Shown here piece after piece: positions 1 through 64,000 of a DNA stretch of 64,000 nucleotides (position 1 is the first letter of the stretch; each line of letters begins with the position of its first letter). Both the position numbers and the translations under genes were made by a program. The notes beneath the pieces are model-generated. The model was not told the origin of the DNA and made no database searches. It saw only the letters and a program-made list of their open reading frames with translations. Location: assembly GCA_015065385.1 (NCBI GenBank), contig SVQK01000084.1, positions 1-64,000 on the forward strand, given 5' to 3'. This stretch comes from Oscillospiraceae bacterium. Its GTDB lineage: Bacteria > Bacillota > Clostridia > Oscillospirales > CAG-272.

Positions 1-33
1 CGCCGAGACGTCCACGATTTTCCGTTTTACCAT
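1..33 (-). CDS. Probable second sugar ABC permease (MalG-like), 5' end only
   Basis: Only the first 11 codons are in the window; they read MVKRKIVDVSA. The ATG overlaps the stop of the preceding permease gene (ATATGGTAA), a translational-coupling arrangement typical of MalF-MalG type permease pairs. The basic N-terminus fits a MalG-type inner-membrane subunit, but the assignment rests on position and a few residues, so it is an inference. Confidence 0.45.
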   Translation of the reverse strand, partial: MVKRKIVDVSA

Positions 34-812
34 ATCGACTCGCTCCATTTCTTCTCCGCAACGAAGACGACCGCGACGATTGTGTAGACGATCACCGCGA
101 AGAAGATCGCCGCCGTGGAGATGTACTGATAATTGAGCTTGGCGAAGTGGTTGTTCAGGAAATTCTGGAGCATGTAGACCGTCTCGTCCGGGTAGTTGCC
201 GTAGAGGAGATAGCTTTCGCGGAAGACTTTCAGGGAATTCACCACGGAAAGGATGAACGTGAAGAACAGCGTCGGCGCGATGTTCGGCAGCGTCACTCGC
301 ACGGTCTGCTGGAACACGTTCGCACCGTCGATCCGCGCGGCCTCGATCATGCTCCGGTCCATGCCGGACAGGGCGGTCAGCATCAGCATCACGTTCAAAC
401 CGCCGTACTTCCAGAGGAAGATCAGAAGCAGGGAGTGAAACGGCGTAAAGGTCGAGATATACGCGTTCCACAGCATCACGATGGTCGCCGACGGCAGGAT
501 CACGGGGAGAAACAGAGCGGACTTGACAAACGGCAGGCGCGTCGCAAACCGGACCAGCAGGAGTGCGAGGATCAGGGAGATCGCCATCGTCAGCGGGACG
601 GCGAGAACCGTGAATTTCCCTGTGTTCTTCATCGCCAGCTTGAAGTATTCGTTCTCGAACAGCCGCTTGAAGTTGTCGAACCAGACGAACTTCTTCGTGA
701 AGGCGTTCTCCGTGAAGGCGTAGTAGAACGAGTACACGAACGGGACGATGAAGAAGGTGAGGAAGCCCGCGAGGGAGGGGAGCAATAAGAGAAGGTCGGT
801 TTTCTTTTTCAT
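27..812 (-). CDS. Sugar ABC transporter permease (MalF-type)
   Basis: Integral membrane subunit of a carbohydrate ABC importer. Hydrophobic segments start near residues 8, 68, 98, 126 and 230. The EAA loop that contacts the ATPase is clear at about 157-180 (EAA at 157-159, IDGA at 161-164, then LPNIAP). At 261 aa it is about 30 residues shorter than usual; the loop between the WNAYIS segment and the EAA region is compressed. The start has the SD AAAGGGT, which is made by the last codons (KG-stop) of the upstream lipoprotein gene 4 bp away. It is the likely partner of the lipoprotein at 817-2790 and overlaps the next permease start. The ATPase is not in the window; such importers often share a distant MsmK-type ATPase. 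Confidence 0.9.
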   Translation of the reverse strand: MKKKTDLLLLLPSLAGFLTFFIVPFVYSFYYAFTENAFTKKFVWFDNFKRLFENEYFKLAMKNTGKFTVLAVPLTMAISLILALLLVRFATRLPFVKSALFLPVILPSATIVMLWNAYISTFTPFHSLLLIFLWKYGGLNVMLMLTALSGMDRSMIEAARIDGANVFQQTVRVTLPNIAPTLFFTFILSVVNSLKVFRESYLLYGNYPDETVYMLQNFLNNHFAKLNYQYISTAAIFFAVIVYTIVAVVFVAEKKWSESIW

Positions 813-816
813 GGCG

Positions 817-2790
817 TTACCCTTTTATACTGTAAATCAATTCCCTGTATAGACGCTCGGACGCCTCACCTCCGGAAATCGTTCCGTCGAAAAATGCGTT
901 CATGATGTTGTCCGCCGTATCCGTAAAACACACGGTGTACGGTTCGGAATTCGTCCAGATCGTTTCAAGGCTTTTATCCAGCAGGGCTGCGTCTTCCGGT
1001 GTCGCTCTGCCCGAGGAATAAACCGAATCAAAGACTTTTCGGGACGGGACGGAGGAATAATAGTTTTCAAGTCCCGGGTACAGAGGAAGATTTCCGAATC
1101 CCTTCGTATTATAGCGGTTCCCTTCGTCCGTCAGATCCGCGAGGAGTTCCAGCGCAAGCGACTGATTTCCGCTGTTCGGATTCACAAACACAAATCCGAT
1201 CAGATTGACCGCCGTTTTTCCCCGCGTGCGCCCGACGGGAAGGACATAAACCCTCTCCGTCCCGTCGCGAAGCTTTCTGTAATCCTGAAGCATCATGGTG
1301 TCCGTCAGCATGATGACCGGATTGTCGCCTTCGAGGATCCCCGCATCCCGATACCGCTCCAGATGGGCGAAAAAGTCCTCGATGATCTCACGCGCGTTCT
1401 CCGGCGGCTTCTCCTCCGTGAATTTCCCCCGATCCTGCAATTCGCTGATCAGGAGATTGCTGAGGAAGATCCACTTGAAATGATCGAACAAACCCCGCTC
1501 TTCCCCGGAAGCCAGTAACCGATCGCCGATTGTCCAAAGATCGTCCACGGTCATCCTGACGACGCCGTCTTCCGGTTCGGATGCTGAAACCATGCTTCGA
1601 TCGATCGAAAACAGGCGGAAGAAGACATCGGTGGGAATCGCCGCGTATTGTCCGTCATATGAAATCAGGTTCATAAGCCCCGGTGTCGTCTCACGGAGGT
1701 TTTTGTCAAGTCGTTCGTTTTTGCTCAAATCGGAAAAGATTCCGTATTTCAGGAAGGAGTTGACAAAAACGGGCGTGTCCATAACGGATCCGGATACATA
1801 AACCAGATCAAAGTCATCATCTCCGGCTAAAAGTCGGGTATTGAGCTTATCAAAGAACTGTTCGTTCTCATAGGAAACGATTCGGACAGGAAGATCGGAA
1901 ATCTCATTCCAGCCAGTTACTTTCTCCCGACCGTAGGAATTTGTCAGGATCGTCACCGCCTCCCCTGTGTCCACGCGCGCCAACAGGTAAAGGACTGCTT
2001 CCCCCTCCGGCATGACTGCTATATTGTGCTCCGTAATCATGACCTTTTTCAAGGAATGGCTGCCCTCTCGGAAGGTGTACCAGACCTTTGCGCCGCCATC
2101 CCGGATGGTGAAAATACGATTGTCCCCCTCGTCCCACATCCAGACAGCGCCGCAGTTGCTCTCTAAACTGACTGCATTCTGTTCAGATAATACGCTGATG
2201 CGGTTCCTTTTCAAATCTTTCCGTACAATGCGAACATGATTAGCACCCGATTCCAGCGCGACGACCGTATTCCTGTCAGTCATGCGATAATCCCGGATGG
2301 GCGTCTCAAATGAAAAGGAAGACCAATCCTCCCCTTCGTCAGGCAGAAGATACAGAGTCAGTCCATCCGAGACAGTTGTAAATCCATCTTTTGAATCCAG
2401 ACGAACCACTTCTCCGCATTCCGCAGGTACTTCGACTCGCAGAAGCAGTTCCATTGTATCACCTTGGAAACGGTAAACCGCTTTCTCCGAACTGTCATAT
2501 ACTGTTATTCCGCTGTCCGAAACGCAGATTAAAGCCGGAGAAGCAAGCTCCGTATCAAATATATCTTCATGGCTGTCATTCAGATCAAGCCTGTGAACCG
2601 CGCCGGATTCTTCCTGAATATACCAAAAGGAAGAACCGTATAAAACGCCATCCGAAGGTTGAAAGTCAAGTTCATATTGATTGCTGTTCAAAAACGGCAC
2701 ATGATATCGATCGTCTGTTGACTGACGGGTACACGACCCTAAGAAACAGATCGCAGTCAGCAGTAAACCGACGATATAAATACGCTTCAT
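817..2790 (-). CDS. Propeller-SBP lipoprotein, KG-stop subfamily, paralog 1
   Basis: Predicted surface lipoprotein of 657 aa. The signal peptide ends in the lipobox FLGSC (Cys20). Residues about 30-290 show the repeating short beta-strand pattern of a propeller (units like AVYRF and GITVYD). Residues about 295-657 resemble an extracellular solute-binding protein, with the hallmark LLAGDDDFDL near residue 320 and a typical C-terminal helix ending YSIKG. I chose the ATG at 2790 because GGAGG precedes it and the signal peptide starts there. An upstream in-frame ATG at 2886 also has a plausible SD (GAGAGG) and would add 32 residues before the signal peptide. A promoter lies at 2983-3011. The gene precedes the permease by 4 bp, so a role in sugar capture for it is likely. 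The substrate is unknown. Confidence 0.8.
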   Translation of the reverse strand: MKRIYIVGLLLTAICFLGSCTRQSTDDRYHVPFLNSNQYELDFQPSDGVLYGSSFWYIQEESGAVHRLDLNDSHEDIFDTELASPALICVSDSGITVYDSSEKAVYRFQGDTMELLLRVEVPAECGEVVRLDSKDGFTTVSDGLTLYLLPDEGEDWSSFSFETPIRDYRMTDRNTVVALESGANHVRIVRKDLKRNRISVLSEQNAVSLESNCGAVWMWDEGDNRIFTIRDGGAKVWYTFREGSHSLKKVMITEHNIAVMPEGEAVLYLLARVDTGEAVTILTNSYGREKVTGWNEISDLPVRIVSYENEQFFDKLNTRLLAGDDDFDLVYVSGSVMDTPVFVNSFLKYGIFSDLSKNERLDKNLRETTPGLMNLISYDGQYAAIPTDVFFRLFSIDRSMVSASEPEDGVVRMTVDDLWTIGDRLLASGEERGLFDHFKWIFLSNLLISELQDRGKFTEEKPPENAREIIEDFFAHLERYRDAGILEGDNPVIMLTDTMMLQDYRKLRDGTERVYVLPVGRTRGKTAVNLIGFVFVNPNSGNQSLALELLADLTDEGNRYNTKGFGNLPLYPGLENYYSSVPSRKVFDSVYSSGRATPEDAALLDKSLETIWTNSEPYTVCFTDTADNIMNAFFDGTISGGEASERLYRELIYSIKG

Positions 2791-2982
2791 TCGTCCTCCG
2801 AATCGGAGTCTGTGTATGATAAGCAAAGACCGATGCCTGACATACATATCCAGCAATACCAGAGGTGTCTTTCTCACAGGTTTCATCTTAAGTCCTCTCA
2901 AATCAGAATCTGCGGATTGGCCGGAGCGGCTGCGCGGCGGGCGGGGAAAATGAACGTGGATTCATTTTTCATTTTCTAACTT

Positions 2983-3011
2983 ATTATAGCACCTGTGCTC
3001 CGTGAAATCAA
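2983..3011 (-). promoter_or_regulatory. Sigma-A-type promoter for the 2790-27 operon
   Basis: On the minus strand TTGATT, a 17-bp spacer and TATAAT. It would start transcription near 2976 and leave a leader of about 185 nt before the lipoprotein ATG. The leader contains a short AATGAA/TTCATT inverted repeat. Confidence 0.7.
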
Positions 3012-3066
3012 CCGACGGCGCGCGGAAGAGGCGCATTGGCCTCTAAATGTGGGAACACTCATACAC

Positions 3067-3096
3067 GGGAGAAAGCCGTTTTTCTTTTTCATGGCG
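3067..3096 (-). pseudogene. Relic of a gene start downstream of paralog 2
   Basis: The bases reading, on the minus strand, GGGTAACGCCATGAAAAAG repeat those at the start of the permease at 812. The reading frame runs MKKKNGF and then diverges into sequence unrelated to any permease. It is best explained as the first codons of a lost downstream gene, left when the present 817-2790 unit was inserted or duplicated. Confidence 0.5.
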
Positions 3097-5250
3097 TTAC
3101 CCTTTCAGCTTGTACACAAATTCCTCATACAGCACCTTCGCGCAGTCGGAGCCGGAGATCGTCTTGGAACAGAAATCCCGGAGCGCCTGCCATGCCGTCG
3201 GGTTCGAGGTGACAAGCGCAAGCTCCGACGCGGCCCAATAGTCCGGCAAAAAGGCTTCGTACGTTTTGGCAAAAGACTTGTTTTCAGCCGCCACAGCCTC
3301 GCGCCTGCCCGCGTCGCCGGAGAAGTAGTACCGCTCCAGACCGGGCCAGAATGGACACCTGAAAATCCCGGCGTTGTACCGGTTGTCTTCGTCCGTCAGA
3401 CACGCGAGATAGGCAAGCGCGGCGTCGAGATTTTTGCTTTTTGGATTGACGATCAGATATGAGGCTATGCCGAGAGGCTGTTTTCCGATCCCCGACGCGC
3501 CCGGAAGCGTCGTCAGCCGGAGCGTTTCCGCGTCCTTCTCGAGGCTGCCTCTGCCGAATACCGTCATTCCGGCGCGCGCGATCAGAGGATTGCTGCCCGC
3601 GAGCGTCCCGTCGTCCCGCCAAACCTCAAGCGCCGCAAACAGATCCCGGAGCGCAGTCAGAGCGTCTTCGCCGATCGAATCCCCGGTCGGGTCGAAATGC
3701 GCCTCTACAGCCGCAGTCGAAAGGCTCATGAGCATGCTTGTGATCTGGTAGTCGTCCGGGAAGAAACTCATGCCCGTCCCCCGAAGACTGTCTCCGAGCG
3801 TTTTCATATCGTCGAAATCCCACGCGCCGTTCGGAAGATTCAGGCCGCTGTCCTGCGCCGCTTTTGTGAAACCGAAGCTGAAATCCTTCACCATGAGCGG
3901 GAGGATCGGACACTGACCGCAGTATTCGAGCATGTCTCTCGCGCCGGAATACATCTCACCGATGTGGGCTTTCAGTTCCGCGTTCCCGTACAGATCGACG
4001 AACGCACCGTTTTTCAAATACGACGGGAGGCGGGAGTCCGAGGCGCCGACCTCCACGAGCGCGATGTCGAAGCTCTCTTCCCCGGCGAGCAGGAACATAT
4101 TCAGCTTATCCGGGTAGACCGCGTCGTCGTAGACCGCATATCGGGCGGGCATGGCGTCCACGCTCCGGATGATGTCGTCCGCATAGCCCGCATATTTGGA
4201 AGCCGCGATGATGCGGACGGGCGCGGACTCGTCGAAGGGCATGAGCGTCACGCGCCCCGACATGTACCAGAACAGAAGAATGGAGCCGTTTGAAATCGCG
4301 GCGCGCTTCACCACATGGAAATTGTGCCCCTCGCCGGACAACTGTTCGACGAAAGACGCTTGTTCGCCTTCGATCTCATAGAGACGGCATCCCGTCCTTC
4401 CATCGACCGCCCACAGCCTGCCCTGATTGGAGGAAATGGTCTGCGTCGTCACCAGCGTACCGGGCAGGTCAAGCACGTTTTTCCCGTTCGCGTCCATCCC
4501 GATCAGCCTCTCCTTCGTGTGATCGAAGCTGAGGATATGGACGGCGAGGCGGTCCCTCGTCAGGATCACGGCATCGGAAATCAATTCGGAGCCGAGCAGG
4601 GAAAAATCCGCGCATTTCCATTCCGTATCCCCGTCCGCAAGGATCCAGATCCCGTCCCGCACGGCAAGAAGAAGCAGCCCGTCGCGGTGTTCGAGGGATA
4701 CCGCGAAAAAAATGTCGCTGTACCCGTTTCCGCCGTGCGGTGTCACCGGGATGGGCACGGAGGCGAGCCGTTCCCCGTCAAAGGAGAAATACGCGATCTC
4801 CTTCGCGCTCATGTCGTAAACGTACACACCATCCGTATCCGTAGCTGCGAGGCGGGGATTTTCAACCTCGTCCGTGAATACGGAAGTCTCCCCCGTTTCG
4901 AGGTCGAGCCGGAACACGCGCAGGTCTTCGGAATCCAGATAATAGAAGGACGAGCCGAACGCGCACCCTTCGAACGCGGTGTTCGGTATGTCAAATTCCC
5001 GCGTATCTTCCACGCGCGGCAGGTTCACCCGGTCCATGTCCGCGGGCAGCTCCCCGCCGAAGAGGTCGTGCAGGAACGACGAGACGGTGAAGGAAGACGG
5101 CCTCGCCGCGCTCTGCTGTTCGGAAGCGGACGGGGAGACGGCGGGCGACGACTGCGCCTTCCAGCCGGTGTCCTTTCTGCATCCCGCGGAAAACAGGGCG
5201 ATCGCGCCGAGGCACAGGACCGTCAGCAAAAGACTCGTTTTCTTCTTCAT
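3097..5250 (-). CDS. Propeller-SBP lipoprotein, KG-stop subfamily, paralog 2
   Basis: Surface lipoprotein of 717 aa with lipobox FSAGC (Cys24), then a Ser/Ala/Gln-rich linker (about 30-55). A propeller-like half follows (about 75-340, with units such as VFRLDLETGETSVF and GVYVYD). The SBP-like half runs about 345-717, with LLAGEESFDI near 386, and ends YKLKG. It starts 4 bp after paralog 3 with SD AAAGGGT formed by that gene's KG-stop codons, so the two are one operon. The signal peptide and linker are nearly identical in DNA to paralog 3, while the rest has diverged. There is no permease after it, only a relic start. Ligand unknown. Confidence 0.8.
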   Translation of the reverse strand: MKKKTSLLLTVLCLGAIALFSAGCRKDTGWKAQSSPAVSPSASEQQSAARPSSFTVSSFLHDLFGGELPADMDRVNLPRVEDTREFDIPNTAFEGCAFGSSFYYLDSEDLRVFRLDLETGETSVFTDEVENPRLAATDTDGVYVYDMSAKEIAYFSFDGERLASVPIPVTPHGGNGYSDIFFAVSLEHRDGLLLLAVRDGIWILADGDTEWKCADFSLLGSELISDAVILTRDRLAVHILSFDHTKERLIGMDANGKNVLDLPGTLVTTQTISSNQGRLWAVDGRTGCRLYEIEGEQASFVEQLSGEGHNFHVVKRAAISNGSILLFWYMSGRVTLMPFDESAPVRIIAASKYAGYADDIIRSVDAMPARYAVYDDAVYPDKLNMFLLAGEESFDIALVEVGASDSRLPSYLKNGAFVDLYGNAELKAHIGEMYSGARDMLEYCGQCPILPLMVKDFSFGFTKAAQDSGLNLPNGAWDFDDMKTLGDSLRGTGMSFFPDDYQITSMLMSLSTAAVEAHFDPTGDSIGEDALTALRDLFAALEVWRDDGTLAGSNPLIARAGMTVFGRGSLEKDAETLRLTTLPGASGIGKQPLGIASYLIVNPKSKNLDAALAYLACLTDEDNRYNAGIFRCPFWPGLERYYFSGDAGRREAVAAENKSFAKTYEAFLPDYWAASELALVTSNPTAWQALRDFCSKTISGSDCAKVLYEEFVYKLKG

Positions 5251-5254
5251 GGTC

Positions 5255-7522
5255 TCACCCTTTCAGTCTGTACACAAATTCTTCGTAGAGGATCTTCGCG
5301 CAGTCTCCGCCGGAAACGCGGCCTTCGCAGAAGCCGGTGACCGCATCCCTTGCGCGTTCCGTCGCGGCATTGAGGCAGAGCTCCGATCCGGCGTACCAGT
5401 CGCCGAGGAACGCATCCAGATTCATGGCGTAATTCCGGTGCTTGTCTTCGATCACCGATTCCCTTGTCACGACGATCGTCGGATTTTTCTCGTCCGTTTC
5501 GTCGAGCCGCTCCATCACCCGATAGTACCGGGTCAGATCAGGCCAGAGCGGGCTGTCGAACAGGAAAGCGTCGTACCGGTTTTCCTCGTTTGTCAGTTCG
5601 GTGAGGAAATCGAGAGCTTTCGCCGCGCGCTCACTGTTGGGATTCACAAAGAGGAATCCCGTGATCGTCAGGGGCTGTTTCCCGCTCTGAGAAGAGGCGG
5701 AGGAGGACGGACGGGGCGCATTTTTCGGCAGATGCTTCTCCGGAACACACGGCAGGAGCGCGAGCCGGGCTTTTTCGGAGGCGGAGGTCACGCCGTTCAT
5801 GTAGAAGCACCCTCTCCCGACGGCGCGGAAGACCGGATTTTTCCCGAACAGCGTGCCCGCGTCCCGAAGCGATTCCAAACGGTCAAACAGATCCTTCAAG
5901 GCCGCCTCTGCCGAATCCCCGATGGAATCCGATTTGATATTCGTGTTGGCCTGTACCGTGCTGACCGCCATGGAGAGTAGAATTTCCGCGCTTTGGGCCG
6001 AGAGATTCGAAAAGATCTGATGATCGCTCCCTGCCAGCGAATCCGCAAGGGCAAACAGATCTTCCGTAGACCATGTCTGCCCGGGAAGCTCGCTCACAGC
6101 AGTTTGTCCGCTATCCGTGAAGCCGTAAAAGATTTCTGCGAATCCGAGGGGCAGGGCAACGAACGCTCCATCTACCTCCATCATTGCGCGCACACCGGGA
6201 AACATGGCATCCAGATTTGCTTTCAGCGCGCTCCCTTCATAGAGATCCGAATACTGACGATTTTTGATGATCGAACGCAGGAGTGTAGTGAGTGTATCCG
6301 TGTCTCCCGACACCAGAGCGAGGTCAAAATCCGCGTTCCCGGAGAGAAGGGCCGCGCTCAGCTTCTCAAAAAAGGCGGCGTCGGCATAGGTCTGATACCG
6401 GACGGACACCTCTTCGGCCGCGTCCACCATGCGGTTCAGAAGCCTTTGACTCCCCTCCGATGTGAGGATGCGGACGGTGTTCGCCTCATCCGGCATGGGA
6501 TACAGCGCAACGGAATTCGGTTTTTCGAGCGAACTCCACAAAACAAACAGCGTGGAGTTTGAAATCTGCGCATTGAGAGCAATGTCGATCCCACTTCCGT
6601 TCAAGGGTTCAAGAGAGTCGAGATAAACGGTGCCGTTTTCCGTCACCTCATACAACCGGCATCCCCACGCAAGCACTTCGTACACCCGGTTTTCATTCAC
6701 GGAGATCGTATGCCAGTTGGTCCCGGAGGAGAGAACGCGGGCGTTATTTCCCTTCCTGTCCATCTCGTACAGATCGCAGTTTTCAATCCCGTCGGAGGTC
6801 AGGCCGTAAACCGCCACGACGATTCTGTCCCGCGTGCGGATGGCCGCACCTCTGATCTGCTCATGCTTCATGAGCGCGACCGGCGTCTCGCTCCACTCTG
6901 TTTTCCCGTCCTCGATGGTCCAGATGGAATCGCGGCCCGCCAGCATCAAAACTCCGTCATAATGGGCGAGCGAGGCTGTGTACATCGAATTTTCGGAAAA
7001 TCCCGGACAAACGCTCCTGTCGGGCACGGCCACCTCTCCCGCGCGGACTCCGTCATAGGTGTAGTAAACGACCTTACCGTTCCGGAAGTCCTGCACATAC
7101 AGGCCGTCGCTGTCCGTACAGATCCGGGTGGGCTGACCGATATCCTCCGTAAAGACCGACGTTTCGCCGGTATCCAGATTCAGGCGGTACACGGCGGAAG
7201 TCTCGTGAATCAGATAATACAGCTCCGATCCGTAAACATCCCCGGCAATCATCCCCTTCGGCAGATCGAACGACCGCGGCTCCGTCACAACGGGAAGACC
7301 GATCCGGTCCGTATCCGCGGGCAGCTCCCCGCCGAAGAGGTCGTGCAGGAACGACGAGACGGTGAAGGAGGTCGGCCTCGCCGCACTCTGCTGTTCGGAA
7401 GCGGACGGGGAGACGGCGGGCGACGACTGCGCCTTCCAGCCGGTGTTCTTTCTGCACCCGGCGGAGAGCAGGGCGAGGACGGCGAGGCACAACATCATGT
7501 ACGGCAGAGCAGTCTTTTTCAA
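5255..7522 (-). CDS. Propeller-SBP lipoprotein, KG-stop subfamily, paralog 3
   Basis: Surface lipoprotein of 755 aa, the longest of the minus-strand paralogs. The lipobox is LSAGC (Cys23), followed by a low-complexity linker shared with paralog 2. The propeller-like region spans about 75-350 (units like AVYRLNLDTGETSVF and GLYVQDF). The SBP-like region has LLSGNADFDL near 390 and ends YRLKG. A Ser-rich insertion (PRPSSSASSQSGKQP) lies inside the SBP half. It is the first gene of its operon, with a perfect-hexamer promoter at 7561-7590. Confidence 0.8.
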   Translation of the reverse strand: MKKTALPYMMLCLAVLALLSAGCRKNTGWKAQSSPAVSPSASEQQSAARPTSFTVSSFLHDLFGGELPADTDRIGLPVVTEPRSFDLPKGMIAGDVYGSELYYLIHETSAVYRLNLDTGETSVFTEDIGQPTRICTDSDGLYVQDFRNGKVVYYTYDGVRAGEVAVPDRSVCPGFSENSMYTASLAHYDGVLMLAGRDSIWTIEDGKTEWSETPVALMKHEQIRGAAIRTRDRIVVAVYGLTSDGIENCDLYEMDRKGNNARVLSSGTNWHTISVNENRVYEVLAWGCRLYEVTENGTVYLDSLEPLNGSGIDIALNAQISNSTLFVLWSSLEKPNSVALYPMPDEANTVRILTSEGSQRLLNRMVDAAEEVSVRYQTYADAAFFEKLSAALLSGNADFDLALVSGDTDTLTTLLRSIIKNRQYSDLYEGSALKANLDAMFPGVRAMMEVDGAFVALPLGFAEIFYGFTDSGQTAVSELPGQTWSTEDLFALADSLAGSDHQIFSNLSAQSAEILLSMAVSTVQANTNIKSDSIGDSAEAALKDLFDRLESLRDAGTLFGKNPVFRAVGRGCFYMNGVTSASEKARLALLPCVPEKHLPKNAPRPSSSASSQSGKQPLTITGFLFVNPNSERAAKALDFLTELTNEENRYDAFLFDSPLWPDLTRYYRVMERLDETDEKNPTIVVTRESVIEDKHRNYAMNLDAFLGDWYAGSELCLNAATERARDAVTGFCEGRVSGGDCAKILYEEFVYRLKG

Positions 7523-7560
7523 GGGGAAGCCTCCGCATATGGAAATGATTTTTCTGTATG

Positions 7561-7590
7561 ATTATACCATGCGCGGCCTCTGCGTGTCAA
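7561..7590 (-). promoter_or_regulatory. Strong sigma-A-type promoter for lipoprotein paralogs 3 and 2
   Basis: On the minus strand both hexamers are perfect, TTGACA and TATAAT, with an 18-bp spacer. It lies 38 bp upstream of the ATG at 7522. Confidence 0.85.
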
Positions 7591-7672
7591 CGAAATCTTC
7601 TTGAAAAGTGTAAAAAAGCACAGCGCGAAAACCGGACCGATCCCCCCGCCACGGCCCGGGTTATGACCCGGG

Positions 7673-8386
7673 TCATCTCTCGGTCATCGCCCGGGCTGTC
7701 CGCATGGCTTCGTCAGCCGAAAACGGCCCCGTGAGCAGATAGGAGCAGACGCCGTCCTGCCAGAGGATCGCCGCGGACTGCGCGTCAAAGGCCAGAATCG
7801 CCGGTCTTCCTCCGATAACGATGTTTTTCACCGTCCGTCCGCGGGAGGGGATCACCGTGACGCCGCTTTCTGACAAAAGACACTGTTCGTACCGGATCCC
7901 GCCCGCGTATTCCTCGAGGTACGCCGCGTCCGTGCGGTAGGAGGCCGTGCGCTCCGGGACCGGCTCGGCGAGAACGGAGGCCAAAGACAGCGGGACGATC
8001 TCCCCGGGATCACGCGAGGCGTCCGATTCGGTCACGAACGACACCAGAAGCGTCTGTCCGTAGGCGTCCGGCTCCGACGTCATGGTCCAGACCGGCGCGT
8101 CGGCGGAGGCCCGCATGGAAACGGCAAGCGCGATCGACACCGCGAGGACGCACACAAACGCCGCCGTGATCCCCCGGGCGTGACGCTTCAACAGCTCCGC
8201 GGCGGACCACAGCCGGATCCGTCCCCGGATGCGGCGGTCAAGAGCGGGCGGAACGACGGCCTTCTCCGCGTCCTCACAGGCTTCCTGCTCCTGCTGCTGC
8301 CGCTCGGCGGCTTCTTCTTCAAACGCCAGCTCGAGCACGCGGTCAAGCAGCGCGTCTGTTGCAATTCGATTATTCGGTACGGTCAC
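7673..8386 (-). CDS. Membrane anti-sigma factor, DUF4367-like ectodomain
   Basis: Likely partner and inhibitor of the ECF sigma factor encoded just upstream. Residues 1-70 are cytoplasmic and charged, rich in Glu and Gln. One transmembrane helix spans about 72-91. The exported part (about 95-237) has a strand-rich domain ending in a pattern typical of DUF4367 (ILWQDGVCSYLLTG). It starts at GTG, and the sequence GTGA makes its start overlap the sigma stop, indicating translational coupling. Such pairs usually release the sigma factor after an envelope signal. The signal here is unknown; the neighbouring lipoproteins are an obvious candidate regulon. Confidence 0.7.
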   Translation of the reverse strand: MTVPNNRIATDALLDRVLELAFEEEAAERQQQEQEACEDAEKAVVPPALDRRIRGRIRLWSAAELLKRHARGITAAFVCVLAVSIALAVSMRASADAPVWTMTSEPDAYGQTLLVSFVTESDASRDPGEIVPLSLASVLAEPVPERTASYRTDAAYLEEYAGGIRYEQCLLSESGVTVIPSRGRTVKNIVIGGRPAILAFDAQSAAILWQDGVCSYLLTGPFSADEAMRTARAMTER

Positions 8387-8889
8387 AGCAATCCCTCCTC
8401 CTTCATCAGCTTCAAAAGCGCGGCCCTTGCGCGGTACAGCCGGATGCGGGCGTTTCCTTCGGAGATCCCGAGGGCGGCGGCCGTCTCCTTCGCCGACAGT
8501 TTACATCCCATTTTCAGCCGCAGAATGTCCGCGTACGGCTCCGGAAGACGCGCGACACACCGCTTCACCTCTTCCACCGTCTCGGCGGAAAACCAGACGG
8601 ATTCGGCGGACGGCGCGGCGGGTCCTTCGTCCTCTCCGGGCGGATCCTCCGCCTCCGGGATCCGCATTTTCCGGCGCGCGATGTCCCGGCAGATGTTCTT
8701 CGTGATGACCGCGCAGAGCATCCGGGCGGGCGGAGACGGAACCTCGCCGAACGCATCGAGACAGCGCAGGATCCGCTCCACCGCCTCCGACACCGCGTCC
8801 TCCGCGTCGGGCGTATCGCCGAAGAAGCCGCGCGCGATCCGAAGCATCATGCGGCTGTATTCGATCCAGATTTTTTCCGCTTTGTTCAT
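8383..8889 (-). CDS. ECF-type RNA polymerase sigma factor
   Basis: Protein of 168 aa with sigma region 2 (about 10-75, including GDTPDAEDAVSEAV) and region 4 (about 110-165). Region 4 has the helix-turn-helix run KETAAALGISEGNARIRLYRA. It directs RNA polymerase to a specific promoter set. The region 2-4 linker is rich in acidic and Pro residues. The gene has its own housekeeping-type promoter (8927-8955) immediately after the end of the lipoprotein quartet, and it overlaps the anti-sigma gene. No terminator separates it from the quartet, so read-through could also express it. Confidence 0.88.
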   Translation of the reverse strand: MNKAEKIWIEYSRMMLRIARGFFGDTPDAEDAVSEAVERILRCLDAFGEVPSPPARMLCAVITKNICRDIARRKMRIPEAEDPPGEDEGPAAPSAESVWFSAETVEEVKRCVARLPEPYADILRLKMGCKLSAKETAAALGISEGNARIRLYRARAALLKLMKEEGLL

Positions 8890-8926
8890 GGAACAGCAAC
8901 CCTTTTCTTTTGTCGTTTATGATGCC

Positions 8927-8955
8927 ATTGTAGCGCATTCCCGAAGATCTGTCAA
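8927..8955 (-). promoter_or_regulatory. Promoter of the ECF sigma/anti-sigma operon
   Basis: On the minus strand TTGACA, a 17-bp spacer and TACAAT. It begins only about 23 bp after the stop of the preceding lipoprotein gene. The hexamers look like sigma-A rather than ECF targets. Confidence 0.8.
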
Positions 8956-8978
8956 GCCCTTTCGGATCGACGCCGTGC

Positions 8979-11123
8979 TTATCCCTCGAAGACCATGCGG
9001 GCCCGCTCCATGATCCGCTTCACCGTGAAGTCGAGATCCTGCTCGCTGTTCAGGTATTTGTTCCGTTCTTCGACCGCGAACCGGAGCCATTCGTCGTTGT
9101 ACGACCGCCCGAGCCGGTAGTGCGCCATGACGTGCAGGTAGAACTCGTACCGCTCCTTCGTCTCCTCGTCCATGTTCCAGATATCGGTATAGCGTCCGGA
9201 GCGGATCTCCTCCTCGCGGCGTTCCTCTATGTCCGCCCTGAGCCTTGCCTCGCGTTCGGCCCGCTCCTCCGGGGTCTTCGCCCAGTCCAGGGATTCCTGC
9301 CAGTTCGACGTGTAGTTGAACGTATAGAGGCTGAAATCCTTGTAATAATACACGCTCTGGTCCGGAGTCGCATACTGGAAGTTGTCCGGGCTGATCATCT
9401 CCGCCAGCACCGCGGACGCCGCCTCCTTGTGCTTCGACTGCGGATTCATGAGGAGGAAGACCGACGCGTCGCTGTACCGTTCCACGCCGTCGAAGGTGGG
9501 ACGGGTGACCACAGATTCATGGTTGCCGTACAGAATGGAATGAGAGCGTTCGCCGGTGAAGAGCACCCTGCCCGAATTCTTCGCCTCCTGCCAGTTTCCG
9601 TCGAAGAGCAGGTCGCTGTCGTAGAGCTCCTTTGCCCAGAGGAGGTATTTTCTGAGGATCGTCCCGTCGTCGTTGACCGTCCCCGTTCCAAAGGGATCGA
9701 AGAAGTTCCACATATAGTCCTCGAGCCCGACCGCCGGATCGCGCCAGTCCAGATAATAGCCCTTTTCCCTCACCTCTTTCGCAAGAGCGGTGTAATCGTC
9801 GAGCGTCCATCCCGGCTCCGGCTTCTTTACGCCGCACGCCTCGGCAGCGCTCTCGTTCCACGGGAGGAAGCAGTTTCCGAGCTGCATATAGTACGGCAGG
9901 CCGAAGATGTGGCCGTTCACCGAGCAGATCCGGACGATATCGTCGAAGAGCAGCGCGGTCTTCTCTTTGATGAGCGGGAAGTCCTCGAGCGGCTCCCACA
10001 CGGGATAGTTCAGGTTGAGCAGCCGTCCGTCGGCGAAATACAGGTCGAAATCGTCGTCCTGCGCGAGGAGCTTGGTGTTGATCGCCTCTTCCTTCATCTT
10101 CTTCACGGTGAGCTTGACGCCGTGGTCGCGTTTCAGGACGTAAGCGATGTGGTCAAGGTAGTACTGCCTCTCCGTCGCGGGCACGAGCAGGGTCACCATG
10201 CCGTCCTGCGCGAGGTAATCCCGGCAGACGGTGATTTTTCCCTCCGCGCCGTGGAGCACGACCGCCGAGCCTCCGAGGAACAACAGCTTGGTCGGCCCCT
10301 GACGGATCGAATCGTGCGGCTCGATCTTTTCCATATCCGACGGATCGTCCGGATTCCAGACATACAGGAGCGAGCCCGAGACGCCGCCGGACTGATCGAG
10401 GGCATAGAAGCGGTCGTCCGCGGGGTTGTAGCCGATCGCGCTTAAAGCGGACACCTTTACGCCGACGGTAAAATCCCGCTCGCGCTTCATGGAATTCACG
10501 TTGAACGAATAGAGCAGGCCGGTTCCGCCGCTCCGTTCCAGCCAGTAAACGAAGATCCGCTCGCCGCCTCCCGCCGCGATCAGGCAGAATCCGTTCTCCA
10601 TCGCCGTGTCCTCGATGAAATCCCCGCTTGCGAGGCTGTAAAACCCGAGCCGGTCCGGGCCGTTGTCCTCTGACCGCCACCGGAACACGACCGTATCCCC
10701 GGCGAGGACCAGCCCGCTCACCGCGCACCCGTCGGGAACCGGGAGGCGCAGATCGGCGGGATCCTCGAACCCTTCCGCACCGGGTACGCCGATGATCCCC
10801 TGCCCTTCCGCGGAGCACACCGCAAGCCGTTCGCCGTCGGACGCGAGCTTTGTGACATACGTTCCCTCATAGAAGAGCCTTCCTTCCGGATCCCCTTCCT
10901 CCCTCGGATCGAGCCGGTAGACGCGCCCGTCCTCGCACCAGAAGATCTCGTCCTCCGTGACCGCCACATCCAGCCGGAGAAGCCCCGTCTGAATGCTCCG
11001 GTCGGGAACGGGCGCGGCGTTCGTGTTCGGCTCGCCTCCTCCGCTTCCGCCCCTGTTTTCCCTCCCGCATCCTCCGCAGAGAAGCAGAATGGCCGTCAGA
11101 ATCCATGTAACAATCCGTTTCAT
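8979..11123 (-). CDS. Propeller-SBP lipoprotein, EG-stop subfamily, paralog 4
   Basis: Surface lipoprotein of 714 aa. Lipobox LCGGC (Cys19) is followed by a Gly-rich linker. The propeller-like half covers about 45-310 (blade-like units IFWCEDGRVYRL and RLGFYSLASGDFI). The SBP-like half starts near 320, with KLLAQDDDFDLYF near 350 and a GHIFGLPYYMQLGN motif. The C-terminus DLDFTVKRIMERARMVFEG is shared by this subfamily. It is the last gene of a four-gene operon and starts 3 bp after the stop of paralog 5. Its SD GGAGGGA is provided by that gene's EG-stop codons. Probably captures a glycan or peptide ligand; the substrate cannot be told. Confidence 0.8.
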   Translation of the reverse strand: MKRIVTWILTAILLLCGGCGRENRGGSGGGEPNTNAAPVPDRSIQTGLLRLDVAVTEDEIFWCEDGRVYRLDPREEGDPEGRLFYEGTYVTKLASDGERLAVCSAEGQGIIGVPGAEGFEDPADLRLPVPDGCAVSGLVLAGDTVVFRWRSEDNGPDRLGFYSLASGDFIEDTAMENGFCLIAAGGGERIFVYWLERSGGTGLLYSFNVNSMKRERDFTVGVKVSALSAIGYNPADDRFYALDQSGGVSGSLLYVWNPDDPSDMEKIEPHDSIRQGPTKLLFLGGSAVVLHGAEGKITVCRDYLAQDGMVTLLVPATERQYYLDHIAYVLKRDHGVKLTVKKMKEEAINTKLLAQDDDFDLYFADGRLLNLNYPVWEPLEDFPLIKEKTALLFDDIVRICSVNGHIFGLPYYMQLGNCFLPWNESAAEACGVKKPEPGWTLDDYTALAKEVREKGYYLDWRDPAVGLEDYMWNFFDPFGTGTVNDDGTILRKYLLWAKELYDSDLLFDGNWQEAKNSGRVLFTGERSHSILYGNHESVVTRPTFDGVERYSDASVFLLMNPQSKHKEAASAVLAEMISPDNFQYATPDQSVYYYKDFSLYTFNYTSNWQESLDWAKTPEERAEREARLRADIEERREEEIRSGRYTDIWNMDEETKERYEFYLHVMAHYRLGRSYNDEWLRFAVEERNKYLNSEQDLDFTVKRIMERARMVFEG

Positions 11124-11126
11124 CCT

Positions 11127-13163
11127 TTATCCCTCCAGCACCATCTTCGCCCGCTCGAGGATCCGCTTGACCGTGTAGTCGAGATCCTGCTCGTCGTTCA
11201 GGTATTTCCACGCCTCGCTTCCCGCGTAGTGGAGCCATTCGTCGTTGAACGCGGGGACGGTGACGAAATACGGCTCGGCGTCCCGGTACGCGTCAAGGTA
11301 GTCGAGCCGTTCCTCGTCCAGCGCGGGGATGGTGTCAATAGTCGTCTCGCCGTCCCGGTACATGTCAGGATCGTAGTCCCTCTCGATCGCCGCCGCAAGC
11401 CTCTCTTCCGCGTCCCTGTACGGGATGAACTCGGACCACGCGAGAGGAAAGAGTCCGTTGTCGGGATCGGCTGCCAATCTGAGAATCTCCGCGGCTGCTT
11501 CCTTGTGCGCCGACGCCGCGTTCATCATCAGATAATCGATCTGGACAGGATACCTTGGCTCTCCGTCAAACGACGGGATCCGGACACGGACGTCAAGAAC
11601 CTCCTCCGAACCGCCGCGAACGTTAAGCAGCGCTCTGTCCGCCGGGGCAAAATCGTCGGTCATGCCCTCGTCCTTCATCGTTTTGGCGAGGGAGAGCATA
11701 TGCCGGAGACTGTCTCCGTTTTCGTCCGCGAGCCTTCCGATCCCGCCCTCAAAGGTGACATACCGCGCCGCGTAATCGTCCATGCCGAGCGTGAAATACT
11801 GCGAAACGAGCAGGCCCTTTTCCTTCGCCCGTTTTCCGAGCGCGTAAAAATCGTCGATCGTCCAGCTCCCATCCGTCATCCCGATCCCGTCGATCTCCGC
11901 CTCCGTCAATCCGAGCAGGGCGGCGTTTTCCGCGTTCACCCTCCGGAACAGATTCGAGATCGACCCGGAGATCGGGACCCCGAACAGGCGGCCGTTCCAC
12001 GACGAAAGCCGGATCGTGTCGTCCGTCAGCTTCACCGTCTGCTCCGTGATGCACGCATACCCGTCCAGCGGTTCCCAGAACGGCTTATCGAGGTAGAGTT
12101 CGTCACTCCCCGCGGAAAAGAGATCGAAATCGGAATCCCCCGCGAGCAGCTTCACCCGGATCTGTTCCCCGATCAACCGGAGCACATCGACCGAAATGCC
12201 GACCGCGCCTCCGAGCCGAACGAGCTTTTCCGCACAGTTTTCCGCGTGGGAGAAGTTTCCCTGGTCTCTCGCGGGTACGACGGCGATCGTCACGACGCGT
12301 CCGTTGTCGGCGGTCATCCAGTCCGAGAGCACCGTCACCGTCCCGCTCCCGTCCATCAGAACAAGCTGACCGGCGGAAAAGAGCATCTTCGTGACCTCGC
12401 CGCCCCAGTTCTCCGGAGCCGCGAGTCTGGCGGGACGCTCCTCCCCCGGAGTCAGCTTTTCGAGGGCGGTCAGGGATCGTTCGCCGTTTGTCTGCGTTTC
12501 AAGCAGAAACAGCGCGTCCTGTCCCGGATCATATGCTGCCGCGCGGATATCCCATCCGATGCTGAGAGCGGCGAGGGAATCCGGCTGCATCGTGCGGAGG
12601 TTGAACCGGTACACCGTCCAGCTCACGTCAGCGAAGCCGAAATTCAGGATCCAGACGCTTTCCCCGTCCCCGGGAATGACCTTGCAGAGCCCCGCGCGGA
12701 TGGGATCGGCCGTGATGGCGTCCCCGGTCCGCCGGTCAAAGAAGACAAGCCGGCTTCCCTCGCCCCATCCGTCCGTGATATGCCGGTACGCGGCGACCGC
12801 GGTATCCCCGGCCACGGCGAAGGAGGTGACAGACTTCTCATCCTCCGGAATGGGAAGGACGACTGTCTCACCGTCCCAGAAGAGTTCTCCGCCCGCAGAA
12901 CAGGCAGCCGGATGTTCTCCGTCGGAGGAAAGGAACGCCGGGCCGAATCCCTCGGGCAGCTCCGTTGACTTTGCCTGATTTCCGACGGTTCCGATTTTTC
13001 CCTCCTCGATCACCCACAGCTCCCCGCCGATCACGGCAAAATCTGAGGCCCCCTCCGCGGCGATCCCGGTTTCAAGGAGTGCCGGGGATTCTTCCGTCTT
13101 TTTCCCGCCGCATCCCGGAAGAACCAGCGCGAACAGCAAGACCCAAGCAAAAACCCGTTTCAT
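11127..13163 (-). CDS. Propeller-SBP lipoprotein, EG-stop subfamily, paralog 5
   Basis: Surface lipoprotein of 678 aa with lipobox VLPGC (Cys18). The propeller-like half is about 30-290. The SBP-like half has KLLAGDSDFDLFS near 337, GRLFGVPISGSIS after it, and ends DLDYTVKRILERAKMVLEG. It lacks part of the C-terminal insert of paralogs 4 and 6 and carries a repeated Asp/Tyr-rich stretch (YLDAYRDAEPYF). It sits third of four with 3-bp gaps. Its own EG-stop codons supply the SD for the next gene. Short patches are almost identical in DNA to paralog 7. Confidence 0.8.
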   Translation of the reverse strand: MKRVFAWVLLFALVLPGCGGKKTEESPALLETGIAAEGASDFAVIGGELWVIEEGKIGTVGNQAKSTELPEGFGPAFLSSDGEHPAACSAGGELFWDGETVVLPIPEDEKSVTSFAVAGDTAVAAYRHITDGWGEGSRLVFFDRRTGDAITADPIRAGLCKVIPGDGESVWILNFGFADVSWTVYRFNLRTMQPDSLAALSIGWDIRAAAYDPGQDALFLLETQTNGERSLTALEKLTPGEERPARLAAPENWGGEVTKMLFSAGQLVLMDGSGTVTVLSDWMTADNGRVVTIAVVPARDQGNFSHAENCAEKLVRLGGAVGISVDVLRLIGEQIRVKLLAGDSDFDLFSAGSDELYLDKPFWEPLDGYACITEQTVKLTDDTIRLSSWNGRLFGVPISGSISNLFRRVNAENAALLGLTEAEIDGIGMTDGSWTIDDFYALGKRAKEKGLLVSQYFTLGMDDYAARYVTFEGGIGRLADENGDSLRHMLSLAKTMKDEGMTDDFAPADRALLNVRGGSEEVLDVRVRIPSFDGEPRYPVQIDYLMMNAASAHKEAAAEILRLAADPDNGLFPLAWSEFIPYRDAEERLAAAIERDYDPDMYRDGETTIDTIPALDEERLDYLDAYRDAEPYFVTVPAFNDEWLHYAGSEAWKYLNDEQDLDYTVKRILERAKMVLEG

Positions 13164-13166
13164 CTT

Positions 13167-15302
13167 TTATCCCTCCATCACCATCTTCGCCCGCTCGAGG
13201 ATTCGCTTTACGGTGTAGTCGAGATCCTGCTCGGAGGCGAGATAGCGCCCGCACTCGTCCTGCGCAAACATGAGCCAGTCCTTCGTGTAGCTCCGCCCGA
13301 GCTTGTAGTTTGACAGGATGTGCAGATACAGCTCGTAATTGCCCCTCGTCTTCGCGTCCATGTTCCAGATATCGGTATAGGTTCCGTCCCGCATTTCCGA
13401 TTCGATCATGCGCGCGCCGCGATCCCGGATCAGCTGCTCCCTCTCCGCCCGGTCCGCCTCGTCCGCCGCTTCAGCTAAAAACGCCGCATCTTCCGGATTG
13501 GGGGAATCCCACCGGTACAGGCTGAAATCCTTGTAGTAGTACAGAAGCGAGGTCGGCGAGGTGTACAGTCCGTACGCCGGATCGATCATCGCCGCCATCA
13601 CCGCGGACGCCGCCTCCTTGTGGGGAGAGAGCGGATTCATCATCAAAAACGACGCGCTGTCGCTGTAGATCTCCCGTCCGTCGATGGTCGGATCGGGGAC
13701 GGTCTCGCTTGTGGAATACACGGTGTTCGCGCCGATCGGGCCGCTCAACAGAACGAGATCCTTCGGGCCGAACGCCGAATCCGGGTACAGAAGTCCCTCG
13801 TCCTCGAGCGTCTTCCCCCAGACGAGGAGTTTTCTGAGCGCGGTTCCGTCGTCGTTCAGTTCTCCGGTTCCGTACGGATCGAAATACCGCCACATGTAGT
13901 CGTGCAGCGTGACCGGCCACGCGTTCCCGCAGATGTAGTATCCCTGCTCTTTCAGGCTCCGGGCAAGCGCGAGAAAATCGTCGAGCGTCCATCCGGCCTC
14001 CGGCTTTTCGATCCCGAGTTTCTCCGCAAGCTCGCTGTTCCACGGAAGGGTGCAGTTCGCCAGCTGCATGGAATACGGCAGGCCGAACAGGTGGCCGTCC
14101 GCCGTACAGATCCGGACGATCTCGTCGAAAAGCAGTGTTGTCACATCGGCGATGAGCGGATAGTCTTCCAGCGGCTCCCATATCGGAACGTTCAGGTTCA
14201 GGGTGTAATTCTCGCCGATCCAGAGGTCGTAATCGTCGTCCCGCGCGAGCAGCTTGATGTCGATAGCCTCCGTTTTCATCTTCTTTATCACGAGGCGGAT
14301 ACCGTACTCTTTGAGCATCGGGACGGACAGCCGGTCGAGGTTGCAGTACATATCGTCCGGCACAAGGATCGTCACCGTTGTCTCACGGTCTTCCTCCGAT
14401 CCGTGAAGCTCCCGGCAGACTGTAATCTCACCCGATCCCCCGTGCAGCACGACGGCGGATCCGTTGGCAAAGAGCAGTTTCCGCGGCGTGTTCCGCATCG
14501 AATCGGCCGGAACGCTCTTTTCCGCGAGCCCGCCGTCCGACGCATCCGACGCACCGAATCGATACAGGTTCGCCCCGCCGATCGCCCCGTCGAGCGCGTA
14601 GAGACAGCCGTCCGCCGCGTTCCATCCGATCGCCGCCAGTCCGACAAGATCCCCCGCGGAGAAAACGGCGTCACGCTTCATCGACTTCACGTCGAATCCG
14701 AAGAGCTGTACCGTTCCGTCCATGCTGTCGGGACGGCAGATATAGACGTGCTCGGCGTCTCCCCCGCAGAGCAGGATCCTCCCCTCTCCCCCGGGCGACT
14801 CTTCGAGAAAATCCCCGTTCGAGAGATTGTAAAATCCCACCCGGTCCGATCCGCTCTCCGCGTCCCGCCACGAGAAAACCGCCGTATCCCCGGCCAGCGC
14901 AAGGCCCGAGACCTCTCCTCCGGACGGAAGCGGAAGCGCGGCGTTCTGTGTCTTTTCCATGCCGTCCGCTCCGGGGATCCCGACAAGCAGTTTCCCGCCC
15001 GAAGAGCAGAACGCCAGCCGTTCCCCCTCCGAGGCCATCCGCGACACGGGGAATCCGTCAAAGAACGGCGTCCCCTCCGACTCGTCGTGCTCCGGCGCGG
15101 CGTTCTCTTCCGCCGTCAGATCGAGGCGGTAAACGACGCCATCCGCGCACCAGAAAAGCGAGCTGCAAAAGACCGCCATATCCTCGGCACGCACGTCCAG
15201 CGTGAGATCCGGGAACGGAAGCGGAGCCGGCGTCTCTTTTTTCTTCCCGCATCCGGCAAAAAACAGGGAAGCGAGCAGCAGCCATATAAATATCCGTTTC
15301 AT
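13167..15302 (-). CDS. Propeller-SBP lipoprotein, EG-stop subfamily, paralog 6
   Basis: Surface lipoprotein of 711 aa with lipobox FFAGC (Cys18). The propeller-like half spans about 35-310 (LFWCADGVVYRLDL and RVGFYNLSNGDFL). The SBP-like half carries KLLARDDDYDLWI near 348 and GHLFGLPYSMQLAN, and ends DLDYTVKRILERAKMVMEG. It is closest to paralog 4 throughout, including the phrase YTDIWNMD near the C-terminus. It is the second gene of the operon. Confidence 0.8.
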   Translation of the reverse strand: MKRIFIWLLLASLFFAGCGKKKETPAPLPFPDLTLDVRAEDMAVFCSSLFWCADGVVYRLDLTAEENAAPEHDESEGTPFFDGFPVSRMASEGERLAFCSSGGKLLVGIPGADGMEKTQNAALPLPSGGEVSGLALAGDTAVFSWRDAESGSDRVGFYNLSNGDFLEESPGGEGRILLCGGDAEHVYICRPDSMDGTVQLFGFDVKSMKRDAVFSAGDLVGLAAIGWNAADGCLYALDGAIGGANLYRFGASDASDGGLAEKSVPADSMRNTPRKLLFANGSAVVLHGGSGEITVCRELHGSEEDRETTVTILVPDDMYCNLDRLSVPMLKEYGIRLVIKKMKTEAIDIKLLARDDDYDLWIGENYTLNLNVPIWEPLEDYPLIADVTTLLFDEIVRICTADGHLFGLPYSMQLANCTLPWNSELAEKLGIEKPEAGWTLDDFLALARSLKEQGYYICGNAWPVTLHDYMWRYFDPYGTGELNDDGTALRKLLVWGKTLEDEGLLYPDSAFGPKDLVLLSGPIGANTVYSTSETVPDPTIDGREIYSDSASFLMMNPLSPHKEAASAVMAAMIDPAYGLYTSPTSLLYYYKDFSLYRWDSPNPEDAAFLAEAADEADRAEREQLIRDRGARMIESEMRDGTYTDIWNMDAKTRGNYELYLHILSNYKLGRSYTKDWLMFAQDECGRYLASEQDLDYTVKRILERAKMVMEG

Positions 15303-15305
15303 CTT

Positions 15306-17360
15306 TTATCCCTCCAGCACCATCTTCGCCCGCTCGAGAATCCGCTTCACGGTGTAGTCGAGATCCTGTTCGTCGTTCAGGTATTTCCAGAGTTCCACAT
15401 AGGCATAATCAGCCCACTCGTTCGTAAAAGGGATCTGCGTCCGGAAGTACGGCATGAGCGAGAGGTAGGTCTCCCAGTTTTTCTTCGCGGCGTCGGTCTT
15501 CATCCGCTTCTCCGCGTCCTTGTACAGCCAGATATCCCATCTTCCCGAGCCGAGCACCGTATATCCGCCGTCCGGATCGACCATCCGTGCCAAAAGCTCC
15601 GCCGCCGCTTCCTTGTGCCGGGAAACCGGGTTCATCACCGCGTACTGGAGCGAAATCAGAAACCGCTGTTCCCGCTGCTGCCCTTGCGGCTGCCCGTCGA
15701 TACGCGGCGGCCACGCGATCGGAATACCGGCGGTCACGGCCGTGCTGTCGGGTCTGGAATATTTATAAAGCAGAACGTCCGGGCTGTCGCTCCAATGCGG
15801 TGTTTTGGATTTGTCCACAATCAATCCTTCGTCGTTCATCCGCTTCGTGTGGAGGAGCAGCTTTTTCAGCAGAGCGCCGTCCGGGTCGTCGAACGTCCCG
15901 CGCTCCGGGTCGAAGGTCAGAAGAGCGTACTCGTCCAGGTTCCGCCCGAAGCTGACGGAAATTGTGCACCCGTGCTCCTTCGCGCGGACGGCGAGGTCGT
16001 AGTAGTCGTCGAGGGTCCATGTTCCGTCCGTGATCCCGATGTTGTCCGCCTCCTCCCGGGTGAGCCCGATCTGTTCCATGATCTTCTCCCGCATCCCATC
16101 GAGGAGCCAACTGGAATTGCCGCCGATCGGGACGCCGAAGACATGGCCGTCATACGAGCACAGGCGCACGGCGTCGGGGAGCATCTTCCCGAGCTGCTCC
16201 GCCACGGCCGGATACTGCTCCAGCGGTTCCCACACGGGCTTGGAGGGCTGGAAGACGCCCGAGCCGACTTCATACAGATCGAAATCGTCATCCCCGGCCA
16301 AGAGCTTGACGTTCAGTTGGTCCCGGGTCACCTCCTTCACGGTCAGGCGGATCCCGGCCTTCTGCGCCACGGGTTCCAGATCCCTTGCCGTCGCTTCGGA
16401 CGCAGGTGTGCTGTAAGGATCGGAATGACCGATCACAAGCAGCGTGACGGTGCGCTCGTCTTCCTCGGGATCGGGCAGCGCGTCGGAGGAGACCGTCACC
16501 GTGCCGCCCGGACTCATGGAGACGAGGAAGCCGTCCGAGAAGACGAACTTGACCGGCGGCTCGTCGAAGAGCGAGGACACGGGGATCTGACCGGTCTTTC
16601 CCGTCTCCCCCTCGATGGTTTTGAAGCTGTGTACCCGGTTTCCGGCAGAATCCTTTGCCGAATGCAGCAGATACAGCATCCCGGTCTCCCTGTCAAAGCC
16701 GAGGCTCATCCCCCAGTCGATCATCGAGACCGGCGCGTCCGTCTGCATGGAGGCGACGTCGTACCGATAGAACGCGCTCCCGGCGTAGGGATCGATGTTC
16801 GAGACCCACACATGCCCGCTGTCGCACTCCGAGACCCGCGCGATCCCCGGCCAGATGGGATCCGCCGAAATGAAATCCCCGGTCGAACGGTTGTAAAAGC
16901 CGAGTCTCTGCCCGTCCGTCCACGCCTTCCCCTCCGCGTCCGTCCACAAATGGGCGTATGCGGCGACCGCGGTATCCCCGGCCACGGCGAAGGTGGTGAC
17001 CTCCGGCGTCTCTTCCGGGATGGGCAGGGGGATCAGCTCCCCGCGCCAGAACAGCACGCCGTCCTCCGAGCAGAAGACCGGCTCTTCCCCGTCGGAGGAG
17101 ATGAACTTCGCCCGGTATCCGTCCGGGAACGGCAGATTCCGCGAGAGCGCCCCGACGGTGTACGCCTCCCCCTCCCCGAGAATCCACAGCGTATCGTCAA
17201 TCACGGTGAAGTCCGCGGCGCCTTCCGCGGCGATCCCGTCCGTCAGCTCGCCGACCGATTCCTCCAGCTTGTTGTTGTTCTCCCGTTTCCTGTCCGCGCC
17301 CTTTCCGCACCCCGCGAACAGCAGCGCGAGCGTCAGAATCACCGCAAGAATTCGTTTCAT
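15306..17360 (-). CDS. Propeller-SBP lipoprotein, EG-stop subfamily, paralog 7
   Basis: Surface lipoprotein of 684 aa. I chose the ATG at 17360 because it begins the signal peptide (lipobox LFAGC, Cys18) and follows GGGAGG. A longer in-frame reading to 17459 lacks a start signal. The propeller-like half is about 40-300, and the SBP-like half has KLLAGDDDFDLYE near 349. It ends DLDYTVKRILERAKMVLEG. It is the first gene of the four-gene operon and is divergent from the plus-strand paralog 8. I could not find a convincing minus-strand promoter in the 185-bp gap. Confidence 0.8.
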   Translation of the reverse strand: MKRILAVILTLALLFAGCGKGADRKRENNNKLEESVGELTDGIAAEGAADFTVIDDTLWILGEGEAYTVGALSRNLPFPDGYRAKFISSDGEEPVFCSEDGVLFWRGELIPLPIPEETPEVTTFAVAGDTAVAAYAHLWTDAEGKAWTDGQRLGFYNRSTGDFISADPIWPGIARVSECDSGHVWVSNIDPYAGSAFYRYDVASMQTDAPVSMIDWGMSLGFDRETGMLYLLHSAKDSAGNRVHSFKTIEGETGKTGQIPVSSLFDEPPVKFVFSDGFLVSMSPGGTVTVSSDALPDPEEDERTVTLLVIGHSDPYSTPASEATARDLEPVAQKAGIRLTVKEVTRDQLNVKLLAGDDDFDLYEVGSGVFQPSKPVWEPLEQYPAVAEQLGKMLPDAVRLCSYDGHVFGVPIGGNSSWLLDGMREKIMEQIGLTREEADNIGITDGTWTLDDYYDLAVRAKEHGCTISVSFGRNLDEYALLTFDPERGTFDDPDGALLKKLLLHTKRMNDEGLIVDKSKTPHWSDSPDVLLYKYSRPDSTAVTAGIPIAWPPRIDGQPQGQQREQRFLISLQYAVMNPVSRHKEAAAELLARMVDPDGGYTVLGSGRWDIWLYKDAEKRMKTDAAKKNWETYLSLMPYFRTQIPFTNEWADYAYVELWKYLNDEQDLDYTVKRILERAKMVLEG

Positions 17361-17478
17361 GATCACAGTCCTCCCGAATTTGGTATATCTATAAGAACGA
17401 AAATAAGCCGCATCCGTTACGCATAAAGGAAAAAAATCGAAAAAAACTGATCCCTCCAAAACTTTTTTCCTTTTTTCT

Positions 17479-17508
17479 GTAACAATCGTCCTCGTTTTAC
17501 GTTATAAT
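17479..17508 (+). promoter_or_regulatory. Probable promoter for paralog 8
   Basis: A perfect TATAAT at 17503-17508 with a weak -35 (GTAACA) at 18-bp spacing, 38 bp before the ATG. It follows a T-rich tract. Confidence 0.55.
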
Positions 17509-17545
17509 CAGGTAAAAGGATCTTTTGCCAAGAAAGGAAACCGCC

Positions 17546-19945
17546 ATGAAACGCACGATCGGAAAAGCCCTCGCCCTTCTCGTCTCCCTCGCCCTGATTC
17601 TGGGACTGTTCCCGGGATGCCAAAAGAACGCCCCGGCGGAGGAGGAAGAGACAAAAAACGAAAATATCCTCACGAACATCTACGACCGGGTGAGCGGCGC
17701 GGACTCGGCGGGCATGCTGAACACCTTCGTCCGCCCGTGGTGGGACGGGGAGAGCGGCACGCTGACCTATGTCACAACGGAATACAAAGAGGAAACCGTC
17801 CCCTCTGAGAAGGCGGAGGATCCGGAAGACGGGGATGCGCTTGTCCGGTATTCCGTCTGCTCCCTCGTCACGCTCTCCGAGGACGGGACCTCCTCATCCG
17901 CGGAAATCCTCGACGACCGGGACGGTTACGGACTCGGCTGCGGGATGCTCGACGCGGACGGCCTCACCTGCGCGGTCTACGCCTATAACGGGAACAACCG
18001 CCGCATCCTGCTCAGCCGGTACGAGATCGAATCCGACAGCTGGACCTTCGGGGAGGACCTCTCCGCCCTGTTCGCGCAGAAGCCCTATTCCCTCTCCGGC
18101 CTTCGTTCCGACGGGAACGGGACGCTTTACGCCGCCTCGGACCGGGAGGTTTTGTTCCTCACCCCGGACGGGCAGAAGAAAGGCTCCGTCGTCCCCGACA
18201 TTTCCGGGGGCGGGGAGATCTCCGGCCTTTACGCCTCCCCGGACGGGCGGATCTTCGCCGCGATCACCTACATGAGCGGGAACCCGGAGGCGGTTGAAAT
18301 CCTCGGGCCCTCCGGGACGGTCGGCGAGCGCATCCACATCGACGGAAACATGCGGGACGGGGACGGAGAATATCTCTTCTTCTGCTCGGAAAACGACGGA
18401 ATCTGGGGCTATCGGGAAACGGCGGACGGCATCGGGAAAGAGCTTTTGCTCGACTACGTCAATTCCGGGATCCTCTGGTCGGAGTCGAGATTTTTCGGCG
18501 CGGCGGGAGGGCGGATGTTCATCCTTGTGTCCGAGAACGGCGCGTTCCAGTCCGGCGGGACCATGACGATCTATCAGCCCGGCGAGGATATCGATCTGAC
18601 GGACGCCGAGACCCTGACCGTCGCGTACATCGGATTTCTGCCGACATCCATGACGGAGGCGGTAAACCGGTTCCGGCAGGATCACCCGGACGTGGCGGTG
18701 GTGCTGGACGATTTCGGCGAATACAACACGAACGAGAACTGGCGGGGCGGCTACGACAAGCTGGCGCGGGATATGGCAACGGGCCTGTACAAGCCGGACA
18801 TCGTTCTGGGAAACAACAACGCCCCTCACATCACGCCGCTTTTGGAGAAGGGCCTTTACACGGACCTCACCCCCTTTATCGAGGCGGACGAAACGGTGAA
18901 TCGGGACAATCTCTTCGACTGCGTGGAGCGGATGTTCGACGACGGCCGGGGCGGGATCTGGGGCACCGCGGCCAACTTCACCCTCGGATCCCTCGTCTCC
19001 ACGCCGGAGTTTTTGGGAAAATACGCCGAGCAGGGCTATTGGACCCTCGAAGACGTGCTCGACACCATCGACGGGCTGCCCGAAGACTGCGAATTCATGC
19101 TCGGCCTCAACCGGACCATTCCGCCGCTTCTCGAATACGGAGCCTATATGGAGTTCATCGACCGGAAGGCGGGAACCTGCTCCTTCGACGATCCGGTGTT
19201 CCTCCGCTATCTCAATTACGTCAACACCCTGCCGTCCTATGAAGAGGCCGCCTCGAAATCCCTCTACGCGGGGCTCGACGGCGACGGGCAGGCAGAGGCG
19301 CGGATTTCCGGAAAGATCCGGGTTACAGTCGGCGGCAACAGCGGCGCACTCAACGACACGAGCAGGCTCCGGCGGCTGATCACCCAGTTCGGAACGAAGG
19401 ACTGGATCCTGATTGGCTATCCGGCCCCGGTAAAACGCCCGGGCGCGGGAATCTCGGCGGGGACCCAGACGGCGGTCGTCATCACCTCCTTCTGCGAGGA
19501 TCCGGAGCTGGCGTGGGATCTGGTCCGCCGCTCCTTCACGGGCAAGGGGGGACAGGGCGGCATCCCGGCGCTTCTCTCCACCTTCGACGAATTCCTCGAA
19601 GGGGGCGACAGCTGGACCGGCGGCTTATCGTGGTACGACACCCAATTTGAAGATCTCTACGCACACCACGGATACAACGGCATGGAGCGCCCTCTCTCCA
19701 ACGCGATCACCGAGGATGAAATGGAATTCCCCGGGATCCTCTCGACCTTCACAAGAGAAGACCGGGACAAATATGTGAAGATCTTCAACGATGCTGGCTG
19801 CACGCCGGACGAAGCGGGGATCGACGAGATCTACGACATCCTCTATGAAGAAATGTCGGCCTTCCTCGGCGGCGTCGGCACGGCTGAAGACTGCGCGGCG
19901 AAGATACAATCGCGGGTTTCCATCTGGCTGGCGGAGAACCGGTGA
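17546..19945 (+). CDS. Propeller-SBP lipoprotein, AENR-stop subfamily, paralog 8
   Basis: Surface lipoprotein of 799 aa with lipobox LFPGC (Cys25). The start at 17546 begins the signal peptide and is preceded by AAAGGA. Residues about 60-350 are propeller-like, with repeated units such as GTLYAASDREVLFLTPDGQ and GRIFAAITYMS. The SBP-like half begins near 355 (LTVAYIGFLPTSM). It has the ligand-domain motif GLYKPDIVLGNNN near 410 and ends SRVSIWLAENR. It is on the strand opposite the minus-strand seven but belongs to the same architecture. The following gene shares its C-terminus. Confidence 0.8.
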   Translation: MKRTIGKALALLVSLALILGLFPGCQKNAPAEEEETKNENILTNIYDRVSGADSAGMLNTFVRPWWDGESGTLTYVTTEYKEETVPSEKAEDPEDGDALVRYSVCSLVTLSEDGTSSSAEILDDRDGYGLGCGMLDADGLTCAVYAYNGNNRRILLSRYEIESDSWTFGEDLSALFAQKPYSLSGLRSDGNGTLYAASDREVLFLTPDGQKKGSVVPDISGGGEISGLYASPDGRIFAAITYMSGNPEAVEILGPSGTVGERIHIDGNMRDGDGEYLFFCSENDGIWGYRETADGIGKELLLDYVNSGILWSESRFFGAAGGRMFILVSENGAFQSGGTMTIYQPGEDIDLTDAETLTVAYIGFLPTSMTEAVNRFRQDHPDVAVVLDDFGEYNTNENWRGGYDKLARDMATGLYKPDIVLGNNNAPHITPLLEKGLYTDLTPFIEADETVNRDNLFDCVERMFDDGRGGIWGTAANFTLGSLVSTPEFLGKYAEQGYWTLEDVLDTIDGLPEDCEFMLGLNRTIPPLLEYGAYMEFIDRKAGTCSFDDPVFLRYLNYVNTLPSYEEAASKSLYAGLDGDGQAEARISGKIRVTVGGNSGALNDTSRLRRLITQFGTKDWILIGYPAPVKRPGAGISAGTQTAVVITSFCEDPELAWDLVRRSFTGKGGQGGIPALLSTFDEFLEGGDSWTGGLSWYDTQFEDLYAHHGYNGMERPLSNAITEDEMEFPGILSTFTREDRDKYVKIFNDAGCTPDEAGIDEIYDILYEEMSAFLGGVGTAEDCAAKIQSRVSIWLAENR

Positions 19946-19984
19946 GCATCGCTTTCATACGACAGCGGACAAATAAAAACGGCC

Positions 19985-20013
19985 TTGCGCTCCCGAAGAA
20001 AGTATGATAAAAT
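19985..20013 (+). promoter_or_regulatory. Possible promoter for paralog 9
   Basis: TTGCGC, 17 bp and TAAAAT in the 106-bp gap before the gene. The -35 is poor (3 of 6), so co-transcription with the upstream paralog is equally likely. Confidence 0.35.
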
Positions 20014-20051
20014 GGAGCATCGGGAAAAAACCGGTTTCCGGGGGGAACAGA

Positions 20052-22571
20052 ATGAAAAGGACAGAAAACAGATCCGTTCGGGGAGCGCTGCGCCGGACAG
20101 CCGCGCTTTTGTGCGCCGTGCTTGTGACGCTGACCGGGTGTGAAAAGAAAACGGAGGGCGGGCAGAACGGGGCCGCTCCGACCGGGGCAGCGGTCAGTTC
20201 TGCGGTGGGGGAATATGAGCCTATCACAAACGCGGATTCGCTGACGGGCGTGTACCGTCCGGCGGAGACCTACGGCTTCGAGGGCGAACGGCTGGACGGC
20301 ATCTCCTCCCCGCTCTACGACGAGGAGACCGGGAGCCTCACCGCCTTCTCGATCCTCGAAAAAGAAGTCCCCCAGACGGACGAAAACGGCGATCCCGTCT
20401 ATATGCTGCCCGGCATTCAGGCGACGGAGCTATTCTATACGGCTACCCTGCGCACGCTCCTGCCCGATGGGACGTGTACGGACGCCGTACCCCTGCCCAT
20501 GCCGGAGGGACACATTTTTTACAAGGGCGGGATTGCGGAAAACGGGGTGTGGTACGTCTCGTACGATACGTCCGCCGCTTTGAACGACCCGGAGCGGTAC
20601 GCGCTGAATCGGACGGACCGGGACGGCGGGGAGCACCGGAGCCTGTTTGTCCCGGAGATCTTCGCCAACCCGATCGACACGGCACAGCAGACCCGTCTGA
20701 ATGCCGCGCTGTTTTCGGACGGTTCTTTAGCCGTCGGACTCGGATATGAGATCGCGGTGCTGGACCGGGAGCTGAACCGCCTGTACTCCGTCGCGGTGGA
20801 CGAAGAGATTGAAGCGCTCGCTCCGCGTACAGACGGCGGGATCCTGATCCTCTCGGGTTCTTCTCACGAGAGAAAAATCCGGACGCTCGGCGTTGGAGAG
20901 GACCGTCTCACGCTCTTCGCCGATCTGAACGGATCCACGGATCAGATCTTCTTCGGCCCGGGCGCGGATTACTACGGGCTGGACCGGGAGGGGATCTACG
21001 CCGCGCGGGATGGAGAAATCGTCCGGCTGATGAACCGGCAGAATTCCGGCCTCTCCGGAACCGTTTTCCCGATCGAAGCCGCCGCGCCGGAGGTGTTCAT
21101 CCTCGTCGTCATGACCGATTCGGGAGAGGGCGAAAACTCGATTTCCCTCTACCGGAGCGCGGGGGACATCGATCTATCGACGGTCAGGGTGATCGAAATC
21201 GCTTCGACGATGTACTACCTGTCGCAGGAACTCGAGATGAAAATCGCAAAATACAACCGCGAGCATCCCGAAACGCGGGTGGTGGTCACGGTGGCGGTGA
21301 ACGACAGCGTGCCGTTCGAGGAACGCTTCGACCGCCTGTGCTTCGATCTGGGGAACGGATTCTACAAGCCGGACATCATCCTCTCATCCAACAACGCAAA
21401 CCCGCCGAAACTCTTCGACACCGTCCTCGGGAAGCACCTCTACCGCGACCTTACGCCCTATCTCGAGAAGGATCCCGACGTGAAGCTCGACGATCTCTTC
21501 GGCATGGTGCGCTCGTATTTCACGGACAAGGACGGCGGACTCTGGGGGATCACCCCGACCTTCCGCCTCCGCGCGCCCACCGGAAGAAGCGACATTCTCG
21601 GCAAATACGCGCAGAAAGGACACTGGACGCTGGAGGAGGAGCTGGATTTTCTCGGATCCCTGCCAAAAGGAACGGTCGGCATCCACGAACTCACTCAGGC
21701 AAACTGGCAGCGAAACCTGCTCGGCCCCTCGGGTTTCAACCGCTGGATCGACTACGATGCGGCAACATGTCATTTCGACCGTGAAGATTTCGGCAGACTC
21801 CTGCGGTATCTCTCCACCCTTCCGAAGGATTACGAAGAATACGAACGCCGGGCGGGGTTCTGGGCGGGCGTGAGCAGCGAGGAAAAATACCGGTATTACG
21901 TCCCGTATCAGAACGGGGAGATCGCGCTGACCAATGAAAATCTCGACGGCGTGATGAGCTTCTACTCCACCCGAGAGAAATTCGGAACAGCCGGCGGCAA
22001 TACGGATGAGACGCTCTGTCACATCGGCTTTCCGACTGAAAACGGACTGGACGCCGTGGAGTTTTCGACGGATTCTCTGTGCATCCTCACGTCCTACTGC
22101 TCCGATCCGGACGCCGCATGGGACGTGATCCGCTCCCTCTTCGGCGATCCGGAAAGCTTCGGCGGCGGAATCAACGGGGATGTCAACGCCATCTTTTTCA
22201 ACTACTCGTTCTCCTCGCTGAAATCCGTGTTTGACGGTCAGGCGAAGATCTTCGATACCTATTTCATCGAGCGAGCGGTTCTTCCGGGGGATCCCTTTCC
22301 GAGTTCACTCGTTCTGCCCCGCGCGGCCGGAAGCATACCGACGCCGACGAGAGGAGGGCAGGTCATCGTCTATGACCGGGACTTCATCGGAGGCATCCGC
22401 TCTCTCCTCGACAACGCGGCCTGCTCGCCCTATATTGACTACACCCCCGCGGAGATCAAGGACATCATCTTCGAGGAGGTCTCGGCCTACCTCGGCGGCG
22501 GGGCGGACGCGGATCGGTGCGTGAAAAACATTCAGTCCCGCGTGTCCATCTGGCTCGCGGAGAACCGGTGA
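20052..22571 (+). CDS. Propeller-SBP lipoprotein, AENR-stop subfamily, paralog 9
   Basis: Surface lipoprotein of 839 aa, the largest of the nine. The start at 20052 follows GGGGGAACAG. A basic N-region of about 16 residues precedes the hydrophobic core, and the lipobox is LTGC (Cys30). The propeller-like half is about 60-370. The SBP-like half begins near 377, with GFYKPDIILSSNNANPP near 430, and ends SRVSIWLAENR as in paralog 8. A terminator follows at 22591-22620. Confidence 0.8.
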   Translation: MKRTENRSVRGALRRTAALLCAVLVTLTGCEKKTEGGQNGAAPTGAAVSSAVGEYEPITNADSLTGVYRPAETYGFEGERLDGISSPLYDEETGSLTAFSILEKEVPQTDENGDPVYMLPGIQATELFYTATLRTLLPDGTCTDAVPLPMPEGHIFYKGGIAENGVWYVSYDTSAALNDPERYALNRTDRDGGEHRSLFVPEIFANPIDTAQQTRLNAALFSDGSLAVGLGYEIAVLDRELNRLYSVAVDEEIEALAPRTDGGILILSGSSHERKIRTLGVGEDRLTLFADLNGSTDQIFFGPGADYYGLDREGIYAARDGEIVRLMNRQNSGLSGTVFPIEAAAPEVFILVVMTDSGEGENSISLYRSAGDIDLSTVRVIEIASTMYYLSQELEMKIAKYNREHPETRVVVTVAVNDSVPFEERFDRLCFDLGNGFYKPDIILSSNNANPPKLFDTVLGKHLYRDLTPYLEKDPDVKLDDLFGMVRSYFTDKDGGLWGITPTFRLRAPTGRSDILGKYAQKGHWTLEEELDFLGSLPKGTVGIHELTQANWQRNLLGPSGFNRWIDYDAATCHFDREDFGRLLRYLSTLPKDYEEYERRAGFWAGVSSEEKYRYYVPYQNGEIALTNENLDGVMSFYSTREKFGTAGGNTDETLCHIGFPTENGLDAVEFSTDSLCILTSYCSDPDAAWDVIRSLFGDPESFGGGINGDVNAIFFNYSFSSLKSVFDGQAKIFDTYFIERAVLPGDPFPSSLVLPRAAGSIPTPTRGGQVIVYDRDFIGGIRSLLDNAACSPYIDYTPAEIKDIIFEEVSAYLGGGADADRCVKNIQSRVSIWLAENR

Positions 22572-22590
22572 GGCCGGATCATCACAGACA

Positions 22591-22620
22591 ACGGAACGGC
22601 GGGGAAACCCGCTTTTTCCG
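22591..22620 (+). terminator. Rho-independent terminator after paralog 9
   Basis: GCGGG-GAAA-CCCGC followed by five T, flanked by ACGGAA/TTCCGT that can lengthen the stem. Confidence 0.7.
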
Positions 22621-22695
22621 TTTAAGGCGAGCTCTCGGCCCGATCCGCGGGGGCGGCTTTCCTGATTTTGCAAAATAAAAAATCTCTCCGCCCTC

Positions 22696-22724
22696 TTGAC
22701 AAAGCAAATCGGATGTGATAGACT
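22696..22724 (+). promoter_or_regulatory. Promoter of the BlaI/BlaR1-like operon
   Basis: TTGACA, 17 bp and TAGACT. The imperfect repeat at 22733-22754 lies directly downstream at the expected transcript start. Confidence 0.8.
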
Positions 22725-22732
22725 ACAGAAAA

Positions 22733-22754
22733 GGTCGGTCGCAGCAGACCAACC
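22733..22754 (+). promoter_or_regulatory. Candidate operator for the BlaI-like repressor
   Basis: GGTCGGTC and GACCAACC form an inverted repeat (7 of 8 pairs, 6-bp spacer) covering the predicted +1 region. The half-site differs from the classical BlaI/MecI TACA box, so binding by the adjacent repressor is an inference. Confidence 0.45.
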
Positions 22755-22784
22755 AGAAAACGGAGCGCAGGGAGTATTTTGACA

Positions 22785-23147
22785 ATGGAAGACTTGAGAC
22801 TGTTTGAAAGCGAATTTCGGTTCATGACGCTGGTGTGGGACAACGAGCCCGTCTCGTCCATGAAGCTGGCGGAGCTGTGCGCGGAAAAACTGAAATGGAA
22901 GAAATCCACCGCCTTCACCATGCTCAAAAAGATGTGCGAAAAGGGGTTCGCAAGGAACGACCGCGCCGTCGTGACCTCCCTCGTCTCCCGGGAGGCGGTG
23001 CGGACGGCGGAGTCGGAGCGCGTGGTGGAGAACACCTTCGCGGGATCCCTGCCGAATTTCCTCGTCTCCTTCCTCGGCTCGAAGAAGCTGTCCCGGGAAG
23101 AGACCGAACGGCTGATCCGCCTCATCGAAGAACACAGGGAGGAATGA
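22785..23147 (+). CDS. BlaI/MecI/CopY-family transcriptional repressor
   Basis: Protein of 120 aa, the usual length for the family. A winged-helix DNA-binding domain occupies about 1-72 (FMTLVWDNEPVSS, then KKSTAFTMLKKMCEKGF as the recognition region). A helical dimerisation and cleavage-site region follows (SREETERLIRLIEEH). I prefer the ATG at 22785, 10 bp after GGGAG, to a TTG two codons upstream. Family members bind as dimers, repress their own operon and are cut when the cognate membrane metalloprotease is activated. The gene is followed 1 bp later by that receptor gene. Confidence 0.88.
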   Translation: MEDLRLFESEFRFMTLVWDNEPVSSMKLAELCAEKLKWKKSTAFTMLKKMCEKGFARNDRAVVTSLVSREAVRTAESERVVENTFAGSLPNFLVSFLGSKKLSREETERLIRLIEEHREE

Positions 23148-23148
23148 C

Positions 23149-26100
23149 ATGGCCGGCCTGTTTCTTTCGATCCTCTCCATGAGCCTGACGGGATCCGCGG
23201 TGATTCTGGCGGTTCTTTTGGCGAGGGTTTGCCTGCGCCGCGCGCCGAAGAAGGTCTCGTACCTTCTCTGGATCCCCGTGGCGTTCCGGCTGATCTGCCC
23301 GGTGAGTTTTTCTACTCCGCTGTCCCTGTTCCGGCTTCCGGGACTGGAGGCGGAGGTCTCGCACATCTCCGCGGCTCTGTCGGAGAATATCGATACAGTT
23401 GACATCCGGCTTGACGGGTCGGAAACAACCCCGTCCGGACCGGCTGATTCCGCCGCGCCTTCCCCGGCCTCGGATCCGGTCGAACCCATCTCGATGCCCG
23501 ATACCGCGGAACCGGCGGAACCCGCGCTTCCCGTTCCGACCGGCGGACAAACCCCGCCCGCTCCGGAGAACGAAACGCCCGCGCTGTCCGTTGACGATCC
23601 GGCTCCGGCGGAACAGACCCCGGCGAACGAACGGCCCGCCGAGCCCGTATGGGAGAATCCCGCTGCTGTGACGGAGCTCCCGCCCGTGACGCAGACGATC
23701 CCGTCCGGGAATGACGGCACGCCCGCGCCGACGCATGCCGGGGAACCGGCTTCGGACCCGGAACTCCCGGTACAGCCGGTACAGCCGGACGGGACTGCCG
23801 ATGAAACGCCCGATCTGCCCCCGCCGGATTCCTCCGAAGAATCGTTGACGTTTTGGGAACGCATCGCGGGGATCCGGGCAAGGATCCTCACGCCGCTGTC
23901 GGTCGTTTGGCTGGCGGGCGTCGCGGCGGTCCTGCTCTACGGCGTCGTCAGCACGCTGGCGATCCGGCGGATGATGGCGACGGCGGTCTGGCGGGAGGAC
24001 AACGTCTGGGAATCCGACCGGATGCGCTCGCCCTTCATCCTCGGACTGATCCGCCCGAAAATCTACATCCCCTTCGGACTGGAGGGGGACTGCCGCCGGT
24101 ATGTGCTGGCCCATGAGCGGTACCATCTCCGGTGCCGGGACGATCTCACCAAGGCAGCAGGATGGGGGATCCTCGCCCTGCACTGGTTCAATCCGCTGGT
24201 GTGGCTGGCATTCCGTCTCATGTCCCGGGATATGGAGATGCGGTGCGACGAGGCGGTGCTCTCCGGATCCGCGGACGAAGCGGGAAACGCGGGGATCGCC
24301 AGGGCGTACAGCATGTCCCTGCTGTCCTTCGCCGCCGACGAGCAGATCCGCTTTCCCCTCTCCCCGGCCTTCGGCGAGTGCGACGTGGAAACCCGCATCC
24401 GCCGCATCCTCGACTGGAAAAAACCGAAGATCTGGGTCTCCGTGCTGGCGGGCGTTCTCGTTCTCGCCGTGATCCTCGTCTGCGCGTCCGATCCCGTGAC
24501 CGCGGCGGATGAACCGACGGCGCAGGCCGCGACGGACGACACTCCGGAATCAGGACCGGACAGCACGCCGGACGAAGATAAAACCGCCGCGGAAACCGCC
24601 GCCTTTGTCCCCCTCACAAAGCTGCCCGCCGGGGACTGGACGCCGCTCGCCGCCGCTGCGGAAAACGTACTTTACACCACCGGCGGATGGATGGAGGGTT
24701 CTCTGTCCTCCTATGTCGCCGGATACTGGAACGGCTGGTACCGGGGAAACGGCGCGTTCTGTTCCACGACCCTTCACCTCATGCCTTATACGAAGGACTC
24801 CTTCCGCTGGATCGGCTCCGCGGGGGAGGTCTCCTATGACTACCGCGGGACGTACCGGATCGGGGAAGACGGCCTTCTCACCGCCCGGTTCGGCGCGGGG
24901 AACGATGAAGCGAAGCCCTTTGAAGCCGTGTTCCGGGTGCGGTACGACGCCCGGCACGACTACGGCACGGAATACCGCGAAGTCCTCGGGGTGACGCTGG
25001 TTTCCTCGACGGCCCCCGGATTTGACCCGTGGATCGGCCGGGAGCTTCCCATGACGGGAGCGCAGTGGTTCCGGGGAGATCTCAACGGAAATCCTGCGGA
25101 CGCGATCGTGAAGATGACGCCCGCAGACGGGGAGTTCTTTCCCCCGCCGGATGCGTTCTTCTGTGAAATGGACTCCGCCGATTTGGTCGTCGGCGAACAT
25201 CTCGACTCCTTTTCGCCGGAGGTCTCCTCCGTCGCTATGTCCGTATCCGATCTCGGCGATCTGATCCTTTACGCGGAACGGGCCGGGGAGAGCGGGAAAT
25301 TCCTTCTGACTTCCTTCCGCTGGCAGGGCGTGCGGGTTGACCTTCCCCGTCCCCTGCGCTTCGAGCCGTATCGGTTTCATCTTCTGCGCGGGGAGCAGTT
25401 CGCGTGGTTCACCGAATTTGACCGATTCGGAGAGTCCGCCGATACCATGGTTGTTTTTCTGACGGAGGACGGCGCGTACTGCCTCGACAGCAGGACGGCG
25501 GGACTCGGATACGCGCTCGCTCTGTGGCCGGAGCAGGACGGCAAAACCGTCGGCTGGTCTCGCACCAACCCCGATTTTCTGAACATGCAGACCTATGAAG
25601 AACTGCTCCGCTTCCGGGGACGGGAGGACGATTTCTGTTATGAAAGCGGCACGCTCCGGTACGACGGGGACGGGCGCTTTGTCTTCTCCTACAAAGAACG
25701 GCTGACCGGATCGGAGTGGTTTGAAGAGCAGAAGAAAACCGAACCGGAACGATACCCGGAAGAGACCTTCGGGAGCATGAGTTTCCGGGAGTATCTCTCG
25801 GACTACCTGCCCCGCGAGATCCGGGACAACACCCTCCGCGCCAAGGGCCTGTTCACGCCGGAGGAAGCGGAAACCATCGCCTATCATCTGATTGACGGCA
25901 TGTCCCCGCGAACCATGGCGGACAAGGGCTTTGCGTTCGGCGCGGCTCAGGTTCAGGGATTTCTCATGCGCCTCGGTTTGATGACGCGCAACGCTGACAC
26001 ACACCCGTTCCCGGCGGCCCTTTCCTCCCTCTGGACCGAATGGCCGGACGGGGAGGGCATTTCCCGCGCGAACGCCTGCCGCATCGCGGAAGAGATGTTC

Positions 26101-29100
26101 GGCGTCTTTCCGAGCGCGCCGGGAGAGCTTTCGTCAAACCTGTTCCGCTACGACGAGGCGGGGGACCGGTTTGTCGTCAACCCGACCGGTGGCTCCCACG
26201 GGTATTTCACGATGGAAGACGTTTCGACCGTATGGGACGACGTCTCCGTGACCGTCCGCTTCCGGCTGGTGACCTATGTTCCGGACGGCACCGGCCAGTC
26301 CGCGGGGATCTATGCCGACGAGCGGACCGACTGCGGCGAATACCGGCTGATCTTCTATAAGACAAACAGCCTCTATACATGGGAGCTGCCCCGGATCCTG
26401 TTTGCCAAGCGCGGGGAGATCGAAGCGGACGGCGCCCCGGAGCCTCCCGTCGGCGACGAAGTGAAAGCCGCCATCGTGTACCCAGATTTCTTCGACGAGG
26501 AACAGCGAGACCTCTATGCCCGCGCCCTGGTTCTCTTCCCCGCGGTCTGGGGAACGAGCGGATCCTATATCGAAGACGCTTTTCCGCGGAAGGACGGCGA
26601 ACCCTTCGTGAGCGGGCGTCTCTGCCCGGCCGTCACGGTGTTCGACCCGGAAAGAGGCTATGATCTCTACTGCCATATCTGCCGCGGGCGGTACGAGAGG
26701 TGGGCGGATCTTGACGCCGCGGGACGCGCTCTCTTCACCGGGGAGCTGTGGGAATCGATCACCGGCCCCGGCCAAAGGTGCATGAACTACGGCGGGAAGA
26801 CCTGCGTGCAGGACGCGGACGCGGGAGGAAACGGATATGACCCGGCCCTCGACCGGTTTGAACTGGTGGAGAAAACCGAGGACAGGATCGTCTATTGGTT
26901 CATCACCTCGAATCGGGCGCGGGGGACATTTGAGATCGAAAGCTCCGAGCGGACGCTTGTCACGATGGTGAAGACGGCGGAGGGCTGGCGGTTCGGCTCC
27001 TTCCGGGTGGGGACCTGGCTGCCCGCGGGGACGGAGACGGAAAGAATGACCGTCCACGTCAATACCCCGGAGGAAGCCGAGAGCCTTGTCCGCATGCTCG
27101 TGCGCGACGTAATGGACGTCTCGTGGCGCGCCGGGCGGATTTCCTATACCCCGGCTGACGCGCTGAATCTGACGCAGGGGCTGAAAACGGCCTTCACCGA
27201 CGCCTTCTTCCCGTTCCGCGAGGCAGTATCCCACGACGGGCATACATGGAGGATCCATGCGGATCATATCCGGAACGCGGCGCGGGAACTCTTTGGCATC
27301 CGGGACTTCGACTACTTCGCCGCCGCCCGTGAGGTGTACGGGGAGGACGCGGACGTCTCCGCCTCGATTGACGGGATGGGCTGGATCTCCTTCCCTGCGG
27401 ACATCGGGAATCACACGGCGAGCTTCGACGTCTCCGAGCTCTACTCCTACGAGGAGAACGGAGCCGTCCGGGTGTTCGCCCATCTGGTGACCGCCTCCGA
27501 CGATTCCGGGGATCCGACGGACTGCGGGATCTACTGCTTCACCTTTGCGCCGAACTTCGACGGGCCGGGGCTGACGGTGGAGAGGACCGCCGCACAGTGG
27601 TCCCGCGCCGACGTTGAGGCGGAGATCGCGCGGCTCACCGGACAGCGCACCATCGCCGTGAACGACATGAACAGCGCGTCGGAGAGGACGGTCGAGCTGG
27701 AAGGGGAGATCCGCAAAATGCGCGTGATCCTCGAAGCGGAGTCCGGCGTCACGATAGAGGACAGGACCTACGCCTCCGCAAGACTCGAGGAACTGTACGC
27801 GAAGAGAGAACAGCAGGTCGCCCTCGCGGAGCGGTGTCTGAACGCCGTCAAAGAGTTCGCGGCGCGGATCCGGGTGTATGAGCAGATCCTTGCGGAGATG
27901 GACGGCGGGAGCTATACGGACGATCCGCTGTCCGCCCGGCTGCGTGGTCTGACGGCGGAGGATATTCTCTCCCTTGCATCGACCTTCGATCATATCACGG
28001 CGGAAGAGCTGGCTCCGATCCTGAACCGGACGGGGATTCTCGGCGGCCAGCCCGCTCCCGAAGATTTCCGCGCGTACTACACGCTGGACGTGTATCTCTC
28101 GGAAACGCCCTCCGGCGGATTCGGTTCCGAGAGCGAGACGCTCACCCTTTTCGCGGGGCTGGAGGAGGATCTTGTGCGGATCCTGTGGTCCGGAAAAGGT
28201 ACAAACACGGCGGAGGAGCGCTTCGTGCGGGACGCGGCCCTGTACCGGATCCTGCGCGAGAACTACCGTCTGCCGCTGATGGAGCAGATCGACGCGGACG
28301 CCTTTGAAAAATGGGGAGAGCCCGCCCGGGAACGCGCCGCCGAAACGGTCGAAAACACCCGCGGGATGGACGGACGCCCCGCGTTCACGGACTACCGGAT
28401 CGTCAGCTTTGCCGTGGCGGATACGTTCGAGCGGGACGGCGCGAAGTACACGGTCTGCTCATGGGATCCGGTCTATCTGACGAACGATCCGGACAATGTG
28501 GTCTGGGCGGGCGGCATGCTCCTCGACGCGGACGGACGGGTCGTCGGGGCGGAGCTTGAAACATACCTCGCGGAGCAGTGGACGGAATCCGGAACCCGGA
28601 CCGTGTTTCTCATGTGGGATCTCTACAACGGACCGGACAGAGAAACCGGCCTTGCATGGGGACGGGACCGGATCGTCGAAGCCTTTGAACGGCTCGAAAA
28701 CGAAGGGGATGGAATCAGTCAGGATCCGCTTTTATCCTACACCCTCGCTCCGGTCTTTACGGAATCCGTGAGGACAGGACTGTACAAGCGTGAAATCACG
28801 ATCCTCGGTTTTGAATCCGATTCCGCCCACTGCGAAGAAATCAACGCCTTTCTCGGGCAGGGCGAAGCGACCCGGGCGTCCTATCTGAACGGCGTCCGCG
28901 ACACGGAGCATCCCTCGCCGGAATGGTACGACAACTGGGTGCTGCGGATCTCGGCAAGCGGCGCGGAATACGGGGATCTGCTGTTTCTCACTGTGCGGAC
29001 GATCCGTCCGTCCACCTATATCGACGTGCCGCGGTACGACACGCTGATCCTCGACCGGAGGACCGACCGGCTGATTTCCCTCGACGAGGCGGCCTCCGCG

Positions 29101-30567
29101 CTCGGGTTCGACGCCGAAAAACGCACGGCCGCGGCGAAAGAAGCATTTGTAGGTTCCATCGGAGGACTGCGGGAAGATCAGGAGTTCAAGTACTTCGAAT
29201 TCCGTGACTTCGCCGCCATTGAAGGCAGGCTCTACGGGAGGTACGAGTACGATTTCCACGGAGTGGATTCCGCGCAGGACTGGCTCGAGCTGGTTGACAA
29301 GGGTTCCGTCCTGACCGCGGAAGACGCGGACACGCTGGCGATGGAGCTCAGCCGATACCTGCGGATCACCGAGATCGATTCCGCTTCCGTCCCGCACGAC
29401 GCGGCGGTCGCGGATGAAACGGGGCTTTACTTCAAAGTGACGGATCAGGAGTTCGCTTCATGGGACGGGTGGCAGGCGTTCGTGAGAAAACTCTTTACCG
29501 AAGAAGCGGCACAGCGAATTCTGACCGATCCCGACGGCGTGATGAAGGAGGTCGGCGGGCTCACGTTCGTCCGCCCCGGCGCGGGAGGTGGATTTGATCC
29601 GAACCGCTATACCTGCGCTGCCCGGTATGAAGAGGGACGGTATAAACTGATTGTCAGGTACTCCGCTCCGCCGTCCGACGAAAGCGGTTCGGTCCGGCGT
29701 GTCTTCCCCCTGAGGTACGAGAACGGAGCATGGCGCGTCGAGCGGATGGAATCCGAGCCCGTGGCCGCGCTGACCTTCAATCCAGACGAAAGAACCGCCT
29801 CGTCCCTTGACGAGCTTTCGAATCTCGGGCTGAACGAGAACGACGCGCGCCTTGCGTATGTCCGCGCCTTTGTCACGGGCGACGTCGATCGGCTGGAGGA
29901 GGTCTCGGGCGTCCCGTCGGGGATGTACGCGGGGTACGGCACGGTGGAGCTGTCAAGCTGGACGGCGTGGATCGATCCGGACGAGGACTGGGGGCCTTTG
30001 CGGTTCGCCTTTGTCCCATTGCGGTCGGACGTGGAGGCTTTCCCGACGGATACGCGGATCGAGGGCACGGTTTACGAAGGTCTGTCGGGCGCGTATTTCA
30101 CGCGGGACGAAACGCCCGCTTCTTACGGAGAGGCCGCGGACGAGCTGGTTGAGCTGCTCTCCCGCCACATCCTGCTCGACCTTCCGACGACGGACGAGAT
30201 GGACTATCCCACCCGCTTCGAGCTCACCTGCTATATCTGTTCCAAGCTCGGAGACGCGGACCTGACCGAAGAGGCATACCGAACCTACGCGGAGAAGCAC
30301 TTCGGGATCGAACACTTCACACCCGACGGCGGGCATGTGGGACTGCACGGCGGTCACGGGGGATCCCATCAGGTCCTTGAAATCGTCGGCAGCGAGGAAC
30401 AGGACGGCGCGACGGTCGTCACGGTGCAGTATTACGCCGATCTGTCCAAAACGGTGAAAAGCAGTACATGGCAATATACAGTGCGGAAAACGGACGACGG
30501 ATGGCTCTTTGCCGGAAGCGAAGAGATCCGGCATTCCGACTACGGGCGGGCAATGTGGTCGATGTGA
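23149..30567 (+). CDS. Giant BlaR1/MecR1-type M56 metalloprotease receptor (2472 aa)
   Basis: Membrane sensor-protease. TM1 is about 3-25 and TM2 about 34-55. A Pro/Glu/Thr-rich loop covers about 84-235 and TM3 about 245-270. The cytoplasmic zinc protease has HERYH at 322-326 and MEMRCDE at 362-368, where Glu363 is the likely third ligand. TM4 is about 425-445. Beyond it lies an exported region of about 2000 residues, whereas ordinary BlaR1 has about 260 there. This ectodomain has no visible SxxK penicillin-binding signature. It contains at least three related modules (about 970-1090, 1370-1480, 2375-2472), each opening with a helix ending FGI or FGV and continuing into strands. A charged coiled-coil lies at about 1484-1584. 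The family role is to sense an extracellular ligand and cleave the BlaI-like repressor encoded just before it. The ligand here is unknown. Confidence 0.82.
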   Translation: MAGLFLSILSMSLTGSAVILAVLLARVCLRRAPKKVSYLLWIPVAFRLICPVSFSTPLSLFRLPGLEAEVSHISAALSENIDTVDIRLDGSETTPSGPADSAAPSPASDPVEPISMPDTAEPAEPALPVPTGGQTPPAPENETPALSVDDPAPAEQTPANERPAEPVWENPAAVTELPPVTQTIPSGNDGTPAPTHAGEPASDPELPVQPVQPDGTADETPDLPPPDSSEESLTFWERIAGIRARILTPLSVVWLAGVAAVLLYGVVSTLAIRRMMATAVWREDNVWESDRMRSPFILGLIRPKIYIPFGLEGDCRRYVLAHERYHLRCRDDLTKAAGWGILALHWFNPLVWLAFRLMSRDMEMRCDEAVLSGSADEAGNAGIARAYSMSLLSFAADEQIRFPLSPAFGECDVETRIRRILDWKKPKIWVSVLAGVLVLAVILVCASDPVTAADEPTAQAATDDTPESGPDSTPDEDKTAAETAAFVPLTKLPAGDWTPLAAAAENVLYTTGGWMEGSLSSYVAGYWNGWYRGNGAFCSTTLHLMPYTKDSFRWIGSAGEVSYDYRGTYRIGEDGLLTARFGAGNDEAKPFEAVFRVRYDARHDYGTEYREVLGVTLVSSTAPGFDPWIGRELPMTGAQWFRGDLNGNPADAIVKMTPADGEFFPPPDAFFCEMDSADLVVGEHLDSFSPEVSSVAMSVSDLGDLILYAERAGESGKFLLTSFRWQGVRVDLPRPLRFEPYRFHLLRGEQFAWFTEFDRFGESADTMVVFLTEDGAYCLDSRTAGLGYALALWPEQDGKTVGWSRTNPDFLNMQTYEELLRFRGREDDFCYESGTLRYDGDGRFVFSYKERLTGSEWFEEQKKTEPERYPEETFGSMSFREYLSDYLPREIRDNTLRAKGLFTPEEAETIAYHLIDGMSPRTMADKGFAFGAAQVQGFLMRLGLMTRNADTHPFPAALSSLWTEWPDGEGISRANACRIAEEMFGVFPSAPGELSSNLFRYDEAGDRFVVNPTGGSHGYFTMEDVSTVWDDVSVTVRFRLVTYVPDGTGQSAGIYADERTDCGEYRLIFYKTNSLYTWELPRILFAKRGEIEADGAPEPPVGDEVKAAIVYPDFFDEEQRDLYARALVLFPAVWGTSGSYIEDAFPRKDGEPFVSGRLCPAVTVFDPERGYDLYCHICRGRYERWADLDAAGRALFTGELWESITGPGQRCMNYGGKTCVQDADAGGNGYDPALDRFELVEKTEDRIVYWFITSNRARGTFEIESSERTLVTMVKTAEGWRFGSFRVGTWLPAGTETERMTVHVNTPEEAESLVRMLVRDVMDVSWRAGRISYTPADALNLTQGLKTAFTDAFFPFREAVSHDGHTWRIHADHIRNAARELFGIRDFDYFAAAREVYGEDADVSASIDGMGWISFPADIGNHTASFDVSELYSYEENGAVRVFAHLVTASDDSGDPTDCGIYCFTFAPNFDGPGLTVERTAAQWSRADVEAEIARLTGQRTIAVNDMNSASERTVELEGEIRKMRVILEAESGVTIEDRTYASARLEELYAKREQQVALAERCLNAVKEFAARIRVYEQILAEMDGGSYTDDPLSARLRGLTAEDILSLASTFDHITAEELAPILNRTGILGGQPAPEDFRAYYTLDVYLSETPSGGFGSESETLTLFAGLEEDLVRILWSGKGTNTAEERFVRDAALYRILRENYRLPLMEQIDADAFEKWGEPARERAAETVENTRGMDGRPAFTDYRIVSFAVADTFERDGAKYTVCSWDPVYLTNDPDNVVWAGGMLLDADGRVVGAELETYLAEQWTESGTRTVFLMWDLYNGPDRETGLAWGRDRIVEAFERLENEGDGISQDPLLSYTLAPVFTESVRTGLYKREITILGFESDSAHCEEINAFLGQGEATRASYLNGVRDTEHPSPEWYDNWVLRISASGAEYGDLLFLTVRTIRPSTYIDVPRYDTLILDRRTDRLISLDEAASALGFDAEKRTAAAKEAFVGSIGGLREDQEFKYFEFRDFAAIEGRLYGRYEYDFHGVDSAQDWLELVDKGSVLTAEDADTLAMELSRYLRITEIDSASVPHDAAVADETGLYFKVTDQEFASWDGWQAFVRKLFTEEAAQRILTDPDGVMKEVGGLTFVRPGAGGGFDPNRYTCAARYEEGRYKLIVRYSAPPSDESGSVRRVFPLRYENGAWRVERMESEPVAALTFNPDERTASSLDELSNLGLNENDARLAYVRAFVTGDVDRLEEVSGVPSGMYAGYGTVELSSWTAWIDPDEDWGPLRFAFVPLRSDVEAFPTDTRIEGTVYEGLSGAYFTRDETPASYGEAADELVELLSRHILLDLPTTDEMDYPTRFELTCYICSKLGDADLTEEAYRTYAEKHFGIEHFTPDGGHVGLHGGHGGSHQVLEIVGSEEQDGATVVTVQYYADLSKTVKSSTWQYTVRKTDDGWLFAGSEEIRHSDYGRAMWSM

Positions 30568-30624
30568 GGCACAGAATCAAAATCCGTCCGATCCGCTGTC
30601 CCGCAAAAGAAAGGAAAACCGATC

Positions 30625-31962
30625 ATGAAAAGAATCATACTCACGCTGCTCACGCTTCTGCTTGCGCTTTCGCTGATTCAGCCTGTCTGCTCCCTGAAAA
30701 TCGGCGACGTGGTGGGGCAGGTGCTTTACACGGACATTGTGGCCAAAATCGACGGGCACCCGATCCGCGCGTACAACGTGGCAAATCACATGTGCGTCGT
30801 GGCGGAGGATCTTCGCGCCTACGGCTTCGACGTCGTATGGTACGCGGACGAGCGCATGCTGACCGTAGCTCCCTCGAAAACGGTCAATCCCGCCTCCTTC
30901 CCGGCATACGTTCCCGAGCCGCCGAAAGGTCAGATCGGAGCCCCGGCGTTCCCCATCCTCTACACCGACATTGTGACCTATGTGGAGGGCCGGGAGGTCG
31001 AGAGCTACAACATCGACGGGCAGACGGTGATTTACTTCCAGGATCTGCGAAAGAGCGGCGTCGTTCACTACGACAACGCCGTCCGCATCACGTCGTTCAC
31101 CCACGCGGATCCGTGGAGCGTGTCGCTGTCGAAGACCGATTTCCCGCGGATTGCGGGCGGCACACCTTCCGTTCTCGCGGCGGTCGTCCGGACGAATGAA
31201 GTCGGCAAGCCCGTACTCACCCTCGCGTCCGATCCCGGCGGGCAGTATGAGCTGCATGTGTCGGAAAGAGGCCTCCGGCTGGCGCACTATACCTATGGCA
31301 TTCCGGAGGGCGATCCCTATTACGAAACGAATTTCTACAAGTCCTTCCTCGCCCTCACGACGATGGGCCTGCCCGACGTCGACGCGAACTACCTGCACTA
31401 CGACAACACCGACGAGCAGAAGGCGGCGGTCTCGGCCTATCTGCGGGTGACGCTGAACGGCGATCCGGTGAAGGGCGACTGCTTCCTCTCCTGGGGCAAC
31501 GGACACGCGGACGTCAATTTCAACTTCGACAAGATGATCGGGCTGAACGCCGGGGATTTTCTCCGGATCGAGATCGGAACGGAGGACGCGTTTGCCGCAG
31601 CAGCCGGACAGCCTGTCCCCGCGAACCGCACGCCGGAGGAAGAACTGAACGCCCTGCGGCAGAGATTCCTTTTCCACGAAGCGGAAACCGTGGAAAACGA
31701 GCTCTGTTATGTGCTCCGGGGAGAATTCCGGGGGACGACGATAGGAAATCAGGACACGCTTGACGTCGTTTACAAGGCCGGCGGGACGAAAGACCTGACA
31801 CACTCGCTCTATCCCTATTTTCAGGTCATCGACCGCATCGAATTCGGCGCGGACCCGAAGATCATGATCGTCACGGGGAGGATCCTCTCGGCGGACAAGC
31901 AGACGCTTCTCCCGTCGATCCTCGAGGTGAACATCTACACGGGGGAGACCGTGAAAAAGTAA
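30625..31962 (+). CDS. Exported protein with two stalk-like repeats
   Basis: Protein of 445 aa with a signal peptide (about 1-23, ending PVCS, cleavable type rather than a clear lipobox). Two related units follow: VLYTDIVAKIDGHPIRAYNV (about 32) and ILYTDIVTYVEGREVESYNI (about 110). Each is about 45-50 residues and resembles the copper-amine-oxidase N-terminal stalk domain used for wall attachment or assembly. The C-terminal half (about 180-445) is not recognised. It begins 57 bp after the receptor gene with a good SD (AAAGGAAA), so it is probably in the same operon. Confidence 0.65.
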   Translation: MKRIILTLLTLLLALSLIQPVCSLKIGDVVGQVLYTDIVAKIDGHPIRAYNVANHMCVVAEDLRAYGFDVVWYADERMLTVAPSKTVNPASFPAYVPEPPKGQIGAPAFPILYTDIVTYVEGREVESYNIDGQTVIYFQDLRKSGVVHYDNAVRITSFTHADPWSVSLSKTDFPRIAGGTPSVLAAVVRTNEVGKPVLTLASDPGGQYELHVSERGLRLAHYTYGIPEGDPYYETNFYKSFLALTTMGLPDVDANYLHYDNTDEQKAAVSAYLRVTLNGDPVKGDCFLSWGNGHADVNFNFDKMIGLNAGDFLRIEIGTEDAFAAAAGQPVPANRTPEEELNALRQRFLFHEAETVENELCYVLRGEFRGTTIGNQDTLDVVYKAGGTKDLTHSLYPYFQVIDRIEFGADPKIMIVTGRILSADKQTLLPSILEVNIYTGETVKK

Positions 31963-32035
31963 AGCTGCCGCGCGCGTCGTGCAGGCCCGGAACTTTTGCA
32001 GGGCTTCCGGCGTCTAAAACACCGAGGTGATAACA

Positions 32036-33394
32036 ATGAAAACCGCAAAGCGTTCCAAAATCGCCGGGCTTCTCTGCGCCGCCGCGGTGATGCTTTCCGC
32101 GCTGTCTGCCTGCGGTACCGCGCCTTCCGAAACCGATTACGGAAATGAAGTTCGGACAGAGCCCACGGAGCAAAACACCGACACGATGGAAGAACCGCAC
32201 CTGTGGGCCGAACAGATCAGCGCCAGAAAAACGGAGACCGTCAACCGGACGATGAAGGCGGATCCCTTTGACGAAAGGCTTTTCGACTATCTCTCCCGGA
32301 ACGCGGAAGGAAACTATATGGCCTCGCCGCTCTCCTTCCGCTACGCGCTCGGCCTGCTCCTTGCCGGGGCAGAGGGAGAAACGAAAGCCGAACTTCTGAA
32401 CGCGCTCGGCGTCTCGTCCGAAGAGGAGTGGACCGCGTACTGCCTCGACTTCAACGGATTTGTCGAATACTTCGCGGCCGATCTGGAAAAGGAGATTGCC
32501 GATTTTGAGGAAGGGGTCGGGCAAGGCTGGATACCGGCTGACGCAGCGAAGCCGTTCCGCGCGCTCCGGGTCGCCAATTCCGTCTGGAAAGCGGACCGGA
32601 TTCCGCAGAACTTCAAGGACGCCTATCGGGAATCCGTTGAACGGAATTACGCGGCGGAATACCGGTCCTTCACCCCGGAAAATGCCGTGGAAAAGATCAA
32701 CGAGTGGGCGGACGTCAAGACGGAGCACATGATCCAGAGGCTGCTGCCGGAGGATTATCCCACGGATCAGCTGGCGGTCGTTTTGATGAACGCCCTGTAT
32801 TTCAAGGATTCGTGGCAGAACGAATTCCCAAAATACCGGACGAAAGAAGACGATTTCCATACCCGCGGCGGTCAGACCGTCAAAAAGGAGTTCATGACGA
32901 CGGAGGATCACTTCTCCTACTATGAGGACGAAGACACCAAGCTCGTCATTCTGCCGATGAAGGGCGGCGTTTCGATGGCTTTTGCGCTCGGCTCCCGGGA
33001 GGGGATCGCCGGGAAGATCTCAAAAGCAGGCGCTGAAACCGTGAGAGTCAAAATCCCGAAGATGGATCTGGAAACCGACTTCTCGAAGGGGGAGTTCGTG
33101 GATTTTCTGAAGTCATCCGGCGTCAGCCTTGCCTTTGACGCGGGAAGAGCGGACTTTTCCGCGATGATCGATCACCCGGTCTATGTCAGCGACATCATTC
33201 AGAAGACCCGCATCAAGCTGGACGAGGAAGGCGTCGAGGCGGCCGCGGTCACGGCGGTCATGGATAGAACGACTGCTGACGTCATCCCTGAAGAACCGAA
33301 AGAATTCACGGCGGACGAACCCTTCTCGTTCTTCATTTACACGACCTGCAACGACACGACGGCGGTCCTGTTCGCCGGGGAGATCGTGGAGTAA
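32036..33394 (+). CDS. Lipoprotein serpin (serine protease inhibitor)
   Basis: Protein of 452 aa with lipobox LSAC (Cys26), a short linker and a full serpin fold. Landmarks are NYMASPLSFRYALGLLLAGA, then VLMNALYFKDSWQNEF, then the hinge EEGVEAAAVTAV at 397-408 and the C-terminal PFSFFIYTTCNDTTAVLFAG. The alanine-rich hinge indicates an inhibitory serpin. P14 is Val rather than the usual Thr/Ser. Counting from the hinge, P1-P1' would be Thr413-Ala414, but the loop is about three residues longer than in antitrypsin, so the scissile bond is uncertain. ATG 32036 is chosen because GAGGTGA ends 5 bp before it. It probably protects surface proteins from host or competitor proteases. Confidence 0.88.
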   Translation: MKTAKRSKIAGLLCAAAVMLSALSACGTAPSETDYGNEVRTEPTEQNTDTMEEPHLWAEQISARKTETVNRTMKADPFDERLFDYLSRNAEGNYMASPLSFRYALGLLLAGAEGETKAELLNALGVSSEEEWTAYCLDFNGFVEYFAADLEKEIADFEEGVGQGWIPADAAKPFRALRVANSVWKADRIPQNFKDAYRESVERNYAAEYRSFTPENAVEKINEWADVKTEHMIQRLLPEDYPTDQLAVVLMNALYFKDSWQNEFPKYRTKEDDFHTRGGQTVKKEFMTTEDHFSYYEDEDTKLVILPMKGGVSMAFALGSREGIAGKISKAGAETVRVKIPKMDLETDFSKGEFVDFLKSSGVSLAFDAGRADFSAMIDHPVYVSDIIQKTRIKLDEEGVEAAAVTAVMDRTTADVIPEEPKEFTADEPFSFFIYTTCNDTTAVLFAGEIVE

Positions 33395-33422
33395 ACGAAG
33401 GACCGGCACATCTGACAGAAAA

Positions 33423-33456
33423 CCCGGTATCGAGCAAATCGGTACCGGGATTTTTT
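33423..33456 (+). terminator. Rho-independent terminator after the serpin gene
   Basis: An 11-bp stem with one wobble pair (CCCGGTA outer arm), loop GCAAA, then six T. It closes the BlaI-BlaR1-exported-protein-serpin unit. Confidence 0.85.
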
Positions 33457-33508
33457 CGATTTCATCGGCTCTGCGTAAGCCGGTCTTTTTGATTTCCGGA
33501 CGTCTCCG

Positions 33509-35078
33509 TCAGGGCTTGATTTTCTCCACCGTCAGGACTTCGCCCGGGGCCGTTTCAAGCGCGGTGAACTGCTATGACAGCGGAATGACTTCGTCCCCTC
33601 TGTAAACGGCGTACCCCTCACCGGGCCGCTCCAGCGTCAGAGGTCTGCCCTTCTCGCTCCGGATCACCGCCCGGATCTCTCCGCCCTTCATCTCCCCGTC
33701 CACGACGAACGCGCCGAACGCTCTCAGCCCGTGGAAGGAGGCGTCCCAGGCGGGATTCCAGCAGGGGAAGAGGCGGAGGATATCCTCGTAGCTCTGGAGC
33801 AGCATTTCGTTGACCGTTCCCGGAACCGCCGCGCTGTTCTCGAGTCCTCCGCCGCCGTAGCTGAACATCCCGTTCGGCAGGCCGCGCTTTGCGATCACCT
33901 CGCGGATATGGGAGACGATCTCCTCCGGCGGGTATCCCATGCGGGCGGCGTCCGGATAGTAGGAGCAGAAGCGGTTGTGGATGTCCCAGATCGAGAGCTG
34001 CTTATGGGTGTTGATCGCCGCCTCGAAGAGTTCGGGGGTGGAAGTCCGTCCGATCTGCCCCGCCGGGAACATGGCTTCGAGGGCCAGCTCCCTTAGCTCC
34101 GTGCTGCCGTCGATACCGCGCAGGATCTGCTCCCCGTCGTGCTCGAAGGTCTCCCCGAGCGGAAGGTGGTCGAGAATGTCCTGCCACTTCGGAAAACTGC
34201 ATCCCGTCCGATGTAGCGTAGGTTCCCCAGATCCCGGGCGGGAATTTCTTGTTTCTCATGCAGCAGGCGCAGGCGTAGATCCCGGAATACCAGTATAATT
34301 CAAGGTCCTCGTTTCCGGGCAGGGACACGCCGCTCTTTGACCAGAAATCTTTCCACCATTCCGCGTGCTCCGCGAGCAGTCTGCCGCAGTCCTCCGCCGT
34401 CATCACGCCGACCCGCTCCACGGCCTCGTACCGGTACGCGGCGGTGTCGTGATTCGTGGCGACGGCGACGGCCCAGACGATCTTTTCCCGCCGTCCGTCC
34501 TCCGAACGGGAGCGGGAGATCTCCCGCAAGGCGCAGATCCCCCATGTCGGGAACCGGAATTCCGGATCGTCAAATCCCCGGACGGTCCATGACACGCCGC
34601 GTTCCTCCCCGGTTTCCGTGATCGTCTTGGGTCCGGGCATGGGGAGAAGGGCAAGGGAGGCCGACACCATCGGGAAGGAGCGGTCGAGCTCGAACAGGAT
34701 CGTGTTCTCCGCCGCGCAGACCGTCACTCTCAGATCCGCGCTCTGATCCCGATCCTTTACATGGAGCGAAATCGACGCCCCGTCCATGTCCTGCTCCGCC
34801 CGGTAGTCCGCCCACGCCATGTGGGGCAGAAGCAGTTCCGCCAGCCCGAGGGGGCAGAGTCCGCCGCACTCCTCCTGCGGGACCCGTTCGGAATAGTTGC
34901 GGTAGATCGGCTCGTCCGCCTTCCAGAAATCCGCCTTGCCGATGTAGACCCGCACCCGGTCCGGCCCGCCCGCAAGCGTGACCGTCACGTCGCCGTTGCC
35001 CGTGATCAAACCGTCGGGGAGGTTGATCTTCGGCGTCTGTTTCGCTGGCTCGGTGATCGAGAAAACGTGTTTTTGCAT
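33509..35078 (-). pseudogene. Glycoside hydrolase (GH65/GH95-like), core deleted and frameshifted
   Basis: The N-terminal part reads from ATG 35078 through a beta-sandwich-like domain to FPPGIWGTYATSDG. In this family that motif is followed by the catalytic (alpha/alpha)6 barrel. Here the sequence jumps near 34190-34201 into PKWQDILDHL in another frame, then continues IFPAGQIGR-like (MFPAGQIGRTSTPEL) to the C-terminal sheet domain. By family comparison from memory roughly 250 residues, including the catalytic region, are missing. A further in-frame TAG at 33572-33574 precedes 20 codons that run to TGA at 33509 (ending GEVLTVEKIKP). The gene is dead: one deletion with frameshift and one nonsense change. 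Family choice is tentative. Confidence 0.75.
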
Positions 35079-35094
35079 GATGGTTCTCGTTGCT

Positions 35095-35391
35095 TCAATT
35101 CCCGTTTTCGAGATTTTCCATGAATTTGTCATAAGTCTCCCGCACGGCGGTTTCGGCGGCTCCCACGTTCTGCGCGCAGGCGGAGGCGAAGTCGGTGCTG
35201 TTTTCGTTGACCGGCTTCGAGAAGCAGTTTGTGATCATGAATCCGCCGAAGCCCGCGTCGTAGGCAACCGGGAACGGCCCCGTGATGCCGTCGTGGATCA
35301 GATCCTGCTGGATCTGCATGGAGGGATTCGTCGGATCCGGCGCGGCGCGGGAGCTCTTTGCTGCCGAATCCTGCTTTCTTTTTGATTATAG
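35095..35391 (-). pseudogene. 5'-truncated gene fragment upstream of the broken hydrolase
   Basis: The open frame ends in a convincing C-terminus (about 75-95 residues, including GPFPVAYDAGFGGFMITN and a final helix ETYDKFMENLENGN) 16 bp before the hydrolase start. It has no SD and no plausible start, and the frame closes at a TAA near 35391. The last helix resembles those of solute-binding proteins, but I cannot name the family. It is most likely the tail of a gene whose front is gone. Confidence 0.45.
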
Positions 35392-35574
35392 CAAAAAGGA
35401 ACGGAAAAAGAAATGGGAAAACAGGCGCAAAACATGGGAAATTCGCGTATGGCGGGAAGGTTTTTTCCCGAGTCCCGGCAGCGAAGCGGATCCCCTGTCC
35501 GCGCGCCGGCCGGAGCGGAACGGATCCGGGAGAATCCCCTCCGTTTCCGCGTTTTCCGGGACCGAAAGACAAAG

Positions 35575-35612
35575 CCCCCGGGATCCCCGTTCCCGGGAAC
35601 GCACCGGAGGCA
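35575..35612. terminator. GC-rich hairpin, possible minus-strand terminator
   Basis: Minus strand GCCTCCGG pairs with CCGGGGGC, with an inner CCCGGGA/TCCCGGG pair, followed by TTTGTCTTT. No minus-strand gene is present upstream, so it may be left over from the decayed locus. The surrounding 35392-35685 shows no gene. Confidence 0.35.
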
Positions 35613-35648
35613 GTACGATAAACATGGGTGAATCGCGCATTGAAGGGG

Positions 35649-35678
35649 GGAGGAGGGTTCACGCGGATTCCCTCCTCC
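35649..35678. repeat. Perfect 9-bp inverted repeat just upstream of a promoter
   Basis: GGAGGAGGG and CCCTCCTCC with a 12-bp loop end 7 bp before the -35 at 35686. There is no T run, so an operator is more likely than a terminator. Confidence 0.5.
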
Positions 35679-35685
35679 GAACACC

Positions 35686-35714
35686 TTGCAATTCCGGGCG
35701 CGGTATGCTACAAT
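35686..35714 (+). promoter_or_regulatory. Promoter of the DUF4838 gene
   Basis: TTGCAA, 17 bp and TACAAT. The same hexamers and spacing occur at 56529-56557. Confidence 0.75.
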
Positions 35715-35770
35715 GGGGGTGAACGCAGATCCCGCGTCCATCAGCCTGATCCGTGATAAGGAGGACAACT

Positions 35771-37498
35771 ATGCTGACACTCGCAAAGAACCGCAGAACC
35801 GCTTACCGCATCATCATCGCAAAGAATCCCTCGCCGTCCGTCTTCCACGCGGCGGAGGAGCTGAAACGGTTCCTCGGGGAGATCTCCGGGGCCGACTTCC
35901 CGATCGCCTTCGACACCGAACCGCGGAAGGACGAGGAAATCATCATTGGAAAGAACGACCATTTCGACGCCCTTCTGCCCGAGAGCGGAATCGATCTTTC
36001 GTCCCTCGGAACGGAAGGCGTATGGCTGAAAGCGGTCGGGCAGACCCTGATCCTCGCCGGATCCGACGTCCGGGGCGCGCTCTACGCCGTCTATCAGCTG
36101 CTGGACGAGCACCTCGGATGCCGCTGGTTCACCGCCGAGGACTCCTTCATCCCGACCCGTCCGACCCTCACCCTGCCCGACGGATTCGAGGACCGCTTCG
36201 TCCCGCCGCTCGAGTTCCGGGATCCCTATATGTACGGCTACAACGACGGCGCGTTCTACTCCCGGAACCGCTGCAACGCGGAGAGCGGACAGCTCGGCCC
36301 GGCGGAAGGGGGAAAGGTCACCTACGCCCGCTTCGTCCACTCCATGCAGGAGCTGGTCCCGCCGAACGAATACTTTGCCGAACACCCCGAATACTTCGCC
36401 CTGAGGATCGACGAAAACGGGAACGGCGTCCGGCAGAACGGATACGCTCAGCCCTGCCTGACCAATCCCGAGGTCCTCGCCATCGCCAAGAAAAACGTCC
36501 GCCGGATCCTCGCCTCCCGCCCGAACGCCGATATCATTTCCGTTTCACAGAACGACAACTTCACCTTCTGCCAGTGCGAGAAGTGCCGCGCCGTGGACGA
36601 GGAGGAGGGGAGCCATGCCGGGACGCTTCTGCGCTTCGTGAACGCCATCGCGGAGGACATAGAAAAGGACTATCCGAACGTCGCGGTGGACACGCTCGCC
36701 TATCAGTACACCCGGAAGCCGCCGAAAATCACGAAGCCGCGGAAAAACGTCATCGTCCGCCTCTGCTCGATCGAATGCTGCTTCGGCCATCCGCTGGAAT
36801 CCTGCTCCCTCTCCGGCACCGAGGGCGGTCAGGGCTCGTTCACCGCGGATCTGGAGGGATGGTCCGCCATTTCGAACCGGCTCCACATCTGGGACTATAC
36901 CGCCAACTTCGCCCACGCGATCCAGCCCTTCCCGGATTTCAAGGTGCTCAAGCCCAATATCCAGTACTTCATCCGCCACGGCGTCACCGGGATCTTCGAG
37001 GAAGGCGAGAACTCCGTCCGCGAGCACGGCGAGCTGAACCCGCTCCGTCAGTACGTTCTGGCCAAGCTCCTTTGGAATCCGGAGCTTGACTTCGACCGTC
37101 TGGTGAACGAATTCCTCACCGCCTACTTCGGCATGGCGGCTCCCGCGGTGCGCGAATGGTACGACCTGCTCCACGCCGGGGTGACCGACGACGTTCACGT
37201 CCACATCTACGACAGCCCGAACCAGCCCTATCTGTCCGACGCGTTCCTCGACGCCTCGGAGCCGATCTTCGACGAGGCCGAGCGGCTGGCGGACGACGAA
37301 AAGATCCTCGCGCGGGTGAAGAAGCTCCGCCTGTCGATCCGGTACGTCCGTCTGGCCCACACGCCGAAGGACGCGGAAGGACGCGCGGAGGAGGCCGAAC
37401 GGTTCATCGAAGACGTCCGCGCCTCCGGAATCGGATCCTACCGGGAGGGCACCGTCCTCGCCGACGTGGAGCCGAGGATCCGGAACGCGGAGATCTGA
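35771..37498 (+). CDS. DUF4838-family, probable glycan-active protein
   Basis: Cytoplasmic protein of 575 aa (no signal peptide). The start at 35771 follows AAGGAGG. The N-terminal domain (about 10-135) has the alpha/beta pattern of the GH20 and alpha-glucuronidase non-catalytic domain (AAEELKRFLGEISGADFPIA, then GALYAVYQLLDEHLGCRWF). The DUF4838 region (about 160-450) has ISVSQNDNFTFCQCEKC and IWDYTANFAHAIQPFPDF. Such proteins sit in polysaccharide-use loci and are presumed glycoside hydrolases, but the reaction is not established. Single-gene unit with its own promoter and terminator. Confidence 0.75.
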   Translation: MLTLAKNRRTAYRIIIAKNPSPSVFHAAEELKRFLGEISGADFPIAFDTEPRKDEEIIIGKNDHFDALLPESGIDLSSLGTEGVWLKAVGQTLILAGSDVRGALYAVYQLLDEHLGCRWFTAEDSFIPTRPTLTLPDGFEDRFVPPLEFRDPYMYGYNDGAFYSRNRCNAESGQLGPAEGGKVTYARFVHSMQELVPPNEYFAEHPEYFALRIDENGNGVRQNGYAQPCLTNPEVLAIAKKNVRRILASRPNADIISVSQNDNFTFCQCEKCRAVDEEEGSHAGTLLRFVNAIAEDIEKDYPNVAVDTLAYQYTRKPPKITKPRKNVIVRLCSIECCFGHPLESCSLSGTEGGQGSFTADLEGWSAISNRLHIWDYTANFAHAIQPFPDFKVLKPNIQYFIRHGVTGIFEEGENSVREHGELNPLRQYVLAKLLWNPELDFDRLVNEFLTAYFGMAAPAVREWYDLLHAGVTDDVHVHIYDSPNQPYLSDAFLDASEPIFDEAERLADDEKILARVKKLRLSIRYVRLAHTPKDAEGRAEEAERFIEDVRASGIGSYREGTVLADVEPRIRNAEI

Positions 37499-37526
37499 TC
37501 CCCCGCACGCCATCATCACAGCGCCG

Positions 37527-37568
37527 CCCCCTGCACGATCCCTCCCCAGACCGCGCAGGGGGATTTTT
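37527..37568 (+). terminator. Terminator after the DUF4838 gene
   Basis: CCCCCTGC pairs with GCAGGGGG (20-nt loop), followed by a run of five T. Confidence 0.8.
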
Positions 37569-37584
37569 GAAAGGGGAGAATCAA

Positions 37585-37872
37585 ATACTATTCTCAGCCT
37601 AAAAAGCTAAACTATATGGGTTTTGATCGCTCCATGTAGGAGGCGAATCGCCTTGCGGCTCAACTTGTTGAGCGGATGGGCATCGCATGCAATAACTCTG
37701 ATAAGGTTGGATGGCTTCAGAAGTTCGCACTCTGTGCGAAGCTTCGTTGGTGTGCCGAAGTCTCAGCTTCACTTGATTGATATAGCCTATCCTTTGACCC
37801 TTCCCCATGAAGTTCTTTGCCAGGCTTTCTCCGAAAGAAAGCCGCGTTTCCCTTTTAGCTTGAGATTGGTAA
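37585..37872 (-). repeat. Interspersed repeat A, copy 1 (about 288 bp, MITE-like)
   Basis: Related over its whole length to 56669-56928 and 61996-62231, in the opposite orientation. Its ends are inverted (ATACTATTCTCAGCCTAAAA and, reversed, TTACCAATCTCAAGCTAAAA). A hairpin formed by GGCTTTC and GAAAGCC is conserved in all copies. This copy alone has an extra hairpin at about 37721-37743 (TTCGCAC-TCT-GTGCGAA). No protein is convincingly encoded. It fills most of 37569-37907. Confidence 0.85.
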
Positions 37873-37888
37873 AACTAAATTCTATTTT
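37860..37888 (+). promoter_or_regulatory. Candidate promoter whose -35 lies in repeat A copy 1
   Basis: TTGAGA (the terminal inverted repeat of the element), 17 bp and TATTTT (4 of 6 matches). It is only about 20 bp from the ATG at 37908, leaving a very short leader, so moderate confidence. Confidence 0.4.
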
Positions 37889-37907
37889 TCGATTCAGGAG
37901 GTATCCT

Positions 37908-39299
37908 ATGTTTCAGAGCGCAGCACCGGAGAAAATGGGTGTGAGGAGCGAAGGGATCGTCCGCTTCCTCGACGAAATGAAGGAAAAACGCCTGCACATG
38001 CACGACATGATGATCCTCCGCCGCGGGACCCTGGTCGCGGAGGCGTCGTTCGCGCCGTGGTCGGGCAACAACCTGCACATGCTGTTTTCCCTGAGCAAGA
38101 GCTTCACGTCTACCGCGGTCGGATTCGCGGTTCAGGACGGACTTCTCCGCGTGACGGACCGGCTCGTCGATTTCTTTCCGGAACTCCTTCCCGCCGAGCC
38201 GTGCGAAAACATGAAAAAAATGACGATCAAGCACATGCTCACGATGAACACCGGCCACGGCGAGGAGCCTCATCGCTCCGGGGACAGCTGGGAGCGGGCG
38301 TTTCTCAGGAGTTATGTGGAGTTTGAGCCGGGGACGCATTTTATGTACAACACCTTCGCCACCTACATGCTCGCCGCCGTCGTGCAGAAGGTGACCGGCA
38401 AAAAGCTCCTCGTCTATCTGCGGGAAAAGCTGATGGATCCCCTCGGCATGAGCCCGGATATCTGGTTCGAGGAATCCCCTACCGGCGTGGCCACGGGAGG
38501 CTACGGGCTGAACGTCCGGGTGGAGGATATCGCCAAGCTCGGGCAGTTCTATCTGCAAAAGGGCAAATGGGACGGAAAACAGCTCTTGAACGGGGACTGG
38601 ATCCGGGACGCCGCGACGCCGTGGTCGGACAACCGCAATCACGGGGGCGAGCAGTCCGACTGGGGCTCCGGGTACGGCTATCAGTTCTGGATGTGCAAGC
38701 CGAAGCACGTTTTCCGGGGAGACGGCGCGTTCGGGCAGTACTGCGTGATCCTGCCGGATCAGGAGATGGTGATCGCCATCAACAGCGGCGTGGACGACAT
38801 GGGCGCGGTGCTCGATTCGATCTGGAAAAACATCCTGCCCTGTGTGGAAAGCGGCCCGATCGCCGACGAATCCGGGGCGGAGCTGCTGAACCGGAGACTG
38901 CGCGATACCGCGACGCCCGCCTGCTGGGAGGAAGAGGGCCTCGCTGTTTCCGAACCCGCGATCGAGGAGAGCTGGATCGGGTCGTACCGACTGGCTCCGG
39001 ACAATCCCCTCGGCTTTGACGCCATGGACGCAGCCGTGGATCGGATCGTCTTCCGGCGGGGAGAAAAAGAGGAGATCTTCCCGCTCCGCTTTGCCGAATG
39101 GACACCCGGGATCGGCTCGGATTCCTCCGTACGGGCGGCGAAGGCGGAGGACGGGCTGATTCTCCACGCCTGCCACATCCTGACGCCGTTCGAATCGATC
39201 CTGAAACTCGCCTTCACCCCCCACGGCGTCGAGATCCGCGGAAAACGGAACGTCGGCTTCGGCGGCGGAAGCTGGACGATCCTCGGATATCGGGTCTGA
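37908..39299 (+). CDS. Serine beta-lactamase-like hydrolase (class C/DD-peptidase fold)
   Basis: Protein of 463 aa without a signal peptide. Residues about 10-345 are the beta-lactamase/transpeptidase fold. The nucleophile motif is SLSK at 61-64 (Ser61, Lys64) and the tyrosine motif is YNT at 147-149. A GxxG-type third motif occurs in GDGAFGQY. Residues about 345-463 form a separate strand-rich C-terminal domain. The start ATG 37908 follows AGGAGG; the open frame continues upstream only through repeat A. Family members include esterases and peptidases as well as resistance enzymes, and a cytoplasmic location argues for an esterase or amidase role. There is no link to the distant BlaI/BlaR1 pair beyond family name. 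Confidence 0.82.
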   Translation: MFQSAAPEKMGVRSEGIVRFLDEMKEKRLHMHDMMILRRGTLVAEASFAPWSGNNLHMLFSLSKSFTSTAVGFAVQDGLLRVTDRLVDFFPELLPAEPCENMKKMTIKHMLTMNTGHGEEPHRSGDSWERAFLRSYVEFEPGTHFMYNTFATYMLAAVVQKVTGKKLLVYLREKLMDPLGMSPDIWFEESPTGVATGGYGLNVRVEDIAKLGQFYLQKGKWDGKQLLNGDWIRDAATPWSDNRNHGGEQSDWGSGYGYQFWMCKPKHVFRGDGAFGQYCVILPDQEMVIAINSGVDDMGAVLDSIWKNILPCVESGPIADESGAELLNRRLRDTATPACWEEEGLAVSEPAIEESWIGSYRLAPDNPLGFDAMDAAVDRIVFRRGEKEEIFPLRFAEWTPGIGSDSSVRAAKAEDGLILHACHILTPFESILKLAFTPHGVEIRGKRNVGFGGGSWTILGYRV

Positions 39300-39337
39300 T
39301 ACGATAGTGTGAACCGGAGCGGAAACGCTCTCATAAC

Positions 39338-39381
39338 GAAAAATCACCGGGCAGAGTCCTTTTGACGGGATCTGTCCGGTG
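39338..39381 (-). terminator. Terminator after the flavin reductase gene
   Basis: The plus-strand sequence CACCGGGCAGA pairs with TCTGTCCGGTG with one mismatch. On the minus strand it is followed by ATTTTTC. It may also stop convergent transcription from the beta-lactamase-like gene. Confidence 0.75.
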
Positions 39382-39402
39382 TCGGTTTCTGTTCGGGCGG
39401 CT

Positions 39403-39975
39403 TTATTTCTTCATCAGGCCCTTGCCCGCGTTCCATGCCTTTCCGGCCTGCTCGCCGGTGGTGTAGTACCCGGACTGGAACTGATCGAAGGTCAGAGCGT
39501 CGAGCTTCGCGGGGCTGACTTTGCCGTTGTCGTCCAGCACCGATTCGTCGGCGGCGGTGTTCACGATCTTCCCGACGATGGCGTACATGTTCTCGGTGTT
39601 CACAACCTCAGCCAGCTCGCATTCCATCACGAGGGGAAATTCGGCGATGACCGGGGCGTTCACAAACGCGCTCTTTTCCGCGTGATATCCCGTCCGCTCG
39701 AATTTGTCCTCCATCTTGTTGCCCGTGGCGATGCCGAAGAAATCCGCGACGTCCATGTGCGCCCGGTCCGCGATGCTCACGGTGAAGGCCTTCGTTTTCA
39801 GAAGGTTCTGCGTGGTCTTGTGATCCTCGTCGATGAAGAGGGCGATCTTGTCCATCCCGCAGATCATGCCCCACGCCGCGTTCATGGCGTTGACCTTTCC
39901 GCCCTCGTCGTACGCCGCCACCATCAATACCGGCATCGGATACACCGCCGGAATCACTCCGAGATTCTTTTTCAT
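39403..39975 (-). CDS. Flavin reductase-like (FMN-binding split-barrel) protein
   Basis: Protein of 190 aa. The fold is suggested by VIPAVYPMPVLMVAAYDEGGKVNAMNAAW at the N-terminus, then KTKAFTVSIADRAHMDVADFFG, typical of the flavoredoxin/flavin reductase family that binds FMN and reduces flavin or small electron acceptors. The start at 39975 has GGAGG 8 bp upstream. It has a strong promoter at 40045-40074, divergent from the DUF6485 gene, and its own terminator. Confidence 0.85.
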   Translation of the reverse strand: MKKNLGVIPAVYPMPVLMVAAYDEGGKVNAMNAAWGMICGMDKIALFIDEDHKTTQNLLKTKAFTVSIADRAHMDVADFFGIATGNKMEDKFERTGYHAEKSAFVNAPVIAEFPLVMECELAEVVNTENMYAIVGKIVNTAADESVLDDNGKVSPAKLDALTFDQFQSGYYTTGEQAGKAWNAGKGLMKK

Positions 39976-40044
39976 ACTGTTTTTCCTCCGTTTCGGTTGT
40001 TGTTTGCCGCGCCGGACTTGACTTTTCTTCTGCGCCGCGGTATG

Positions 40045-40074
40045 ATTGTAACATAAACGCTCCCGGAATGTCAA
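40045..40074 (-). promoter_or_regulatory. Promoter of the flavin reductase gene
   Basis: On the minus strand TTGACA, 18 bp and TACAAT, 70 bp from the ATG. No matching plus-strand promoter for the divergent gene was identified. Confidence 0.8.
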
Positions 40075-40122
40075 GGGCGCGTTTCGGAAAGCGAAAACCG
40101 GCGTCCCGAAAGGAGTCCGCGC

Positions 40123-40365
40123 ATGAGCGTCAAGGTTCCCTTCTGCACCTGCGCCGATACGGCGTGCCCGTTCCATCCCGCAAACCACAACAAGGGGTGT
40201 ACGCCCTGCATCGCCAAAAACCTGAAAGCGGGCGAGATCCCGACCTGCTTTTTCAAATCCCTCGGCGTCCAAAAGCCCGCGGAAGGCGTCGGATCCGGGT
40301 GGACCGTCCGGGATTTCGCGGCTCTTGTGACCAAGGCGGAGGAAAAGCGGGAGGAAAAGAAATAG
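40123..40365 (+). CDS. DUF6485-type small cysteine-rich protein
   Basis: Protein of 80 aa with cysteine spacing CTCADTACPFH, then GCTPCIAKN, then IPTCFF, and a charged C-terminal helix. The Cys/His arrangement could bind a metal. It is a common stand-alone gene in Clostridia with no known function. SD AAAGGAG lies upstream. It is convergent with the MATE gene, and their ends share the terminator region. Confidence 0.8.
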   Translation: MSVKVPFCTCADTACPFHPANHNKGCTPCIAKNLKAGEIPTCFFKSLGVQKPAEGVGSGWTVRDFAALVTKAEEKREEKK

Positions 40366-40394
40366 GGCCGGGGAGATTCCGACCCTGTTTTTTT
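40364..40394. terminator. Terminator between convergent DUF6485 and MATE genes
   Basis: AGGG(C)CGG with CCG(A)CCCT, then seven T in the plus direction. The T run overlaps the TAA of the MATE gene. It is partly usable on the minus strand (CCCTATTTC). Confidence 0.7.
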
Positions 40395-41802
40395 ATTCCC
40401 CTCCCCCCGCGCGGAGGTTCGGAATCCATCCGATCATGGCGTCGCGGCCCTCCGGGGTGACGGGCTTGATCCACGTTCCGCGGAAGAGGTGGATCTGCAT
40501 GAGGACGTACCGGATGGGCTCGTCGATATAGCAGCAGGCGAAGACGACCGGCGTGGGCAGGCGCCAGACCATTCCGGTCAGCCAGACCGCCGGGATCAGA
40601 AGCGCCCACATGAAGACGATCTCGAGCACCGTGCCGTAGGTGGCGTCTCCGGCAGCGCGGAAGGTGTCGTTCTGGGTCCAGTTGCCCATGCGGATGAATC
40701 CGGCGGCGGCGTATATGGCGAGGAATCCGAACGCGGCGCGAAAGCTCTCCCCCTCCATGCCCATGACGCCGAAGATCGGACGGTGCAGGGCGATCAGAAG
40801 CAGGCTGACGCCGCCGATGAAGCCCTGACAGAGATACACGAGCCGCCATGCCCTCGCGTAGGCGGTATCCGGATGCCCCGCCCCGACCTGTGTCCCCACG
40901 AGCACCGACGAGGCGTTCGAGAATCCGGCGAAGAATCCGATGATCAATCCTTCGAGCGTGCGGAACACGGCGAGCGCGGCAATGGCTTCCTCCGGCTGGC
41001 GTCCGAGCACCACGTTGATGCCCATGTTCCCGACACCGATCAGGACTTCGTTCAGGATGATGGGAAAGCATTTTCTGAGATACGCTGCGACAAAAGCCCG
41101 GTTCCAGCGGAAATGCCGGGTGACGGCCATGAGGTAGGGATGCCCGTTCCGCTTTGCGAGAATCAGCACGGTTAGAATGCCGGCGCACTGGGCGATGACC
41201 GTAGCGAGAGCCGCGCCCCGGACGCCCATTTTCGGCAGTCCGAGGTGTCCGAAAATCAGAGCCCAGTTCAGCGCGATGTTCGTCACGACGGCGGCGATCG
41301 ATCCGTAGAGCGGGATCCGGACCCGTTCCGTGCAGCGGAGCAGGCAGGCCATCGCCATGGAGAAGACCATGAGCGGGTAGGCAAATCCCACGGTGCGCAG
41401 GTATTCGACTCCGACCTCCCGAATGGCCTCCTTATCGGTGTAGAGCCGCATGACCCACTCCGGGAAAAGCACGGCGGTGCACCCGAAGAGGATCCCGACG
41501 GTCATCATGCAGGTCAGGGTGAGGCCGTAGGAGCGGTTGATCCCGTCGTCGTCCCCCGCGCCCCAGTACTGGGAGAAAAAGAGCATGCCGCCGCCGACAA
41601 AGCCCCAGTATCCGCTGAACATGAGGGAGGAAAACTGAGCGCAGAGTCCGACGGCTCCCACCTCCGTCTGCCCGAGGGAGGCGATCATCATGGTGTCCAC
41701 CATGGAGCCGGTCGTAGTGAGGAGGTTCTGCATCGCCACCGGCACGGCGATCACGGCGATCCGGCGGAGAAAATCGCCCCACCGGAAGGAGGAATGGTTC
41801 AT
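40393..41802 (-). CDS. MATE-family efflux transporter
   Basis: Inner-membrane antiporter of 469 aa with about 12 hydrophobic helices in two similar halves. The family features are the first helices IAVPVAMQNLLTTTGSMVDTMMIASLG and the loop FFSQYWGAGD. A second copy of the pattern begins near 245 (KCFPIILNEVLIGVGNMG). It exports drugs or metabolites by Na+ or H+ exchange. It starts 45 bp after the solute-binding lipoprotein gene with SD GGAG and no promoter of its own, so they are probably co-transcribed. Confidence 0.9.
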   Translation of the reverse strand: MNHSSFRWGDFLRRIAVIAVPVAMQNLLTTTGSMVDTMMIASLGQTEVGAVGLCAQFSSLMFSGYWGFVGGGMLFFSQYWGAGDDDGINRSYGLTLTCMMTVGILFGCTAVLFPEWVMRLYTDKEAIREVGVEYLRTVGFAYPLMVFSMAMACLLRCTERVRIPLYGSIAAVVTNIALNWALIFGHLGLPKMGVRGAALATVIAQCAGILTVLILAKRNGHPYLMAVTRHFRWNRAFVAAYLRKCFPIILNEVLIGVGNMGINVVLGRQPEEAIAALAVFRTLEGLIIGFFAGFSNASSVLVGTQVGAGHPDTAYARAWRLVYLCQGFIGGVSLLLIALHRPIFGVMGMEGESFRAAFGFLAIYAAAGFIRMGNWTQNDTFRAAGDATYGTVLEIVFMWALLIPAVWLTGMVWRLPTPVVFACCYIDEPIRYVLMQIHLFRGTWIKPVTPEGRDAMIGWIPNLRAGGGE

Positions 41803-41847
41803 GTGAAAGTTCTCCGCTGAGAAACAGATTGCGGCGCGTCCGCGCCT

Positions 41848-43320
41848 TTATTCTCCGAGCGCGGCGTAGTTTTTGATGATCTTCTCGTACATCTTGGTCG
41901 TGACCTTGATGTTTTTCTGGTAGTAGGAGGCGATATCGGTGCTCTTCTGGCCGATGAGGTCGGAGACCATGTAGAGGAAGTTCGCCTGATTCGAGAAGTT
42001 CATGCCGAAGTCGTAGACGCAGCTGTCGAAGATGATGTCCAGCATGGCTCTCGTCTCGTCGTGGCGGGCGATCTTGCCGTCGAGCAGGTAGTCGAAATAC
42101 GCGGGGAGCACCTGCTTCTTGCTCTCGCTGGCGAGAAGCTCCGCCACCATGCCGGTCATCTCGCGGTTTTCGCAGGAGGACGGGATGCACTGAAGGCCCG
42201 TCCAGTTGAGGGAGATGTATTCCTGCTGGTTCTCGTCCAGCTTCGGGAACGGGATGATGCCGTAGTCCACCTCCGTCTGCCGGTACTGCTCCATGGAGCT
42301 GAGGGAGAGGAAGTAGAAGAGGGCGTGGTAGGTCTCGAAGGGGATGTACCGGTCGTTGATCGTGCCGTTTACGAGCGCTCTGTCCCCCTCGCAGAAGAGC
42401 TTGTACAGCTTTTCCATCATGGTCACGGCGTTTTCGTTCTGGAGCGCGACTTGGGGAACGCCGTCCACAAATTCCGCGATGAACTGGCCGCAGCCGTACA
42501 TGAAGCTGATCATCGGCCAGCCGAGGTTGCCGCAGACGCCGTACTGATCCTTCGCAGCCATCTTTCCGTCGCCGTTGAGGTCCCGGACGGCGAGGTCGGA
42601 CAGCTCGATCATTCTGTCCAGCGTCCACTTGCCCTCGTAGACCGTGCCATACAGGCTGTCGAGGTTCAAATCGGTCGCAATGTCGTTGTTGAAGAAGATG
42701 ACGTTCGGATCCGCGATCAGAAGATCCGAGGCGGCGAACGGCGTCACCCCTCCGATGGAGAGCTGTTCCAGAATGGAGGAATTCCACCAGGGTTTGGTCA
42801 GATCCACATAGGGAATGTCGCCCCAGTCGAGGATAAGCTGGCCGGAGAGAAGCCCCTGCAGGCCGTTGATGCAGTGGGTGACCGCCATGTCGTACGCGCC
42901 GTCGCCCGCCGTCACCGCTTTTTTCACCTCGGCGAGGATGGTGTCGATATAGCCCTCGGTGACGAATCCGACGCTGACGTTGAGCCGCTCGTTGACGGCT
43001 GCCGTGCGGTTGAAGAGGGCGTCGTTCATCACGTCCCCGTTCAGCTCGTCGGCGTGGAGGTAGAACTCGTACAGGGACCAGCCGGGATAGATGATCGTGA
43101 AGTCTTCCCCGCCCCAGTCCGCGTCGTCGGGAATGTCGGGTTCCGGAAGAAGCGGCTCTTCTTCCGGGGGGTCCGTTTCCGCGGCGGCGGAGGGCTCGGC
43201 GGATGCACCCCCGGCCTGTGTCCCGGCTGAGACGTCGGTGTTCTCCTTCGTTTCGGAACAGGCGGTCAGAGCAGCGGCAAGCAGCAGGGCGGCAAGCAGC
43301 AGAGATAACGCTTTTTTCAT
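41848..43320 (-). CDS. Solute-binding lipoprotein with EF-hand-like loop (SBP-2 family, copy 1)
   Basis: Extracellular binding protein of 490 aa. Lipobox LTAC (Cys21) and an acidic Pro/Glu linker are followed by DADWGGEDFTIIYPGW, opening the first lobe. GDVMNDALFNRTAAVNERLNV, TKPWWN and the loop DLNGDGKMAAKDQYG (about 245-258) recur in the three relatives at 48858, 50567 and 54947. That loop resembles a calcium-binding EF-hand. ATG 43320 follows AAGAAGG and begins the signal peptide. Its promoter is at 43372-43400. No ABC permease is adjacent; the MATE gene follows instead. Confidence 0.85.
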   Translation of the reverse strand: MKKALSLLLAALLLAAALTACSETKENTDVSAGTQAGGASAEPSAAAETDPPEEEPLLPEPDIPDDADWGGEDFTIIYPGWSLYEFYLHADELNGDVMNDALFNRTAAVNERLNVSVGFVTEGYIDTILAEVKKAVTAGDGAYDMAVTHCINGLQGLLSGQLILDWGDIPYVDLTKPWWNSSILEQLSIGGVTPFAASDLLIADPNVIFFNNDIATDLNLDSLYGTVYEGKWTLDRMIELSDLAVRDLNGDGKMAAKDQYGVCGNLGWPMISFMYGCGQFIAEFVDGVPQVALQNENAVTMMEKLYKLFCEGDRALVNGTINDRYIPFETYHALFYFLSLSSMEQYRQTEVDYGIIPFPKLDENQQEYISLNWTGLQCIPSSCENREMTGMVAELLASESKKQVLPAYFDYLLDGKIARHDETRAMLDIIFDSCVYDFGMNFSNQANFLYMVSDLIGQKSTDIASYYQKNIKVTTKMYEKIIKNYAALGE

Positions 43321-43371
43321 GATCCGGACCTTCTTTCGATGAGATCGGCAGCACGGCTGTCCGTCGGTTCC

Positions 43372-43400
43372 ATTATACTGTATCCGCGCGCGTTTTTCCA
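43372..43400 (-). promoter_or_regulatory. Promoter of SBP-2 copy 1
   Basis: On the minus strand TGGAAA, 17 bp and TATAAT, about 52 bp upstream of the ATG. Confidence 0.7.
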
Positions 43401-43432
43401 GTGGTTCCCGCAAAAAAGAGCCCCACCGCGTA

Positions 43433-43475
43433 GAAAAATCCCCCGGATCTACCGAAGAACGGAGAAGATCCGGGG
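43433..43475 (-). terminator. Terminator downstream of the signalling operon
   Basis: A perfect 10-bp stem CCCCGGATCT/AGATCCGGGG, then on the minus strand GATTTTTC. It lies after repeat B copy 1, which would thus be in the 3' leader-out region of the 43926-48640 operon. Confidence 0.8.
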
Positions 43476-43533
43476 AACTGGCAGATAAGCAGAGCTCATA
43501 CCGTTTTTCTTCTAAAAGGTATAATCGTGCACA

Positions 43534-43903
43534 GAACAGCTCAAACAAGTTTTATCTGCACAAACCCACTATAGCCCCTTTGCCCAATGCGCGACTGAAG
43601 CTCTTCGACTTCCAACTGCACAAACGCGGACCGCTGAAAGTTCGCCAAAGGCGAATTTCTGAAGTTCGCCAAAGGCGAAACTTCGCGCGAGGACAGTGGG
43701 ATGCGCTTTCAGGCTTGAATTCCGATGTGAGCGGTCAGGATTATGCTCTCCGGCCAAGGAACCCCCCGCACGGGGGAAACCAAGTTCGCGGAGCGAAGCT
43801 TGGGCGGCCATGAGCTGGTGTCCGCAATCGAAGATCGCAGCCCGTGCCTCCCGCCCTGAGCAGGGCATTTTTTCCCAGAAACGCGAAGCGTTTCGTTCCT
43901 TAA
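43534..43903 (+). repeat. Interspersed repeat B, copy 1 (about 370 bp, hairpin-rich)
   Basis: Shares a scaffold with 52320-52624 in the opposite orientation: TCTGCACAAACCCAC, TTGCCCAATGCGCG, CGCGAGGACAGTGGGATG, GGCCAAGG and TTCCTTAA. Between the scaffold blocks sit small hairpins: TTCGCC-AAA-GGCGAA twice, CCCCCG-CA-CGGGGG, GCCCT-GAGC-AGGGC and GAAACGC-GAA-GCGTTTC. AATCCCTT-TGAG-AAGGGATT follows at 43902-43921. There is no coding potential. It fills the gap between the terminator and the cyclic-di-GMP gene. Confidence 0.8.
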
Positions 43904-43925
43904 TCCCTTTGAGAAGGGATTGGTC

Positions 43926-46900
43926 TCAATAGATCTGGCAGCCCTTCTTGCCGGCTTCTTTGACACGGTAGAGGGCGGTGTCCGCGTCCTTGAAGATGTC
44001 GCCCTGCGGGTTCTCGCGGTCGGAGAACGCCACGCCGACGCTGAGGGACACGGGGGGAAGATCGTCCTTCGGGTGCTGCAAAAGCTCGTTTGCGCGGGCG
44101 ATCTTGCTCAGCACGAGCGGCCCCATGGAGCTGTTGACACGGGTCATGACCACGGCAAACTCGTCCCCGCCGATCCGGCACAGGATATCGACGGAACGGA
44201 AGCTGTGGCGGAGGATATCGGCTACCCGCTTCAGCACCCGGTCGCCCATCGCGTGTCCGTAGGTGTCGTTGACCTGCTTGAAGTAATCCACGTCGATGAG
44301 GATCAGGGCCATGTGCTCCGTGTCCGCGCTCTCGATCAGAAGGTCGTACGCGCCGCGGTTGAAGAGCCCCGTGAGAGCGTCGTGGGAAGCCTCGTGGCTG
44401 AGCCTCTCCCGGGCCTGCCTGTTCTCCTCGAGGATCCGGTTGTAGATCCTGGTGACGAAGCGGAGTTCTTCCACGCCCGTCGGGGGGATGGTCTGCTGAT
44501 TCTGCATCTGCTCCACCATCCGGCTGAGCGGCTTGCGGATCATCTGAGTAATGATCACCACGATCCCGAGCACGATCAGAAGGAAGATGATCGTCATCAC
44601 CGTCTGCATCTGAACGAGCAGGGAGAGCTTCGCCGAGGCGTTTTCCAGCTCCTGACTGGACGAGCGGATCAGGGACTGCGTGCAGAGGCTCACGTTTTCG
44701 CGGATCTTGTCCTTGGCATGCATGTAGTTGTTGTCGAAGACGAGCGTCTGGGCCTTCGCCTGCATGTCGGCCGGGGAGAGCCGTTTGTCCGCCTCGTCGA
44801 GCCCGATCGAGGAGATGGCCTCCGGAATCTCCTCCGCGGAATACTGCCCGGCCTCCACCGTGAGCCGCATCGCCAGCTTTTCCGTCACGACCAGCTCGTT
44901 CGAGAGGGCGAGGGCGGTATTCAGGCTTTGCAGCGCGCCGCTGTCCTCTCCGCCGGCAAGCAGGATCTCAAGGTTTTCCACGGCCTTGTCCCGGCGTCTG
45001 TTGACCTCGATCTCCTCAAAGAAGTCGCGGAGGTATTCCGCGTCGCCAGTCACAACGAAGCAGCGGACCCGGTCCGTCAGGTAATCCGAGCCGGATTCCA
45101 TGTCGGCGGCGGCAAGCTGGGAGGAGATGTACCGGTCGCTGGCCTCCTTCATCCGCTGATAGCCGCGGGTGACGGACAGGTCGGAGAAGAGCAGGGCGGC
45201 GGCGGCGATCAGTGCGAGGAACACGAAGAAGATCGACGCGGTCCGCAGCTGGATGCCGTTGTGGACGGGAGTTTCGGGCACTTCGGGCGCGGGCTCCGGC
45301 TGCTCGTCTGCCTCCTCCGTTCCGATTCCCTTGCGGATCATGCGCAGTCTCTCGTCCTCTTCCTTCGGCGGGCGCTGCTGTTCGGCCGTCTGTGCCTCTT
45401 CCTTTCTGCGCTCCTCTTCGGAGAATTCCGCCTCCTTCTTCTGGAGGATGAACGGCTCGAAGTCGCGGGAGGGAACGGGCTTGGAGAAGAAATACCCCTG
45501 GACGATGTCGCAGCCGAGGGATTTCAGAGCGTGCAGCTGTTCCTCGGTCTCGACGCCCTCCGCGATGACCGGCACGGCCAGATAGTTGGCGAGCTCGATG
45601 ATGACCTCGAGCATGTGGGTGTTCCCGCCCTCCCGGAACGCGTCGCGGATGAAGTGCATGTCCAGCTTCAAAGCGTCGATGGGCAGGGTGGAGATCATAT
45701 TGAGGGAGGAATAGCCGGTCCCGAAGTCGTCCATCTCGATCCGGAAGCCCATCTCCCGGAGCTTCTTCACGGTCTCGACGATCTGCGCGGAATCCTGCGT
45801 GTAGGCGGACTCCGTGACCTCGAGGAGCATGTCCCGGCCGCTCAGCCCGTGCTCGGAGAGGATCCGGCCCAGCGTATCCATGAGCTTGGGATCGTACATG
45901 TCGATCCGGGAGACGTTCACGGAAACGGGGATCGCGTAGTCCATTGTGTCCTTCCACTCCCGGATCTGACGCGCCGTCTCCTCCCAGACGTAGGTGTCCA
46001 GCTTCTGGATCAGGCCGTTTTCTTCGAACAGGGGGATGAAGACGCCCGGGGAGATCATGCCGAGGGTCGGATGGATCCACCGCACCAGAGCCTCCGCGCT
46101 GGTCAGCACCGGGGTGTCCGGCTTGACGTTGAACTTCGGCTGATAGAAGACCTTGAACTGCTTTTCGGCGATGGCGGCGGGGAAATCCTCGATCAGCTGC
46201 TCCGCGAAGAGCTGTCTCTGATGGAGGCTGTCGTCGTAGAGGCCGATCTGATTCGTGAAGCTCCCGCGGACGGTGTCGGCTGCCAGCTTCGCCCGGTCAA
46301 ACCGCCGCTCGGTATCGATGGTCTTGTCCGCGTTGGCGTAGACGCCCATCCTCAGGCGCACCCGGTTCTCCGCGGAATCCTCCCCGGCGAGACGGATGGA
46401 GGCGTTTTCGAGGAGGGAGGAATAGTCCTCGCGGTGCGGACAGTACACCATGAACGTATCGGACTCCCGGCGGCCCACGATCCCGCCCGCCTCGTTCACA
46501 AGCTCCACGAACCGGCTGCCGATCCGGCGGAGCACCTCGTCCCCGTAGGCTCTGCCGTACCGCTCGTTGATCATGTGGAAGTGGTTGACGTCCACGACGA
46601 TGGCGTCCGTTTCCGTCTCCCTGTGGTGCTGGTCGTACTGCTCCGCGTACCGGTAGAAGTAGTCCTTGTTGTAGAGCCCGGTCAGCTCGTCCCGCTCCGT
46701 GGACTGGATGATCTCCCGGTCCTCGGACAGCTCGATGATGCGCTTCACCCGGGCCTGAATGACGCCCACGGGGGGATACGGCTTCGGAATGAAGTCCACC
46801 GCGCCGAGGTTCAGGCTCTCGATCTCCGTCTCCTTCTCCGCCGTCGTCACGATCACCGGGAGGCGCGAAAGATCCTCGTCCTCCTTCACGGCTTTCAGTA

Positions 46901-47129
46901 CCTCAAGCCCGGACATGACCGGCATGAGAATATCCAGAAGCACCAAAGACAGGGTGTCCCGGTACTGCCGGATCTTCGCCATGGCCTCCGCGCCGTCCTC
47001 GGCGAAGATCAGCTCATAGTCGTTTTTCAGCATTTCGCCGAGGATCTCGCGGTTGATCATTTCGTCTTCCGCGATCAGAAGCTGCCGTTTCCCGATCGCG
47101 GAGTAAAACTCGTCGTGATTCTTCATCAT
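43926..47129 (-). CDS. REC-GGDEF*-EAL-membrane-GGDEF cyclic-di-GMP protein
   Basis: Protein of 1067 aa. REC domain about 14-130 (phospho-acceptor Asp66). A degenerate GGDEF at about 145-295 has ESDTF (222-226) in place of GGDEF, so it is probably inactive. The EAL phosphodiesterase at about 305-560 is intact in its motifs: EAL 346-348, EVTES 437-441, DDFG 467-470, KLD 488-490 and EGVET 524-528. A charged linker leads to TM1 (about 631-650), a helical exported sensor (about 655-840) and TM2 (about 843-865). The C-terminal GGDEF domain (about 910-1067) has intact GGDEF at 987-991 and an inhibitory site RSVD at 978-981. It can therefore both make and break cyclic-di-GMP. It starts inside the stop region of the response regulator gene and is probably phosphorylated by the kinase in the same operon. 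Confidence 0.88.
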   Translation of the reverse strand: MMKNHDEFYSAIGKRQLLIAEDEMINREILGEMLKNDYELIFAEDGAEAMAKIRQYRDTLSLVLLDILMPVMSGLEVLKAVKEDEDLSRLPVIVTTAEKETEIESLNLGAVDFIPKPYPPVGVIQARVKRIIELSEDREIIQSTERDELTGLYNKDYFYRYAEQYDQHHRETETDAIVVDVNHFHMINERYGRAYGDEVLRRIGSRFVELVNEAGGIVGRRESDTFMVYCPHREDYSSLLENASIRLAGEDSAENRVRLRMGVYANADKTIDTERRFDRAKLAADTVRGSFTNQIGLYDDSLHQRQLFAEQLIEDFPAAIAEKQFKVFYQPKFNVKPDTPVLTSAEALVRWIHPTLGMISPGVFIPLFEENGLIQKLDTYVWEETARQIREWKDTMDYAIPVSVNVSRIDMYDPKLMDTLGRILSEHGLSGRDMLLEVTESAYTQDSAQIVETVKKLREMGFRIEMDDFGTGYSSLNMISTLPIDALKLDMHFIRDAFREGGNTHMLEVIIELANYLAVPVIAEGVETEEQLHALKSLGCDIVQGYFFSKPVPSRDFEPFILQKKEAEFSEEERRKEEAQTAEQQRPPKEEDERLRMIRKGIGTEEADEQPEPAPEVPETPVHNGIQLRTASIFFVFLALIAAAALLFSDLSVTRGYQRMKEASDRYISSQLAAADMESGSDYLTDRVRCFVVTGDAEYLRDFFEEIEVNRRRDKAVENLEILLAGGEDSGALQSLNTALALSNELVVTEKLAMRLTVEAGQYSAEEIPEAISSIGLDEADKRLSPADMQAKAQTLVFDNNYMHAKDKIRENVSLCTQSLIRSSSQELENASAKLSLLVQMQTVMTIIFLLIVLGIVVIITQMIRKPLSRMVEQMQNQQTIPPTGVEELRFVTRIYNRILEENRQARERLSHEASHDALTGLFNRGAYDLLIESADTEHMALILIDVDYFKQVNDTYGHAMGDRVLKRVADILRHSFRSVDILCRIGGDEFAVVMTRVNSSMGPLVLSKIARANELLQHPKDDLPPVSLSVGVAFSDRENPQGDIFKDADTALYRVKEAGKKGCQIY

Positions 47130-47632
47130 CTTATCGTCTCCTGTCCGGCCTGACGCCGGGTTTCATCCGTCCGGGCGCTTTCGCGCAGTACGCGCCCGAG
47201 GGTCTTCATCATGGAATCCACGTCGATCGGCTTTGCGATGTGCGCCTGCATTCCGGCCTCCATCGCCGCCGCCTCGTCCTCCTTGAATGCGTTTGCCGTC
47301 ATGGCGACGATGGGGATCGCGGCCTTGCGCCCGTCCTCCATGGCCCGGATCGTCCGGGTCGCCTCGTAGCCGTCCATCACCGGCATTTGGATATCCATCG
47401 GCACCAGATCGTACGTTCCGGCCTCGGCCCCGCGGATCATGTCCACGGCGATCTGTCCGTTTTCGGCCTTGTCCACCGTAAATCCGGGCTGCGTGAGGAT
47501 CATGTCGGCGATTTCCATGTTGATCAGATTGTCTTCCACAAGGAGCGCGCGTTTTCCGGCAAATCCGGCCGCTTCGCCTCCTTCTCCGGAGCCGTCCGAT
47601 CCGTTTTTGGGCCCGTCCCCCCGCTTGTTCAC
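47126..47632 (-). CDS. Response regulator receiver protein, kinase C-terminus split off
   Basis: Protein of 168 aa: a Gly-rich leader (1-26) and one REC domain (about 27-150). Acidic residues LVEDN (31-35), phospho-acceptor Asp80 in DIQMPVMDGYEATR and the switch lysine in AKPID are present. It starts at GTG, in the same frame as the kinase upstream and 24 bp after its TAA. The two together have the layout of one hybrid histidine kinase. Whether the TAA is a mutation or the normal arrangement cannot be decided here. It overlaps the next gene start (TAAGATGATG region). Confidence 0.8.
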   Translation of the reverse strand: MNKRGDGPKNGSDGSGEGGEAAGFAGKRALLVEDNLINMEIADMILTQPGFTVDKAENGQIAVDMIRGAEAGTYDLVPMDIQMPVMDGYEATRTIRAMEDGRKAAIPIVAMTANAFKEDEAAAMEAGMQAHIAKPIDVDSMMKTLGRVLRESARTDETRRQAGQETIR

Positions 47633-47656
47633 GTCCTCTTCCCCGGCGAGGCGGAA

Positions 47657-48640
47657 TTACAGGCGGAGGATGATCTCCATCCCGTTTCCCGGCGCGGTGA
47701 GGACCTCGATCGTGCCGCCCATCAGGTCCACGATGTTCTTGGTGATGGCCAGCCCGAGTCCGGTCCCTTCGACGCCGCTGACGGTGGAGGTCCGCTCCCG
47801 CTCGAAGGCGTTGAACATCCGGTCGGCGAACTCCCGCGACATGCCGATGCCGCTGTCCTGAACCCGCATCTCGCAGGAACCCCAGCCGTCCTCCGCGGAT
47901 CGGACCTCGAGCAGGGACGCGCTGACGGATCCGCCGGGCGGGGTGAATTTCCAGGCGTTGTTCAGGATATTCAGAAGCACCCGGTTCAGGTTCTTCCGGT
48001 CGCACCAGACGTACCGGTTTTCCACCTGCGAGGTGTGGACCCGGAAGTCCATGTTTTTCTCTTTCATCTGTTCCGCGAAGAGATCCCGCATCCCGTCGAA
48101 CACGGAACAGAGATCCGTCGGGACGTATTCGAGCTCGATCTTTCCGCTTTCGATCAGGCTCATTTCGAGAATGTCGTTGATGAGCGCGAGAAGGTGGCGG
48201 CTCGATCCGTCGATCTTTTCAAGATAGTCCCTGACCTCGGGCGGGGAGTCCTCCTTCAGGGCGAGGCCGGTGTAGCCGATGATGGCGTTCATGGGCGTGC
48301 GGATATCGTGGGACATATTGAACAAAAACTGGCTCTTGGCGAGGGAGCTCTCCACGGCCCGGATCTTGTCCCGCTCCGCCGCCTCGTGCTTCTCCCGCAC
48401 CACCTTCTGCACATAGAGCATGACGGCGAGGCCGACGAAGACGATCACCACGGCCACGAGGATGACCGCCGTGCTGACGAGCAGTGCGAGCACCGTTCCG
48501 GCCGGTCCCGCCACGGGGAGGAACGTCGTTCCGGGCATGGCGAACACACCCCAGCCGACCATGCAGCCGAACGCAATTGCCCACACGTCCACCGGAGACA
48601 GATATCTGTCCAGCCCCCTCGGCATCGCTCCGCGCTCCAT
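47657..48640 (-). CDS. Histidine kinase with amino-acid-permease-like N-terminus
   Basis: Protein of 327 aa. Residues 14-48 (LSPVDVWAIAFGCMVGWGVF and MPGTTFLPVAGPAGT) closely resemble the first helix and loop of APC-type amino acid permeases. A single long hydrophobic segment follows (about 49-78) and leads into the kinase instead of the other permease helices. The kinase core has the H-box NMSHDIRTPMNAIIGYT (His111), N-box NILNNAWKFTPPGG, G1 DSGIGM and G2 GTGLGL (292-297). ATG 48640 has GGAG at good spacing and a consensus promoter. It likely phosphorylates the receiver proteins encoded next. Confidence 0.85.
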   Translation of the reverse strand: MERGAMPRGLDRYLSPVDVWAIAFGCMVGWGVFAMPGTTFLPVAGPAGTVLALLVSTAVILVAVVIVFVGLAVMLYVQKVVREKHEAAERDKIRAVESSLAKSQFLFNMSHDIRTPMNAIIGYTGLALKEDSPPEVRDYLEKIDGSSRHLLALINDILEMSLIESGKIELEYVPTDLCSVFDGMRDLFAEQMKEKNMDFRVHTSQVENRYVWCDRKNLNRVLLNILNNAWKFTPPGGSVSASLLEVRSAEDGWGSCEMRVQDSGIGMSREFADRMFNAFERERTSTVSGVEGTGLGLAITKNIVDLMGGTIEVLTAPGNGMEIILRL

Positions 48641-48686
48641 TTGCCACTCCGTCCCCGTTCAACGACAAGGTTTCCACGATTTTTTT

Positions 48687-48715
48687 ATTATATCATACAT
48701 GATCCGCGGTTTCAA
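48687..48715 (-). promoter_or_regulatory. Promoter of the kinase/cyclic-di-GMP operon
   Basis: On the minus strand TTGAAA, 17 bp and TATAAT, 47 bp upstream of the kinase ATG. Confidence 0.8.
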
Positions 48716-48780
48716 GTGGACGCCGCGCGAAATCTGCCGAAATCGGTCTGTTTCGGCGAAAGGCCTGTGTCCCCGGGCAG

Positions 48781-48812
48781 AAAAAAGGCCCCCGGCATTC
48801 CGAAAGGCCTTT
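48781..48812 (-). terminator. Terminator of SBP-2 copy 2
   Basis: AAAGGCC pairs with GGCCTTT, followed by six T on the minus strand. A second small hairpin (GCCGAAA/TTTCGGC) lies further on at about 48737-48757. Confidence 0.75.
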
Positions 48813-48857
48813 CTGTTCAATTGCCCGGACCGCACCGGCAGAGGGAGAACAGAGGAG

Positions 48858-50405
48858 TCAGTTCCCCGCCGCTTCGGCGAGAGCTTTGAGCTTCTCCACA
48901 AAGTTCTTCTCGAGCATCCGGTTCATCAGCTTCTCGCTTCTCGCGAGCAGCGTCGCCAGACCGATGGACGATCCCTGGGACGCCGAATAAAGCTGGTCCG
49001 CGACGCTGCCGATGGAGTAGATCTCTCCGGCGTCGTACACGCGGTTTTCGATGATGAGGCTGAGCATCTCGGTGGACTGCGGGTCGCGGGAGACCTTCGT
49101 GCCGAGGTTGATGTCGTAGTACGCCTCTCTCAGATCGTAATGCCCTTCCGCGCTCATGAGCTCCACGACCGCGCCCGTCACGTCCAGGTCGAAGGCGGAG
49201 GAGTTCGGGATGCAGACCGTGGCGGCCGTGTATTTGGTGATGGTGCTGTAATACGTCTTCTGCTGCTCGTCGAACTTCGGGACGGGGATGATGCCGAAGT
49301 CGGTCTCCATATCCCGGAGGTTCTCGGCGACCCGCATCCGGATCCACATGAAGAGGGCGTTGTTTTCGCGGAAGACGTTCGCCTCCGCCACATAGAGGTC
49401 GCCCGAGATCTTGCCCTCGTAGTTGTGGATATTCTGGACCACCGCGGGATCGAAGAACATGGAGTCCAGCTTGTCAAAGGCGTCTATGGCCCGCTCGGAC
49501 CCGATGACGAAGACCGGTTCGCCCTCCTCGTTCTTGTCCACAAGGCGCACCTCGCAGCCGTGCATGAAGCTGACAATGGCGTCGCGCTGCCAGAGGATCC
49601 CGAAGCGGTCCTCCTGGAGCTCCACCGTTCCGTTGCCGTTCACGTCGCTCGCCACGGTACCGGCCATCTCTCCCATTTTGTCCATGGTCCACGTGCCTTC
49701 CTGCACAAGGTCGTAGGGCATGTCGAGATTATAATCCGCGATGAGCTGCCTGTTGAAGACCATCGCGCCGGTCGAGTCGTCGTCGAGGATCAGCATATCG
49801 CCGGTGACATAATAGAGCAGTCCGTAGAACGACGCCTCGTCGATGCACTTCTGGTCGTACCAGGGCTTCGAGAGATCCATGCGCGGCATCCGGTTCAGAT
49901 CCGTGAGATACCCGGACAGCACGGTGTTCGGCAGGGACTGGATGCGGGCGGTGGAGATGTTGTAGTCCCCGGTCCCGGCCTTGACCTGCCGCATGATCGC
50001 GTCGGGCATGTTCGCCACGTCCTGCACGTCGAGGTGCACGTTCAGCCGGTCCTCCACGGCGATGTTGCGGGAATAGACCGCGTCGTTGACCGGCTCGCCG
50101 TTGAAGCCCTCGGAAAAGAGGTCCCGGCTCAGCCAGTCCGACCAGTCGCCGCCCTGAAACGGGTGCTGCATGATGACCACGGTCTCGCCGCCGTAGTCGA
50201 GGTCTTCGGGAAGATCAGCCGTCAGCAGCTCCGTCTCGGGTTCGACTTCGACCGGGCCTTCCTGCGGATCTGCCTCGGACTGTTCGGTTCCTGCCGATCC
50301 CCCGCTCTGCGCGTCCGTGTTTTCCTTCTCCTCCGAGCAGGCCGCAAAACTGCCGGACAGCAGCGCGGCGAGCAGCAGGGCCGAAAGAAATCGCCTGTGT
50401 TTCAT
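48858..50405 (-). CDS. Solute-binding lipoprotein with EF-hand-like loop (SBP-2 family, copy 2)
   Basis: Extracellular binding protein of 515 aa, lipobox FAAC (Cys23). It opens with DLDYGGETVVIMQHPF and has GEPVNDAVYSRNIAVEDRLNV, SKPWYD and the calcium-loop-like DVNGNGTVELQEDRFG (about 252-267), parallel to its three relatives. It forms a single-gene unit with a strong promoter and terminator, immediately upstream (on this strand) of the kinase operon. The substrate is not predictable; relatives bind oligosaccharides. Confidence 0.85.
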   Translation of the reverse strand: MKHRRFLSALLLAALLSGSFAACSEEKENTDAQSGGSAGTEQSEADPQEGPVEVEPETELLTADLPEDLDYGGETVVIMQHPFQGGDWSDWLSRDLFSEGFNGEPVNDAVYSRNIAVEDRLNVHLDVQDVANMPDAIMRQVKAGTGDYNISTARIQSLPNTVLSGYLTDLNRMPRMDLSKPWYDQKCIDEASFYGLLYYVTGDMLILDDDSTGAMVFNRQLIADYNLDMPYDLVQEGTWTMDKMGEMAGTVASDVNGNGTVELQEDRFGILWQRDAIVSFMHGCEVRLVDKNEEGEPVFVIGSERAIDAFDKLDSMFFDPAVVQNIHNYEGKISGDLYVAEANVFRENNALFMWIRMRVAENLRDMETDFGIIPVPKFDEQQKTYYSTITKYTAATVCIPNSSAFDLDVTGAVVELMSAEGHYDLREAYYDINLGTKVSRDPQSTEMLSLIIENRVYDAGEIYSIGSVADQLYSASQGSSIGLATLLARSEKLMNRMLEKNFVEKLKALAEAAGN

Positions 50406-50443
50406 AATCCCTGCCTCCGTCTGATTTTATTCCGGTGTGTTTT

Positions 50444-50472
50444 ATTATACTCCCGCACCCGGGGAAAGTCAA
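50444..50472 (-). promoter_or_regulatory. Promoter of SBP-2 copy 2
   Basis: On the minus strand TTGACT, 17 bp and TATAAT, 39 bp from the ATG. Confidence 0.85.
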
Positions 50473-50491
50473 GACAATTGCGCGGGAACGA

Positions 50492-50525
50492 CAAAACTGA
50501 TCCCGGGGGAATCCGGAATCAGTTT
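50492..50525 (-). terminator. Terminator of SBP-2 copy 3
   Basis: AAACTGAT pairs with ATCAGTTT, with an inner CCGG/CCGG pair; the minus strand continues TTTTGTC. Confidence 0.75.
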
Positions 50526-50566
50526 CACGCATGTATGTTTCAGCCGTATTACGGTTTGAAGGTCCG

Positions 50567-52114
50567 TCAGCCCTCGTCGTTCGCAAGGATGGCGTTCACC
50601 ATCTTGTCGCACATCTTCTTTAAGACCTTTTCCTTTCTCTTGTAAGCGGAGGCGAAGTCCGTGGAGTCGGCGCCAACAAGGTCGGTGAACATCTGGAGCA
50701 TGGAGTCGCCGAGCGCCTGATTGTAGCAGAGAACGAAGGAGGAGCCGAAGTTGTCGTGGATCAGGTCGATCATCTGCGCCACCTTGAGATCCGCGGAATA
50801 CTTGGTCTTCAGGGCCTGATCGTAATAGACCGGGATGACGCCCTTCGCGGTCTCGCGGCTGAGCACCTCGATGCAGACGGTGTCAAAGTTGATGTCCGGG
50901 GATGTGATCGGGATCGCGCCCATTTCGGTGGTGTCGTGGATGGAGGTGAAGTATTTGTCGGTCTCGTAGAGCTTCGGATACGGGATCGGGCCGACGTCGA
51001 ACTCGAATTCGCGCATCTTCGAAAGGTCGTTCAGACGCTGGTACAGGCAGATCAGCGAGAGCTTGTTGCCGAAGAGGTTGCGCAGGCCCATGTTCATGTC
51101 GGAGCTCTCCTTGATGCCGACGAGGTTGCCGTCGCAGCGGTAGAGGGTGTTGAGCGCCTCGGCGTAGGCCACGGAACGGTCGTTGTTGAAGGAGATCACG
51201 GGCTCGTCGCCGCTGCGGTCGATGAAGTCGATGCCGGCGGATCCGACGAACGCGATCAGGCAGCCCCAGTAATCGTGGGCGTACATGCCGAACTGGTCGC
51301 CCTCCTGACGCACGCCGTCGCCGTTTAAGTCCACATAGTTCTCGTTCAGCGTCTGGGTCATCTTGTCGTAGGTCCAGCCGCCCTCGAGGACGATGTTGTC
51401 GAGATATTCCGGGTCGCCGTACGCGTTCTCGCAGAGCTGCTTGTTGTAGAAGAGGCAGTGCGCGGAGGCGAGGCAGTCGAGGAAGAAGTCGCCCGCCATG
51501 ACGTAGGAGTGACCCGGCACGAGCACGAGGTCGTCCATGGTGTCGGTGTACCAGTAGGAGCGCGTCAGGTCGAAGTTTTCGCCGTGATTGGCGAGGTTGT
51601 AGAAGATGTTCTCGTCGGTCAGGGCGATGAGGGAGCGGTCGTCGTTGATGATGAGGTCGTACAGGTCGTCGCCCGCCATCACGAAGGTGCGGATGGAGGA
51701 CTCGGCGTTGGAATAGGTGTAGTCGGACTGGGTGAATTCCAGCTTGATGTTCAATAGCTCTTCCGCCTCCGCGTTCCGCTCGAAGACGGCGTCGTTGACG
51801 ATTTCGCCGTTCAGGGAGCCGGAGCCCTCGATGAATTCGTTCGCGTTGGTGGCGTCGGTGGAGTCCGCGGAGGACTGGATGCGGAAGGAACGCCCGTCGT
51901 AGTTCACCCCGTCGAAGCGGTGATCGACGAATTCCTCCTCCTCTTCCGGGGCGGCTTCGGCCTCGACGTCCCCCGCCGCGGTCGCGTTTGCCGCTTCGTT
52001 CACGGTTCCCGTGTCGTCCGCCGCGTTATCGGTCCCCTGCGAGCAGGCGGCAAGAGGAAGGGTCATGGCGAGGCACAGAAGGATCGCCAGAATCCGGGAA
52101 AGCTTGCTTGTCAT
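50567..52114 (-). CDS. Solute-binding lipoprotein with EF-hand-like loop (SBP-2 family, copy 3)
   Basis: Extracellular binding protein of 515 aa, lipobox LAAC (Cys24), followed by a long acidic Ala/Glu linker. It carries GEIVNDAVFERNAEAEELLNI and the loop DLNGDGVRQEGDQFG (about 261-275). ATG 52114 is preferred over the ATG three codons earlier because GAGG lies about 9 bp before it. Codon use is less G/C-biased in places, with many GTC/GTG runs, but I see no sign of recent transfer. Single-gene unit. Confidence 0.85.
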   Translation of the reverse strand: MTSKLSRILAILLCLAMTLPLAACSQGTDNAADDTGTVNEAANATAAGDVEAEAAPEEEEEFVDHRFDGVNYDGRSFRIQSSADSTDATNANEFIEGSGSLNGEIVNDAVFERNAEAEELLNIKLEFTQSDYTYSNAESSIRTFVMAGDDLYDLIINDDRSLIALTDENIFYNLANHGENFDLTRSYWYTDTMDDLVLVPGHSYVMAGDFFLDCLASAHCLFYNKQLCENAYGDPEYLDNIVLEGGWTYDKMTQTLNENYVDLNGDGVRQEGDQFGMYAHDYWGCLIAFVGSAGIDFIDRSGDEPVISFNNDRSVAYAEALNTLYRCDGNLVGIKESSDMNMGLRNLFGNKLSLICLYQRLNDLSKMREFEFDVGPIPYPKLYETDKYFTSIHDTTEMGAIPITSPDINFDTVCIEVLSRETAKGVIPVYYDQALKTKYSADLKVAQMIDLIHDNFGSSFVLCYNQALGDSMLQMFTDLVGADSTDFASAYKRKEKVLKKMCDKMVNAILANDEG

Positions 52115-52196
52115 GGAAATCATCCTCGTTTCTCACGATTCGGTCAGGGACGCCGTCCGGAGTTTCCGGGGACGCCGCCCGCCTGTAGATATACAC

Positions 52197-52225
52197 ATTA
52201 TACTATAAGAATCTGTTTTTTTCAA
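52197..52225 (-). promoter_or_regulatory. Promoter of SBP-2 copy 3
   Basis: On the minus strand TTGAAA, 17 bp and TATAAT, about 83 bp upstream of the start. Confidence 0.85.
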
Positions 52226-52287
52226 CCGGTTTTCCGCATTTTCACAAAAAATAATTTGAGGAAATAACCGTTATCATTCGCGGGACG

Positions 52288-52321
52288 AAAAAAAGCGCAG
52301 AGATAAAGCTCTCTGCGCTTT
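52288..52321 (-). terminator. Terminator of the 56443-52668 operon, joined to repeat B copy 2
   Basis: A perfect 11-bp stem AAAGCGCAGAG/CTCTGCGCTTT with an 8-nt loop, then seven T on the minus strand. It occupies the place of the last hairpin of repeat B. Confidence 0.85.
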
Positions 52322-52624
52322 AAGGAAGGAAACCCTACGGGTTTCCGGATTTAATGTCCCTACGCGGGACAGGCGCCGGGAGGGACACCATCTCAGGCCG
52401 AAGGTGCCCCTCCCGAGGGTCCCCCTTGGCCATATGGCATAAACGTACAGCTCGTCCCATCAACCAAACCCGACTGTTCATCCCACTGTCCTCGCGCGGT
52501 CTGTGTTCGTGCAGTTTGTGCCATACTCGGAGCAAGCTCCTCGGCCTCCGGCGGCGTTTCAGGCGCGCATTGGGCAAGGGGGCCACCGTGGGTTTGTGCA
52601 GACAAAACTTGTCAGAACTGTTCC
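52320..52624 (-). repeat. Interspersed repeat B, copy 2 (about 305 bp)
   Basis: Read on the minus strand it follows the scaffold of copy 1 (TCTGCACAAACCCAC, TTGCCCAATGCGCG, CGCGAGGACAGTGGGATG, GGCCAAGG, TTCCTTAA). Its hairpins differ in sequence at matching positions: GGAGC-AA-GCTCC, CCCTC-CC-GAGGG, GTCCC-TACGC-GGGAC and GGAAACCC-TAC-GGGTTTCC. It lies in the 3' untranslated region of the aldo/keto reductase operon. Confidence 0.8.
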
Positions 52625-52667
52625 ATGCATGCTCATACCATTTGGAAGCGAAACAAGCGGCTGACGT

Positions 52668-53684
52668 TCAGCGGTTTGCCAGCACCGCGTCGATGGAGGC
52701 GAGCTCTTCGTCGGTGAGGGTCATGTTTTCGAGGGCCTTCGCGTTTTCTCTGACCTGCTCCGCACGGGACGCGCCGATCAGCACGGACGTGACCTCGGGG
52801 AGTCTCAGCGCCCAGACAAGAGCCAGCTGCGCGAGGGTTTGCCCGCGGGCCTCGGCGATCTCGTTCAGCTTGCGCACGGTGGAAAGAAGCTGCTCGTTGA
52901 TATCGGAGGGGCGGAGGAAGCGCGGATCGTGCCCGGCTCTCGAATCGGCGGGGATCCCGTTCAGGTAACGCGCCGTGAGCTTTCCGCCCGCCAAAGGCCC
53001 GAACGCCATGATCCCCACGCCCTCTTCGCGGCACACGTCGGTCAGGCCCCGTTCGATGGAGCGGTTGAACATGGAGTAGTTCGGCTGATGGATCAGCATG
53101 TGCATGCCCATCTCCTCCATGCAGGCGACGGCCTTTTTGGTCTGCTCGGGATTGTAGTTCGAGATCCCGGCGTAGAGGGCCTTGCCGCTCTTCACAATGT
53201 CATAAAGGGCTCCCATGGTCTCCTCGATCGGGGTGCCGTCGTCCGGGCGGTGGTGGTAGAAAATGTCCACATAATCGAGGTTCATCCGCTTCAGCGACTG
53301 GTCGATCGAGGCGATGAGGTACTTCCTCGATCCGTCGTTGCCGTAGGGCCCCTTCCACATGTCGTAGCCCGCTTTGGTGGAGATCACCAGCTCGTCGCGG
53401 AAGGGCTTCCAGTCGCGCTTCATGTGCTCGCCGAAGTTCCGCTCCGCCTCTCCGTAGGGCGGTCCGTAGTTGTTCGCCAGATCGAAGTGGGTGATGCCGC
53501 AGTCAAACGCCGCGCGAAGGATCCCCTGTTGTACGCCGAAGGGGGTAATGTCGCCGAAGTTGTGCCAGAGGCCGAGGGATATGGCGGGGAGCTTGAGGCC
53601 GCTCCTGCCGCATCTGCGGTAGGGCATTCTGCCGTCGTAGCGTCCCGCGTCCGGGGTGTAAGGACCATACTGCTGATAGCTCAT
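52668..53684 (-). CDS. Aldo/keto reductase (YghZ-like)
   Basis: NADPH-dependent (alpha/beta)8-barrel oxidoreductase of 338 aa. The catalytic tetrad is visible: Asp68 and Tyr73 (FDLANNYG), Lys104 (STKAGY) and His145 (DIFYHHRPD). The motif IGASRAEQV near the C-terminus binds the cofactor phosphate. Family members reduce small aldehydes such as L-glyceraldehyde 3-phosphate or methylglyoxal. ATG 53684 has AAGGAG upstream. It follows the URO-D-like gene by 50 bp and is the last gene of the operon, so a role in catabolism of the imported sugar is plausible. Confidence 0.88.
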   Translation of the reverse strand: MSYQQYGPYTPDAGRYDGRMPYRRCGRSGLKLPAISLGLWHNFGDITPFGVQQGILRAAFDCGITHFDLANNYGPPYGEAERNFGEHMKRDWKPFRDELVISTKAGYDMWKGPYGNDGSRKYLIASIDQSLKRMNLDYVDIFYHHRPDDGTPIEETMGALYDIVKSGKALYAGISNYNPEQTKKAVACMEEMGMHMLIHQPNYSMFNRSIERGLTDVCREEGVGIMAFGPLAGGKLTARYLNGIPADSRAGHDPRFLRPSDINEQLLSTVRKLNEIAEARGQTLAQLALVWALRLPEVTSVLIGASRAEQVRENAKALENMTLTDEELASIDAVLANR

Positions 53685-53734
53685 AAAAAATCTCCTTGTT
53701 CGATCATAGCGGGAACGGCACCGTCCGGCGTCGC

Positions 53735-54817
53735 TCAGCGTATTCCGAGCAGCTTTTCTTTCATATCCTGATCCGTGTAGTTCAGCCCGCAGGAGCAGTA
53801 GATGCCCTCCGCCCCGATCGCGTCCGAAACGTCGAAGAAATCCTGAATGCCGCCGACCAGCCACATGCGCTTCCCCGCGGCGCGGATTTTCCGATAGACA
53901 TCGAGCCAGTGCATGGGGCCGGGTTTTCCGTCGCCGTAGACCCACTGCACCGCGTTCAGCTCCGGCAGGGAGAGCACGGTGTCGAGGTGGCACAGCTCCC
54001 CGATCCCGTCGAGGTGGTAGATGACGTTGGTCAGCCGCTCCGTGTCCCGCCTCAATGTCGGAAGGACGAACTTCTTGAACATCTCGTCCCCGATCATGTA
54101 GCAGAAATCGCACTGGGCGATGTACGACGGGTCGGGCGAGAGGATCCCCGACCAGTCCGTCCAGCCCATGTCCCCGCCCGCCGGATGCAGGATCTTCGAG
54201 AAATCGTCGTAGGCCGCGTACCACGCCGTCTCGATCTCGCCGATCAGCCGCAGGACCTCCTCCGGCTCGTCGTACAGATCCATCAGCAGGTTTTCCGTCC
54301 CCCGGAGCGTCGCCGCCACGTCCATCACGCCGCCGAGGTCGGGCATGCCCATGACCACGAGTCCGTCCCATCGTTCCATCCCGGCGCGGTAAATGGCCTT
54401 GATCCGCTCCGCCCACTTGTTATGCGGATCGTACACCGCGTGGATGTCGGCGATCTCCCGCTCCCTGTCCGGGAAGAACCAGACCCGGCCCGAGGAATTG
54501 TCGAGCGTTGCCCCGCAGAACGCCGCCGCGACGCCCGGCCCGAAGCAGTCGAAGCTGACTCTCGGATAGCCGTCCCCGGCGAATTCGAGCGTGGACAGCC
54601 CGTCGTCCATCGTGTCGATGATCTCCTCGGGCGTCCATTGGAAATCCCCGCAGTTGGCCTGACTGAGCCACGGCGCGCGGGATACTCCCCCCGTCGGATG
54701 CGGGTGCGCGTTGTGCAGCGTCAGATTGACGATCGGCCGGTCCAGCTCACCGTTCCACCACCGGCGGTAGTTGTCCTTGACCTCCGCCATTCTGTCCTTT
54801 GAAAAATGGATTGCCAT
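53735..54817 (-). CDS. URO-D superfamily protein (uroporphyrinogen decarboxylase-like)
   Basis: Protein of 360 aa with a TIM-barrel pattern of the URO-D/cobalamin-independent methyltransferase superfamily. Examples are PRVSFDCFGPGVAAAFCG near 90, then LSPDPSYIAQCDFCYMIGDE, VIYHLDGIGELCHLDT and YCSCGLNYTDQDM at the end. His/Cys residues in these strands suggest metal or corrinoid chemistry rather than heme synthesis. Similar genes accompany carbohydrate transporters in gut Clostridia, with no proven activity. ATG 54817 is set by the SD AAGGAG. Confidence 0.65.
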   Translation of the reverse strand: MAIHFSKDRMAEVKDNYRRWWNGELDRPIVNLTLHNAHPHPTGGVSRAPWLSQANCGDFQWTPEEIIDTMDDGLSTLEFAGDGYPRVSFDCFGPGVAAAFCGATLDNSSGRVWFFPDREREIADIHAVYDPHNKWAERIKAIYRAGMERWDGLVVMGMPDLGGVMDVAATLRGTENLLMDLYDEPEEVLRLIGEIETAWYAAYDDFSKILHPAGGDMGWTDWSGILSPDPSYIAQCDFCYMIGDEMFKKFVLPTLRRDTERLTNVIYHLDGIGELCHLDTVLSLPELNAVQWVYGDGKPGPMHWLDVYRKIRAAGKRMWLVGGIQDFFDVSDAIGAEGIYCSCGLNYTDQDMKEKLLGIR

Positions 54818-54946
54818 CCGTTGTTCTCCTTTTTGATTCGTCCCGGTTCCGCGGTCACGGGCGGGCTGTGGCTCCGGCGGCTCCGGCTCATGCGGCGACA
54901 TGCCGACCGGCAGCGTTTTCACGCGGATTCGATCGCGCAAGACAGG

Positions 54947-56443
54947 TCAGTCAAAGCTCGCGATCAGCTTGTCGAACTGCTTTTCGAGCACCTTCATGTT
55001 CCTCACGAGGGTGGACGACCAGTTCCCGTTGTCGTTCACCGTGTTCCGGAACATCGTGAAGGTCAGATTGTTCAGCTTGGTGTTGTACAGCCGTCCCAGA
55101 TCGAAGTTCAGCGACGGGCGGATGATATCGAGCATCCGGACCGAATCGACGTCGGTGGTATATTTGAATTTCAGCGCGGTCTCAAACAGGGCGGGCGTGA
55201 CCGTCTTATACCCCTCGACGGCGAGCGCCTCCATGACAGCCGCCGACATATCGGGATCCTTCACGTCGATCGGGATGCCGTAGAGCTGATAGGTGAACGA
55301 GGCGCAGGTGATGAACTCCGCTCCTTCCTCGTAAGTGGCGATCGGCACGATCCCGAAGTCGAACGGAACGTCCCGGTAGAGCCACGGCGCGTTCAGAAGC
55401 TCGTTGGAGTGGAACAGCACACATCCGGTCTGGAAGGGCGGTCCGGAGAAGGTCATGTCGTGGGAGCCGTCGAAGATGTACCCGGTGATCTTCTCGACAA
55501 GATCCGCGGCTCTCTGGGACTTGATATCGTCGGACAGATGCGGAACGCCTTCGTCGTCGATCACGGTGTAGGTCAGCCCGGACGAGAACCAGAAGGCGTC
55601 GGCGAAGATCGCGCTCTGACTGAACCCGTACCGGTCGTCGTAGTCCGCTTCGCCGTTGCCGTTGAGATCTGCGTAGATCCCGCGGCACATTTCGGCCATC
55701 TTGTCGATCGTCCAGACCCGCCGGTCCACGAGATCGTACGGCATTTCCAGCCCGAAATCGCCGATCATGTCCTTGTTGAAGTAGGTAACTTCGATGTTGT
55801 AGAGCAGCGCCGGGGAGATATCTCCCGTGGCGAAATACAGCTTGTTGTTCACCCGGGCCTGATCGAGCAGATTATGCGCCCACCACGGCTGGCCGAGGTC
55901 GATGTAGTCGAGGGACGTGAGATCGGTGAGAATCCCGTCCACCGCCAGCGTCGCCAGAGCCTGCGAATAACCGTAGATAAAATCGTACGCCGCGTCCTCG
56001 GCCATCACGCTTTTGGTGATCTGCTTGACGAAATTGCCCTGCGTATCCGAGGTGCTCTCGATCGGGACGAGGGAAACCGCGACGTTCAGCCGTTCGCAAG
56101 CCGCCGCCTGCGCGTTGAAGAGCGCGTCGTCCACCACCTCGCCGCTCAGGGATTCGTAGTTGATCTCACGCATCAGAGTGCGCGGATTCCAGACGAGCGT
56201 CACGGTCTCGCCGCCGAAGTCGAGGTCGTCGGGCAGGTTGTCCTTTACCTCGGTTTCCTCGGGGAGTTCGGTTTCCGCTTTCTCGTCCTCGTCCGAGGCG
56301 GGGGAGGGGACGGGATCCGCGGGGGCTGCCTGCGCGTTCTCCTTCTCCTGTTCCGCGGGCGTCTTCCCGCAGGAGACAAGCAGCGGCAGCGCGAGGACTC
56401 CCGCAAGGATCAGGGCGGTCATGCGTCCGGTGAATGGAATCAT
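54947..56443 (-). CDS. Solute-binding lipoprotein with EF-hand-like loop (SBP-2 family, copy 4)
   Basis: Extracellular binding protein of 498 aa, lipobox LVSC (Cys25). It opens with DLDFGGETVTLVWN, then GEVVDDALFNAQAAACERLNV and GQPWWAHNLLDQ, and the loop DLNGNGEADYDDRYG (about 256-270). ATG 56443 follows AAAGGAG at 11 bp; a start at Met8 is possible. First gene of the operon with the URO-D-like and aldo/keto reductase genes, which suggests that its ligand is processed by them. No ABC membrane subunits are adjacent. Confidence 0.85.
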   Translation of the reverse strand: MIPFTGRMTALILAGVLALPLLVSCGKTPAEQEKENAQAAPADPVPSPASDEDEKAETELPEETEVKDNLPDDLDFGGETVTLVWNPRTLMREINYESLSGEVVDDALFNAQAAACERLNVAVSLVPIESTSDTQGNFVKQITKSVMAEDAAYDFIYGYSQALATLAVDGILTDLTSLDYIDLGQPWWAHNLLDQARVNNKLYFATGDISPALLYNIEVTYFNKDMIGDFGLEMPYDLVDRRVWTIDKMAEMCRGIYADLNGNGEADYDDRYGFSQSAIFADAFWFSSGLTYTVIDDEGVPHLSDDIKSQRAADLVEKITGYIFDGSHDMTFSGPPFQTGCVLFHSNELLNAPWLYRDVPFDFGIVPIATYEEGAEFITCASFTYQLYGIPIDVKDPDMSAAVMEALAVEGYKTVTPALFETALKFKYTTDVDSVRMLDIIRPSLNFDLGRLYNTKLNNLTFTMFRNTVNDNGNWSSTLVRNMKVLEKQFDKLIASFD

Positions 56444-56528
56444 ATCGGTCAGTACTCCTTTGACGTCTGCTTTGCGTCGGCTCCCGGGACCGCTGCGGCG
56501 CATGTCCCGTGTCCGGCATTCCTCTTGT

Positions 56529-56557
56529 ATTGTAACGGAGAACGGGAAAGATTGCAA
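56529..56557 (-). promoter_or_regulatory. Promoter of the SBP-2 copy 4 operon
   Basis: On the minus strand TTGCAA, 17 bp and TACAAT, identical hexamers and spacing to the DUF4838 promoter at 35686. Confidence 0.75.
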
Positions 56558-56668
56558 GAGGATTTGAAAAATATTCGAAGAACATCCGGTCTTTGTTCCG
56601 CCGGAAATGGCGCCGCATCTTGCTCCGCTGACAGGCAGAATGCTGCCGGAATTGGCATCCCGTGTCTG

Positions 56669-56928
56669 ATACTAATCTCATTCTAAAGGGGAAACGCGGC
56701 TTTCTTTCGGAGAAAGCCTGGCAAAGAACTTTATGGGGAGGATTAGGGGTAGGCTATACCAATCAAGTGAAGCTGAGGCTTCGGCACACCAATATAGCTA
56801 TCCAACCTTATCAGAGTTATCGCACGCGATGCTCACCCGCTCAACGAGTTGAGCAAGGAGGCCGTTCGCCTCCTACATATTGCGATCAAAACCCATCAAG
56901 ATTTGCTTTTTTAGGTTGAGATTAGTAT
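56669..56928 (+). repeat. Interspersed repeat A, copy 2 (260 bp, best-preserved ends)
   Basis: Inverted ends ATACTAATCTCATTCTAAA and (reversed) ATACTAATCTCAACCTAAA match at all but two positions. Inside are GGCTTTC/GAAAGCC, GCTCAAC-GAG-TTGAGC and GGAGGC/GCCTCC hairpins. No target duplication is obvious. It fills the gap between the promoter at 56557 and the terminator at 57002. Confidence 0.85.
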
Positions 56929-57001
56929 GAAAGTCAAGCCATTCAGGGGCTCCGGCAGCTCCACGCTTGAAAACCATCGTAACGTTTGCGGTCTCAGCAA
57001 G

Positions 57002-57039
57002 AAAAAACGCCGGATCATCGGACGGAAAATCATCCGGCG
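57002..57039 (-). terminator. Terminator of the small membrane protein operon
   Basis: CGCCGGAT pairs with ATCCGGCG, followed by six T on the minus strand. The 100 bp between it and the gene end hold nothing else recognisable. Confidence 0.8.
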
Positions 57040-57138
57040 GTCCGGCGAACAGGGGAGTTCGATTTTGTCCCGGCACAGCGTCGGGAAGCTCCGCGGCGGG
57101 AGCGTTCCGCTGTCCGGGTCACGCGCTGACGGGGGGCG

Positions 57139-57615
57139 TCACTGCTGCGGTTCCCCGGGCAGTTCCGCGGGCGTTTTCTTTGCCTTCCGCGCCTTCTCCA
57201 GCACAATTCCCAGAGCGGCAAGGACCGCGCCGCCCGCGACGAAGATCACGCCCTGGATCACGTCGTCCTTTCCGGTCGGGGACATTCCCTCGACGTACAC
57301 CCTTGTGAAGGAGGTCGGATGAACCATCACGGGGATCTCTTCCCCGACCTCGTGCCGTTCCTTCGTCTTGAAGGTGACGGTCATGGGACTGTAGCCCGGC
57401 GTGTACTCCACCGTCGTGCTGTAACCCGATCCCGACGCGGCGGACTCGATCACGGTCCCTGTCAGTTCTTCCGTGCATTCCGCGTTTTTCCGGTTCGTAT
57501 CGGCGCTGATCCCGACGATGAAGTAGAGTCCTATGAGGGCGACGATGACCCCGGCGGCGATTGCGATCCTCGCGCCGTAGAGCCTGCGCTGTCTGCGTCT
57601 TGTGTAGCTTGCCAT
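57139..57615 (-). CDS. Small membrane protein, DUF3592-like
   Basis: Protein of 158 aa: basic N-terminus (RRRQRRL), TM about 16-37, an exported strand-rich part (about 45-110, with TGTVIESAASGSGYSTTVEYTPG type pattern) and a second TM about 118-138, then a charged tail. The layout matches DUF3592 proteins, whose function is unknown. It follows the next gene by 51 bp on the same transcript. Confidence 0.6.
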   Translation of the reverse strand: MASYTRRRQRRLYGARIAIAAGVIVALIGLYFIVGISADTNRKNAECTEELTGTVIESAASGSGYSTTVEYTPGYSPMTVTFKTKERHEVGEEIPVMVHPTSFTRVYVEGMSPTGKDDVIQGVIFVAGGAVLAALGIVLEKARKAKKTPAELPGEPQQ

Positions 57616-57666
57616 GCTGCTGTCCTCCTTTTGTCCGTTCGGATCATAGTCCGGCCGTTCCGCGCT

Positions 57667-58287
57667 TCACGATTTCACCGACCATTCCGCACCCTCGGGA
57701 ATGTGGCTGCGGATCCAGCCCGCGGCGAAGTCGAAGTCCTCCCCGTCCGCGTAGACCTGATCCCAGCCGATGGAACGGATCTTGATGACGCTGTGCTTTT
57801 TGTCGGCGACGACCTTTTTCACGCGGCTGAACTCAACGGTGGTGGTCATGCGGGAGCCCGCCGCGTATCCCGCGCTGACTGCCCCGCGGCTGTGGGCGAG
57901 AAGCCCCATGATCATCGCGGCGAATCCGATGTTCTCCGCCTTCTTCGCCTGCTTCGCGCTCTGGTCGCAGACGACCGTTTTTTCGTCCATCGTGAAGTCC
58001 ACGATATAGGCCCCGCCCATGATCGCCGCGTAGAGCAGATAGCCCAAAACGAGCAGAACGGCGAAGATCCCGCAGAGAAGGAGCGCCACCTGCCCGATAA
58101 AGCGGAAGCTGTCGGCAGAGAATCCGTCCGCGAAAAGCGAGATCAGGCCGATGATGAAGACGGTGATGGCGACGGTGAGCCCAATGGCCTTTGCGGTCGT
58201 GACGAAGATCGTCGGATTTTTGAACAGGCTCATTTCATAGGTCCAGCGGTATTTCGCGCCGGAGACGGTGATGGGTCCCTTCTGCAT
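57667..58287 (-). CDS. Two-TM membrane protein, function unknown
   Basis: Protein of 206 aa. Start ATG 58287 (SD AAAGGA) is preferred to an earlier in-frame ATG without SD. Residues about 32-53 and 65-90 are hydrophobic helices. The C-terminal two thirds are cytoplasmic or membrane-facing and include YIVDFTMDEKTVVCDQSAKQ and a strand-rich end. I do not recognise the family; parts read like a PH-type membrane-lipid or stress domain, which is a guess. Confidence 0.6.
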   Translation of the reverse strand: MQKGPITVSGAKYRWTYEMSLFKNPTIFVTTAKAIGLTVAITVFIIGLISLFADGFSADSFRFIGQVALLLCGIFAVLLVLGYLLYAAIMGGAYIVDFTMDEKTVVCDQSAKQAKKAENIGFAAMIMGLLAHSRGAVSAGYAAGSRMTTTVEFSRVKKVVADKKHSVIKIRSIGWDQVYADGEDFDFAAGWIRSHIPEGAEWSVKS

Positions 58288-58377
58288 GATGGCCGCGTCC
58301 TTTCCTGTACGGTCCTCCGGCGTCGTCCCCGTTCCCGGGGGTCGGGAGGTCGTACAATTCATGTTTCATCACAAATA

Positions 58378-58406
58378 ATTATACCACATACGACCCGGGC
58401 GCGCAA
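58378..58406 (-). promoter_or_regulatory. Promoter of the small membrane protein operon
   Basis: On the minus strand TTGCGC (3 of 6), 17 bp and TATAAT, about 90 bp from the ATG. A perfect 10-bp palindrome TGTCATGACA lies just upstream at about 58417-58426. Confidence 0.55.
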
Positions 58407-58549
58407 TAGGATTTTGTCATGACATCGTGACAATTGACTGTGCCTGATCCGGTTTTCAGCCAATCAAAACAAAACCGCGTGGGTTTGATCGCTCCGTGCG
58501 GGGGGCGGAGGTCAACGGGGACGACGATCCTCGCGGGACGGGGAAAAAA

Positions 58550-58564
58550 CTCTTGTGACAAGAG
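58550..58564. promoter_or_regulatory. Candidate operator of the XRE regulator
   Basis: Perfect palindrome CTCTTGT-G-ACAAGAG, ending 1 bp before the -35 at 58566. Size and place fit autoregulation by the HTH protein encoded 80 bp downstream. Confidence 0.6.
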
Positions 58565-58565
58565 C

Positions 58566-58594
58566 TGGACAAGCGCGCCGGCGTCTGCTATACT
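58566..58594 (+). promoter_or_regulatory. Promoter of the XRE regulator gene
   Basis: TGGACA, 17 bp and TATACT, giving a leader of about 40 nt. Confidence 0.75.
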
Positions 58595-58641
58595 GGTCTC
58601 ACAGGATGCGCAGCCTGATTTTCGAATCGGAGGAATCCAAC

Positions 58642-59850
58642 ATGAAACTGTATATCGGTGAAAACCTGAAACAGCTCAGGCTGGCAAAGGGCCTGACGCA
58701 GGAAGAGCTTGCGGACGGGCTCGGCGTGTCCCCGCAGTCGGTGAGCCGCTGGGAGGGAGGCGCGAGCTACCCGGACGTGGAGCTTCTGCCCGAAATCGCC
58801 GGATTTTTCGACGTGTCCGTGGACGCGCTGATCGGTGCGGACGAAGCGAGGCAGCAGGCGCGGCTCAGGGAAGCGCGGAAGGCGATCTGGGAGGAGGAGG
58901 ACCGGGAGAAACGCCGGGAAATGGCGCGGAAGCTGTGCCGGGAGTTTCCCCACACCGCCGCTGCATGGATCACGCTCTTTCACGAGCTGGCCTGGGAGCC
59001 GTCGCCGGAGGACCCGAACAATCTGATGCCGACAGAAAAGCGGTACGCGGAGGCGAAAAAGACGGCGGAGAAGATCTTCTCCCTCTCACAGGACAATCAC
59101 GTCGATTTCGACAGCACGGTCCGGTGTCTCATCGATATCGCGCCGGAGAGCGAAGTCGAGGAACTGCTTGACCAATACGCGGCGGCTTACGATATCTCCC
59201 GCGGCGGGCTGCTCGAACACCGCTATCTGACCCGGGAGGACTGGCCGCGGTATGAGCTCTGGCGGCAGAACGTGCTTCTGAGCGAATTCCGCCGGTGGAT
59301 CCAGTGGCGGTTCCGCAAGCAGCACGGCACCCCTCCCGAGGTCGATGTCTGGGCGATGACGACCCTGCTCCGCTTTGTGAACCTCCTGACCGGATACGAT
59401 GGGGACGCATTGATCGATCCGACGCCCGATCTCTGGTACAACGACAAGCAGCTTTTGGCGGAGCTTTTGGCAAACGCGCAGGCCGCCTGCGGACAGGTGG
59501 AGGACGCGTGCCGGACGCTCGGGGAGATGCTGACCCTGATCGAGAACTGCGCGTCGCTCCCCGCCGGGACGGTGCTCACCTTCCGCTGCCCCGTGCTGGA
59601 CCGGTACGCATACAAGGTCACGGGACAGCCCATCCCGACGGCGGAACGAAGCTGGTTCAGCGTCCCGCTCTTCGAAATGATCGCGGTGGACGAACAGGGG
59701 GAAATCTGCGATGAAACCGAGACCGCCTCGGTCGATATCGCCTTCACCAACCCCGGCGTGAACGGCCACGGCGGATTCGACGCGATCCGGGACGATCCGC
59801 GCTTCCGGGAGACAGTAAAGAGAGCGGAAAACCTTTTGAAAGCACGGTAA
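58642..59850 (+). CDS. XRE-family transcriptional regulator with helical C-terminal domain
   Basis: Protein of 402 aa. HTH about 5-60 (NLKQLRLAKGLTQEELADGL, then GVSPQSVSRWEGGASYPDVELLPEIAGFF). A charged helix follows (about 65-95), then a long helical region (about 95-300) of the kind that senses ligands or peptides in RRNPP/TPR-type regulators. A strand-rich tail ends near 402. ATG 58642 follows CGGAGG. The palindrome upstream suggests autoregulation. Targets may include the divergent membrane protein operon or the downstream beta-helix gene; this is inferred from position only. Confidence 0.8.
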   Translation: MKLYIGENLKQLRLAKGLTQEELADGLGVSPQSVSRWEGGASYPDVELLPEIAGFFDVSVDALIGADEARQQARLREARKAIWEEEDREKRREMARKLCREFPHTAAAWITLFHELAWEPSPEDPNNLMPTEKRYAEAKKTAEKIFSLSQDNHVDFDSTVRCLIDIAPESEVEELLDQYAAAYDISRGGLLEHRYLTREDWPRYELWRQNVLLSEFRRWIQWRFRKQHGTPPEVDVWAMTTLLRFVNLLTGYDGDALIDPTPDLWYNDKQLLAELLANAQAACGQVEDACRTLGEMLTLIENCASLPAGTVLTFRCPVLDRYAYKVTGQPIPTAERSWFSVPLFEMIAVDEQGEICDETETASVDIAFTNPGVNGHGGFDAIRDDPRFRETVKRAENLLKAR

Positions 59851-59875
59851 ACTGCCCGAACCCCGCAATCCACAG

Positions 59876-59905
59876 CCGCCGGGACTTCCCCTCCCGGCGG
59901 TTTTT
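59876..59905 (+). terminator. Terminator after the XRE gene
   Basis: Perfect 9-bp stem CCGCCGGGA/TCCCGGCGG followed by five T. Confidence 0.9.
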
Positions 59906-59921
59906 CCCGTTCCCGGAAGTC

Positions 59922-59951
59922 TTGACAAATTCCCGGAGAATGTGGTACACT
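59922..59951 (+). promoter_or_regulatory. Promoter of the beta-helix gene
   Basis: TTGACA, 18 bp and TACACT, starting 16 bp after the terminator T run. Confidence 0.8.
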
Positions 59952-59999
59952 GAACCGCGGGAACGAGACCATGTCAGACTGATAAAACCGGGAGGAACC

Positions 60000-61991
60000 A
60001 TGAAAGACCATCTGACCGAAACCGAAAAAAGCGCGAACGCCGCGGGACGCGTTCTGTATATCGCCCCCTCGCTCTCGACTGACAGGCGCGGCAAACCGGG
60101 CGACGGCTCGAAGGAACATCCCTTCCATACGCCGGAGGAAGCCCGCTGTGCGATCCGCGCCATGGAAAATCTGCCCGAGGGCGGCGTGACCGTGTACTTC
60201 CGCGCGGGGGAATACAACCTCGGAGAGACCTTCACCCTGACGCCGGAGGATTCGGGCGAGGCGGACAAGCCGATCGTGTGGGCGGCGTATCCGGGCGAGG
60301 AGGCCTGCCTCGTGTCGAAGGAGCGGATCACAGGCTGGCGGCGGCTGACGGAGGACGAGAAGGCGGCTCCGCTCTACGGCATGTCCGGCGAGGCGAAAAA
60401 CGCGGTCTGGGTCGCGGAAATCCCGGTCGGGCGGCGGTTCCACGCGCTGTACGAAAACGGCGTGAAACTGCCCAATTCCCGTATGACCGGATCGGAGAAC
60501 TGGCAGGCCGACTGGCTGAAGGTCCGGGCGACTCCGGACGACTTCGGGCCCGAGGGACTGCGGGGAACGTTCGATCCCGGCGTCCTCGACATGCTGGACG
60601 GATGGGAGGACGCGGAGGTGCGGATGCTCACCGCGATCTGGTGGAACGTGAACGCCGTCCTCAAGGGAATCGACTCGGGCGAAAACGCCGCTTATATCCG
60701 CTCCGGGCTGACGGTGTTCTACCCCGGCTGGATGGAGCAGGGCAGAGAATACAACCTTCTGAATACGCCGAAGTACCTCACCCGTGGCGAGTGGTGCGTG
60801 GATTCCGCGCGGGGCCGGGTCTACTACTGGCCGGAGAACGGCGGGGATCCGAACGATTCCGTGATCTTCGCCCCGAAGCTCCGGGAACTGGTGCGGTTTC
60901 AGGGAGACGAGGAAAAAGACGGCTGGAAGAGGCAGGTCCGCCATGTGACGCTCCGCGGCCTCCGGTTCCTCTATTCCGACCGCGTGCCCGAGGACGAGCT
61001 CGATCCCGGGTGGCTGACGCGCAACGGCGAAAGCCCGGACGGCATGATCTATTTGCAGGGCGTGGACTCCTGTTCGATCGAGGACTGCGTGATCGGCTAT
61101 TCCGGGGCGCAGGGCATCGTGATCGACCATTACGCGCAGAACTGTTCGATCACCGGCTGCGAGATCGCGCACACGTCCTCCGGCGGCGTCTATATCACGG
61201 GATACGGGCCGGGAGCCGTGGACGTGAACCGTCACCACATGATCGCGCGGTGCCACATCCACCACGCCGGCGAGGACTACATGCACTCCTGCGCCGTCCA
61301 GTTCTTCGCCTCGGGCATGAACACGATCGAATACAACTATTTTCACGACCTGCCCTACGCGGCGGTGTCCATCATCGGCATGATCTGGACGCACATGAGG
61401 GGCGGGATCGACGCCATCGACACGCAGAACACCTTCGGCGGGAAGCAGACCATGTACAATCCGCGCTGGAACGAGATCGACCGGGACGCGGTCAAGGACT
61501 ATCTCGCCGCGCTCCCCTACCAGCATTCCGGGGACACGGTGATTCAGTACAACATCTGCGACAACTACATGCAGACCCTGCGGGACGGCGGCGCGCTCTA
61601 CGCGTGGTGCTCGGGCCGGGACAAGATCTGGCGGCACAACTGCGGATACCGGGTCTTTTCCGACGACTGGGGCGTGCGCGCGATCCACATCGACGACTGG
61701 GAGGGCTTCAACGATATCGAGGAAAACCTCTTCCACGCGAGCGGCGCGACCGACAACAGCCAGACGAACGGCACGCGCGGCGGACGCGGAGACGGTCGGA
61801 GGACGGATCTCGACGTCTGGGACGACACCCTCGGTGACAACGTCTGGCAGAGGAACGTCATCACGAGCGGCACCCTGCCCGACGGATACCTCGCGCTCCG
61901 CAGAACGATCCGGGAAACCGCCGGAGGATGGCTGAGCGTCCTCCCCGGCGCGGATGCCGAGGTCGAGGACGACCGCGAGGCGAACGCCTGA
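60000..61991 (+). CDS. Right-handed parallel beta-helix carbohydrate-active protein (GH141-like)
   Basis: Protein of 663 aa without signal peptide, so cytoplasmic. The N-terminus (about 18-120: YIAPSLSTDRRGKPGDGS, HTPEEARCAIRAM, VTVYFRAGEYNLGETF) is the standard opening of beta-helix glycan hydrolases. A sandwich insert follows (about 120-300). The helix proper (about 310-600) has the repeating turns SCSIEDCVIGYSGAQGIVID, NCSITGCEIAHTSSGGVYI and NTIEYNYFHDLPYAAVSI. Similarity to GH141 is from memory and tentative. ATG 60000 follows GGGAGG. Its stop TGA is part of a 9-bp direct repeat flanking repeat A copy 3. Confidence 0.75.
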   Translation: MKDHLTETEKSANAAGRVLYIAPSLSTDRRGKPGDGSKEHPFHTPEEARCAIRAMENLPEGGVTVYFRAGEYNLGETFTLTPEDSGEADKPIVWAAYPGEEACLVSKERITGWRRLTEDEKAAPLYGMSGEAKNAVWVAEIPVGRRFHALYENGVKLPNSRMTGSENWQADWLKVRATPDDFGPEGLRGTFDPGVLDMLDGWEDAEVRMLTAIWWNVNAVLKGIDSGENAAYIRSGLTVFYPGWMEQGREYNLLNTPKYLTRGEWCVDSARGRVYYWPENGGDPNDSVIFAPKLRELVRFQGDEEKDGWKRQVRHVTLRGLRFLYSDRVPEDELDPGWLTRNGESPDGMIYLQGVDSCSIEDCVIGYSGAQGIVIDHYAQNCSITGCEIAHTSSGGVYITGYGPGAVDVNRHHMIARCHIHHAGEDYMHSCAVQFFASGMNTIEYNYFHDLPYAAVSIIGMIWTHMRGGIDAIDTQNTFGGKQTMYNPRWNEIDRDAVKDYLAALPYQHSGDTVIQYNICDNYMQTLRDGGALYAWCSGRDKIWRHNCGYRVFSDDWGVRAIHIDDWEGFNDIEENLFHASGATDNSQTNGTRGGRGDGRRTDLDVWDDTLGDNVWQRNVITSGTLPDGYLALRRTIRETAGGWLSVLPGADAEVEDDREANA

Positions 61992-61995
61992 GGCC

Positions 61996-62231
61996 AATCT
62001 CATTCTAAAAGGGGAACGCGGCTTTCTTTCGGAGAAAGCCTGGCAAAGAACTTCATGGGGAGGAGGTAATGGATAGGCTATACCAATCAAGTGAAGCTGA
62101 GGCTTTGGCACACCAATATAGCCATCCAACCTTATCAGAGTTATCGCACGCGAGCTCATCGCACGGCGATTCGCACCCTACATGGAGCGTTCAAAACCCA
62201 TGAAGATTTGCTTTTAGGCTGAGAATAGTAT
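61996..62231 (+). repeat. Interspersed repeat A, copy 3, flanked by TGAGGCCAA
   Basis: About 236 bp, same orientation as copy 2. The left end has lost its first bases. The 9-bp sequence TGAGGCCAA occurs at 61989-61997 and again at 62231-62239, as a target duplication would. The inner hairpins are partly replaced relative to copy 2. It lies immediately after the beta-helix stop codon. Confidence 0.8.
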
Positions 62232-62244
62232 GAGGCCAAGAAAC

Positions 62245-62277
62245 TCCCCCCTGCGCGCTGAATCGGTACAGGGGGGA
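62245..62277 (-). terminator. Terminator of the 62321 gene, probably two-way
   Basis: TCCCCCCTG pairs with CAGGGGGGA. The minus strand continues GTTTCTT and the plus strand ATGCTGTTTTC. It separates the convergent genes. Confidence 0.7.
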
Positions 62278-62320
62278 TGCTGTTTTCTGATCGGGGAGAG
62301 TCGGTTTTTCCCCTTCCTCT

Positions 62321-64000
62321 TTATCTCGCCTCGGGATCGGGCATGGGCGGGGCGTCGTAGGTCTCCTTCGTCATAGCCGCGCCGGATTTGGTAAACGGAG
62401 CCGTCACCGCGTCGATGTAGACAAGCGTCGTCTCATAGTAGCTCACAAGCTGGCCTTCCCCGCCCCGGTCCGGAAGGATCTCCCCGTACAGGTGCAGGTA
62501 TGCCTCCGCGTCGTTCCGGGAACGCCTGAGGATATCTTTGATCTTCGCGGCCCGCTCTTCGTCCTCCACCGGCTCCGGATGATCGAAGTCGAAGACGTCG
62601 TTCAGCTCCTCAAGCGTCATCATCGACCGGACGTGCAGAATGCTCGCGCCGCACCGGTTGATCATCAGCCGCAGCCAGCCCGTCCCCTCTCTCGTCCCGG
62701 AGGACGGCAGCAGCGCGCGGGCTTCTCCGATCGCCGCCTCGAATTCCGCGATGGCGTGACGGTAGTCTTTCAGGGCAAACCCGCGGGGCTTCATGTAGTC
62801 GCCCTGCCTGTGCCAGTTCAGCCAGCACCCGACCGCGCAGAAGCCGATGTTGAAGAGATTGTCCCGGTTATAGGTGTCCGCCCGGGCCAGCCTGTGGCAC
62901 AGAGCCGCGAATCCGTCCCCGTCGGAGATCCCGCGCCGCTTTGCGTACGAGTGATAGAAGGCGTCGGCGTCCGTCGCGGAGATCCCGGCTTCGGCGGCGT
63001 AGGAGATGGCGAGCGTGTTTTCCGCCGTCCGCCAGTGGTTGATCGCAAATCCGTAAGAGGAATCCGTCGGCGGCAGGGAGACGAGCTTTTCGATCCCCTC
63101 CGTGGACATCTGCTGAATGAACATATTCCCGTCGAACTCCGCCCATGAGTAGAACATGGTGTTCTGCCAGTCGCCGGGGAGCGTTCCGGTGCTCTCGATG
63201 TTGTCCGCGGCGGCCAGCGCTCCGTGGGCGGGAAGCAGGCTCATGGTCATCCCCTCGGGCAGGTTGTCCCGCAAAATCGGTCTCAGAACGCGCAGCGTGT
63301 CCCGGTCGGTGAGATAGAGTCCCGCGCGGATCTTTGGCTTTTTGGACAGGCCGTCCAGCCACGCCGCGCGGTCTTCGAGCACCCGGAGCATCCGGCTGAG
63401 GCACACCGCCGACGAGCCGAGCTGTCCGGGAAGATGCTCGGGCATCCCCGGGACACGCCCGTCCGCGCCGAGGATCCCCTCTCCGAAGAGGCCCGTGAGA
63501 AATTCCGTCACGTTCTCCCGCGTCACGCCGGGCTGATCGCGGAATCCGCCGCATTCCTCCGAAATCAGCTCCAGCGTGTCGATCAGCGGATAGGTCTCGC
63601 AGAGGACGCGGAGCATTCGTCCCTCGACCGCGATGTTATCGGAGAGGATCTCCACGGACAGGGTGACGGTCATGCCCGCCTCCTTCGCCGTCTTCATGAC
63701 CTCGTTCAGCCAGATCCGCGCGAAATCCGCCCGCTTCCGCTCGTCGCCGAAGATCTCCTCGGCCTCGGGGATGCAGTAGATCCGCCGGTTTTCGATCCTG
63801 GAGGCGGTCAGCGGGTCGGCCGCGGGGATCGGATGGACCTGACCGTAGAAGAAGTGTCCGGCGTGGTCGTTCGGATCGTCCGGACGGGTCTCGTGCCACT
63901 GGCCGGGATAGCTGTGGAAGGTGATCGCGTTGTACCGCATCCGGGCGATGGAGCGGATATACGCCTTCGCCTCCTTCAGGCTGTAGGACGAGATATCCAT
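62321..64000 (-). CDS. Probable glycan-active enzyme, 3' part of gene
   Basis: At least 559 residues; the frame is open at the window edge, and the ATG there may be internal. The first part has a TIM-barrel pattern (KEAKAYIRSIARMRYNAITF, HSYPGQWHETRP, then AGMTVTLSVEILS). The later part is helical and ends DAVTAPFTKSGAAM. Phrases such as YNAITFHSY and MFYSWAEFDG fit GH20, GH67 or GH115-like carbohydrate enzymes. I cannot choose a family and see no obvious catalytic pair. It is convergent with the beta-helix gene, and a role in the same glycan pathway is inferred. Confidence 0.6.
   Translation of the reverse strand: MDISSYSLKEAKAYIRSIARMRYNAITFHSYPGQWHETRPDDPNDHAGHFFYGQVHPIPAADPLTASRIENRRIYCIPEAEEIFGDERKRADFARIWLNEVMKTAKEAGMTVTLSVEILSDNIAVEGRMLRVLCETYPLIDTLELISEECGGFRDQPGVTRENVTEFLTGLFGEGILGADGRVPGMPEHLPGQLGSSAVCLSRMLRVLEDRAAWLDGLSKKPKIRAGLYLTDRDTLRVLRPILRDNLPEGMTMSLLPAHGALAAADNIESTGTLPGDWQNTMFYSWAEFDGNMFIQQMSTEGIEKLVSLPPTDSSYGFAINHWRTAENTLAISYAAEAGISATDADAFYHSYAKRRGISDGDGFAALCHRLARADTYNRDNLFNIGFCAVGCWLNWHRQGDYMKPRGFALKDYRHAIAEFEAAIGEARALLPSSGTREGTGWLRLMINRCGASILHVRSMMTLEELNDVFDFDHPEPVEDEERAAKIKDILRRSRNDAEAYLHLYGEILPDRGGEGQLVSYYETTLVYIDAVTAPFTKSGAAMTKETYDAPPMPDPEAR

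Follow-up and report, generated by a model that had tools for sequence, protein, structure and literature searches.

A putative BlaR1-type receptor with a 2026-residue mosaic ectodomain in an Oscillospiraceae genome

BlaR1, the receptor partner of the repressor BlaI, is known almost exclusively for sensing penicillin. In the Staphylococcus aureus protein, ligand displaces the extracellular loop EL1 (residues 56-96) from the sensor (PMC9834060, in part). The PetR/PetP pair of Synechocystis consists of a BlaI-family regulator and a BlaR1-family protease and responds to copper (PMC7896320, in part). This use for something other than β-lactams is already in print, so repurposing of a BlaI/BlaR1 pair is not new as such. 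Our search of the open-licence PMC literature found no description of M56 receptors with giant ectodomains; it listed one review in which BlaR1 and IseA both occur (PMC13204101).

Here we describe a BlaI/BlaR1-like pair from a 4.3-Mb draft genome in 128 contigs, whose named close relatives are rumen metagenome-assembled genomes labelled uncultured Ruminococcus or Clostridia bacterium. The window, that is the whole stretch of DNA analysed, is 64,000 nucleotides long. A preliminary description of 22696..30567 had proposed that the receptor was a proteolytic signalling protein repurposed to read a large extracellular ligand.

Gene anatomy and the signalling core

The features of the locus are as follows (positions in the window, strand, feature).

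22696..22724, +, promoter-like site TTGACA-17-TAGACT (sequence pattern)
22733..22754, no strand assigned, operator-like dyad GGTCGGTC-N6-GACCAACC (inverted repeat)
22785..23147, +, blaI-type repressor, 120 aa from ATG (Penicillinase_R profile)
23149..30567, +, M56 receptor, 2472 aa, one open frame (ORF and Peptidase_M56 profile)
23311..23901, +, EL1, enlarged Pro-rich loop between TM2 and TM3, 197 aa, 19% Pro (sequence)
24112..24126, +, HERYH zinc-protease motif, residues 322-326 (sequence)
24235..24237, +, candidate third zinc ligand Glu363, equivalent of BlaR1 Glu242 (constant offset to BlaR1)
24358..24372, +, LSPAF, residues 404-408, equivalent of the BlaR1 self-cleavage site LSHS-F284 (PMC9834060, in part)
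30625..31962, +, secreted protein, 445 aa, without confident Pfam domain, beginning 58 bp after the receptor
32027..33394, +, serpin, 455 aa, possibly from ATG 32036 (Pfam Serpin, 226.9 bits, E 5.9e-67)
33423..33449, +, terminator-like hairpin of 11 pairs plus T-run, the longest stem listed in 22560-33700

The site at 22696..22724 is the only promoter-like site in 22560-33700, where 1.6 were expected from shuffled sequence, and the same layout precedes 34 of 39 BlaI-like rows in a pattern search run without a control. The repressor more likely starts at ATG 22785 than at TTG 22779 of the ORF list, and 1 bp separates it from the receptor. No plus-strand terminator-like site was found between 30567 and 32036. 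The layout suggests that repressor, receptor, secreted protein and serpin are expressed as one operon behind one promoter, and we propose that this putative operon extends to 33449, beyond the 22696..30567 originally described.

An orthologue of the secreted protein sits 69 bp behind the receptor of relative G016. The serpin adjoins the receptor in this genome only, among relatives with readable downstream sequence (0/3 for G016, G024 and G002); the contigs of G018 and G005 end too early to show downstream genes. The serpin carries a hinge-like stretch, EEGVEAAAVTAV, of a kind typical of inhibitory serpins, suggesting that this serpin of a rumen Clostridia genome may be inhibitory.

Upstream, 17525-22571 holds two tandem genes for solute-binding-protein-like lipoproteins, whose family is represented at 16 loci of the genome. 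One relative follows another M56 gene (C28) at a distance of 61 bp, and in G005 and G018 relatives lie 714 bp before the receptor frame. Four neighbouring long ORFs of 678-717 aa occupy the minus strand at 8979-17459.

The receptor matches Pfam Peptidase_M56 (PF05569) with 132.2 bits (cut-off 31). The repressor matches Penicillinase_R with 70.6 bits (cut-off 22.6) and also matches MecI (E 4.2e-6 and 7.8e-6). Four hydrophobic, TM-like stretches are seen in the receptor sequence at residues 6-24, 36-54, 252-270 and 428-446. The metalloprotease core is canonical, as the preliminary description had stated: in addition to HERYH there is MEMRCDE at residues 362-368, and H322, D331, E363 and D367 correspond in the sequence to BlaR1 His201, Asp210, Glu242 and Asp246, each lying 121 residues further along (PMC9834060, in part). 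LSPAF lies in the same pre-TM4 loop as LSHS-F284 of BlaR1 (PMC9834060, in part), and a Ser-Phe pair in the repressor aligns with MecI Asn101-Phe102. Judged by sequence, the BlaR1-type core is intact, and we infer that the receptor is a protease and that it cleaves BlaI.

EL1 length correlates with ectodomain length among 35 complete M56 proteins (Spearman 0.56), a sample chosen towards long proteins and uncorrected for kinship. Dropping four close relatives gave 0.52 (n=31) and removing fifteen of the 35 rows gave 0.70 (n=20), the rows being picked by eye in both checks. This fits, without proving, a conserved coupling between EL1 and sensor in which the loop grew along with the sensor. The correlation also makes the sensor-to-protease coupling of BlaR1 testable by comparison.

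A large ectodomain built of recurring modules

The ectodomain is 2026 aa long versus 254 aa for the sensor of S. aureus BlaR1 (residues 332-585; PMC9834060, in part), and thus about eight times the usual size, in agreement with the preliminary description. The same description had noted the lack of a penicillin-binding motif, and this holds: neither SxxK nor K[ST]G occurs in a motif scan of all 2472 residues, and Pfam transpeptidase models give no match at E ≤ 5 for six ectodomain pieces. On these grounds a hidden penicillin-binding domain was rejected. Pfam (E ≤ 0.01) likewise found no penicillin-binding domain in 13 giant or long receptors of the genus, of which one has a DUF5050 match over cut-off and a few have propeller-type matches (BNR, FG-GAP) below it. 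Searches of the PDB by sequence gave no match to the whole ectodomain or to the core. That the protein is an ordinary β-lactam sensor with a cryptic penicillin-binding domain is suggested by the M56 and BlaI pairing itself, a β-lactam signalling pair, and by a weak match to NCBIfam blaR1_generic (61.7 bits of the 400 needed, covering the core only). Given the missing motifs and models, and with no β-lactamase found by Pfam among the examined neighbour genes, we regard this as extremely improbable.

A sequencing error that joined two genes had been raised as a reason to doubt the frame. Single long frames of 1804 aa (G018), 1954 aa (G016) and 2063 aa (G024) lie behind a blaI in relatives, and one G005 contig holds residues 852-2367 in one frame, without 1480-1591. 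The dN/dS ratio is 0.25-0.48 in all nine comparisons, made on segments outside 1480-1591 and 2368-2472; these segments evolve under purifying selection. Because of these long single frames and the dN/dS values, we reject a fusion artefact.

The ectodomain was divided into the following modules (positions in the window, strand, module, receptor residues).

24556..25143, +, module A (470-665), weakly lipocalin-like
25144..25698, +, module B (666-850), weakly propeller-like (profiles and low-confidence model)
25831..26433, +, module C (895-1095), weakly NTF2-like
26440..27045, +, module D (1098-1299), IseA-like family (profiles)
27076..27588, +, module E (1310-1480), related to C after iteration (profile iteration)
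27589..27921, +, coiled-coil hairpin (1481-1591) (profiles, model)
27922..28713, +, modules F and G (1592-1855) (profiles)
28756..29304, +, module H (1870-2052), which starts two other giant ectodomains, by iteration only (profiles)
29311..29748, +, module I (2055-2200), second IseA-like copy (Pfam, profiles, Foldseek)
29791..30564, +, modules J and K (2215-2472), K also in five other M56 receptors (one-pass profiles)

The repeated modules of the preliminary description are present, and they are visible only after profile iteration; plain self-BLAST and one-pass profiles show no internal repeats in the receptor. After two iterations C matches 1306-1469 (E 2.4e-39) and D matches 2055-2200 (E 3.0e-35), indicating the internal duplications C~E and D~I. 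A reversed-sequence control gave no matches for any of the 12 modules. A shared origin of D/I with either C/E or K was considered and rejected (hhalign probabilities 0.4 and 5.2).

Recurrence was scored with profiles built from orthologues only, in one pass, counting matches outside the orthologues. By this measure A recurs in two M56 receptors (L037 and L074) and B, weakly, in a single M56 receptor (E 8e-4). L037 also contains C, D is present in L036 and L046, J in L054, and K in L054, L069, L050, L071 and weakly L072. The coiled-coil hairpin recurs in L036, L037 and a contig piece, L057, the only place where F and G recur. The order also varies: L037 has coiled coil, A, C and our receptor has A, C, coiled coil. 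The coiled coil that had been noticed in the sequence is predicted to form a hairpin of two antiparallel helices (residues 1486-1529 and 1536-1584), with a block pLDDT of about 83-92. Hairpin 1481-1591 is missing at this place in relatives G018, G005, G016 and G024, as expected for a mobile module. As judged by these profiles the ectodomain is a mosaic: A, C, D, J, K and the hairpin are found again, in a different order, in other M56 receptors belonging to the genus.

Structure prediction, which the preliminary description had suggested domain by domain as a check, gave models of low overall confidence (mean pLDDT 57.8 with TM under 0.1 for 7 sequences, and 45.7 for 8 rows). Fold resemblances outside the coiled coil are suggestions only, and in a further fold search matches to the coiled coil took up the whole list. 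The K and C/E profiles found no credible match in the PDB.

The best PDB matches of the D/I profile are three IseA entries (E 0.024-0.035, across most of the domain), followed by an unrelated gamma-crystallin over a short stretch (E 0.036). Four of 16 D/I family members match Pfam PF16800 (IseA), with a best E of 3.6e-6; module I itself scores 12.8 bits (E 0.12), below the 29.9-bit cut-off, and module D gives no match. Foldseek with a low-confidence model of 1477-2472 places IseA at ranks 2, 5 and 15 (2rsx, E 0.058; 8wt4, E 0.16; 8i2e, E 0.24). A separate structural row puts IseA on module C, not on D. PF16800 is also found, under cut-off, within two further M56 frames from the genus, G014:C236 (E 8.1e-6) and G007:C115 (E 0.0047). 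With these marginal scores the D/I family looks IseA-like, in the sense of a shared fold and not of family membership. In Bacillus subtilis, IseA is secreted and inhibits D,L-endopeptidases (PMC7299342, in part). A single NlpC/P60 match was found in the genome studied here. A resemblance of module H to DUF4163/DUF3298, the RsiV-type ectodomain, was considered. We do not claim it, since no RsiV entry in the PDB matched at E ≤ 10 and none of seven members matched DUF4163 or DUF3298 in Pfam.

In another reading, the modules that weakly resemble propellers, lipocalins and NTF2 would serve to bind sugars or lipids. The receptor would then detect cell-envelope fragments or dietary glycans instead of proteins, with the neighbouring solute-binding lipoproteins as outputs. 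These fold assignments come from the low-confidence models described above; Pfam found no glycan-binding domain in the ectodomain, and only 3 of the 16 solute-binding family members adjoin an M56 gene. We consider this reading rather unlikely.

Six free proteins, arranged as tandem pairs in three genomes, also contain modules C, D and E, and several of these proteins begin with a lipobox-like sequence. The pairs (L058:8512-12410, L059:5889-9796 and L060:1268-5181) are tandem free C + D proteins with E in one protein per pair, and in the three genomes they adjoin phage tail or virion-like genes. Perhaps these loci are a domesticated tail-like element. No NlpC/P60 gene was found beside the tail-like loci with free C-D-E lipoproteins (0/8 matches on those contigs, four genomes), and phage records gave no match to these lipoproteins.

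Operator-like dyad and distribution of long receptors

The dyad at 22733-22754 is unique in the 4.3-Mb genome when up to 2 mismatches are allowed (a control pattern gave 0); allowing 3 makes the search uninformative. Six related promoters (L029, L032, L036, L033, L031 and L010) have similar dyads at the corresponding position. Other BlaI promoters have different dyads, often double. No TACA..TGTA-type dyad was seen in the promoter sequence of our locus, where the dyad is of GGTC type. The minus strand of 22733-22754 reads as a terminator-like hairpin, and the dyad could alternatively be a 5'-UTR hairpin or a minus-strand terminator. Many blaI paralogues have two dyads in their promoters, the first overlapping the -10 region and the second a short way downstream, and the sequences differ between repressor groups; a set of insulated channels is a possible explanation.

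PF05569 is present in all 25 genomes of the genus and in 72 of 117 genomes drawn from the order. The preliminary description had called for a search for M56 proteins over 1500 aa, and such proteins are not confined to our locus: 14 of the 133 frames listed in the 25 genus genomes have at least 1500 aa, the count being made after removal of six short or fragmentary frames, all under 1500 aa. The longest frame listed has about 3856-3857 aa. Outside the genus, two of the frames listed reach 1500 aa (1549 and 1710). Sequence comparison thus places the receptor as one of many M56 receptors of the genus with long, shuffled ectodomains. The largest M56 receptor in the genus among the frames listed is L069:3184-14754 (G006), which has 3856 aa and is immediately preceded by a BlaI gene. 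The G002 orthologue of our receptor (L034:5935-14264) is split into frames of 289 aa and 2537 aa, and its ectodomain has gained a DUF5050 module.

All seven BlaI matches over cut-off in our genome adjoin an M56 gene. It might be argued that the protein is mainly a surface protein or adhesin, in which the M56 part serves as an anchor or for self-processing and signalling is vestigial, because a long mosaic resembles the evolution of surface proteins and modules C, D and E also exist as free lipoproteins. A blaI gene, however, lies close upstream in 37 of 42 M56 frames (selected loci, not a random sample), the catalytic residues are conserved and the dyad is kept in related promoters. We hold the adhesin reading to be very unlikely.

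Proposed mechanism and comparison with known systems

An ectodomain of about eight times the usual size, with no penicillin-binding site and with interchangeable modules, probably has a different, large cell-surface signal. Taken together, the data are best explained, in our judgement with a little more than even confidence, by a self-inducing BlaR1-type proteolytic receptor in which the penicillin sensor has been swapped for a 2000-residue mosaic that reads a surface macromolecule. Such a macromolecule would bind the ectodomain; our best guess is a peptidoglycan-cleaving peptidase or other protease, met by the IseA-like modules. Binding would alter the contact of the ectodomain with the enlarged EL1 loop, and the predicted cytoplasmic zinc protease would then cut its partner BlaI at the Ser-Phe bond. 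BlaI would leave the putative operator at 22733-22754, and the operon, presumably comprising repressor, receptor, secreted protein and serpin, would be induced, the serpin in a role at which we can only guess. Counting against this explanation are the marginal IseA scores, a promoter count no higher than in shuffled sequence, the restriction of the adjoining serpin to this genome and the single NlpC/P60 match.

A bolder extension, which we think quite doubtful, is that rumen Clostridia of this genus carry an arsenal of BlaR1-like receptors with shuffled ectodomains, each with its own repressor and private operator. The receptor described here would then be an attack sensor built on the framework of the penicillin receptor, in which decoy copies of a cell-wall-hydrolase inhibitor fold detect peptidases that are hostile or stray, whether of host, protozoal, phage or own origin, and the serpin is the answer.

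If the M56 core can carry ectodomains that are hundreds to thousands of residues long, M56/BlaI would serve as a general receptor platform into which different sensors are plugged, much as two-component or anti-sigma systems are used. Automatic annotation would then mislead when it labels such genes regulators of β-lactam resistance.

Like BlaR1/BlaI and MecR1/MecI of staphylococci and bacilli, the locus pairs a repressor gene with a gene for a receptor with four TM segments, and it shares with them an HExxH...E metalloprotease between TM3 and TM4, an LSxxF self-cleavage motif and a repressor Phe at P1'. In contrast with the 254-aa penicillin-binding sensor of those receptors, it has 2026 aa without SxxK; EL1 is 197 aa as against 41 aa in BlaR1, the dyad differs too, and the putative operon contains a serpin and a secreted protein, not a β-lactamase. 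Like PetR/PetP, which governs the copper response of petE/petJ (PMC7896320, in part), it appears to be a BlaI/BlaR1-family pair used for something other than β-lactams. Modules D and I align along most of IseA (YoeB), with marginal scores; unlike IseA they are part of a receptor and fall below the Pfam cut-off, and inhibition is at most a candidate role for them. Finally, the proposed receptor would resemble RsiV, the lysozyme-binding anti-sigma factor, as a membrane protein that reads an extracellular enzyme and signals by proteolysis (PMC4183432, in part), although RsiV is an anti-sigma factor without M56, whereas our receptor carries an M56 core.
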